Shown in pieces: positions 1 through 38,469 of a stretch of DNA of 38,469 nt (its first letter is position 1; the number at the start of each line of letters is the position of its first letter). The DNA lies in contig JAPPIX010000379.1 of NCBI GenBank assembly GCA_028820495.1, positions 1 through 38,469 on the forward strand, written 5' to 3'. The notes beneath the pieces are model-generated. The model saw only the letters and a list, made by a program, of their open reading frames with translations, was not told where the DNA came from and made no database searches. The translations under genes were made by a program, and so were the position numbers. Source of the DNA: Gammaproteobacteria bacterium (lineage in GTDB: Bacteria; Pseudomonadota; Gammaproteobacteria; Pseudomonadales; Azotimanducaceae).

Positions 1-31
1 TGATATGGTGTCGCGCTTTGGGGGCTGGGCA

Positions 32-1285
32 ATGACCGATTTGGACGCCACGACCGGGCGGCATCTGCGGGGCAAGTACGCCGTAGTCGGGGTCGGCGAG
101 ACCGAGTACACGCGGGGTTCGGGGATGACCACCCGGGCGCTCGGCACGCACGCCATTCGGGCGGCGGTGGCGGACGCCGGGCTCAACCCAGGCGACATCG
201 ACGGGATGCTCTCCTACAGCGCCAACGACTCCACGCCCTCCCCCGCCATGGCCGGCGACCTCGGCATGCGGTTGAACTTCTACATGGACTGCATCGGCGG
301 CGGCTCCTCCACCGAGGCCCTGGTGGGCATCGCCATGGGCGTGATCGAGGCGGGGCTGTGCCGGACCGTCGCCATCTTTCGGGCCATGAACGGCTACTCG
401 CAAATGCGCATCGGCGGCACCGGACGCTCAAAAGGGCGCTCCGCGCTGTCCGGCGATGCCCTGTTTGGCCGCGCCTACGGCCAGATCAGTGCCGGACAGA
501 TGTTCGCGCCGAGCTTCATGCGCCACATGCACGAGTTCGGCACCACCCCGGCGCAGGTGGCGCACGTCAAGGTGATCCACTCCGAACACGCCTCCAACAA
601 TCCGAAGGCCTACTACCGCCAGCGCGTGACGGTGAACGACGTGCTGTCCAGCCGCATGATCTGCAAGCCGTTGCGCCTGCTCGACTGCTGCGTGGAGACC
701 GACAACGCCAACTGCATCATCGTCACGTCCATGGACCGCGCCAAGGACTGCCGCCACACCCCCGCGAAAATCCTCTCCGTGGTGGGCCGCTGCTCCAAGC
801 CGCGCATGGACAATCACTTCCAGGCCGGCCCCATCACCACGGTTGCCGGCCACTACGCCAAGCGCATCCTGTGGCCCAACGCCGGCGTCGGCCCAGAGGA
901 CATCCAAGTCACCGGCTCCTACGACGCCTTCACCTTCACCACCCTCATGCAGCTTGAGGACTATGGCTTCTGTGCCAAGGGCGAGGGCGGCGACTACGTC
1001 AGTTCCGGCATCATGCGCCTAGGCGGCGAGCGCCCCAACAACACCAGCGGCGGGCACCTCTGCGAGGGCTACACCCACGGCATCGCCATGGTCATAGAGA
1101 ATGTCCGCCAACTGCGCCACGACGTGGACGACAGTTGCCCCATCGGTCCGGACGGCAAGCGGCAGCACAGCTTCGACTATTCGGAGGGCGGCTGCCGCCA
1201 AGTGCGCGACGTGGAACTGTCCGCCAACCTAGGCTGGGCGACCCCCAACACCGGCAGCGCGCTGGTCATGCAAAGGGGGCACTAA
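32..1285 (+). CDS. Thiolase-like protein (SCP-x / lipid-transfer type)
   Basis: The protein has the SCP2-thiolase layout: an N-terminal G-K-Y-A-V-V-G-V-G-E-T-E-Y start, the helix A-I-R-A-A-V-A-D-A-G-L, and a C-terminal S-G-G-H-L-C-E-G-Y-T-H-G loop that normally carries a catalytic His. The segment D-C-I-G-G-G-S-S-T-E-A-L lies where thiolases have their nucleophilic Cys. By my alignment that position is Gly, as in non-thiolytic thiolase-like proteins that work with a DUF35 partner. An ATG at position 5 is also in frame and the frame is open to the window edge, so a longer protein is possible. The start at 32 follows a G-rich stretch and gives a typical N-terminus. The gene lies 2 bp upstream of the Zn-ribbon/OB-fold gene, so the two products probably form one complex acting on an acyl-CoA. 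The substrate cannot be told. Confidence 0.85.
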   Translation: MTDLDATTGRHLRGKYAVVGVGETEYTRGSGMTTRALGTHAIRAAVADAGLNPGDIDGMLSYSANDSTPSPAMAGDLGMRLNFYMDCIGGGSSTEALVGIAMGVIEAGLCRTVAIFRAMNGYSQMRIGGTGRSKGRSALSGDALFGRAYGQISAGQMFAPSFMRHMHEFGTTPAQVAHVKVIHSEHASNNPKAYYRQRVTVNDVLSSRMICKPLRLLDCCVETDNANCIIVTSMDRAKDCRHTPAKILSVVGRCSKPRMDNHFQAGPITTVAGHYAKRILWPNAGVGPEDIQVTGSYDAFTFTTLMQLEDYGFCAKGEGGDYVSSGIMRLGGERPNNTSGGHLCEGYTHGIAMVIENVRQLRHDVDDSCPIGPDGKRQHSFDYSEGGCRQVRDVELSANLGWATPNTGSALVMQRGH

Positions 1286-1287
1286 AC

Positions 1288-1809
1288 ATGCCGCTCACCG
1301 GCGAGTACCTTGGCCGCCCCGTGGCCATCAACGACCTCGACACGGCCAACCAAGCCTTCTACCGCCATTGCGCCAGCGGCGCGCTGCACCTGCAGCATTG
1401 TTCGGCCTGCGATCTGATGCGCTATCCGACCACCACCGCCTGCCCTTGGTGCGCCGAGCCGGAATACCGCTGGAAGCCGGTATCCGGCAAGGGCACGCTG
1501 TACTCCTACACCGAAGTCCACCACGCCATCGATCCGGGCTTTCGACCCTTCACGCCCTACCTGATCCTGCTCGTGGAACTCGACGAGCAGGCGGGCCAGC
1601 CCACCGCGCACGAGGCGCTGCGCGTGAACGGCAACTTGGCGGGCCCAGGCGGGGAACTGGCCAGCGCTGCGCTGGTGCGCACGGTAGGCATCGGCAGCCG
1701 CCTCAAAGTCGTGTTCAAGGACTTAGGGCAAGGCATCGCCCTGCCCTTGTGGACCCTCGACGACGAAGCGGAGCAGCCCGCCGAACCTTGGCGGTATCCC
1801 GGTGAATAG
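1288..1809 (+). CDS. DUF35 Zn-ribbon/OB-fold protein (thiolase partner)
   Basis: This is a 173-residue protein. Its N-terminal rubredoxin-like zinc ribbon uses Cys38, Cys41, Cys52 and Cys55, and an OB-fold follows (S-G-K-G-T-L-Y-S-Y-T-E-V-H-H). That is the standard DUF35/DUF35_N architecture. Such proteins bind acyl-CoA and form stable complexes with thiolase-like or Ltp-type aldolase proteins. It begins 2 bp after the thiolase-like gene, so co-translation is likely. All four zinc ligands are present and the length is normal. Confidence 0.9.
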   Translation: MPLTGEYLGRPVAINDLDTANQAFYRHCASGALHLQHCSACDLMRYPTTTACPWCAEPEYRWKPVSGKGTLYSYTEVHHAIDPGFRPFTPYLILLVELDEQAGQPTAHEALRVNGNLAGPGGELASAALVRTVGIGSRLKVVFKDLGQGIALPLWTLDDEAEQPAEPWRYPGE

Positions 1810-1848
1810 TGCCCAAGGCCGTCTTTTCGGCAAAGTGCATGTAGCAAA

Positions 1849-3250
1849 GTGAAAGAAACGCTGAACTTCATCGACTGGCCAACGGATGGCCTGCTGATCG
1901 AGCCCCTGCTCCCCGCCATCGCCGCCCAAGCGGCCGAAGCCGATGCCAGCCGCAGCGTCAGCGACGAGGTGATCGCGCTCATCAAGGACAATCCCGTCAT
2001 GGGCATGACGGCGAGCCCGGAACTCGGTGGCCTGAACAGCACCGTCACCGCCGTGGCCCATGAGCTGGCGGCCGTTGCCGCATGCTGCTCGTCCACCGCC
2101 TGGTGCCTGTGGAACCACCTTTGCACCTACCACTTCTTCTGCGCCCTGTTGGGGCCGGAGCACGGCGGCCTGCTCGGCGGCATCACCGCCAACCGGGAGT
2201 GGGTCTGCTTTCCGGCGGGCGCGAGCACACGCGTCAACGGCGTTCTGCAGGACGATCAAATTGTGCTGAACGGCAGTGCCGCCTTCGGCTCCGGCGCCCG
2301 CTACGGCGAGTTCGCCGGGGTTGTGTTTATGTATCGAGGGGCAAGCCCCTCGCGCTCCCCGGCTGAGGGCTCTATGGGGGGGGGGGGGCGCCCCCCCCCC
2401 CCGGCCCGCGGGGGGGGGACCGACACGGAGAGAGCGCCAGCCCGAGGCGGGGGTGGGTTGGGGGGCACCCCCCGCGCGGTCCCCGGGTGAGGGCTCTATG
2501 CGAGGGGCAAGCCCCTCGCGCTCCCCGGCTGAGGGCTCTCTCCCGGAAGTCGAGAACGCGCGACGATTCGCCTTGGTTGATCTGCGCAGCCCCGGCGTGA
2601 CCGTGGATCCCACCTGGAAGGCCATGAGCCTGCGCGCCTCCGCCACCGACCATGTCCGGTACAAGGACGCAACCGTGCCGGCGGGGCGCCATGTTCCCTT
2701 TCCTGACAAGTTCCGCGAAGTCTTCCGCGCGCCGGACTTCCCGGTCATTCACCACCGTTACCGGGAGGACTGGGTGGCCCTGTCGGATCTGTGGCTGGGG
2801 GCCATGGCCGTGGGGCTGGCCAGCGCTGCGTTGGCGGAGGCGGCTGAGGGCATTCGCGAGCGGGTTGCCATCGCTGGGGTGAAGATGATCGAGCGTCCAA
2901 CCATCCACGTGAACCTAGGGCAGGCAGGCACGCTCATCAAGACCGCCGGCGACACGGTGCTCGCGGCCTGCGCCGAAACCGATGCCCGCATCGAGGCCGC
3001 CGCCCCACCCACCGAAACCGACTACCTGCGCCAACTCGGCGCATCCATGCAGGCGCTGGCCTGCTGCGACGATGCCATGCGGCTGATCCTACGGGTGCTC
3101 GGCGGCAACGGCCTGCGCGAGGGCGGCAACTTCGAGCGGCGCTACCGCGACTTCCAGGCCATGCCCCTGCACATCAACGCCCACCGTGATCGAGTGACCG
3201 AACAGATCGGCCGCCACCTGCTGGGCCTGGCGACGGAAAATACGTTCTAA
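1849..3250 (+). pseudogene. Acyl-CoA dehydrogenase / flavin monooxygenase-type gene split by a repeat insert
   Basis: The N-terminal half (GTG start 1849) reads in one frame to the insert and would stop at 2490. The C-terminal half reads from the insert to TAA 3250 in the next frame. Removing exactly 2335-2539 (205 bp) joins ATG-TAT to CTC-CCG-GAA and gives one uninterrupted 398-residue protein of normal family length. It has the S-T-A-W-x-L-W-N-H segment and Acyl-CoA_dh_2-like C-terminus (V-L-G-G-N-G-L-R-E-G-G-N-F-E-R-R-Y-R-D) of the acyl-CoA dehydrogenase / HsaA-type flavoenzyme superfamily. As read, the gene is frameshifted. One base fewer in the insert's long G or C run would make the gene continuous with a 68-residue low-complexity insertion. 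The gene follows the thiolase-like pair by about 40 bp and probably acts in the same acyl-CoA pathway. Its last 4 bp overlap the convergent CBS gene. Confidence 0.8.
2335..2539 (+). repeat. Palindromic GC-rich repeat insert inside the dehydrogenase gene
   Basis: A 39-bp unit occurs identically at 2335-2373 and 2501-2539, and a degenerate copy lies at about 2460-2500. Each unit opens with the perfect palindrome CGAGGGGCAAGCCCCTCG. Between the copies is an extreme G and C homopolymer stretch (about 2376-2420). The outer unit boundaries coincide with the points where the host reading frames join cleanly. In the downstream frame the insert has no stop and encodes repeats of R-G-A-S-P-S-R-S-P-A-E-G-S, so it can be read as protein. 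The homopolymers make the exact length uncertain. No transposase ORF or clear target-site duplication is visible. Confidence 0.8.
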
Positions 3251-4341
3251 CCAGACGATGCCTCTTGTGCCGGGGCGGTCGGGCCGTCCAACGCGCTGAG
3301 CGCCTTCGCGCGCCGAACCCGGTGGCGGCGCGCCAATTCGCGCATGTCGGTGGTCGCATCCGTTTCATCGACGATCTCAAGGCCGAGCAGGGTCTCGATG
3401 ACGTCTTCCATGGTGACGATTCCCGCCATGCCGCCAAAATCGTCCAACACCACCGCCAAATGTTCCTGCCGGGTCCGCAGGACGGTGAAGAGATCGGTGA
3501 TGGCGTAGGTTTCGCCGACCGCGACGATTTCCCGGCGCAGGGCCGTGAGCGGCTCGCTGCCGCGTCCTTCCACCAAGGCGGTGAGCATGTCGTCCTTCAG
3601 CACGTATCCGGTGACGTGGTCCTTGGATTCGTTGTACAGGGGTATGCGGGAAAAGTGCTGTCGCTTGGCGCTGCCGTAGTAGGCGGCGATGCTCTCGCCT
3701 TCGGAGGCCATGGCCACGACGGTGCGCGGCGTCATGACGTCCCGGGCCTGAATCGTCTGAAAGCGGATCAAGTGGCCGATCATCTTGCTTTCCTCGGCCT
3801 CGAACACGCCTTCCTCCGCACCAAGCTCCGCCATCGCCAGGAAATCGGTGCGCGTCAAGATGGGCTGGGCCACATCCCGCTTCAGGTGCCGGGTGATGGT
3901 CTGGCTCAGCCAGACGAACGGCGCCAGCGCGGTGGTCAGCAGGCGCAGCGCATGCACGGTGAAGGTGGCGAAGCGCTGCCAGTACAACGCTCCGATGGTC
4001 TTGGGCACGATTTCCGAAAACACCAATATGGCGATGGTCATGATCGCCGGAACGGCAATCCGCGTAATCCACGGGCTGGCATCGGCCCAGATCAGCGCCG
4101 CCTGCGCGCCCACGCCGATGGCGCCCACGGTGTGCGCTATCGTGTTGAGCGTCAGAATGGCGGCCAAGGGCCGGTCAATGTTGGCTTTGAATTCCTCCAG
4201 CGTTCGGCCAACGCGGGTGCCTTTTTGGGAGAGCACGCGCGCGTGGCTCGGCGAAATGCTGAGAAGCACCGCCTCCCACAAGGAGCAGAGGAAAGAGAAC
4301 ACCAGCGCCAGTAGAAAGAAAGTGACTAGCGGTATGTACAT
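3247..4341 (-). CDS. CNNM/CorC-HlyC family membrane protein with CBS pair
   Basis: This 364-residue protein has an N-terminal DUF21/CNNM membrane domain of about four segments over residues 1-170 (M-Y-I-P-L-V-T-F-F-L-L-A-L-V-F-S at the start, E-I-V-P-K-T-I-G-A-L-Y near 110). Two CBS domains follow, with M-T-P-R-T-V-V-A near 200 and D-D-F-G-G-M-A-G-I-V-T-M-E-D-V-I-E-T-L-L-G near 300. It lacks the usual C-terminal CorC/HlyC domain, ending about 40 residues after the second CBS. Proteins of this type act in Mg2+/Co2+ homeostasis or efflux at the inner membrane. It is a single gene, convergent with the dehydrogenase gene. Confidence 0.9.
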   Translation of the reverse strand: MYIPLVTFFLLALVFSFLCSLWEAVLLSISPSHARVLSQKGTRVGRTLEEFKANIDRPLAAILTLNTIAHTVGAIGVGAQAALIWADASPWITRIAVPAIMTIAILVFSEIVPKTIGALYWQRFATFTVHALRLLTTALAPFVWLSQTITRHLKRDVAQPILTRTDFLAMAELGAEEGVFEAEESKMIGHLIRFQTIQARDVMTPRTVVAMASEGESIAAYYGSAKRQHFSRIPLYNESKDHVTGYVLKDDMLTALVEGRGSEPLTALRREIVAVGETYAITDLFTVLRTRQEHLAVVLDDFGGMAGIVTMEDVIETLLGLEIVDETDATTDMRELARRHRVRRAKALSALDGPTAPAQEASSG

Positions 4342-4445
4342 GAAGTCGGATTGAAGCCCCCGATTGCCAAGGACCAGAGTACACCAGATGAACCCTGTCG
4401 CACACTCCCCTTTTAACCCCCCTTTAACTCCCCCCGAAATTTCCC

Positions 4446-5630
4446 TTAAATCACCCCGGCCCGGCGCAACGCCTCGATTTCCGACGGCGCGCAGCCGAAC
4501 TCAGCGAGGATGGCCTCCGAGTCCTGCCCCGGATCCGGCGCGGCCCGCTCGAATCGATCGCCTTGGGGATGGGCGCTTAGGTTGATGGGCGAGCGGATCA
4601 AGCGCACCGCGCCCAATTCCGGGTGCTCCGCAGGCTTCGCCATCCCCAGGTGACGAACCTGCTCGTCCTCGAAGGCTTGGCCGATGTCGTTGATTGGGCC
4701 GCAAGGCACCCCCGCGCGATTGAGTTCCCGCACCAGTTCGGCGGTGGTGAAGCGGGCCGTGACCGCATTGATGTCGGCATTCAGCGCGGCCTTCAACCGC
4801 TTGCGCTCCCCGGCCCGGCGGTACTCTGGCCGGTTGAAGAGCTCATCAGCCCCCAGCGCCCGGCAAAAGCGCTCCCAAAGCCGCTGGCTTGGCGCGGCGA
4901 TGTTCACTAGGCCATCGCTGGCCTGGAAGGCGCCCATCGGAGTCTGGTACGGGTGGTCGTTCCCCTCCTGGCCTGGGACTTCGCGCCCCATCGTGTAGCG
5001 GGCGCCTTGAAAATCCAGTTTGCACAGCATGGCTTCGAGCAGCGAGGTGTGGACCCACTGTCCCTCTCCGGTGCGCTCCCGGTGTAGTAAGGCAAGCAGG
5101 ATGCCTTGGCCCAGGAACATCCCGGCGGACGTGTCGCTGATGGCAATGCCCACCCGCCACGGACCGCTGCCCGGTTCGCCGGTGATGGACATCAGGCCAC
5201 TCATCCCCTGAACGACCTGATCGACCCCGGCCCGTCCGCCATAGGGGCCATCCTGGCCAAAGCCGGAGATGCTGGCGTAGATGATGGCTGGATTGACCGC
5301 CTTGACGGACTCGTAGTCCACCTTGAGCCGGTGCTTGACCTCGGCCTTGAAGTTCTCGACCACCACGTCGGCGCTGCGGGCCAAGCGCATGAAGAGCTCA
5401 TGTCCCTTGGGATCCTTCAGGTTGAGCGCCAGCCCACGCTTGTTGCGGTGCAAATTCTGCTCATCCGGCCCCCGCCGTGCGCCGGTGACCGCACGGCCCG
5501 CACCGGAAGCCGACCGCGGTGCCTCAATCTTGATCACGTCCGCCCCCCAGTCCGCGAGCAGCCGAACCGCGGTGGGGCCCGCCCGGGCGTGGGTGAGGTC
5601 CAGAACGCGGATGTGCGCCAGCGGCATCAT
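4446..5630 (-). CDS. CaiB/BaiF family III CoA-transferase
   Basis: This 394-residue protein moves CoA between carboxylic acids. It carries the family III signatures: H-I-R-V-L-D-L-T near the N-terminus, the CoA-binding stretch A-D-V-V-V-E-N-F-K, the Y-A-S-I-S-G-F-G-Q-D-G-P-Y loop at 118-130, and a catalytic Asp at 166 (A-I-S-D-T-S-A-G-M). Length is normal. The gene starts inside the aquaporin stop (4-bp ATGA overlap), so the two are probably co-transcribed from upstream of the aquaporin. Acyl-CoA genes across the CBS gene suggest a related catabolic role. The substrate is unknown. Confidence 0.93.
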   Translation of the reverse strand: MMPLAHIRVLDLTHARAGPTAVRLLADWGADVIKIEAPRSASGAGRAVTGARRGPDEQNLHRNKRGLALNLKDPKGHELFMRLARSADVVVENFKAEVKHRLKVDYESVKAVNPAIIYASISGFGQDGPYGGRAGVDQVVQGMSGLMSITGEPGSGPWRVGIAISDTSAGMFLGQGILLALLHRERTGEGQWVHTSLLEAMLCKLDFQGARYTMGREVPGQEGNDHPYQTPMGAFQASDGLVNIAAPSQRLWERFCRALGADELFNRPEYRRAGERKRLKAALNADINAVTARFTTAELVRELNRAGVPCGPINDIGQAFEDEQVRHLGMAKPAEHPELGAVRLIRSPINLSAHPQGDRFERAAPDPGQDSEAILAEFGCAPSEIEALRRAGVI

Positions 5631-6331
5631 GGCAGGTCTTGGCCCGCTGCAGGGTCGGCACGCACCGCGGCATTGCGCTCCAGCCAGCGGAACAGCAAGG
5701 TGGCGGCAACGGCGCCGAGCAACTCGGCAGCGATGAATGGGGGTGCGTGGGCCGGCGCGATGCCGGCAAAGGTGTCGGTGAACGAACGGGCCACCGTGAC
5801 CGCCGGGTTGGCGAAGGAGGTCGACGAGGTGAACCAGTAGCCAGCCGTGATGATGAGCCCCACGGCGTAGGGCACGGCTTCCGGGCGGGTGCGCAGGCAG
5901 CCCAGAATGGCGGCCAGCAGCGCAAAGGTGGCCACGAATTCACCGAGCCACTGGCCGGCGCCGGCGCGGGCCTTGACGCCTTCAACCAGGAGCGGCTCGC
6001 CAAACATCGCATGCGCTGCCATCACGCCGACGATGCCGCCGACGAGCTGGGCCAGAACATAGCAGGCCGCATCGCCCCGCGTCAGTTCGCGCCGCAGCCA
6101 GAAGGCCAAGGTCACCGCCGGATTGAAGTGGGCGCCGGACAACGGCCCGAATACCAGGATCAGCACCACCAGCGCCGCACCCGTGGCGATGGTGTTGCCC
6201 AATAGGGCGATGGCGTCGTTGCCCTCGGCCAAGCGCTCGCCCATGATGCCACTGCCCACCACCACGGCCAGCAGCAACGCCGTGCCCAAGGCTTCCGCTA
6301 CAAGACGCCTAGGCAAATCCACTTTCATCAT
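5627..6331 (-). CDS. MIP family aquaporin / glyceroporin
   Basis: This 234-residue protein has six hydrophobic segments and both pore-forming NPA motifs: N-P-A at 70-72 (G-A-H-F-N-P-A-V-T) and at 175-177 (S-F-A-N-P-A-V-T-V-A-R). Arg182 occupies the usual selectivity-filter position. It is a channel for water or small neutral solutes in the inner membrane. Bacterial MIPs of this shape include AqpZ and arsenite-linked AqpS types, and nothing here decides between them. It overlaps the CoA-transferase start by 4 bp and is divergent from the toxin-antitoxin pair. Confidence 0.9.
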   Translation of the reverse strand: MMKVDLPRRLVAEALGTALLLAVVVGSGIMGERLAEGNDAIALLGNTIATGAALVVLILVFGPLSGAHFNPAVTLAFWLRRELTRGDAACYVLAQLVGGIVGVMAAHAMFGEPLLVEGVKARAGAGQWLGEFVATFALLAAILGCLRTRPEAVPYAVGLIITAGYWFTSSTSFANPAVTVARSFTDTFAGIAPAHAPPFIAAELLGAVAATLLFRWLERNAAVRADPAAGQDLP

Positions 6332-6343
6332 TCCGACCGTTTA

Positions 6344-6356
6344 CACGAATACCGTG
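6344..6356 (+). promoter_or_regulatory. Possible HigA operator / promoter region
   Basis: The short inverted repeat CACG-AATAC-CGTG lies between the divergent aquaporin and toxin genes, about 20 bp before the toxin ATG. A TTTACA hexamer (6340-6345) could be a -35 box. HigA antitoxins repress their operon by binding palindromes in this position. The repeat is short and may be chance. Confidence 0.3.
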
Positions 6357-6375
6357 AATACATTAAAGTCCTTCC

Positions 6376-6669
6376 ATGATACGCTCTTTTGGCGACCGGA
6401 GGACAGAGGATCTATTCCACGGAAGGAATACAAGCCAAGCCAGACGGGTTGCAACAACGATCCGCTCCATCGCCGTGCGAAAACTGGACATGTTGAATGC
6501 TGCAGTTGGGCTGGACGCTCTGCGATCACCGCCGGGCAATCGACTCGAGGCGTTGACGGGAGACCTGAAAGGGCACCACAGCATTCGAATCAACGACCAG
6601 TGGCGCATCGTATTCGTTTGGAAGGATGGCGGTGCGGAGCAGGTGCAGATCATTGACTACCATCGGTGA
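6376..6669 (+). CDS. higB: HigB-type toxin (RelE superfamily mRNA interferase)
   Basis: This 97-residue protein has the HigB/plasmid-maintenance-killer pattern. It begins M-I-R-S-F-G-D and contains R-K-L-D-M-L-N-A-A, L-R-S-P-P-G-N-R-L-E-A-L and S-I-R-I-N-D-Q-W-R-I-V-F-V-W, ending I-I-D-Y-H-R. These toxins cleave mRNA on the ribosome. Its length matches the family (about 92-100). The stop codon overlaps the possible GTG start of the antitoxin, giving the usual toxin-first higBA order. It sits at the left edge of the defence-rich region. Confidence 0.93.
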   Translation: MIRSFGDRRTEDLFHGRNTSQARRVATTIRSIAVRKLDMLNAAVGLDALRSPPGNRLEALTGDLKGHHSIRINDQWRIVFVWKDGGAEQVQIIDYHR

Positions 6670-6956
6670 CAAAAATGCTGCCAGAACAAAGAACATCGAC
6701 ACATCCGGGCGTGATACTGCTCAAGGAGTTTCTTGAGCCCATGAGCCTCACGCAGACCGACCTGGCAAAACACCTCGGCGTGTCGATCCAGAGAGTTAAC
6801 GAGTTGGTCAAGGGCAAGCGGGGCATCACGCCCGATACCGCGTGGTTGCTCGGTGAGGCATTCGGAACCGGCCCCGAGTTCTGGATGAACCTACAGGTTG
6901 CGTTCGATCTGACTGCCACTTTGCGGCCAAAGCGCGTGAAAAGGCTAGTGGCTTAA
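6666..6956 (+). CDS. higA: HigA-type antitoxin (XRE family HTH)
   Basis: This protein of about 96 residues has an XRE helix-turn-helix (T-Q-T-D-L-A-K-H-L-G-V-S-I-Q-R-V-N-E-L-V) typical of HigA. The family stretches H-P-G-V-I-L-L-K-E-F-L and G-P-E-F-W-M-N-L-Q are also present. It neutralises HigB and represses the operon. The start is either GTG 6666, overlapping the toxin stop by 4 bp, or ATG 6675. Both leave the domain intact. Confidence 0.93.
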   Translation: MTKMLPEQRTSTHPGVILLKEFLEPMSLTQTDLAKHLGVSIQRVNELVKGKRGITPDTAWLLGEAFGTGPEFWMNLQVAFDLTATLRPKRVKRLVA

Positions 6957-6990
6957 GGTCGGTCCGTGAAACAAATCCCAACTTCCTATT

Positions 6991-7127
6991 GAAAGGCGCA
7001 TTCCAACGGCCCAATCAAGGGCGGGACGCCCGCGCACCGGGATCCCACTTGGAGCGCGCGCACCCCCGGAGCATAACGAACCGAAGGTTCGCGCCCTCGG
7101 ACGGTGCGCGACGCCGTTCTTCCACGC
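6991..7127 (+). repeat. Dispersed intergenic repeat, copy 1 (degenerate)
   Basis: This stretch aligns over its whole length with 34491-34619. Shared blocks are GCGCATT-CAAC-GCCCAATC, AAGGGCGGGACGCCC and GCCCTCGGACGG followed by a GCGCCGTT-like end. The two hairpins that are perfect in the other copies are eroded here. It fills most of the 284-bp gap between the antitoxin and the YbjQ-like gene, where no ORF was credible. Confidence 0.75.
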
Positions 7128-7240
7128 AGTGGACGTGCCCGACTATTGGACGCATGCCACTGTACATCCCAGTAGCCCGGCGTCTGCGCTATAGTTCTTC
7201 CTCATGGCAATCTGCGCCGCCCCAACCAATAGGAGCTACC

Positions 7241-7579
7241 ATGTCCGTTACTCTCGACAAACTGGTCACCACCCATTCCGTGCCGGGCCGCGAAACCCAA
7301 GAGGCCTTGGGGATCGTCAGCGCCGAATGCGTGCTTGGCATCAACATTTTCCGCGACGTTCTCGGCGGCCTGCGCGACATCATCGGCGGCCGCAGCGGCA
7401 CCCACCAAAAGGCGCTGCGCGAGGCGCGCGAAACCTGTCTCCGTGAGCTGGCTGACCAAGCAACCATCCTGCGCGCCGACGCGGTGGTCGGCATCGACCT
7501 CGACTACAGCGAGATCAGCGGCGGCGGCAAGGGCATGGTGCTGCTGGTCGCCACCGGCACCGCGGTGCGGCTTAGGTAG
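7241..7579 (+). CDS. YbjQ/UPF0145 family protein
   Basis: This 112-residue protein follows the YbjQ (UPF0145, heavy-metal-binding-like) pattern: V-P-G-R-E-T-Q-E-A-L-G-I-V, G-I-N-I-F-R-D-V-L-G-G-L-R-D-I-I-G-G-R-S, A-D-A-V-V-G-I-D-L-D-Y, and a glycine-rich turn before M-V-L-L-V-A-T-G-T-A-V. The family forms pentameric rings and its function is not established. ATG 7241 has a clear AGGAG 5 bp upstream, which rules out the longer frame upstream. It stands alone between the repeat and hsdR. Confidence 0.92.
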   Translation: MSVTLDKLVTTHSVPGRETQEALGIVSAECVLGINIFRDVLGGLRDIIGGRSGTHQKALREARETCLRELADQATILRADAVVGIDLDYSEISGGGKGMVLLVATGTAVRLR

Positions 7580-7609
7580 CGGCAGAAGAGCGCCGTCACT
7601 CACTGCCGC

Positions 7610-10360
7610 ATGCCGAGTGACGTGAACCAGACCCCGGAGGAGGTCGCCCGAGATCGGATCGATGCCCGCCTCCGGGCTGCGGGTTGGCTGGTGCAGGATA
7701 AGGATGCGCTCGACTTCAACGCGGGGCTGGGCATCGCGGTACGCGAGTACCAGACTGACATCGGGCCTGCCGACTACGTTCTCTTCGTTGACCGACAAGC
7801 CGTTGGAGTAGTTGAGGCCAAACCGGATAGTTGGGGCGCCAAGCTCACCACGGTTGAGGAGCAGTCCGAAGGCTACGCCAACGCCAAGCTCAAGTGGGTC
7901 TCGAACAGCGAACCCCTCCCCTTCCTCTACGAGTGTACGGGGCAGATCACGCGCTTCACGAACGGGCGCGATCTCAATCCACGCTCACGGGAAGTCTTCA
8001 CCTTCCACCAGCCGGAGACGTTTCGGGCCTGGAAGCGCGCCCCGCGGTCCCTTCGGTCCGGCATCGCCTCGCTCCCGTCGCTGAACCCGGAAGGACTGCG
8101 CAAGTGCCAAACAAAGGCGATCATCCGTCTTGAAGCTTCCCTGAAGGAGGACCGTCCCCGCGCCCTCGTTCAGATGGCTACCGGCTCCGGGAAGACCTAC
8201 ACCGCCATCACCGTGGTTTACCGCCTGCTGAAGCATGCGGGCGCCCGGCGCGTCCTCTTTCTGGTGGACACCCGCAACCTAGGCGAGCAGGCCGAACAGG
8301 AGTTCATGGCCTTCATCCCCAACGACGACAACCGCAAGTTCACCGAGCTCTACAACGTTCAGCGCCTGACTTCACCCTCGATCGCAGGCGACGTGCAGGT
8401 GGTCATCTCCACGATCCAGCGCCTGTACGCGACGCTCAAGGGCCAGAACCTGGCGGAAGGCGCCGAAGAGGAGCATCCGGAGGAACGGAAGTGGCGCCCC
8501 AGGCAACAGCAGCCGGTCGCTTACAGCGCCGCGCTCCCGCCAGAGCATTTCGACGCGGTCATCATTGACGAGTGCCACCGCTCGATCTACAACCTGTGGC
8601 GGCAGGTGGTCGAGTACTTCGATGCCTTCCTGATCGGCCTCACCGCAACGCCGGACAACCGCACCTACGGGTTCTTCCAGAAGAACGTGGTCAGCGAATA
8701 CACCCACGAAGAGGCCGTGGCGGACAAGGTCAACGTGGGCAACGAGATCTACCTGATCGAGACTCAGGTCACGCAAGGCGGCGAAACGCTCAAGCCCGAG
8801 CAGCTCATCGAGAAGCGGGAACGGCTCACCCGCGCCCGCCGCTGGGCCGTGCAGGAGGAGCGTGCAACCTACGCCGCCAACCAACTCGATCGATCCGTGG
8901 TGAACGTAGACCAGATTCGGACCGTCATCCGCGCATTCCGCGACCACTGGCCGCGGATATTTGCCGGACGCGGGGAACTGCCCAAAACGCTGGTTTTCGC
9001 CAAGACCGACAGCCACGCTGACGACATCATCCAGACGGTGCGGCAGGAGTTCGGGGAAGGCAACGAGTTCTGCCGCAAGATCACCAACGGGGCAAAGAAC
9101 CCGAAGTCCTCCCTCACAGCCTTCCGCAACGACTTCAACCCGCGCATCGCCGTCACGGTGGACATGATCGCCACCGGCACCGACGTGAAGCCCATCGAAT
9201 GCCTGCTGTTCATGCGCGACGTGAAATCGCGGAACTACTTCGAGCAGATGAAGGGACGCGGCACCCGCGTCCTGAAGGCGGACGAACTCAGGAAGGTGAC
9301 GCCATCCGCCCAGGCGAAGACCCACTACGTTATCGTCGATGCCGTGGGCGTCACCAAGTCACTCAAGACGGCCAGCCAGCCGCTGGACACCAAGCCCAGG
9401 GACTCGCTCAAGGACCTCGCCATGAGTCTGATGATGGGCGACCGTTCCGAGGAGACCGCCAGTTCGCTCGCCGCCCGACTTGCGCGGCTCGACCACCAGC
9501 TTGAAACGGCCGACCAAGCGAGGATCGAACAGGCGGCTGGCAAGCCCCTCTCCACCATCGTCCGCGACCTGTTCGACGCCATCGACCCGGACAGGGTGGA
9601 GGCCGACGCCAAGGCGGCTGGCCACGCCAAGCCCGACGAACCCGCCTTGCAAGCCGCCCTTGATAAGCGGATCACCCAAGCGGCCAACGTCTTCACTGGC
9701 CCGCTCATCAACCTGATGGACAGCATCCGCCGCGACAAGGAACAGACCATCGACCACGAAAACCTGGACACCCTCCTGCGCGCCGAGTGGGCTGGCGACG
9801 TGGCGGAAAATGCGAAGCAGATTGCGCAGGACTTCGAGAGCTACCTGAGGGAGAACCGGGATGAGATCGAGGCGCTAACGATTTACTTCACCCAGCCAGC
9901 GCGGCGTTCGGCAGTAACCCTTGCCATGATCAAGGACGTGCTGGCCAAGCTGCGGAAGGACCGCCCGCGCCTCGCCCCGCTGCTCATCTGGCGGGCGTAT
10001 TCGCACCTTGACGATTACAAAGGCCAGCAGCCGGTCAGCGAATTGACGGCCTTGGTCGCCCTCATCCGGCGCGTGTGCGGCCTGGATGACACCTTGACCC
10101 GCCATTCGGATCGGGTGAGGCGGAACTTCCAGACCTGGGTATTGAATCGCCACGCTGGGGCGGGTGAGAAGTTCTCTGAAGAGCAGATGGAGTGGCTGTG
10201 GATGATTCGCGACCATCTCGAAACCTCGTTCACCATTGAGCGCGGAGATCTGGACATGGCGCCCTTTGATGCGCACGGTGGCTTGGGAAAAATGTACGCC
10301 GTATTCGGTGACGGCATGGATAGCGTCATGGCGGAGATGAACGAGGCGTTGGCTGCGTGA
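7610..10360 (+). CDS. hsdR: Type I restriction endonuclease subunit R
   Basis: This 916-residue motor/nuclease subunit has three parts. The N-terminal PD-(D/E)xK nuclease has Asp55, Glu69 and Lys71 (G-P-A-D-Y-V-L-F-V ... V-V-E-A-K). The helicase core has Walker A at 189-196 (M-A-T-G-S-G-K-T) and a DEAH-type box at 320-323 (D-E-C-H). The C-terminal region resembles EcoEI-type HsdR. All visible catalytic residues are intact. HsdR needs HsdM and HsdS to bind and cleave DNA. hsdS follows directly with overlapping stop and start, but the only hsdM in this window is broken, so restriction through this locus is doubtful unless an M subunit is encoded elsewhere. Confidence 0.95.
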   Translation: MPSDVNQTPEEVARDRIDARLRAAGWLVQDKDALDFNAGLGIAVREYQTDIGPADYVLFVDRQAVGVVEAKPDSWGAKLTTVEEQSEGYANAKLKWVSNSEPLPFLYECTGQITRFTNGRDLNPRSREVFTFHQPETFRAWKRAPRSLRSGIASLPSLNPEGLRKCQTKAIIRLEASLKEDRPRALVQMATGSGKTYTAITVVYRLLKHAGARRVLFLVDTRNLGEQAEQEFMAFIPNDDNRKFTELYNVQRLTSPSIAGDVQVVISTIQRLYATLKGQNLAEGAEEEHPEERKWRPRQQQPVAYSAALPPEHFDAVIIDECHRSIYNLWRQVVEYFDAFLIGLTATPDNRTYGFFQKNVVSEYTHEEAVADKVNVGNEIYLIETQVTQGGETLKPEQLIEKRERLTRARRWAVQEERATYAANQLDRSVVNVDQIRTVIRAFRDHWPRIFAGRGELPKTLVFAKTDSHADDIIQTVRQEFGEGNEFCRKITNGAKNPKSSLTAFRNDFNPRIAVTVDMIATGTDVKPIECLLFMRDVKSRNYFEQMKGRGTRVLKADELRKVTPSAQAKTHYVIVDAVGVTKSLKTASQPLDTKPRDSLKDLAMSLMMGDRSEETASSLAARLARLDHQLETADQARIEQAAGKPLSTIVRDLFDAIDPDRVEADAKAAGHAKPDEPALQAALDKRITQAANVFTGPLINLMDSIRRDKEQTIDHENLDTLLRAEWAGDVAENAKQIAQDFESYLRENRDEIEALTIYFTQPARRSAVTLAMIKDVLAKLRKDRPRLAPLLIWRAYSHLDDYKGQQPVSELTALVALIRRVCGLDDTLTRHSDRVRRNFQTWVLNRHAGAGEKFSEEQMEWLWMIRDHLETSFTIERGDLDMAPFDAHGGLGKMYAVFGDGMDSVMAEMNEALAA

Positions 10361-11865
10361 TGGAGTTACCGAGCGGCTGGGCCTCAGGCCCACTGTCCGA
10401 CTTCGTTGCACCGCGTGGGGAAAAAGTGTCTCCCCCAGACTTCCCGAAACTGCCTTTCATCGGCATGGATCACGTTGAGGCCCACACCACGAAAATTGTC
10501 GGGTCAGTTCCATCCAGACAGATGAAGAGCCGAGCGTCGCGGTTCCGCGAGAACGATGTCCTCTACGGACGTCTGCGCCCGTACCTCAACAAGGTCGCCC
10601 AGCCCAAATTCGATGGTCTAGCTTCCGGTGAGTTCATCGTCTTCGAGGGCAACGAGCTGATTGACTCCAGCTTTCTCCGCTATCGCTTGCATGCCCGTGA
10701 CTTCGTCAACTTCGCCTCCCACCTCAATGAGGGGGACCGCCCACGCGTGAACTTCAACCAGATCGGCAATTTCGAAGTCCAAGTACCCCCACCCGGGGAG
10801 CAACGCCGCATTGTCAAGAGGATCGAAACGCTGTTCGACGAGATCGACCAGGGTGTCGAGAGCCTTCGCGATGCCAAGCGAGCCGTCAAACTCTATCGCC
10901 AATCCCTGCTCAAATCCGCCTTTGAAGGCCGCCTAACCGCTGACTGGCGGGCAAAGAACCCCGACAAGCTGGAAAGCCCAGAAGTTCTGCTCGCAAGCAT
11001 TCGCGAGGAACGCGAAGAGAGCTTTCGAGCGGCTCTCGACGAGTGGGAGGAGGCCACAGCCGAGTGGCGCGACAACGGTGAATTCGGCAAGAAACCCACA
11101 AAGCCGAAACTGCCCAAAACTGTCGCCGAGCGCTCAGACGGCCAATTGGCCACTCCTACGACTTGGGCCACCGTTCCCCTTCAACGTATTGCCCTGGAAG
11201 CCATTCTTGGAAAGATGCTGGACCGGCAAAAGAATCGCGGCCAGCCTCGACCATATCTAGGCAACATCAACCTCAGGTGGGGTTTGTTCAAGGTTGATCC
11301 AGAGAAGCTGATCCCCATCGAGGATCACGAAGTTCCACGCTACGCCGTCAGAAAGGGAGACTTGGTCATCTGCGAGGGCGGCGAACCTGGCCGGTGTGCC
11401 GTTTGGAAAGGCGAGGACGACAAGGTCTTCATCCAAAAGGCCCTTCATCGTGTTCGCTTCACGGCGTCATACTCGCCCATGTTCGCTTACTACTACTTCA
11501 GATTCGCGACCGTTGCGGGTCTTCTGGACAAGCACTTCACGGGTTCAACGATCAAACACCTCACCGGAAAGGCACTGGAAGAGGTTCTGCTCCCCATCTG
11601 CTCCCCCGCCGAACAAGCCGAAATCGTCCGCATCCTCAATGAGCATCTTGCAGCCACCAACACCTTGGAAGCCGAGATCGATGTCAACTTCACCCGCGGC
11701 GAAGCGCTCCGCCAATCCATCCTAAAACAGGCATTTGCCGGTCAACTCGTCCCCCAGAACCCCGACGACGAATCCGCCGCCATTCTTTTAGAGCGCATCA
11801 AGGCCGAGAAAGCCTCGCAGAAGCCGAAGGGAACGGCGCGCAAGCGCAAGGCGGCTATTGCGTGA
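10360..11865 (+). CDS. hsdS: Type I restriction specificity subunit S
   Basis: This 501-residue protein has two target-recognition domains (about 1-145 and 265-420), each followed by a conserved helical spacer. The first spacer follows P-P-P-G-E-Q-R-R-I-V-K-R-I-E-T-L-F-D-E-I-D, and the second follows C-S-P-A-E-Q-A-E-I-V-R-I-L-N-E-H-L. S-L-L-K-S-A-F-E-G-R-L and S-I-L-K-Q-A-F-A-G-Q-L are the repeated C-terminal motifs. The ATG overlaps the hsdR stop (TGATG), and a GTG 3 bp upstream is also possible. It defines the DNA site of the complex. The Fic gene starts in its last codons. Confidence 0.95.
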   Translation: MELPSGWASGPLSDFVAPRGEKVSPPDFPKLPFIGMDHVEAHTTKIVGSVPSRQMKSRASRFRENDVLYGRLRPYLNKVAQPKFDGLASGEFIVFEGNELIDSSFLRYRLHARDFVNFASHLNEGDRPRVNFNQIGNFEVQVPPPGEQRRIVKRIETLFDEIDQGVESLRDAKRAVKLYRQSLLKSAFEGRLTADWRAKNPDKLESPEVLLASIREEREESFRAALDEWEEATAEWRDNGEFGKKPTKPKLPKTVAERSDGQLATPTTWATVPLQRIALEAILGKMLDRQKNRGQPRPYLGNINLRWGLFKVDPEKLIPIEDHEVPRYAVRKGDLVICEGGEPGRCAVWKGEDDKVFIQKALHRVRFTASYSPMFAYYYFRFATVAGLLDKHFTGSTIKHLTGKALEEVLLPICSPAEQAEIVRILNEHLAATNTLEAEIDVNFTRGEALRQSILKQAFAGQLVPQNPDDESAAILLERIKAEKASQKPKGTARKRKAAIA

Positions 11866-12500
11866 ACGACCGCTACGACACTACGGGCAGCATCGAAGCG
11901 CAGTTCGAGCCCGGTTCGAGCGGTGGTGTGCTGGCCAACAAGCTTGGCATCTCAGACCCACTGGAGATGAACGAGGTCGAACTCGATCTGTTGAATCGGC
12001 TCTACGAAGAGACATTCGACTCGGTTGCGGCCGACCAAGCCCTTACCGTCGCTGATATCACTGAATGGCATCGCCGCTGGCTGATCAATGTCTATGACTG
12101 GGCAGGTCGGTACCGTACTCTCAACATGGCCAAGGGAGATTTCCAGTTTGCGGCCACTGCTCAAATCGAGCGACTGATGGGCCATCTGGACAAGGAAATT
12201 CTGCCCATTCACACACCTTGCCAAGGCATGTCGGAAGAGAAGCTCATCGAAGCCATCGCTGTTGTCCACGTTGAACTGATACTGATTCATCCGTTTCGCG
12301 AAGGAAATGGCCGACTGTCGCGCCTGCTAGCCGATGTGATGGCAGTGCAGGCAGGTCGGCGTGAATTGGACTTCACTTCATGGGACGAACACAGGGACAA
12401 GTACTTCGCCTGCATTCAGGCAGGGATGAGCGACTATGAGCCGATGAAGGGACTTGTCAGCCTAGCGGCACGCGAGGCGGGGAATTGCGGAGTTGCCTGA
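11862..12500 (+). CDS. Fic domain protein (probable AMP-transferase)
   Basis: This 212-residue protein carries the complete Fic motif H-P-F-R-E-G-N-G-R at 143-151, with catalytic His143, Glu147 and Arg151. The conserved W-H-R-R-W-L-x-N-V-Y-x-W-A-G-R-Y-R segment lies earlier. Fic enzymes usually transfer AMP from ATP to a target protein. I see no inhibitory helix motif (S/T-x-x-x-E-G/N) inside this protein. That makes a separate antitoxin likely, and the convergent small gene just downstream is a candidate. The start overlaps the hsdS stop by 4 bp, so it is translated with the restriction genes. Confidence 0.92.
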   Translation: MNDRYDTTGSIEAQFEPGSSGGVLANKLGISDPLEMNEVELDLLNRLYEETFDSVAADQALTVADITEWHRRWLINVYDWAGRYRTLNMAKGDFQFAATAQIERLMGHLDKEILPIHTPCQGMSEEKLIEAIAVVHVELILIHPFREGNGRLSRLLADVMAVQAGRRELDFTSWDEHRDKYFACIQAGMSDYEPMKGLVSLAAREAGNCGVA

Positions 12501-12636
12501 GCTTGGCTTCAATGACTTGCACGGACTCGCCTGTCTCTATCGCCGTCGAACTGGCTACGCTTCGAATCCGCCGCCGCATCGCCTCCGGAGAGTTGCGCAA
12601 GTGAGGATTGGTCTCCGAGAGCGGTTTGCGTTTCAT
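12457..12636 (-). CDS. Small protein convergent with Fic, possible Fic antitoxin
   Basis: This 59-residue basic protein starts M-K-R-K-P-L-S-E-T-N-P-H-L-R and contains S-S-T-A-I-E-T-G-E-S-V. The S-x-x-x-E segment resembles the inhibitory helix (S/T-x-x-x-E-G/N) that blocks Fic active sites, although here Thr stands where Gly or Asn is usual. Its 3' end overlaps the Fic gene by 44 bp, tail to tail. The start at 12636 is chosen because a K-P-L-S-x-T-N-P start recurs, as I recall, in small proteins near Fic genes. The longer frame upstream is unconvincing. Function is inferred from motif and position only. Confidence 0.5.
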   Translation of the reverse strand: MKRKPLSETNPHLRNSPEAMRRRIRSVASSTAIETGESVQVIEAKLRQLRNSPPRVPLG

Positions 12637-12721
12637 GGCGTCATTGTAGCCGATTAGGGGTAGCCCCTGCCGATGGCGAGAAAGCGTTGGCCATTCCAAT
12701 TTCTGTGAACCCGGCACACGA

Positions 12722-12727
12722 TATACT
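12722..12727 (+). promoter_or_regulatory. Possible -10 box for the PIN pair
   Basis: TATACT (5 of 6 with the sigma70 consensus) lies 31 bp before the ATG at 12759. No good -35 box stands at the right distance. A strong ribosome site GAAGGAG follows at 12745-12751. Confidence 0.3.
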
Positions 12728-12758
12728 ACCCAGAGTTGAGCAGTGAAGGAGCGTTCTC

Positions 12759-13040
12759 ATGCAGGCGCGGGAAGCAGTCGAAGTCGCAAAGAAGCACGTC
12801 GCCGAGTTATTCGAGGCTGAACCCATCGGGGAAGTTGGCTTGGAGGAGATCGAACTTCGAGGCGACATGTGGTCCGTGACCATCGGCTTCACTAGAGACT
12901 GGCCCGTTTCGAGGGGCGTACTCAAGTCGCTTGGCGGTGCAGGGCGAACCTACAAAGTAGTGAGTATCGACGACAAGACGGGGTTGGTGCAGTCGCTGAG
13001 GCATCGAGAGGTATCCAGGGACGGCCCCAATGGTCAGTAG
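12759..13040 (+). CDS. Hypothetical protein upstream of PIN-domain gene
   Basis: This 93-residue protein has a helical, acidic first third, then probable beta strands (M-W-S-V-T-I-G-F; R-T-Y-K-V-V-S-I-D-D-K-T-G). The Y-K-V-V-x-I-D-x-x-T-G pattern is reminiscent of PepSY-like small folds, but I cannot assign a family. A GAAGGAG site stands 7 bp before the ATG. Its end overlaps the PIN gene by 11 bp, so the two are one operon. It may be the cognate antitoxin or partner of the PIN protein. No DNA-binding motif is visible, which is unusual for a VapB-type antitoxin. Confidence 0.75.
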   Translation: MQAREAVEVAKKHVAELFEAEPIGEVGLEEIELRGDMWSVTIGFTRDWPVSRGVLKSLGGAGRTYKVVSIDDKTGLVQSLRHREVSRDGPNGQ

Positions 13041-13497
13041 CGGAATCTACGTTGACGCGAACCTCTTGGTGCTGCTGGTGGTGGGCCTCACAGGGAAAGG
13101 CCTAATCGCCAAGCACCGGCGACTTCGCGAATACACCGTTGACGACTATGATCTCCTCTACCGATTTCTGAAGCGGTCGAGGCAAGTGTTTGTGACGCCC
13201 AACACGGTCACGGAAGCCTCGAACCTGCTCGCCTACCACGGCGAGCCGGAGCGGTCCGCCCTTATGAACGCGCTGGGCAAGCTGATTGAGGAGAGTCCTG
13301 AGACGGTGATTCCAAGCAAGGAGGCATCAAGCGACAGCCGGTTTATTCGGCTTGGGCTCACCGACGCCGCACTGCTACAGGCGGTGTCCCCGACAACGCC
13401 TCTCTTGACAGTGGACCTCGATCTGTTTCTGGCTGCGTCAGCCCAAAGCAGCGAAGCAGCAATCAATTTCAACCACCTCCGTTTTGCTGGCGCGTGA
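13030..13497 (+). CDS. PIN-domain protein (putative RNase)
   Basis: This 155-residue protein shows the acidic residues of PIN ribonucleases in order: Asp9 (Y-V-D-A-N-L-L), Glu62 (T-V-T-E-A-S-N-L-L), Asp112 (G-L-T-D-A-A-L-L) and Asp129/Asp131 (T-V-D-L-D-L). PIN proteins are Mg2+-dependent RNases, often the toxin of a pair. It overlaps the 93-residue gene by 11 bp. It is longer and less compact than a classic VapC, so it may be a different PIN group. Confidence 0.8.
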   Translation: MVSSGIYVDANLLVLLVVGLTGKGLIAKHRRLREYTVDDYDLLYRFLKRSRQVFVTPNTVTEASNLLAYHGEPERSALMNALGKLIEESPETVIPSKEASSDSRFIRLGLTDAALLQAVSPTTPLLTVDLDLFLAASAQSSEAAINFNHLRFAGA

Positions 13498-13563
13498 CTT
13501 TCCGGGCCGTGCGACACGCCTCGGGAAACAAGACCAGCAATTCGCAAACAGCGCCAAGTCAAA

Positions 13564-14508
13564 ATGACAGCGACACTTCCGATCAACATCGACAGCAGCC
13601 TCAGACGGCGCAACGTCGAGAGCGAGCGCGTCGAAATTCGCAGTTACAGCAACACGGTACAGACGCACGGCGAGGACGAGCGCGAACTGTTGGGACTGGC
13701 GGCCACAGTGCCCTTCGATGACCGCTATCACCCCAACGCCTCGCTTGCGGATCTCTCTCCCCTACTGATTCGTGCGCACCTCCAGGATGCCCGCAGCGAC
13801 CTCTTTCACGAGTTGCCCGGTCTGTCGATGGAAGCCTTGGCACGGCGCATGAACATCGTCGGGGGCCCTGATGAAGCCCTGTTTCCCAAGAACGTCGGCC
13901 TTCTGTTCTTCAACGACCGCCCCCATGAGTTCTTCCCGGCCACCCAGATCGACGTGATCTGGTTTCCAGACGGCCCCGATGGCGGCAATTTCGAGGAAAG
14001 GCAGTTTCGCGGGCCACTAGCGGCAATCCTGCGCGATGCAGTGAGCTACATCGATCGCAACTTGCTGAAACAGGCAGTCGTCAAACACCCCGACCGGCCC
14101 GAAGCCGATCGGTTCTGGAACTTTCCGCTGGCGGCAATTGAGGAGGCGCTGGGCAATGCCATCTACCACCGTTCCTACGAAGTGCGCGAGCCGGTGAAGG
14201 TGCGGATCACACCGGAAGAAATTGTGGTGTTGAGCTTTCCGGGCGCCGATCGCTCCATCCGAATGGCTGACCTGCTGCAAGGCCGGGCGGTGAGCCACCG
14301 CTACCGCAACCTGCGGATCGGCGAGTTCCTCAGGGAATTGGACTCGGCGAAAAGCCACTCGACCGGAGTGCCGAAGATATTGCGGGCGATGCGCAACAAT
14401 GGCTCGCCGCCGCCGAACTTCGAGACCGATGATGATCGCACTTGGTTTCTGGTCCGGTTGCCAGTGCATTCGGGGTTTCGTGGACAGCGGAAGGCAGCAT
14501 GGGATTGA
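13564..14508 (+). CDS. ATP-binding protein of the AlbA_2/RecG-like regulator family, lacking the AlbA domain
   Basis: This 314-residue protein has a normal C-terminal GHKL-like ATP-binding part (F-P-L-A-A-I-E-E-A-L-G-N-A-I-Y-H-R-S-Y) and the E-R-E-L-L-G-L-A-A-T-V-P-F-D-D-R linker of COG2865-type proteins. Its first about 26 residues (L-P-I-N-I-D-S-S-L, E-S-E-R-V-E) look like the true N-terminus of full-length relatives. These usually continue into an AlbA_2/Schlafen AAA_4 domain of about 110-130 residues. That domain is absent: after E-I-R the sequence jumps to S-N-T-V-Q-T-H-G-E-D-E-R-E-L-L. I infer an in-frame internal deletion near 13635-13650. Such genes often travel with type I restriction systems. 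Confidence 0.75.
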   Translation: MTATLPINIDSSLRRRNVESERVEIRSYSNTVQTHGEDERELLGLAATVPFDDRYHPNASLADLSPLLIRAHLQDARSDLFHELPGLSMEALARRMNIVGGPDEALFPKNVGLLFFNDRPHEFFPATQIDVIWFPDGPDGGNFEERQFRGPLAAILRDAVSYIDRNLLKQAVVKHPDRPEADRFWNFPLAAIEEALGNAIYHRSYEVREPVKVRITPEEIVVLSFPGADRSIRMADLLQGRAVSHRYRNLRIGEFLRELDSAKSHSTGVPKILRAMRNNGSPPPNFETDDDRTWFLVRLPVHSGFRGQRKAAWD

Positions 14509-14603
14509 AATGACTTTGCCGGACCAGCCGACCAGCACTAAACCGCGCTATCACCTTACGCCTACGGGGAGACCCTAATGCGACAGATCCGGGCATCTCG
14601 CCC

Positions 14604-15519
14604 ATGACCACCGCTTCCATCGTTTCCAGGGTGTGGAGCTTCTGCACCACGCTGCGCGACGACGGCGTGGGCTACGGCGACTACCTTGAGCAGCTCACCT
14701 ACCTGATCTTCCTCAAGATGGCGGACGAATACGCCAAGCCACCCTACAACCGCGATGTCGGCATCCCCGAGGGCCACGACTGGACCAGCCTCACCACCCG
14801 CCGGGGTGCCGCGCTTGAAGAGCACTACGTCGCCCTACTCCGCCACCTTGGCCAGCAGAAAGGGATGCTCGGCCAGGTTTTCGCCAAGGCGCAGAACAAG
14901 ATCACCGACCCAGCCAAGCTCTTCCGGCTGATCGACATGGTGGACGGCACCAACTGGGTGATGCTCGGCGCTGATGTGAAGGGCGACATCTACGAGGGGC
15001 TGCTGGAGCGCAACGCGGAGGATACGAAGTCCGGTGCGGGGCAGTACTTCACGCCCCGTGCTCTGATCCGCGCCATGGTGGCTTGCGTGCGCCCCGAACC
15101 CGGCAGGACCATCGCCGACCCCGCCTGCGGAACCGGCGGATTCTTCCTTGCTGCCCACGACTTCCTCGCCGACCCAGACATTTGGCCACTCGACAGGGAC
15201 CAGAAGGAGTTCCTGAAGCACTCAACCTTTGACCTACGCCCACCTTGAGGACTTCGTGGCGTGCTATAGGCCGGAAAACCGCCACGTCCGGGAACCGACT
15301 TGGAGCGGGGACACCCCGGACGGCCGATGGCGCGCCTATTCGCGCGAAGAGCTTCTACAGCGCGACAAGGCCAGCCTCGATGTGTTTTGGCTGAAGGATG
15401 CATCCATGACCGATCTGGAAAATCTGCCGGAACCAGACGTGCTGGCTGAGGAGATCGTTGAGAACTTGCGGTCGGCACTGGCTAGCTTTGAGACTGTTGT
15501 TGGTGGCCACCGTCGGTGA
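14604..15519 (+). pseudogene. hsdM: Type I restriction methyltransferase subunit M, internally deleted
   Basis: Residues 1-209 are a normal HsdM N-terminus (V-S-R-V-W-S-F-C-T-T-L-R-D-D-G-V-G-Y-G-D) with the AdoMet motif A-D-P-A-C-G-T-G-G-F-F at 171-181. After E-F-L-K-H-S-T-F the frame ends at 15248. The true HsdM C-terminus (P-L-T-Y-A-H-L-E-D-F-V-A-C-Y ... L-P-E-P-D-V-L-A-E-E-I) continues in another frame from about 15226 to 15519. Compared with the usual size of about 490-500 residues, about 190 residues are missing, including the catalytic N-P-P-F motif. The junction lies within 15221-15231. The product cannot methylate DNA as read. An assembly error is the alternative explanation. Confidence 0.85.
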
Positions 15520-15556
15520 TCCACAAACACAGCAACGCTCGAGTTGGTCAGCGGAG

Positions 15557-16552
15557 TCACGCCGCTCTCCCAACAGCGCCCAAGATCCATCCCATTGATT
15601 CAGTTCCCACATGACAATCTGCTGCAAGCTCCACGATTTCCTTTGGCGACAGTGCGGATCCTCGGCCCTCCGGCCAATGTGTCGCAAGAATCAACAAGAA
15701 ATTACACGGCAAGAGAAACTCCGCCTCCAACTCTTTGGACAGGAACGGGACATCTGCCGTTTCAATTTCGTAACTGGGTCGAAGTTCCGCATGGACCAGT
15801 GCCTGCATCAAATGGAGTGTTAGTCTCGTGAACGCGATCAGCCTATACGAGTGCAGTGAGATCGCCTCTTCTCCGTCCAACGCCATACGGAACTGATCAT
15901 CCTGATCGTATGGACTCGGTGGCTCTTCGTGTCCATGAAATAGGTAGTCCCTGAATCCCTTGACCAACAATCCAGCTTTGCCTAGCCCAACGCTTTCAGC
16001 AGGCTTTCTTCCCATCCACTCCCAAATTTTGTGAACGTCTTGCGTTATGGATCGGCATGAGCCATACACTCGATCGATGATTTCCAAGTGCGCCCGCGGC
16101 ACACGACTAGCCAACGTTTCCCGATTCGCGGGGTTCCTACTCTTCATCAGCCGCCCGGCCTGCGAGTTATCCCGCACGGTCTCGTATGCGTTCCAGACGA
16201 AGCGGAAGCGCACAAGTGCAGACAGGTAGTCGTCGAGAATCTCACTTTGCTGTTGGTCGAAATCTGCCGCTTGCCCACAATATAGTCCCGCATCGTAGAG
16301 GTCAGCAGTTGACGCATCCGTTTGAACTCGACCAATGCAGGCTGCCGGAAACAGCAGGTTAGCCACGCCCGACCATTTGCACTTTCCGCCCAAAGCGCCT
16401 TCATGTTCAAATGTATCCAACAGCAGTCGCAAGCGCGCGCATAACGTCTGCAATGACACCATCCTGATCACTTCCCTCTCCATACTCAATGCAGGTTCGC
16501 CGCGCCCAAGGAAGACCATGTACAAGGGCGCTCCCAAACTAAGGCCGCGCAT
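15557..16552 (-). CDS. Hypothetical helical protein with HEPN-like R-x4-H motif
   Basis: This protein has up to 331 residues and is predicted mostly helical. I do not recognise a named family. It contains F-R-D-Y-L-F-H-G, that is Arg201-Asp202-x3-His206, which matches the R-(N/D/H)-x3-H catalytic motif of HEPN ribonucleases. A long amphipathic helix follows (S-Y-R-L-I-A-F-T-R-L-T-L-H-L-M-Q), as in HEPN folds. The gene follows the receiver protein by about 100 bp on the same strand and is the last gene of the phosphorothioation operon. The start is uncertain: ATGs at 16552, 16519, 16483 and 16462 are in frame, and 16483 or 16462 would remove a weak-looking N-terminus. HEPN assignment is a motif-level inference. 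Confidence 0.7.
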   Translation of the reverse strand: MRGLSLGAPLYMVFLGRGEPALSMEREVIRMVSLQTLCARLRLLLDTFEHEGALGGKCKWSGVANLLFPAACIGRVQTDASTADLYDAGLYCGQAADFDQQQSEILDDYLSALVRFRFVWNAYETVRDNSQAGRLMKSRNPANRETLASRVPRAHLEIIDRVYGSCRSITQDVHKIWEWMGRKPAESVGLGKAGLLVKGFRDYLFHGHEEPPSPYDQDDQFRMALDGEEAISLHSYRLIAFTRLTLHLMQALVHAELRPSYEIETADVPFLSKELEAEFLLPCNFLLILATHWPEGRGSALSPKEIVELAADCHVGTESMGWILGAVGRAA

Positions 16553-16652
16553 GCTGTAGAAAAACTAGACCTCGTCCCGGCCACCATTGCAAAGCACGAA
16601 AACGCCATCTCTCGGCAGAACGCGTCGCCAGACGACTGGCTTTAGCAGATGT

Positions 16653-18554
16653 TCAATTTATCCCTAGTGCTTTGTCCGAGACGTCAACCACAATTTCGAG
16701 CCAATTCTTGCCCTTTTTGCTGCCCACCGATACTCGCATCTTCGAAAAGCCCTCCCACGGCAAGACCAAGCCATCCCTCAACATCGCTACTCGAACTTTC
16801 GTGGAGCTCTTCAACCAGCTCTTGCGCAACTTTCGATCATCGCTCAGCAATTCACTGTCGTCTGTCTCATCTACTATCGCAACAAGCTCGCGGTAAAACC
16901 TTGATGTGAACAATGCACGTAGTCGCACGTCCTTCCCTCCTCGGGGCATAAAGACCTGCGCCCGGGGATCTGAAAGCCCTTCAAGTTCAACTACTCTGGC
17001 TTGGTTGTTCACGTCCTTTCTAATATAAACGGTCACTGGTGCAGCTACATCCACCGTTGGAGGAACCGCCAGCCCCACTCGCGAAAGGTCCGCCAAAGCC
17101 GCCTTCTGGACATTCTGTGCGGACATCGCCCGCATCGACCCCAAGTATGAGTACTCACCGCCCTCAACAACCAATCGGTCAAGATCGCTAAACTTGTGCG
17201 TCATCAAGTCCTTGTAGTCCCATTTGATCGCCTTAGGCGTGTTTTGCAAGATGAGTTCTCCGGCGAATACTTTGTCCTCGTCAAGCCCTCCTATCACACC
17301 GCCAATGGTCAATACACGATTCGCGCTAGGTCTATCGCCCCGGGGCACCAAGTCGCAATCCGGAGTGATGACCATCCGTACCTTCTTGTAATTGGAAGCG
17401 ACGAACAAATCGCCGAACGCGAATCTACTTCTCGCTCGGTTTTCTCTGGAGTTAAACCGCATCCTATGAAAGAACTCAGCGATCCGATTCGAAGGGCCTT
17501 GATGAGCCCCCTCAATCGCTTCTGTCAATCTCTTATCGTTTAGTCCCGAAAACGGGTCTGCGTTCCACTCGACCTCATCATCAACAACCGCCCGCAACGA
17601 CTCGCCGAGGAACCACTCCAAATAGTCAGCAAAGGGCTCTCCCTCCTCGTACAGTCGAAACCGCAGCAGATAGGCGAAGTCCTTTACGTCAAAGTTCCGC
17701 AATTCACGGTACAGCCTCTCAAGCCCCGATTGTGCTCCCTGTTTCCAGCAATTCAGCGCCGCTTCAAGTGTCTGCCCAAACTCGAAGCTACCGAAGGAAT
17801 CCATCAACACATCAGCCGCTTCGCCTGAAGCTATCAGATCTGCACACGAGCCTTTGATCCAATGCTTGTTGAGAAAACCGAAGCGAACTGCCGTAACGCG
17901 CCCTTCCAGACTCTCTCGGTAAGTTCTTGCTCCATATTCATTCACACTTTCCGTTGACATCAAAATCACCGCAGGATTCGCTTGTGGGTCGTCCTCCAGA
18001 ATCGACTTCAGCAAGCCGATAGATCGTTTTCTATCCCAGCTTTTCTGCGAACTCGTCTCCCTATCCGGCCTTGAGGGAGGGCTGAGGAGAAAGTCCATTA
18101 GTATCAGATGAGGTTTTAGTTCTCTATAGGCGTCGAGTGCTGATTCATTTCCTACGCAGCGGATTTTCGTTGTATCACCACATCGCCCTAATAGCTCGAC
18201 CACAGGCTGCAGTGCGTCAAGTGCCGCCCCTTTTACGGCTCCGAAAACCCCGCCCGGATCGACTTCAGACACCCGATTTTTCACGTACGCGACATAAAGC
18301 GAGGAGAGTGATTTCTGCACGAACTGGTCATCGGTGTCCTCCCCCGTTAGAGCCGAAACGGATGCTAAGCGCTCATCCTCCGTCAACTGATTCTCATCCA
18401 CATGCGACCGAAATTCGGCACCTTCGAGAAGATCGTACAGTTCCCCAGTATCGTAAGACTCCGGCGGATCATAGGCGTCGTCGATCACAAGAACTCTGTC
18501 GATAGAACTGGCATCGAAACTAGCAATAATTTGCGGTGTGTAGTTCACTGTCAT
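16653..18554 (-). CDS. Receiver-domain protein with expanded receiver and large unassigned C-terminus
   Basis: This 633-residue protein has an N-terminal receiver with the phosphorelay residues in order: Asp25-Asp26 (V-L-V-I-D-D), Asp154 (L-I-L-M-D-F) as phosphoacceptor, Ser200/Thr201 (L-M-S-T-E-S) and Lys230 (F-L-N-K). About 85 extra residues, acidic and helical, lie between the first strand and the Asp154 strand compared with a standard receiver. Residues 240-633 match no DNA-binding output domain I know. They contain V-I-T-P-D-C-D-L-V-P at 395-404, and similar T-P-x-C-D-L motifs occur, as I recall, in uncharacterised proteins. The ATG overlaps the kinase stop (TGATG), so it is the kinase's partner. 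A longer start at 18626 is unlikely because it would run 73 bp into the kinase gene. Confidence 0.85.
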   Translation of the reverse strand: MTVNYTPQIIASFDASSIDRVLVIDDAYDPPESYDTGELYDLLEGAEFRSHVDENQLTEDERLASVSALTGEDTDDQFVQKSLSSLYVAYVKNRVSEVDPGGVFGAVKGAALDALQPVVELLGRCGDTTKIRCVGNESALDAYRELKPHLILMDFLLSPPSRPDRETSSQKSWDRKRSIGLLKSILEDDPQANPAVILMSTESVNEYGARTYRESLEGRVTAVRFGFLNKHWIKGSCADLIASGEAADVLMDSFGSFEFGQTLEAALNCWKQGAQSGLERLYRELRNFDVKDFAYLLRFRLYEEGEPFADYLEWFLGESLRAVVDDEVEWNADPFSGLNDKRLTEAIEGAHQGPSNRIAEFFHRMRFNSRENRARSRFAFGDLFVASNYKKVRMVITPDCDLVPRGDRPSANRVLTIGGVIGGLDEDKVFAGELILQNTPKAIKWDYKDLMTHKFSDLDRLVVEGGEYSYLGSMRAMSAQNVQKAALADLSRVGLAVPPTVDVAAPVTVYIRKDVNNQARVVELEGLSDPRAQVFMPRGGKDVRLRALFTSRFYRELVAIVDETDDSELLSDDRKLRKSWLKSSTKVRVAMLRDGLVLPWEGFSKMRVSVGSKKGKNWLEIVVDVSDKALGIN

Positions 18555-20899
18555 CACATCTCCAGCACGAAGCCATTTATGCGATTTGTCCGGACCCGGC
18601 CCGACAATTCTGTATTCAATGACCATCCATGATATTCGGCCATATCGCGCGCTATGAATAACCCAAGACCCTTGCCCATGCCCGAAGGCTTAGTCGTAAC
18701 GAAGGGTTGAAAAATCCGCTCCTTGCGTGATGCTGCAACGCCAGGGCCATTATCTTGAACCGTCATCTGGCGCCGGTCTTCATCGACCTGTACTATTAGC
18801 TGCGGCATGAATCCATCCTCATATTCTGCCTGTCGCTTCAGCCAGTATGCAGCGTTAACTACCAAGTTTTCCAGAATCTGGATCACCATACCGCGCACCG
18901 CACGAACCGTGAATCCATACTCTGGGAGATCAAGCACCAGTTCTATGCCGTGCCGCGAGAATTCCCGTTCGTGATTGCTGAGCACCTCCCTGACCAGATC
19001 ACACAAATCGAAGCGCGTCTTCGTCTGACGCTTCTCGCCGGTCAACTCGTCGAACGCCGCCACCCGCTTGTGAAGCGTCTGTAACTGATCTTTTAGAGTA
19101 GAAACACTCGCTGGAGTCGCCCCTACCTCAGAAATCACATTCATAGTGTGCGAGACCGCCCGCTCAAGCTCATGAAAAACAAACTCGGTCATTAAGCCAA
19201 CGCCAGCTAAGTAAACGAACTGGTCACGATCTTCCGCAGATTGCTTTTCCACTTCGTCCAAGCGCTTCAGAACTTCAAGCGCTTCTTCCCGTAGATCTCT
19301 CGCCGTCGAAACGACTTCCTCAAGCACTTCCTCGTACTGCCCATCCAATGTGCCGCGCAGGTCAGATACAGCCTTCACCAAGGTTCCCTCGGCTCGGAGA
19401 ATCTGATTGTTCTCCAACTCCTCCTTTCGAAACTGCAATTTCTCCTGTTTATCGACCTCGTTGATGAAGTTGCGGAACTCTACCTGAACAATCCACATCA
19501 CCAGCCGTGTCAACGCATCGGACACCGGAGACTGGACCAAACCCTCACGATTGGTCTGCTCACTTAGGTGTCGGTGTGGCGTATCGATCCGAATCCGCCC
19601 AAAAACTTGCTGTCGGTTCAGCTTGAACCCCCCGGACCCGAACGCTTTCTTGTCCAAGGAAATCCAGTCATCGTCCGCGTCACCGAAAGGTAATACCCTG
19701 AACCCGTGACGGTATAGCATAGGTCCTCCCGACCACCTCGCAATCTGGGCACGCGACGCCGTAAGGGTGTCGGTCAGGCCCTCGATGCTGTCAACGATCC
19801 TACGGTTGTACCAGTAGATCTCTAGATCAAAGCCACCTAGCTTCACCAGCGCATCACGACTAATCGGTGTCTCTTCGAACGCCGCGTGTCCCCGTTTTGC
19901 CCGACGTTTTCGCGCAGTTCGACTGACCGTCATGACCTCCGATCCACGAGCTTCTATCGTCATCGCACGCTGCTTTTCCCTGTAGTCTACCTTCCCTTCA
20001 ATGACAGGATCCCCATCGTCAAAGCGGAACGTTGCACGACAGCTAGCGTGAGCGTGCTTCATCAACGCCTTCGGTATGGAAGGGATCATCACGCGTCCAC
20101 CATTATGTCTGGCTATCAGCAATCGATTTGCAAGTCCCACCTCGAACGGATCTATGAAACGGGCGATCTGTCCATCCAACAGCTCGTTGAATCTAACTCT
20201 GGTCCAGTCCGCGTTGAGGCCCCGAATGCGTATTGTGGTGCCGTGATCCTCCTTGTTGAGCTTTCTCCTTCCTCGTTCTGGAGCAATCTTGATGTCTTGT
20301 ACCAACATATCCTCTGAGTGCGAGAAGAGTCCCCAATCCACGTCCAATAAGTTCCAGTGCGGCTCTCCTTTCTTCGACGTTTCAACACTCAACAACTCAC
20401 CCAAGCGCATCGCTGACAATCGACCTATGCCCTTGTCACCCAGCTTCGTCGCCCCCTTCTCGTTCTGCCTACGACGATGTCGCGTACCAATGCGCAGATA
20501 GACATCGCGGAGATCATCCAAGGACATTCCCTCACCAGTATCCCTGATCACAATCGAGTTTAGTCGGGTATAGTGTGCATCCAGTTTGTCCTCATACGTA
20601 TCCACCTCCTTGGTCCGGTCCAATTCTGCCAAGCAGTCTTCGCACCGGCCGCTCTCGTCCGCCACCATCTTGCCACGGAGAAACGCTGTGACTTCGGACA
20701 ATGACTTTGTAGTCTCATGGAGTCGTCGAACCGCTTCACGATAGTCTGTGTAAGCTAACCTAGACCGAACGTTGATTTCGACCTTGGGCGACCCCGCGTC
20801 GACCGCGTTTTTGATCAGCTCGTAGAGCGCCACCTCATCGGTGCTGATGAGTTCCTTGCCAAGTTCCAGCAAGGTTCTCGCCTCGAACGAAAAGCTCAT
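18554..20899 (-). CDS. Histidine kinase with two GHKL ATPase modules
   Basis: This 781-residue soluble protein has two ATPase modules. The N-terminal one is Hsp90/MutL-like: Glu27 and Asn31 in E-L-I-K-N-A-V-D-A, D-T-G-E-G-M at 120-125, and G-D-K-G-I-G-R-L at 154-161. A 65-residue insert in it contains C-E-D-C (86, 89). After a coiled-coil-like stretch (about 480-560) comes a histidine kinase: H box F-H-E-L-E-R-A-V with His576, N box L-E-N-L-V-V-N-A-A at 677-685, D-N-G-P-G at 716-720, and G-M-G-K-G-L-G-L-F near 740-748. No transmembrane segment is visible. It starts 10 bp after sspD and overlaps the receiver gene by 1 bp, so it is built into the phosphorothioation operon. Confidence 0.9.
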   Translation of the reverse strand: MSFSFEARTLLELGKELISTDEVALYELIKNAVDAGSPKVEINVRSRLAYTDYREAVRRLHETTKSLSEVTAFLRGKMVADESGRCEDCLAELDRTKEVDTYEDKLDAHYTRLNSIVIRDTGEGMSLDDLRDVYLRIGTRHRRRQNEKGATKLGDKGIGRLSAMRLGELLSVETSKKGEPHWNLLDVDWGLFSHSEDMLVQDIKIAPERGRRKLNKEDHGTTIRIRGLNADWTRVRFNELLDGQIARFIDPFEVGLANRLLIARHNGGRVMIPSIPKALMKHAHASCRATFRFDDGDPVIEGKVDYREKQRAMTIEARGSEVMTVSRTARKRRAKRGHAAFEETPISRDALVKLGGFDLEIYWYNRRIVDSIEGLTDTLTASRAQIARWSGGPMLYRHGFRVLPFGDADDDWISLDKKAFGSGGFKLNRQQVFGRIRIDTPHRHLSEQTNREGLVQSPVSDALTRLVMWIVQVEFRNFINEVDKQEKLQFRKEELENNQILRAEGTLVKAVSDLRGTLDGQYEEVLEEVVSTARDLREEALEVLKRLDEVEKQSAEDRDQFVYLAGVGLMTEFVFHELERAVSHTMNVISEVGATPASVSTLKDQLQTLHKRVAAFDELTGEKRQTKTRFDLCDLVREVLSNHEREFSRHGIELVLDLPEYGFTVRAVRGMVIQILENLVVNAAYWLKRQAEYEDGFMPQLIVQVDEDRRQMTVQDNGPGVAASRKERIFQPFVTTKPSGMGKGLGLFIARDMAEYHGWSLNTELSGRVRTNRINGFVLEM

Positions 20900-20909
20900 C
20901 TAGTACGTC

Positions 20910-21707
20910 TCAGAGCGAACAAATCAGGCACCCGCTATCGTCCTCTTCGGGATCCTCATCACCGAAGACCTGGGCGAGTGTCAAATTTTCCCGTCTTTCC
21001 CGCTTTCGAGCCACTCGAAGTTCGTGCTCTCGCTTGATCGCATCCATGCGCTCCGGTTGCTCAAGCTCAGTCAAACTCTCCCGTTCGCTCCATGTGAACG
21101 TCGTTCCGGTTGGTTCGTAAGGCTTCTCGTACGCCTTCGCCTCTTCGAAAAGATCCGGATGTTCCTCTTTCAGACGCACCCACTCGATCTTCTGCTGGTA
21201 AAAGCAGAAAAAGCAACCAGACCGTGTCCTTCCCCACTGCGTATAGGGCGGAAGTCCTACGCCGGAACTGAGGAGAATTTCCTTGATGTCCGCCAATTTC
21301 AGCCCGTCCTCCTGGAACGGGTACACGGCCTTGATGTTCGGCTTGTGGCTGATGTAGCCACCACGATTCTCGTCCGCTCGCAGGCCGACGTAATTGATCA
21401 CCGAATCGTTCCCAACAAACTCCTCGAAGGGACGGAGCTTGAGCATCTTCGTACACCAGCGCCGGTGATTAGACGGAATCATGCCGCCATACACGTCGTA
21501 CCAGTGGTCAAACCCCAAGTCCGCGTTTAGCCGATGCACACACGTACCGAGATAGTCCTCAATCCGTTCTAGGTACTCGTAGGTTTCAGGTAGTTCCTTT
21601 CGGGTGTCAGAGAACACGTACTCCATCTCCGGCACTCGGTCGCGCATATAGATTGCAAGCGCTGCCGAGTCCTTGCCGCCAGATAGACTGAGGATATGTC
21701 GCGTCAC
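20910..21707 (-). CDS. sspD: SspD-like PAPS-reductase-family sulfur transferase (DNA phosphorothioation)
   Basis: This 265-residue protein has the ATP-pyrophosphatase PP-loop S-G-G-K-D-S at 9-14, the mark of PAPS reductase, DndC and SspD. Cysteines at 85 (R-W-C-T-K), 165 and 168 (S-G-C-F-F-C-F-Y) and a C-terminal C-L-I-C (260, 263) could hold an iron-sulfur cluster, as in DndC and SspD. In phosphorothioation it activates the DNA backbone and inserts sulfur received from the desulfurase. It overlaps the ATPase gene by 4 bp (ATGA), so tight coupling is expected. A plain sulfate-assimilation CysH is unlikely in this neighbourhood. Confidence 0.88.
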   Translation of the reverse strand: MTRHILSLSGGKDSAALAIYMRDRVPEMEYVFSDTRKELPETYEYLERIEDYLGTCVHRLNADLGFDHWYDVYGGMIPSNHRRWCTKMLKLRPFEEFVGNDSVINYVGLRADENRGGYISHKPNIKAVYPFQEDGLKLADIKEILLSSGVGLPPYTQWGRTRSGCFFCFYQQKIEWVRLKEEHPDLFEEAKAYEKPYEPTGTTFTWSERESLTELEQPERMDAIKREHELRVARKRERRENLTLAQVFGDEDPEEDDSGCLICSL

Positions 21708-24700
21708 TTCACATTCTCCTGCGTTTCCTTGTCCATCATCTCACCCAGCAGATTGACAAGCACGGCCTCCGGACTCTCCGTCTGGGCAAGCAATTTCCTT
21801 ATCCGTGCCTTTAGAGTACCCTCTTCCTCCGCCCCATCGCGCAGGAACAGGGAGCGCTCCCTTCCGTCAGAGGTCGATACGTGGATTGCCGTAATCGGGG
21901 CGACCCGCGCACTCGCCTCCCGGATCACCGCAAGGCGACGGGCCAGCTTCTGCGCCATGCCCCGCACCTCGAAGGCAAAGTGGTCGACCGACACGTCATC
22001 CCAGCTATTGAGCCGCTTGCCTACGATCACCCCGGCAACACTATCGATCCACGACTCGTCATCCACATCTTCCTTCAAAGCGCGGTCGACGAAGGCCCGC
22101 AGTTCCCTGCTCCCCAGTTCCAGCAGATGATCTCCGTAGTCCAAACGCATCTGTTTGCGCAGTTCGCCAAGCGAACGGGCTCCAAAGGCCTGCAGGATAC
22201 TCGCTGCGACTTGACTGCGCAGCGTTGGCAGCGCATCTCCGAGCTCCGTCAACGCCAAGTCCAACTGAAGCGTGTACTGCTCAACCTCAATGCCGTCGGC
22301 TCCCAAAGCTCCACACGCGCGCGGCAACTGATCGAGCAAGAGCTCAATCGGCTCCTTTGCTTTCTTTAGTACCGCACGAACGTCTTGCGCCACCTGACTC
22401 ACCGTCCTCGTACCCCGTGCGAACTCAGACAGCTGTCCCCACCACCGATACAGTGCCTCCACCATATCCTTAACATCGGTTCCCGGCCGATCGCCAGTCC
22501 AGATCGACAGCCCCTTGACTAAAGACCTGAGCACATGTTTGTCATCAACCGCCTCGATCTTGCGTAACGCGAAGTTCCGAGGCGACTTCGCGAGTCTCAT
22601 GAAGTGTGCTTGGGTGATCTCCGGCTGGAAGCTCCCTCGCTCCATCAGCGCAATGTCGTCCCGGTAGCGTAGCAGGTACGCGGCGATTAGCAGCACTGCG
22701 GGTCCCGCTCGCAATCCAATCGGCGGCTCCCCTAAGCCCGCGATCAAAGTATCCACTCCGACACTTTCGCCGACACTAGCCATGCCGGCGACCCGTTGCC
22801 ACGCCGGTTCCCAACCCAGAGGGTCGTCCAGTCCGGGGCTCCCGAACCGCTGACGGCTCCCCTCCGCCCTGTGAATATGCGACGCATGGAACATCGAAAG
22901 GTAGATGGTTCGCTCCGGCGGGGCACCGGACAAACCCAGAAACTTCCGCTCTTCCTCATCCAGCATTAGGCCCAACAGCCTCATTCTCGCGGCTGCGACG
23001 GCGCTTGACAGCTTGTCGCGGTTGATCAACTCATTGCGAAGAATCGGCGTCTTGTCGAATATCCGGTCACAAACATCACTCAGGAATCTGCTAAGCGCCA
23101 TTCGTGATCCGATCGGTACCAATTCACCCTCGTACAGCCATTCTACGCCCGGCTCATCCACATTCGCTTGGCCATAAGGAAGGAGCCGTCCCCGCAGCTC
23201 GTTCTCCAGATCCCGTATTCGGCGCTCGACTTCCGCTCTCGCGAAGTCGTCGATCCGCAGTTCACCACAGCTCTCCCGGACCCATCGCCAGCATACCAAG
23301 TCACGCGCGGTCGCTAGGTTTCCCGGTGCGATCGGCTGCACACGGACTACTGCGAGAGGCCCGAGCCGTTTGGCAATCTGTGCTGCTTCCTGTCTGGCCC
23401 GTTCTGGCTCTTCATCCGGATAGGTGGGCCGCACTACGACAAGACCATCGGTCCTGGAACCGGTTTCGCCAGCCCCTTCGCCGATTTGGACCGCGAAGCT
23501 GCGAAGCGTACCAGTGCGATGGTAATGCCTCTGCGCCACCATCGGTCGCAACGACATGACACGGGACAACTCCTCATCCAAGCGCCTCATCTCTGGAACT
23601 GCTGCCTTCGCCTTGTTCATCCATTGGTCCAAATCAACACTGCTATGCGACCACAGGCTCCAATCCGCCAACGACTCCCGCCGGCAAATCACGCCCCGCT
23701 TGGAGAGTTCGCCAAGCGCCTCACTCACTTCCTCCTGACCACAGCCCAGCAACCATGCAAGCGTGCCGACCTCCGCCGACAGACCAGGCACGGGCTCCAA
23801 GACCACGATCAGGCTCACGGCCTTGAGAACCCGCTGCACCTCGGCGGGCAAATTTCCACACAACAATGTGGCGTCCTGGCTCATTTCCCATCGTTTCTCA
23901 CGATCCCTGCTGTGAAATCGCAAAGATCCCTGTGACGCCAGATGGTCGTATACGTCATCTATTCGATACCAGTTCCCGCCCCCGTAACTCGTCCTATGCG
24001 CAAACTCTTGGTATCCGAACGGTTCGGAAGACTGCAAGAACGAGAATATCGACCGCTCGTTCTGCCCGAAGCGCCGCGAACACAACCAAAGGCACGCTAG
24101 TGCCCCCGGTTGAAACGGGTACAGGTGCTCGCCGACTGCCGCCAGATCGTCGCCCGGTAGGGCGAACAGTCCCCGCTTTCCCGCATCACGGTATTGTGAC
24201 CGTGCCTCGGTGCGGACTGCTGTCGTGTGCGCTCGCCGAGCGACCAGTGCTTCCGACAGGAGGTAGAGCAATTGTTCATGGTTCTCGTGAAAAGCGATCT
24301 CTTCGTAACGCTCCGAAGACCGCCTCCACTCCCCTTCGACCCAATCGCCGAGAGTTGCAACGTAGTCGCCAAACCTGTGGTGCAGGAAACCAACTACCCC
24401 CAGACCGCCAGTCCGCACTCCGCCGGCCTTCTCGGCCAATTGCTGAAACACCGATGGGTCTTCGCGGCCGGGACTGGACACTGCGAACTCCACGTACCGT
24501 CCCATCTCATCGATAAGTAGCAACAACGCGCGGCCACTCTCCTGATACAGCCTTTCCGAGCAACCAGCAAGAGAGTCTAAGACCGCTTTCGGATCACACT
24601 CGCCTGTCTCGGTGAGCCGGTCGACCTCTCGCTCCACAGAGATCGCTTGCATATCTCTCTCGCCGAATTCACTTCTCGCCAAGTCGCGCATCGCCATGGC

Positions 24701-25069
24701 CAAGTCCGCCGTCAGGCTAGCGCGCCGCCCTTCAAGTATCACTGGCCGATAGGCCGGCACCGCTCCCTCTCCGAGTAGTTCTCCCACAAGATTTGTCGCC
24801 GCCCCGCCTTCGGTGCCTTCTTGGATCAGGCGCGCCAGCAGCAGGCCGAACGACGACTTCCCCGAGCCATAAGGCCCCGTCACGCGAAACGCCCGCTGGG
24901 ACGACCCCATCGCTAGCCCAGCCACCACCCTCCGGAGGCCATCTCGAACCGAAGGCGTCAACACGTAGCCGTCAAGCGCTCTTGGATCGTCCAAATCGCG
25001 AAGAATGTCAACAGCCCGAACATAGCGTCGTCCGATCGCAATGCGATCTGCAATCAACTCCTTGGCCAT
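21704..25069 (-). CDS. sspC: SspC-like large P-loop ATPase
   Basis: This 1121-residue protein has Walker A G-P-Y-G-S-G-K-S at 65-72 and Walker B L-L-L-L-I-D-E-M at 182-189. The long remainder contains a winged-helix-like stretch near 430-480 and no recognised nuclease motif. Position and size fit SspC, the ATPase of the SspABCD phosphorothioation system. P-loop proteins of BREX (BrxC/PglY) are broadly similar in layout but do not occur with DUF4007 and a PAPS-reductase gene. ATG 25069 is preferred, and an in-frame GTG at 25078 would add three residues. The start overlaps the DUF4007 gene by 16 bp. Confidence 0.82.
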   Translation of the reverse strand: MAKELIADRIAIGRRYVRAVDILRDLDDPRALDGYVLTPSVRDGLRRVVAGLAMGSSQRAFRVTGPYGSGKSSFGLLLARLIQEGTEGGAATNLVGELLGEGAVPAYRPVILEGRRASLTADLAMAMRDLARSEFGERDMQAISVEREVDRLTETGECDPKAVLDSLAGCSERLYQESGRALLLLIDEMGRYVEFAVSSPGREDPSVFQQLAEKAGGVRTGGLGVVGFLHHRFGDYVATLGDWVEGEWRRSSERYEEIAFHENHEQLLYLLSEALVARRAHTTAVRTEARSQYRDAGKRGLFALPGDDLAAVGEHLYPFQPGALACLWLCSRRFGQNERSIFSFLQSSEPFGYQEFAHRTSYGGGNWYRIDDVYDHLASQGSLRFHSRDREKRWEMSQDATLLCGNLPAEVQRVLKAVSLIVVLEPVPGLSAEVGTLAWLLGCGQEEVSEALGELSKRGVICRRESLADWSLWSHSSVDLDQWMNKAKAAVPEMRRLDEELSRVMSLRPMVAQRHYHRTGTLRSFAVQIGEGAGETGSRTDGLVVVRPTYPDEEPERARQEAAQIAKRLGPLAVVRVQPIAPGNLATARDLVCWRWVRESCGELRIDDFARAEVERRIRDLENELRGRLLPYGQANVDEPGVEWLYEGELVPIGSRMALSRFLSDVCDRIFDKTPILRNELINRDKLSSAVAAARMRLLGLMLDEEERKFLGLSGAPPERTIYLSMFHASHIHRAEGSRQRFGSPGLDDPLGWEPAWQRVAGMASVGESVGVDTLIAGLGEPPIGLRAGPAVLLIAAYLLRYRDDIALMERGSFQPEITQAHFMRLAKSPRNFALRKIEAVDDKHVLRSLVKGLSIWTGDRPGTDVKDMVEALYRWWGQLSEFARGTRTVSQVAQDVRAVLKKAKEPIELLLDQLPRACGALGADGIEVEQYTLQLDLALTELGDALPTLRSQVAASILQAFGARSLGELRKQMRLDYGDHLLELGSRELRAFVDRALKEDVDDESWIDSVAGVIVGKRLNSWDDVSVDHFAFEVRGMAQKLARRLAVIREASARVAPITAIHVSTSDGRERSLFLRDGAEEEGTLKARIRKLLAQTESPEAVLVNLLGEMMDKETQENVK

Positions 25070-25992
25070 GCAACCCACTCAAGACGTTCCTTCGACTGCC
25101 CATTGCCAACCAAGTCCATGCCGCCGGTTCCGTCGCTACGCATCTGCATACCGGACAGTTCGCAGAGCTCCTCAAGACACACCAGCAAAGAGCCCTCGTC
25201 GAGCCGGAAGACCACTCCCGGCGAACGGCGGTCCACGAGAAGGCTCCTGATCGAGAGCGACCGGCTGCCCGGTGCCACACCCTGCCAGTAGTCACTCAAC
25301 GCAAACGCGAACGCTCCCACATCCAACTGAGGCTTGGGGCCTCGCTTCACGCTAATCTGCGTGTGCCCGTTAACCACCGCAGTTTCGATCAAGTGCAGCT
25401 CTTGGAATGGACACCCCGATGCATCCTCGCCCGGAGTCGCCGCGTCGAAGCGCGCCCAGTCGTAGGTTCGCAACAACATGTCCACATGCGCGGTAGCCGT
25501 TCTCCGAGTCACGGAACCCTTAGCCACCACTGCCCGATTACGGACCACATCGATCAGCCGATCTCGCGTAATCTGCGCGTCCTGCAGTTCAAGGAACGCA
25601 GTGACCCACGCCCCAAGCCCCCCGTGCGCTGTCACGATCCAGTGCAGCCGCCATAGAGATCCCGGATCCTCTAGGTACGGGTCGAGCCCACCTTCGACAC
25701 CAAGCAGTCGGTGTGCCAGCGCCGTATTCTTCGCCACACCACGTTTCACCTCCAGCAGCCCGAACACCTGTCCCCAAAACCGAATCGCCTTGACCATGTT
25801 CCTGCCGAGACCCAAAGCTAGAATGGCATGTTCGTCGTTCGCAAAGAGCCCTTTATCTTGCTGTACCGCCTCGTATAGCTTGGGTAGCCAACCATACCGA
25901 CAAGCGAACGACTCGTGGCCGGAGAAGACCCGCGCTTGGCCACCCAATAGGTTCCAGCCACCGCCGCCGCTCGCCCTTTCCGCCGCCTTCAC
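25054..25992 (-). CDS. sspB: SspB-like DUF4007 protein (DNA nickase of phosphorothioation)
   Basis: This 312-residue protein has the DUF4007 signature F-S-G-H-E-S-F-A-C-R-Y-G-W-L-P-K-L near residues 23-39, followed by a helical domain (L-A-L-G-L-G-R-N-M-V-K-A-I-R-F-W). In the SspABCD system the DUF4007 protein SspB nicks DNA and is needed for single-strand sulfur insertion. I chose GTG 25992, 1 bp after the desulfurase stop (TAG-A-GTG). The ATG at 26109 lies inside the desulfurase gene and adds no conserved sequence. The gene overlaps the ATPase gene by 16 bp. Confidence 0.88.
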   Translation of the reverse strand: MKAAERASGGGGWNLLGGQARVFSGHESFACRYGWLPKLYEAVQQDKGLFANDEHAILALGLGRNMVKAIRFWGQVFGLLEVKRGVAKNTALAHRLLGVEGGLDPYLEDPGSLWRLHWIVTAHGGLGAWVTAFLELQDAQITRDRLIDVVRNRAVVAKGSVTRRTATAHVDMLLRTYDWARFDAATPGEDASGCPFQELHLIETAVVNGHTQISVKRGPKPQLDVGAFAFALSDYWQGVAPGSRSLSIRSLLVDRRSPGVVFRLDEGSLLVCLEELCELSGMQMRSDGTGGMDLVGNGQSKERLEWVAWPRS

Positions 25993-25993
25993 T

Positions 25994-27127
25994 CTAGCGT
26001 CTCCGCAACCTCGCCACTGCCGCAGCAATCTTCTTTGCGGCCTCGCAAACCTCGCTCGACATTGTTCCTCTCCCGAACCCAAATCGCACGGCGCTCCCAA
26101 CACGATCATCGTCTAGGCCCATCGCCGTCAGCACCGCGGATGGTCCGACCGCCCCCGATGAACACGCCGAGCCAGTGGAGAGCGCGAGCGTGGGTAGTTG
26201 CGCCAGCAGCACCTCCGCCTCAACACCGTTAAAGCTCACGTTGAGGTTCTGCGCTACTCGCTCCTCGCGGCTCCCGTTGACCACATACGACACGTCGGCC
26301 TTGTCCAATTGCTTCAAAAACAAACTCGCCAGCTCCGCAGCCCGTTCCCCGTCCTTCTCACATTCCCGGACGGCCAGAGCGCAAGCTTTGCCAAAACCCA
26401 CGCAAAGCGGTGTTGGCAGTGTGCCGGGCCGCAGCCCCCTTTCTTGACCGCCTCCGCTCATGAGTGGCTTCAACAGCGATATGTCTTCCGGATGTGAACA
26501 AATAGCACCTATTCCAGGTGGGCCGTACATCTTGTGCGACGAAAGCGTCGCGAAGGTGATTCCGAAGCCCATATTGACTTTCACCCGACCGATCGCTTGT
26601 GCTGCGTCCGTATGCAGCCGCACTCCCTCGCTGACACACAATGCGCCAATGTCTTCAATCGGCTGAATTGTGCCAACCTCGTTGTTGACAGTCATGATCG
26701 ACGCCAATTCGACATCAGCGACTAGCTCGGAGAACGCATCGAGATCTACCACGCCGTCCTCGCCAACAGGCAGAGTCTCTACCACTGCGCGACCTTGCCG
26801 CTCACACTCCGCTGCGGTCTCGGCAACGCATGGGTGCTCTATCGCGCTAATCAACAAACGACTACCACCATTCGCCAAGCTACGTATAACGAGATTGGCT
26901 GCCTCGGTCGCACCAGCAGTAAACACAACACCCTTCGGATCACCATTCACCGCCTCGGCAACCTGCTCGCGCGCCAACTCGACCGCCGCCGCTGCTTCCT
27001 GTCCGAATGTGTGCTCGCTCGAATGTGGGTTCCCGGGGCGTCCCAGCCACGGCAACATGGCCTCCAAGACCCTTTCATCGAGTGGTGTGGTGGCCTGGTA
27101 GTCTAGGTATATGTTCGCCATCGTCAT
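25994..27127 (-). CDS. sspA: SspA-like cysteine desulfurase (IscS/DndA type)
   Basis: This is a 377-residue PLP enzyme that takes sulfur from cysteine as a protein persulfide. It carries Y-L-D-Y-Q-A-T-T-P, E-H-P-C with His98, the N-N-E-V-G-T motif at 148-153, PLP Lys199 in S-S-H-K-M-Y-G-P-P-G, and catalytic Cys322 in S-T-G-S-A-C-S-S-G. As first gene of the operon before DUF4007, ATPase and PP-loop genes it fits SspA, the sulfur donor for DNA phosphorothioation, rather than Fe-S assembly. ATG 27127 is preferred because GGAAG lies 6 bp upstream. ATGs at 27154 and 27121 are also in frame. Confidence 0.92.
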   Translation of the reverse strand: MTMANIYLDYQATTPLDERVLEAMLPWLGRPGNPHSSEHTFGQEAAAAVELAREQVAEAVNGDPKGVVFTAGATEAANLVIRSLANGGSRLLISAIEHPCVAETAAECERQGRAVVETLPVGEDGVVDLDAFSELVADVELASIMTVNNEVGTIQPIEDIGALCVSEGVRLHTDAAQAIGRVKVNMGFGITFATLSSHKMYGPPGIGAICSHPEDISLLKPLMSGGGQERGLRPGTLPTPLCVGFGKACALAVRECEKDGERAAELASLFLKQLDKADVSYVVNGSREERVAQNLNVSFNGVEAEVLLAQLPTLALSTGSACSSGAVGPSAVLTAMGLDDDRVGSAVRFGFGRGTMSSEVCEAAKKIAAAVARLRRR

Positions 27128-27154
27128 CGAGAGCTTCCATTCTTGGCTAGGCAT

Positions 27155-27497
27155 CGGCTAAAGCGCTACATCTTCCTCCACCTGCGTCTCAACGGCGTTT
27201 TCCCTATACGACTTCCCTCCAATGCCCAGCTTGCGAGTGCATATAGGTGCCAGCCATCTTCATGCGGCCCGCTTGCAGCGGCTGACTTTGACCAAATTGA
27301 GATTCAGATCCGCAGGCGCCATATTCAGTTCATCTCCTTGAAGTGCACTTCGGCACGGAGAGGCAAACGTGTTCATTCGCGATGGCGCAATAAGCCGCTC
27401 CACCACCCGGTGTCGATAATAGCTACAAGGAAGGCCACCTGCCACCAAGACATACTCTGCGTGGAGTATCAGGGCGTTAGGAACGCAGGGGCTTGGA
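27155..27497. other. Gene-free stretch upstream of the sspA operon
   Basis: No credible coding sequence is seen on either strand; the open frames lack RBS, codon bias and recognisable motifs. It must contain the promoter of the minus-strand sspA operon, but I found no convincing -35/-10 pair. It also follows the end of the selenoprotein gene and holds no obvious terminator hairpin. Confidence 0.5.
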
Positions 27498-28457
27498 TTA
27501 AATCGCAGGCTCCGCCAAAAACACGCATCCCGGACACTCCCCCGCCGCCAAGTTAGCTTCCGCCGCCACCCGGTCGTCTTCACTTTGGTATTGCGGCGTG
27601 TCAAAACGCCCCACTCGATCATCCGCCGCTCCGCCGTCCGCGCGGGGCTTGGGGCGCATGGCGTGGTCCTTCCAGCCGTCGTCATCGCTCCAGCGATGCG
27701 GCAGGGTGATGATCTCGCCGGGTTGCCGGATAGTCTGGAAGGCGTCCAGGGCCTCGATCATGATTTGCCGCTGCAAAGCGGGGTCGTTCGGCTTGCCAGC
27801 AGTGCGTCCCAACGGGAAGTCCAAGTAGATGGCGCGGGGCGGATTGACGGATTGGGTGATGGAGTAGGCGCTTGATAGGCAAACGGTGGGCAGGCCACGG
27901 CTCTCAAGCTCCCGCGCAATCAGTCCAACGGACTGATGGCAGACGGGTCAGACCGGCACCAGTATGGCGAGATCGACCTCATCGCGCTGCAGCCGGTCAG
28001 CGATGGCGGGGGCCAGCGCATCGCGCACCTTGCGCACCGAGTAGATGCCGCCCATGAAGGTGTAGGCACATGCGCCCAAGCCGCCAATGCGGCCCTCGTC
28101 AACTAGGTTGCGCAGGGTTTCCAAGGGAAAGACCGCGTTGGGGTCGCGGCGGGCGTCGGTCAGGTCATAGGCGAAGTGGGTGGCGCGCAGTTCGCTGACC
28201 GGGGTGTCGGCGGGAATCTCGCGGAAGCTGAAATCGTCCCGGTAGTGGAACGCCACCTGGCCGCTTCGGTAGATGCCCCCCGACGCCACCAAGCCGACCA
28301 TTGCCTCGCCTAGAGGCTTGGCCAGCGGCGCAAACGGCGGCGGGTCTTCATTGCGCACCCACCGATACGGCGGATAGCCAAGCCTGTCGTACTGCTCACG
28401 GGTGCGGGCGATGTAGTCAACGGGGTTGGATGGCTCGCCAGCCTCAATCAAGCGCAT
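27498..28457 (-). CDS. PrdB/GrdB-family selenoprotein (in-frame UGA read as Sec)
   Basis: Two reading frames lie in the same phase and are separated only by TGA at 27950-27948. Read through, they give 319 residues with selenocysteine at 170 in V-P-V-U-P-V-C-H-Q-S-V-G-L-I-A-R-E-L-E, a U-x-x-C redox motif followed by a sequence typical of the glycine/betaine/D-proline reductase selenoprotein B family. Upstream residues (P-P-Y-R-W-V-R-N, F-H-Y-R-D-D-F-S-F-R-E) and downstream residues (I-Y-L-D-F-P-L-G-R) continue the family pattern, so this is one gene, not a broken one. A second C-P-G-C pair stands near the C-terminus. Proteobacterial members are probably redox enzymes of unknown substrate. SelA/B/C/D would have to be encoded elsewhere. 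Confidence 0.85.
27919..27937 (-). promoter_or_regulatory. bSECIS-like hairpin downstream of the UGA
   Basis: In the mRNA, 10 nt after the UGA, AUCAGUCC-GUU-GGACUGAU forms a perfect 8-bp stem with a 3-nt loop starting with G. The loop lies 18 nt from the UGA. Both agree with the bacterial SECIS model (small apical loop, G among its first two bases, 16-37 nt from UGA). It lies within coding sequence, as bSECIS elements do. Confidence 0.8.
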
Positions 28458-28635
28458 TGTCGTCCCTGCTCGCTGCTGCCAATCCGGATGGCGAAAGCGG
28501 TGTTTTGCCCCATTGCCTGAAAAAGTTCAAGACGGCCAAGCTTCGCATGGGCAGCCGATGCGAATCTTGACACCAGCCCACCGGGGCGCGAACGTGCGGG
28601 CTAACGTTTCCCCACAGAGCGTCCATCACGTCGGG

Positions 28636-28680
28636 AACGGCGCTTCGCGCCGTCCGAGGGCAAGATGCCCTCGCTCCGGG
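28636..28680 (-). repeat. Dispersed double-hairpin repeat, copy 2 (short)
   Basis: These 45 bp are the reverse complement of about 34568-34611, almost identical. Each carries two adjacent hairpins, GAGGGCA-TCT-TGCCCTC and ACGGCGC-GAA-GCGCCGT. It starts 8 bp past the cdsA stop, so it may also act as a terminator or 3' stabiliser for the rpsB-cdsA operon, although no U-tract follows. The rest of the 230-bp gap (28458-28687) shows no gene. Confidence 0.8.
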
Positions 28681-28687
28681 GGAGTGA

Positions 28688-29479
28688 TCAGACAAACGGC
28701 AGCAGCAGCGCAAACACCGGCAGTGCTGCCAACTCGGAGTCAATGCGGTCGAGGAGGCCGCCGTGACCTGGCAGCAAGGTGCCGGAGTCCTTGACGCCCG
28801 ATTGCCGCTTGAGCAGGCTTTCAAGCAGATCGCCGAACACCGAAATGGCGATCAGCAGGGCGATGATCGCGCCTGCCGCCACGCTTAGCAGGCCCAACGC
28901 TGCCAAGGCACCGCCGCAAACCAAGATGCCCAGGATCGCGCCCCCCGCCACGCCCTCCCAGGTTTTGGCCGGACTCAACGCCGGAGCCAGCTTGCGGCGC
29001 CCCCAGGTCGTGCCGGCGAAATAGGCGCCAATGTCCACCGCCGAGACCAGGACGAACAGCCACACCAACCAGTGCACACCACTGGGCGCCATGCGCAGGG
29101 TCATGGCGGCGCTCCAAGCCGCCGATAGGATGGCAAGGCCCAGCAGAGCGGCGACCCAGCGCCAGCCGCTGAAGGTTCGATCCGACCTATGGATTAGGAT
29201 AAGCAGGATGGCGACGGCCCAAGCGGCCAAGCCAACCCACAGGGTCGCCTCATGCAAGCCCGGGCGGCCCAAGGTGGCCAGTCCAAGAACGGGGATGGCG
29301 GCGGCGTAGGTCGCGCGCTGCCAGCCCATCGTCAAGCCTGCGAACCGCGCCCATTCCCAAGCCGCCAAGGTCGCAACGGCACCGACCGCCAGGGCAAATC
29401 CCGGCGGCGGCAGCAAATAGATCACCGCCAGCGCCACCAAGGCCAAGCCAACCGCCGTGATGACGCGGCTCTTGAGCAT
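28688..29479 (-). CDS. cdsA: Phosphatidate cytidylyltransferase
   Basis: This 263-residue integral membrane protein has about seven to eight hydrophobic segments and the CDP-alcohol signature near the C-terminus: S-L-L-K-R-Q-S-G-V-K-D-S-G-T-L-L-P-G-H-G-G followed by L-D-R-I-D-S. It makes CDP-diacylglycerol from phosphatidate and CTP, the precursor of all phospholipids, in the inner membrane. It lies 15 bp after uppS and closes the rpsB-tsf-pyrH-frr-uppS-cdsA cluster, a common proteobacterial order. Confidence 0.96.
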   Translation of the reverse strand: MLKSRVITAVGLALVALAVIYLLPPPGFALAVGAVATLAAWEWARFAGLTMGWQRATYAAAIPVLGLATLGRPGLHEATLWVGLAAWAVAILLILIHRSDRTFSGWRWVAALLGLAILSAAWSAAMTLRMAPSGVHWLVWLFVLVSAVDIGAYFAGTTWGRRKLAPALSPAKTWEGVAGGAILGILVCGGALAALGLLSVAAGAIIALLIAISVFGDLLESLLKRQSGVKDSGTLLPGHGGLLDRIDSELAALPVFALLLPFV

Positions 29480-29494
29480 GTGCCTCCCCGCGCC

Positions 29495-30244
29495 CTAAGG
29501 CCGTGCGCTCCGGCAGCCGAATCGGCGCCGGCGCTCCTCGAAGGCCGAGAAGGCCTCCAACAGGTGCGCCGACTCGAATTCCGGCCAGAACGCCTCGACG
29601 AAGTGCAGTTCGGTGTAGGCCAAGTCCCAGAGCAGGAAGTTGCTGATGCGCTGGTCGCCGCCGGTGCGGATGCACAGATCCGGCGGCGGCAGTTGGCCCA
29701 GGGAAAGCAAGGAGGCGAAGCGGTCCTCGTCGATGTCGTCGATTTCGATGCGGCCTTCGGCCACCTGCCGAGCCGCCTCCCGGGCCGCCGCCGCGATGTC
29801 CCAGCGGCCGCCGTAGTTGGCGGCGATGTTGAGGGTCATGCGCGTGTTGGCGCGGGTCAGCGCCTCCGCCCGGTTCATGCGCATCTGCAGATCAGCCGGA
29901 AAGCGGGAGCGGTCGCCGATGATGTTCAGCCGCACGTTGCGTTCGTCGAGGTCCGCCAAGTCCCGGTCGAGCAGGCGGCGCATGAGGTCGAGCAGCAGGT
30001 TCACTTCCCGCTTGGGCCGCTGCCAGTTTTCCGTGCTGAAGGCAAACAGCGTCAAGCACCGAACGCCGTAGTCGGAACAGGCCTCGGCGATGGGACGGAC
30101 GTTCTTGGCGCCCGCCCGATGCCCCGCCGCGCCCGGCAGATGCCGGCGCCTCGCCCATCGATGGTTGCCATCCATGATGATCGCGACGTGGAAGGGCACC
30201 CCGCCCGGCTCCCTATCGGCGGCGCTAAGCGGCAGTTCTGACAT
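29495..30244 (-). CDS. uppS: Isoprenyl transferase (undecaprenyl diphosphate synthase)
   Basis: This 249-residue cis-prenyltransferase has the signature I-I-M-D-G-N-H-R-W-A with catalytic Asp25, the F-S-T-E-N-W segment, and the C-terminal R-T-G-G-D-Q-R-I-S-N-F-L-L-W-D-L-A-Y-T-E-L motif. It builds the C55 lipid carrier for peptidoglycan and other envelope polymers. Length is normal. About 94 bp without a gene separate it from frr (30245-30338), and the operon continues into cdsA 15 bp on. Confidence 0.96.
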   Translation of the reverse strand: MSELPLSAADREPGGVPFHVAIIMDGNHRWARRRHLPGAAGHRAGAKNVRPIAEACSDYGVRCLTLFAFSTENWQRPKREVNLLLDLMRRLLDRDLADLDERNVRLNIIGDRSRFPADLQMRMNRAEALTRANTRMTLNIAANYGGRWDIAAAAREAARQVAEGRIEIDDIDEDRFASLLSLGQLPPPDLCIRTGGDQRISNFLLWDLAYTELHFVEAFWPEFESAHLLEAFSAFEERRRRFGCRSARP

Positions 30245-30338
30245 GGCGACCGTTCAAGATTTGCTGATTTCCCAGATGGGGCCCTTCATTTTTCCACGAG
30301 TGCCGTCAGAATTGGACGAAACCTTCACTGCGGACGGC

Positions 30339-30896
30339 TCAGACCGCCATGAGGTCGGCCTCCTTCGCTTCAAGGGCTTGGTCCACTTCCTTGACGCGAC
30401 GGTCGGTGACCTGTTGAACCGCCTCTTCGCCGCGCCGCGCATCATCCTGGGCCACCTCCTTTTCCCGAAGCAATTCGCGGATGTCGGAGATGGCGTCGCG
30501 GCGAATGTTGCGGATGGCAATGCGGGCCGCCTCCGCCTCTTGGCGGGCTTGGCGGGCGAGCTCGCGGCGGTTCTCCTCGGTCAGGGCTGGCAGCGGCAAT
30601 CGGACCACGTCTTGGGTGGCGGCCGGGGTAATGCCGAGATCGCTTTTCAAGATGGCTTTCTGGATGGCTGGAACCAAGCTCCTTTCCCAAGGCGAAACCA
30701 GCAAGGTGCGGGCGTCCTCAACGCTGATGCTCGCCACCTGGTTGAGCGGCGCATCGCTGCCGTAGTAGGGCACTTCAATGCCGTCCAACAGGCTTGGATG
30801 GGCGCGGCCCGTGCGAATTCGGGCGAAGGCCGCCTGCATGGCCTCAATCGTCTTGCCCATGCGCTCATCGGCATCGGCGGTAAATTCCTCAATCAT
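30339..30896 (-). CDS. frr: Ribosome recycling factor
   Basis: This 185-residue protein has exactly the usual length. Typical stretches include R-T-G-R-A-H-P-S-L-L-D, V-P-Y-Y-G-S-D-A-P-L-N-Q-V-A, L-P-L-P-A-L-T-E-E-N-R-R-E-L and R-N-I-R-R-D-A. It splits the post-termination ribosome with EF-G. The start overlaps the pyrH stop by 4 bp (ATGA), so translation is coupled. Confidence 0.97.
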   Translation of the reverse strand: MIEEFTADADERMGKTIEAMQAAFARIRTGRAHPSLLDGIEVPYYGSDAPLNQVASISVEDARTLLVSPWERSLVPAIQKAILKSDLGITPAATQDVVRLPLPALTEENRRELARQARQEAEAARIAIRNIRRDAISDIRELLREKEVAQDDARRGEEAVQQVTDRRVKEVDQALEAKEADLMAV

Positions 30897-31606
30897 TGGC
30901 GAGCTTCGGACGCGATGCGGGTGCCAACCTTCTCACCCTTGACCAGCCGGGTCAACGCGCCCGGCTCGGCGAGGTCGAAAACCACCACCGGCAGGGCATT
31001 GTCACGGCATAGGCAAATGGCGGTGAGGTCCATCACGCTTAAGTCCCGCTGCAGCACGTCGTCAAAGGAGAGGGCATCAAAGCGCACGGCGGCGGCGTCC
31101 AGCATCGGGTCAGCGGAGTAGACGCCATCGACCTTGGTGGCCTTGAGAACGCAGTCCGCGCCGAGTTCCACGGCACGCAGGCAAGCGGCCGTGTCGGTGG
31201 TGAAGAACGGATTGCCGGTTCCCCCGGCCAAGATGGCAACCGCGCCCTCGTCGAGCGCAGCGCGGGCCTCGGACACGCTGTAGGCAGGCAATACGCCCGA
31301 CATCTCAACCGCGCCGAACAAGCGGGCCGCAACGCCCGTCCTGGCCAAGGCGTCGCCGATGGCCAAGCCATTCATGCCAGTGGCCAGCATGCCCATCTGG
31401 TCAGCCACCACGCGGTCCATGCCCCCTTGGGCCAAGGCAGCGCCGCGAAAGAGGTTGCCGCCGCCGCAAACCAAGGCAATCTCAGCACCCAAGCGATGCG
31501 CTTCGCGCAACTCCCGGCAAACACGGTCGAGCACGCCCGGATCGATGCCGAACCCCGCCTCGCCTGCCAAGGCTTCGCCGGACAGCTTCAACAGAAGCCT
31601 CGTCAA
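30893..31606 (-). CDS. pyrH: UMP kinase
   Basis: This 237-residue amino-acid-kinase-fold enzyme begins L-L-L-K-L-S-G-E-A-L-A-G and contains A-L-V-C-G-G-G-N-L-F-R-G, D-Q-M-G-M-L-A-T and V-D-G-V-Y-S-A-D-P, all typical of hexameric bacterial UMP kinase. It makes UDP for RNA, DNA and envelope precursors. It must start at TTG 31606, since the codon just upstream is the tsf stop TGA in the same frame and no later start keeps the K-L-S-G-E motif. A GGGGGAA sequence about 7 bp upstream supports this start. Confidence 0.96.
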   Translation of the reverse strand: MTRLLLKLSGEALAGEAGFGIDPGVLDRVCRELREAHRLGAEIALVCGGGNLFRGAALAQGGMDRVVADQMGMLATGMNGLAIGDALARTGVAARLFGAVEMSGVLPAYSVSEARAALDEGAVAILAGGTGNPFFTTDTAACLRAVELGADCVLKATKVDGVYSADPMLDAAAVRFDALSFDDVLQRDLSVMDLTAICLCRDNALPVVVFDLAEPGALTRLVKGEKVGTRIASEARQ

Positions 31607-32596
31607 TCAGCTTCCCCCAGCGGCTTGGGCGGCCACTTCGGCGGCAAAGTCCTCCTCCGCCACGGCAATGCCCTCGCCCACTTCAAGGCGGGCGAAACGG
31701 CGCGCCTCGGCGCCCTTGGCGCTGAGCAGCTTGCCGACCTTCTGCTTGCTGACCTTGACGAACTCCTGATCGATTAGGCTCACCTCGCTCAGAAACTTGC
31801 GTACACGGCCATCCACGATCTTCGCCAGAATCTCCGGCGGTTTGGGTTTCTTACCCGCGACCTCCTCGACCTTAGCTTCCGCTTCTGCCTGCGCCCGGTA
31901 AACTTCCCGTTCCTTATCCACCACAGTCGGATCGAGGTCGTCGGGCCTCACGACAAGCGGCGTCGGGTCATGGGCGGTGATGTGCATGGCCAGGTCCCGG
32001 CCAAGCTCGGCATCGTCGATGGACAGCTCGACCAAAGCCCCCTTGCGGCCGTCATTGTGCAGGTAGCTGCCGATGCAACCGGTCTCGGCGACCAGGGTCT
32101 CGGCCCGCCGTACATTGATGTTCTCGCCGATCTCCTGCACCAAGGCCTCGCGCTCCTCGGCAAAGGTGCTAACGAGGCGTTGCCTCAGATCGACGAGAGG
32201 GTGGTCGTCGGGCGCATTAGCTGACTCACGTGGCAGCCTTGCCCCGCGATCAGGAAAACTAGCCAGCTCAGCGCCATCGGCGCCGGTTTCCAATGCAGCC
32301 CCAGCGACCCGGTCCACGAAGGCGATGAATTTAGGGTTGCGGGCGGCGAAGTCAGTTTCGATGTTGACCTCAACCAAGGCGGCCCGCTTGCCGTCCGCTG
32401 CCACCTTTAGCCCCAACAGGCCCTGCGCTGCGGTGCGGGAGGCCTTCTTCGCCGCCTTCAGCGCACTCTTGCGGCGCAAGGCGTCGATGGCCTGCTCGAG
32501 GTCGCCGTCGGCCTCCTGCAAGGCGGCCTTGCAATCCATCATGCCAAGGCCAGTGCGGTCGCGCAGTTCCTTGACTTGCTTGGCGGAAATGGGCAT
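31607..32596 (-). CDS. tsf: Elongation factor Ts
   Basis: This 329-residue nucleotide-exchange factor for EF-Tu has an N-terminal UBA-like domain (V-K-E-L-R-D-R-T-G-L-G-M-M-D-C-K-A-A-L), the T-D-F motif in V-E-V-N-I-E-T-D-F-A-A-R-N, and the core subdomains (L-A-M-H-I-T-A-H-D-P). It is about 45 residues longer than the E. coli protein. Part of the excess is a polar insert after the T-D-F segment (G-A-E-L-A-S-F-P-D-R-G-A-R-L-P). The gene starts 3 bp after rpsB and abuts pyrH with no spacer. Confidence 0.96.
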   Translation of the reverse strand: MPISAKQVKELRDRTGLGMMDCKAALQEADGDLEQAIDALRRKSALKAAKKASRTAAQGLLGLKVAADGKRAALVEVNIETDFAARNPKFIAFVDRVAGAALETGADGAELASFPDRGARLPRESANAPDDHPLVDLRQRLVSTFAEEREALVQEIGENINVRRAETLVAETGCIGSYLHNDGRKGALVELSIDDAELGRDLAMHITAHDPTPLVVRPDDLDPTVVDKEREVYRAQAEAEAKVEEVAGKKPKPPEILAKIVDGRVRKFLSEVSLIDQEFVKVSKQKVGKLLSAKGAEARRFARLEVGEGIAVAEEDFAAEVAAQAAGGS

Positions 32597-32599
32597 TGC

Positions 32600-33508
32600 T
32601 TAGTCCTCCGCTGGCGCATCGCTTGTGGCTGCGACCGAATCGGCTGCTTCGTTGGCTGCGGCCGGGTCGGCAGTAGGCGCGGCCGTGGCCGCAGGCGCTT
32701 CGTCGGCCGCTGGTGCCTCGATGCTCGCCGCTGGTGCCTCAGTGGCTGCAGCCGACGGTTCGGCGGCAGCGGTGCTGGACGCCCCTTCATCTACCTCAAG
32801 GAATTCATCCAGCCTGACCGCCCCACCCGCATTCTCGCGCCCTTCGGCGATCGCATCCGCCACCGCGGTAACGTACAGCCGAATGGCGCGAATGGCGTCA
32901 TCGTTGCCGGGAATGACGTAGTCAATGCCGTCCGGATCGCTGTTGGTGTCCACGATGGCAAACACGGGAATGCCGAGCTTCTGCGCCTCGGTGACGGCGA
33001 TGCGCTCATGCTGCACATCGATCACGAACACGGCGTCGGGCAGCCCGCCCATCTCCTTGATGCCGCCGAGGCTGCGCTCCAGCTTGCCCATCAGGCGGCG
33101 CTTGTGCAGGGCCTCCTTCTTGGTGAGCTTGTCCAAGGTGCCGTCCTCGGCCTGCTGCTCCAGTTCCTTGAGCCGCTCGATGGACTGGCGGATGGTCTTG
33201 TAGTTGGTAAGCATGCCGCCGAGCCAGCGCTGGTCGATGAAGGGCATTTCCACCCGCGCCGCCTGCTCGCGAATGACCTTGGCAGCCGCTCGCTTGGTGC
33301 CCACGAACAGGATCTTCTTGCCCAAGGTGGACATGCTGCGAATCTCGACCAGCGCCTGCTCAAAGGCGGGTACGGTCCGTTCGAGATTGATGATGTGGAT
33401 CTTGTTTCTGGCGCCGAAAATGAAGGGGGCCATTTTCGGATTCCAGTACCGGGTGCGATGGCCGAAGTGGACGCCCGCGGCCAACATGTCGCGCATATTG
33501 ATGTTCAA
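32600..33508 (-). CDS. rpsB: 30S ribosomal protein S2
   Basis: This S2 protein ([22 protein letters not shown] near the start) has 302 residues. The E. coli protein has 241. The excess is a C-terminal tail of about 60 residues, rich in Ala, Pro and acidic residues. I chose TTG 33508 because GGAG lies 6 bp upstream and it gives the usual N-terminus (M-N-I-N-M-R-D-M-L). Another in-frame TTG at 33544 and ATG 33496 are alternatives. It is the first gene of the minus-strand translation/envelope operon and is divergent from map. Confidence 0.95.
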
Positions 33509-33664
33509 ACTAGTCTCCGGGTTGAGCCTCCGCAGCCCCTTCAATTCAGACCGAGCCCAAAGGGCGCCGGCACCCGTGAATTTGCGACGAGCTGCGTGCG
33601 TTGTGTTCGGGCGGACGGCCTAGGCCATTGCCCCCAAGCGGCGGGCTTTATACCATAGATCGCC

Positions 33665-34477
33665 ATGTCCGCCAAAGCCACCACCGACGCCGACATTGAA
33701 GGCATGCGCCGCGCCGGGCGCCTGGCAGCGAGCGTGCTCGAGATGATCGGCGAGCACGTCAAGCCCGGCGTGAGCACCGATGCGCTCAACGACCTCTGCC
33801 ACCGCTACATCGTCGATGAGATCGACTGCGTGCCCGCACCGCTGAACTACACCACCGGCCGCGGCGTGCCGCCCTTCCCGCGCTCGATCTGCACCTCGGT
33901 CAACCATGTGGTCTGCCACGGCATTCCCTCAAGCAAGAAAAAGCTCAGGAACGGCGACATCCTCAACATCGACGTCACCGTCATCAAGGACGGCTACCAC
34001 GGCGACACCAGCAAGATGTTCATGGTCGGCAAGACCCAGGCGTTCGCCGAACGGCTGGTGCGGGTTACCCAGGAGTGCCTCTACCTCGGCATTGAGGCCA
34101 TCCGCCCCGGCGCCACCTTGGGGGACATCGGCCACGCCATCGAAACCCACGCCAAGGCCCACCGCTTCTCCGTGGTTGAGGAGTTCGGCGGCCACGGCAT
34201 CGGCAAGATCTTCCACGACGATCCCCATGTCATGCACTACGGCCGCCCGGGCACCGGCTCGGGCATTGAACAGGGCATGACCTTCACCGTCGAGCCGATG
34301 CTCAACGCCGGGCGGCGGCACATCAAGATACTGCCCGATTACTGGACGGTGGTGACCCGCGACCACAAGCTGTCCGCCCAGTGGGAGCACACCATCCTGG
34401 TCACCCGCGACGGTGCCGAAGTGCTGACGCGGCGGGCGGAGGAGGCCTTCGGGCAACCCGCCGAAGCAACGGCTTAA
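33665..34477 (+). CDS. map: Methionine aminopeptidase type I
   Basis: This 270-residue enzyme removes the N-terminal Met from new proteins. All metal ligands of the pita-bread fold are visible: Asp103 and Asp114 (N-I-D-V-T-V-I-K-D-G-Y-H-G-D-T-S), His177 (G-G-H-G-I-G), Glu210 (T-V-E-P-M-L) and Glu241 (W-E-H-T-I-L-V-T). Catalytic His85 lies in V-C-H-G-I-P. It is divergent from rpsB, the classic proteobacterial arrangement. A TATACCAT sequence lies about 10 bp before the ATG. glnD follows after a 143-bp gap that holds a repeat. Confidence 0.97.
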   Translation: MSAKATTDADIEGMRRAGRLAASVLEMIGEHVKPGVSTDALNDLCHRYIVDEIDCVPAPLNYTTGRGVPPFPRSICTSVNHVVCHGIPSSKKKLRNGDILNIDVTVIKDGYHGDTSKMFMVGKTQAFAERLVRVTQECLYLGIEAIRPGATLGDIGHAIETHAKAHRFSVVEEFGGHGIGKIFHDDPHVMHYGRPGTGSGIEQGMTFTVEPMLNAGRRHIKILPDYWTVVTRDHKLSAQWEHTILVTRDGAEVLTRRAEEAFGQPAEATA

Positions 34478-34490
34478 ACGCCTTGTGGTG

Positions 34491-34619
34491 GAAAGCGCAT
34501 TTCAACAGCCCAATCGAGGGCGGGACGCCCTCGCTCCGGGGTCCCGCTCGGGATGGACGTTTCGCCCTGGAGCGAGGGCATCTTGCCCTCGGACGGCGCG
34601 AAGCGCCGTTCCTCCGCGC
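34491..34619 (+). repeat. Dispersed double-hairpin repeat, copy 3 (longest)
   Basis: This copy fills the map-glnD gap. It contains AGGGCGGGACGCCCT near its start and then two perfect hairpins: stem GAGGGCA/TGCCCTC at 34574-34590 and stem ACGGCGC/GCGCCGT at 34593-34609 with a GAA loop. Related copies stand at 6991-7127 (same strand) and 28636-28680 (opposite strand). The second hairpin ends 11 bp before the glnD ATG, where no purine-rich ribosome site is seen. Confidence 0.82.
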
Positions 34620-34620
34620 A

Positions 34621-37239
34621 ATGAGTGAACCAAAGATTCCTGTCGCACGACTACGCCAACGGCTGGACGCCGCCGATGCGGCGTTGGCCAAGCGGTACTG
34701 GGCAGGCGAGGACATTGGCGGCATCGTCAGCGAACGCGCAGCCTTTTTTGACGGGCTGCTTCAGGAGATGTGGCGCGGGCACTTCAGCGCCGCGGCCCAG
34801 CGGGATCTGGCGCTGTTCGCAGTGGGCGGCTACGGGCGCGGGGAATTGCACCCCGGCTCCGACATCGACCTGCTCATCCTAGGCGTAAAGCCATCGAAGC
34901 ACCGAGCCGAAATCGAACCCTTCGTGCGGGCGCTGTTTGACCTGAATCTCGAAATCGGCCACAGCGTCAGAAACCTGGCGGACTGCAAGGCCACCATCAA
35001 GGCCGACCTCACGGTGGCCACGGCACTGTTCGAGCGGCGGTTGCTTACCGAATTGCAAAGCCCGGCGCTGCGGCGGTTGATCCACAAGCTCGACGCCTTC
35101 ATCGACCATCCGCGCACTTGGCCGGCCGACCGCTACTTCCAAGCCAAGCGGGCGGAGCAGGAGCGGCGCCATGCGCGTTTCGAGGACGTGGAGTCCGACC
35201 TCGAGCCCAACATCAAGGACGCTCCCGGCGGCCTGCGCGACCTGCAGACCGTGCTTTGGGTTTGCCGGCGCAAATACGGCACGGCGGATGCCGCTGAACT
35301 GGAACGCCTCGGCGTCCTCACCGGCCAGGAGCGGCGCTGGCTGAGTGACGGCCAGCGCTATCTGTGGTGGGTGCGCTACGGCCTCCATCTGGTCGCCCAG
35401 CGCAAGGACGACCGCCTGCAGTTCGAGCACCAACGCACTCTCGCCCAACAGCTTGGCTACGCCGACACCACCGCCCGGCCGGGCGTTGAGCGCTTCATGC
35501 ACGAGTACTACCGCTGGGTGCTTTCCCTGCGGGAGGTCAACGACATCGTCCTGCAATTCCTGGAGGAGTCGTTCGCACCCGCCCGGCCCAAGCGCGAGCG
35601 CATCAACGATCGATTCCAGATCAATGCGGACGCCATCGAGGCGGTTCACGACCGAGTCTTCACTGAGTCGCCAAGCGCCTTGCTGGAACTGTTCGTCATC
35701 CTCGCCAACCGGCGCGACATCGGTGGCGTGCGCGCCGCCACCATCCGCCTGATCCGTCAGCACTTGACATTGATCGATGACGGCTTCCGCAACGACCCGG
35801 GCAACAGCCGCCTGTTCCTGGAACTGCTCAAGGCCCCCTACACCCTGGTCACTCAGCTCACCCGCATGCGGCGCTACGGCATTCTCGGGCGTTACATCCC
35901 CGAGTTCGGGCAGGTCGTCGGCCAGATGCAGCACGACCTGTTCCACATCTACACGGTGGACGCCCACACCATGATGGTGATCCGCAACATGCGGCTGTTC
36001 CGCTACCGGGCCCAGGCCGAGCGCTTTCCGTTGGCCCACCACTGCGTGAAGACCATTCCCAAGGTGGAGCTGCTCTACATCGCTGGCCTCTATCACGACA
36101 TGGGCAAGGGCCGGGGAGGCGACCATTCGCAGATCGGCGCTCGATTCGCCGTCCAGTTCTGCCGCCGCCTAGGCCTGAACGACGACGACACCGAGCTGGT
36201 CGAATGGCTGGTGGCCGAGCATCTCGTCATGTCCGACACCGCCCAGCGGCGCGACATTCACGACCCCCAAGTGGTGCTTGAATTCGCCCGTTTCGTCAAA
36301 TCCGAACGGCGCTTGGACTATCTCTACGCGCTGACGGTGGCGGACATCACAGCCACCAACCCGACGCTGTGGAACAGTTGGCGGGCGACGCTTCTGCGCC
36401 AACTCCACGCCAGCACACGCAAGCTGCTGCGCGAAGGCATCGAATCGCCCCTCGACCGCCAAGCGACCCTGCGCGCCTGCCGTGAAAGCGCCACGGAGCA
36501 GGCTACCGCGCTGGGCCTGCCCGCCGCAGAGGCGCACGCGCTCTGGGCGCTGATGGGCGACGGCTTCATGCTCCGCCACTCCGCGCGCGAGATGGCGGAA
36601 ATCGCGGTCGCGGTGGCGAACCACGACCTCGCCGACGGACCCTTGGTGTTGCTGCGGCGGCGGACCAGCGAAGGCTCCGATGAGAGCGCCACGGAACTCT
36701 TCATCCACGCCCAGGACCGGGCGAATCTGTTCGCCGACACGGTAACGGCCATCAATCGGCTACGCCTTCGAGTCTATGACGCGCGCATCCACACCGCCGA
36801 CAACGGCCAATGCTTCAATACCTTTGTCGTGCTCGACCAGCACCGCCAACCGGTTCGCGGGGACGGCAGCGCGGTCATCGAATCGGTGGTCCGGGCAATC
36901 CGGGAATCCCGCATCAAACCGTTAAGCCGTCAACGGCTGCCGCGCCAGCATCGGCAACTGCATCGGCCTACGAAAGTCCGCCTTCAAAACGATGCCGGGC
37001 GATCCTATTCCACCCTCTCGGTCCACACCACCGACAGGCCCGGACTGCTGGCCCGGATCGGGGCGCTGTTTTCCGAACTGGATGTGGCCCTTCTGGCGGC
37101 GCGCATCGTCACCTTGGGCGAGCGGGTCGAGGACGTGTTCCACGTCCAGACCCGCGCCGGTGAGCCAATCACTGACGCAGAGGCGATCTACCAATTGGAG
37201 AACACCCTGCGCCAAGCCCTCGACAGCCTGCCCCCGTGA
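34621..37239 (+). CDS. glnD: PII uridylyltransferase / uridylyl-removing enzyme
   Basis: This 872-residue protein is the nitrogen-status sensor that adds UMP to PII proteins and removes it. Its domains in order are a nucleotidyltransferase (G-G-Y-G-R-G-E-L-H-P-G-S-D-I-D at 69-83), a GlnD middle domain, an HD hydrolase (Y-H-D-M-G-K-G-R-G-G-D-H-S from 491) and two ACT domains that sense glutamine (about 700-760 and 795-860). ATG 34621 gives the normal M-S-E-P-K start. The frame is open further upstream only through the repeat and the end of map. It overlaps dapC by 4 bp. Confidence 0.97.
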   Translation: MSEPKIPVARLRQRLDAADAALAKRYWAGEDIGGIVSERAAFFDGLLQEMWRGHFSAAAQRDLALFAVGGYGRGELHPGSDIDLLILGVKPSKHRAEIEPFVRALFDLNLEIGHSVRNLADCKATIKADLTVATALFERRLLTELQSPALRRLIHKLDAFIDHPRTWPADRYFQAKRAEQERRHARFEDVESDLEPNIKDAPGGLRDLQTVLWVCRRKYGTADAAELERLGVLTGQERRWLSDGQRYLWWVRYGLHLVAQRKDDRLQFEHQRTLAQQLGYADTTARPGVERFMHEYYRWVLSLREVNDIVLQFLEESFAPARPKRERINDRFQINADAIEAVHDRVFTESPSALLELFVILANRRDIGGVRAATIRLIRQHLTLIDDGFRNDPGNSRLFLELLKAPYTLVTQLTRMRRYGILGRYIPEFGQVVGQMQHDLFHIYTVDAHTMMVIRNMRLFRYRAQAERFPLAHHCVKTIPKVELLYIAGLYHDMGKGRGGDHSQIGARFAVQFCRRLGLNDDDTELVEWLVAEHLVMSDTAQRRDIHDPQVVLEFARFVKSERRLDYLYALTVADITATNPTLWNSWRATLLRQLHASTRKLLREGIESPLDRQATLRACRESATEQATALGLPAAEAHALWALMGDGFMLRHSAREMAEIAVAVANHDLADGPLVLLRRRTSEGSDESATELFIHAQDRANLFADTVTAINRLRLRVYDARIHTADNGQCFNTFVVLDQHRQPVRGDGSAVIESVVRAIRESRIKPLSRQRLPRQHRQLHRPTKVRLQNDAGRSYSTLSVHTTDRPGLLARIGALFSELDVALLAARIVTLGERVEDVFHVQTRAGEPITDAEAIYQLENTLRQALDSLPP

Positions 37240-38456
37240 ACCCACGCCTAGGCCAACTGCACGACTATCCCTTCCAGCGCCTCGCGGCACTGCTGGATGG
37301 CGTCTCGCCGGCCGCGCACTGGCCGCATGTGAGCCTGTCCATCGGCGAGCCCAAGCACGAGCCGCCCGCTGCCGTGGTTGAGTTTCTGGCCGATCGCCAG
37401 CGTCTGGCCGAGGGTTTGGGCGCCTACCCCGCCACTCGCGGGATCCCGGAACTGCGCGAGACCGTCTGTGCCTGGCTGAAGCGCCGCTTCGGCGCCGAAC
37501 TGGACCCCGAGCGGGGCGTTCTGCCGGTGTCCGGCACCCGGGAAGCGCTGTTCTCCTTCGCCCAAGCGGCGGTGGGCGCCAAGCCCGATCCAGTGGTGAT
37601 GCTGCCCAATCCCTTCTACCAGATCTACGAAGGCGCGGCGATTCTGAGCGGCGCCGCGCCCCACTACCTCAACGCCGACGCCGCCAACGGCTACCAACCG
37701 GACTTCGAATCGGTGCCGGATGCCCTGTGGGCGCGCACCGAAGTCATCTACCTGTGCTCGCCGGGCAACCCCACCGGCAAGGTAGTGCCCGCCGCCACTC
37801 AACGCTGGCTGATCGAGCAGGCCCACCGTTTCGACTTCGTGATCGCCGCCGACGAATGCTATTCGGAGATTTACCTCGACGAGAGCCATCCGCCCACTGG
37901 TCTGCTGCGTGAAAGCGACGCCTTGGGCAACCCCGGCTACGCCCGTTGCATCGTCTTCCACTCCTTGAGCAAGCGCTCCAGCCTGCCGGGGCTGCGCTCC
38001 GGATTCGTGGCCGGCGACGCCGGTCTGCTGGCGCGCTACTACCAGCACCGCACCTACCAAGGCGCCGCCCTGCCGCTCCACGTGCAGCAGGCCAGTGCCT
38101 TGGCGTGGCGCGATGAGGACCATGCGCGCCGCAACCGAGCCCTGTACCGGGCCAAGTTCGAGGCCGCCACGCCGCTGCTGAACACCGTCTTCGACGTCCG
38201 CCAGCCGGAAGGCGGCTTCTACTTCTGGGTTCCGACGGAGGAGGACGACCGGCAGTTCGCGCGCGCCCTCTTTCGGGACCTGAACATCAGCGTGCTGCCG
38301 GGGTCCTTCCTGGGCCGCGAGACCAAGGCGGGCAATCCCGGCGCCCATCATGTCCGCATCGCATTGGTGGCGCCTCAGGCGGAATGCGTCGAAGCGCTCT
38401 CGCGACTCACCGAGTGGGGAGCGCACCAGGCAGGAACGAAACCGATCCTGAGCTGA
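37236..38456 (+). CDS. dapC: N-succinyldiaminopimelate aminotransferase
   Basis: This 406-residue class I/II PLP aminotransferase has Asn178 (S-P-G-N-P-T-G), Asp206 and Tyr209 (A-A-D-E-C-Y-S-E-I-Y) and the PLP lysine Lys246 (F-H-S-L-S-K-R-S-S-L-P-G-L-R-S-G-F). The N-terminus (P-R-L-G-Q-L-H-D-Y-P-F-Q-R-L) and the place after glnD are those of DapC in beta- and gammaproteobacteria, in the lysine/meso-DAP pathway. GTG 37236 overlaps the glnD stop (GTGA). The gene is complete and ends 13 bp before the window end. Confidence 0.94.
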   Translation: MNPRLGQLHDYPFQRLAALLDGVSPAAHWPHVSLSIGEPKHEPPAAVVEFLADRQRLAEGLGAYPATRGIPELRETVCAWLKRRFGAELDPERGVLPVSGTREALFSFAQAAVGAKPDPVVMLPNPFYQIYEGAAILSGAAPHYLNADAANGYQPDFESVPDALWARTEVIYLCSPGNPTGKVVPAATQRWLIEQAHRFDFVIAADECYSEIYLDESHPPTGLLRESDALGNPGYARCIVFHSLSKRSSLPGLRSGFVAGDAGLLARYYQHRTYQGAALPLHVQQASALAWRDEDHARRNRALYRAKFEAATPLLNTVFDVRQPEGGFYFWVPTEEDDRQFARALFRDLNISVLPGSFLGRETKAGNPGAHHVRIALVAPQAECVEALSRLTEWGAHQAGTKPILS

Positions 38457-38469
38457 TTAGATTAGATTG

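Follow-up and report, generated by a model that had tools for sequence, protein, structure and literature searches.

The modification set SspABCD forms a defence system with SspE, and the same set is encoded by the operon described here. Detocs is a two-component anti-phage system encoded by the genes DtcA, DtcB and DtcC. The published systems SspABCD-SspFGH and SspABCD-SspE both share the modification set with our operon (PMC8092258). In the accessible text of that survey, 2,211 of 2,678 sspBCD modules (83.9% as given there) are without sspFGH or sspE, the existence of other sspBCD partners is left open, and the terms "histidine" and "HATPase" do not occur in the main text. Type-4 BREX also has SspB-, SspC- and SspD-like proteins (PMC12839542), but its PglZ and BrxL are matched by none of the seven proteins encoded in series at our locus.

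A histidine kinase adjacent to Ssp genes is mentioned in two remarks on Acinetobacter, which in the accessible text neither describe its domain architecture nor name another genus (PMC7464106, PMC12421847). One of them describes the Ssp system of A. baumannii clone 2 as lacking a nuclease, with a two-component system in the region, and suggests that it could be a new variant (PMC12421847). The accessible text of PMC10853773 and PMC12839542 describes no kinase with ssp genes. A literature search covering few subscription journals and preprints returned the two Acinetobacter remarks only. The initial annotation, which knew of no described system with this content, was therefore too strong on this point. 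The Acinetobacter kinase is homologous to ours, with 26.9% identity over its whole length and the same phosphorelay residues, and has an adjacent partner gene and convergent sspDCB genes. It is very distant; the partner protein is 13% identical to our receiver, and the fetched stretch has no sspA. Novel points are the range of phyla, the colinear operon, the presence of two ATPases in the kinase, the invariance of the phosphorelay sites, the lack of dependence on SspFGH and the putative barrel of the receiver.

Gene content of the locus

The window is the whole 38,469-bp stretch analysed, contig 76 (C76) of a gammaproteobacterial assembly of 5.1 Mb in 418 contigs. Seven minus-strand open reading frames run in series from 27154 to 15557, and all were confirmed. 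Six of them form the operon sspA-sspB-sspC-sspD-kinase-receiver. sspA (25994–27154, likely start 27127) encodes a cysteine desulfurase (PF00266; PADLOC SspA, 6.3e-119), sspB (25054–25992, GTG start at 25992) a DUF4007 protein (PF13182, 3.3e-59; PADLOC SspB, 8.4e-75), sspC (21704–25069, ATG start at 25069) a P-loop ATPase (PADLOC SspC, 3.6e-219), and sspD (20910–21707) a PP-loop sulfur transferase (PF01507, 1.7e-12; PADLOC SspD, 4.8e-117). The kinase (18554–20899) and receiver (16653–18554) genes follow, and a HEPN-like gene (15557–16552, alternative ATG start at 16519) completes the series. With better start codons, the sspA stop lies 1 bp from the sspB GTG, sspB and sspC overlap by 16 bp, sspC and sspD overlap by 4 bp, sspD and the kinase gene are 10 bp apart, kinase and receiver genes overlap by 1 bp (TGATG at 18554), and 100 bp separate the receiver gene from the HEPN-like gene. 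Gene order and spacings thus agree with the initial annotation. Predicted promoters and terminators were no more numerous than in shuffled sequences (6 versus 5.0 and 11 versus 11.0); it is the gene spacing that suggests a single transcript.

PADLOC assigned SspA, SspB, SspC and SspD in one cluster, each at 8.4e-75 or better, which bears out the earlier reading of the first four genes as an SspABCD set. The translations contain SGGKDS in SspD, a P-loop in SspC and a cysteine loop in SspA, which we take to be the active-site motifs of these proteins. The set is predicted to put phosphorothioate into the DNA of the host cell. G+C content is 0.59–0.61 in sspABC, 0.52–0.55 in sspD and the kinase, receiver and HEPN-like genes, and 0.61–0.66 in the flanks, and the two halves of the operon may have different histories. 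A second sspBCD set is present in the same genome (L030, contig 103, 8644–16800), without kinase or receiver, and has a HerA-type (DUF87) gene downstream on the opposite strand.

Type I restriction genes on the plus strand face the operon and comprise HsdR (7610–10360) and HsdS (10357–11865), with a HATPase_c_4 gene (13564–14508) among them. An HsdM-like ORF, also on the plus strand (14604–15248), looks truncated, since its 214-aa product matches no more than the first part of the N6_Mtase profile. A short minus-strand ORF immediately upstream of the operon (27948–28457) matches the C-terminal part of GRDB only (6.4e-11). No match to PglZ or BrxL was found among nine profile-searched proteins or ten flanking ORFs.

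SspE and SspFGH are absent from the window locus, as originally noted. The window has no SspFGH genes, contig C76 has no GmrSD_N (SspE-type) gene, and SspG model PDLC02799, one of four PADLOC SspG models, has no match in the assembly, which is 90.9% complete. Seven GmrSD_N matches, above cut-off or weaker, occur elsewhere in the genome.

Kinase, receiver and HEPN-like proteins

The kinase is a soluble protein of 781 aa. It carries an N-terminal GHL-type ATPase at about residues 1–230 (PF13589, 3.8e-22) and a C-terminal histidine kinase with H576 and an ATPase at about 630–781 (PF02518, 9.1e-19); both profiles score above cut-off. An H-box histidine and the N, G1 and G2 boxes, as expected of a two-component kinase, are all present. 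In the alignment of kinases from all 17 distinct loci, the residues of the N-terminal ATPase E27, N31, D34, D120, G122, G124, G154, K156, G157 and G159 and the kinase residues H576, E577, N678, N682, D716, G718, G720, G744 and G746 are each conserved in 17/17. The two ATPase modules therefore look intact, as does the phospho-acceptor histidine. The nearest NCBIfam family to the N-terminal ATPase is that of the BbrUII/HgiDII restriction enzymes (NF050001, 1.8e-16, residues 111–247), with a score of 59.8 bits where the cut-off is 550; in the window this ATPase is joined to a histidine kinase. REase_II was the sole PADLOC match. The kinase is known to the tools used through generic ATPase and kinase profiles only.

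The receiver protein (633 aa) has no Pfam match, even at an E value of 10, and no PADLOC match. Its predicted structure has a REC fold at about residues 15–259 with a helical insertion, and an acidic pocket, an acceptor aspartate and a lysine lie within this fold. The first assignment of this protein as a receiver is upheld by the fold, although no Pfam domain matches. Residues H576 and E577 of the kinase and D26, D154 and K230 of the receiver form a phosphorelay set that is invariant in 17/17 loci. The C-terminal domain (257–633) includes a TPxCDL motif and a putative barrel (373–494), which may be of the SH3-like type of the MazF/CcdB toxin superfamily. Surveys built on the tools used here would miss the pair, because the kinase falls under generic profiles only and the receiver under none.

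Two-component systems usually regulate transcription. The phosphorylated receiver could likewise be an ordinary regulator that controls transcription of the ssp and restriction genes, and the location of the pair, within the ssp operon or next to it and whether or not SspFGH is present, would suit this role. A similar speculation was made for Acinetobacter SspE (PMC7464106). However, Pfam finds no helix-turn-helix or other DNA-binding domain in the receiver, none leads a fold search with its C-terminal part, and at about 370 residues this part is larger than usual output domains. Transcriptional control is therefore doubtful, and an effector or switch acting at the protein level is tentatively preferred.

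The last gene of the series was first described as encoding a HEPN-motif protein, perhaps an RNase. R-x4-6-H is the HEPN RNase pattern. R201 and H206 (R-x4-H) are kept in 22/22 aligned rows, including two for the protein of the window itself, and no Pfam or PADLOC profile matches the protein. The motif thus stands, but the case for the gene as a part of the system is weak, since it lies 3′ of the receiver gene in 2/17 loci, L003 among them. The protein has 25 database relatives. A core role was considered and rejected: matched by size among the best 120 rows, 0/24 of the relatives' longest contigs occur in the kinase or receiver lists. By the same measure, again among the best 120 rows, 62/119 kinase contigs recur in the receiver list, versus 0 to 3 in shifted controls. 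The HEPN-like gene is treated here as an optional neighbour.

Association of the pair with ssp genes in other genomes

The receiver, as sole query against genome contigs, returned four loci (L003, L004, L005 and L006). Three have the exact six-gene order, L004 and L006 in Gammaproteobacteria and L005 in Acidobacteria. In the fourth, L003 (Bryobacterales), the kinase, receiver and HEPN-like genes face the C-terminal part of SspH, and two further contigs of the metagenome-assembled genome (MAG) carry sspABCD, sspF, sspG and the remainder of sspH. No DNA overlap was found between the ends of the L003 contig and these ssp contigs; the split SspH, together with SspG, suggests that they join. The L003 kinase is 80% identical to that of the window, while SspA, SspB and SspC are 30–35% and SspD 66% identical, so the pair appears to be teamed with a different ssp set there.

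The kinase, as sole query against 72,556 plasmid records, gave 833 matches. All 16 records reaching both 95% coverage and 26.9% identity were fetched (12 distinct and four near copies), and in each fetched stretch a partner gene and ssp genes accompany the kinase. SspD-like matches occur in 78 of the 72,556 plasmid records. With the window, L003–L006 and L018–L029, 17 distinct loci were compared. They belong to Pseudomonadota, Acidobacteria and Chloroflexota, and the hosts include harmless bacteria from soil or associated with plants, and also symbiont-type MAGs. The partner genes of L028 and L029 were missed by the receiver profile and assigned from position and motif.

By our grouping, the pair is colinear after sspD in six loci (window, L004, L005, L006, L018 and L019), convergent with sspD in three (L020, L028 and L029), ahead of sspABCD in two (L023 and L025), separated from sspD by sspFGH in four (L021, L024, L026 and L027), between sspC and sspD in one plasmid (L022), and facing SspH in L003. 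In the Rhizobium leguminosarum locus (L018), a TCAD9 (ternary complex associated) and phosphotransferase gene (16410–18002, minus strand) adjoins the receiver gene. In the Methylorubrum extorquens plasmid locus (L019), an annotated DNA adenine methylase (5063–5767) overlaps the sspA start. One Acinetobacter record (L051) has a broken kinase frame (8001–10315) with intact receiver and sspBCD genes.

The pair could be a chance neighbour of ssp, with kinase and receiver as generic passengers of a defence island. Type I restriction genes lie next door, and the lower G+C of the kinase and receiver genes (0.53 and 0.52, against 0.59–0.61 in sspABC) points to a separate origin. This reading is contradicted by the tie to ssp in 17/17 distinct loci, with the ssp set of L003 on other contigs, by the 16/16 plasmid records and by the insertion of the pair between sspC and sspD in L022, and is highly improbable. 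Co-occurrence in unrelated genomes, by which the initial annotation had proposed to judge its own reading, is thus observed. Distance matrices correlate at r = 0.97 for kinase and receiver, 0.53 for kinase and SspD, 0.60 for kinase and SspC, and 0.90 for SspC and SspD; 0/2,000 permutations reached any of the three kinase values. These correlations suggest that kinase and receiver genes travel together and that their bond to ssp is looser than that of the ssp genes among themselves.

The pair is uncommon among ssp loci of the window's phylum. DUF4007 occurs in 11 of 398 genomes of that phylum, and in 10/10 of the others no kinase lies within the 19–20 kb fetched around it. A receiver profile matched only the window's own protein in 398 genomes of this phylum. 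A kinase profile at E 1e-60 matched only L004's own kinase in 398 genomes of L004's phylum, a weak search because just two candidates were scored per genome. Among the ten best SspD rows in plasmids, eight have the pair and two have SspFGH without it. Phage records gave 11 kinase matches, one of which covers 80% of the kinase at 24% identity.

Four remoter plasmid kinases (L045–L048, 22–29% identity in parts) have no annotated ssp genes nearby. In L045 and L046, a dual-GHKL kinase and a partner gene with an ACD motif lie near DNA-modification genes, as in the window, but the kinases are 25–28% identical to ours, the proteins are shorter, and Dcm (cytosine methyltransferase) and Vsr genes adjoin them instead of ssp. 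The kinase may thus have a wider tie to DNA modification.

SspF, SspG and SspH were confirmed by PADLOC in L021. With the L021 proteins as queries, SspFGH genes were found in 8/17 loci (L003, L021, L022, L024, L025, L026, L027 and L028). Because sspF of L026 is split around a transposase gene, not all of these loci need have working modules. For the remaining nine, a search of the entire genome or plasmid record with the SspG model gave no match. GmrSD_N is absent from 12/12 plasmid records, and none was found in the Acinetobacter record examined; in genomes G000, G398, G399 and G400 it lies on contigs other than that of the kinase. On contig 94 of G400, the genome of L006, another DUF4007 gene lies about 6 kb from a GmrSD_N gene, and the two may belong to a separate Ssp-SspE system. 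Replacement of SspE or SspFGH by the pair, proposed from the window, does not hold as a general claim and was rejected, since 8/17 loci hold SspFGH too. The pair therefore neither strictly replaces SspFGH nor strictly accompanies it; the partner that does not vary is the modification set.

Alternatively, the phosphorylated receiver may license SspBCD or SspFGH, switching them between marking and restriction with no effector activity of its own. SspBCD is constant in 17/17 loci (on other MAG contigs for L003) while SspFGH is present in 8/17, and in L022 the pair interrupts the ssp operon between sspC and sspD. However, nine loci have neither an SspG-model match in the record or genome nor GmrSD_N on the same contig or plasmid, and so offer nothing known to license. 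We regard licensing as unlikely.

Proposed phosphorelay response

Sequence evidence establishes the identity of the ssp genes, the presence of two ATPase modules and of the histidine and aspartate sites, and the conserved association of kinase and receiver with ssp. We propose that SspABCD marking is combined with an alarm formed by the soluble kinase and receiver, which would probably answer unmarked or invading DNA through the C-terminal domain of the receiver. The chain as a whole is evenly balanced between right and wrong. In this scheme, SspABCD would label host DNA with phosphorothioate. GHL ATPases form ATP-closed clamps in MutL- and MORC-like proteins. The N-terminal GHL ATPase would act as the sensor, reading DNA or the SspBCD complex, and its closure would lead to autophosphorylation of H576 and transfer to D154. 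The phosphorylated receiver would then be a response arm at the protein level, not an ordinary transcription factor. Where SspFGH is present, two responses may run side by side, and the HEPN-like gene may supply an optional extra effector. Modification state or phage attack may be what is sensed, and an RNase may be an output, as the initial annotation suggested.

A more speculative proposal, which we hold only tentatively, is that phosphorothioate systems have, alongside SspE and SspFGH, a third response module in the form of this pair. The GHL-ATPase clamp would read the backbone mark or its absence, and the phosphorelay would switch on a toxin-like (MazF/CcdB-like barrel) receiver domain. 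If true, this would account for some of the sspBCD modules at present classed as orphans, and the system would be a form of immunity that wires a DNA mark to histidine-aspartate signalling. The pair is a concrete candidate partner for part of these orphan modules, with H576 and D154 as testable residues. As it lies beside ssp genes in at least three phyla, it may be a missing partner of many sulfur-marking defence systems, and it would couple a phosphorelay to marking of the DNA backbone.
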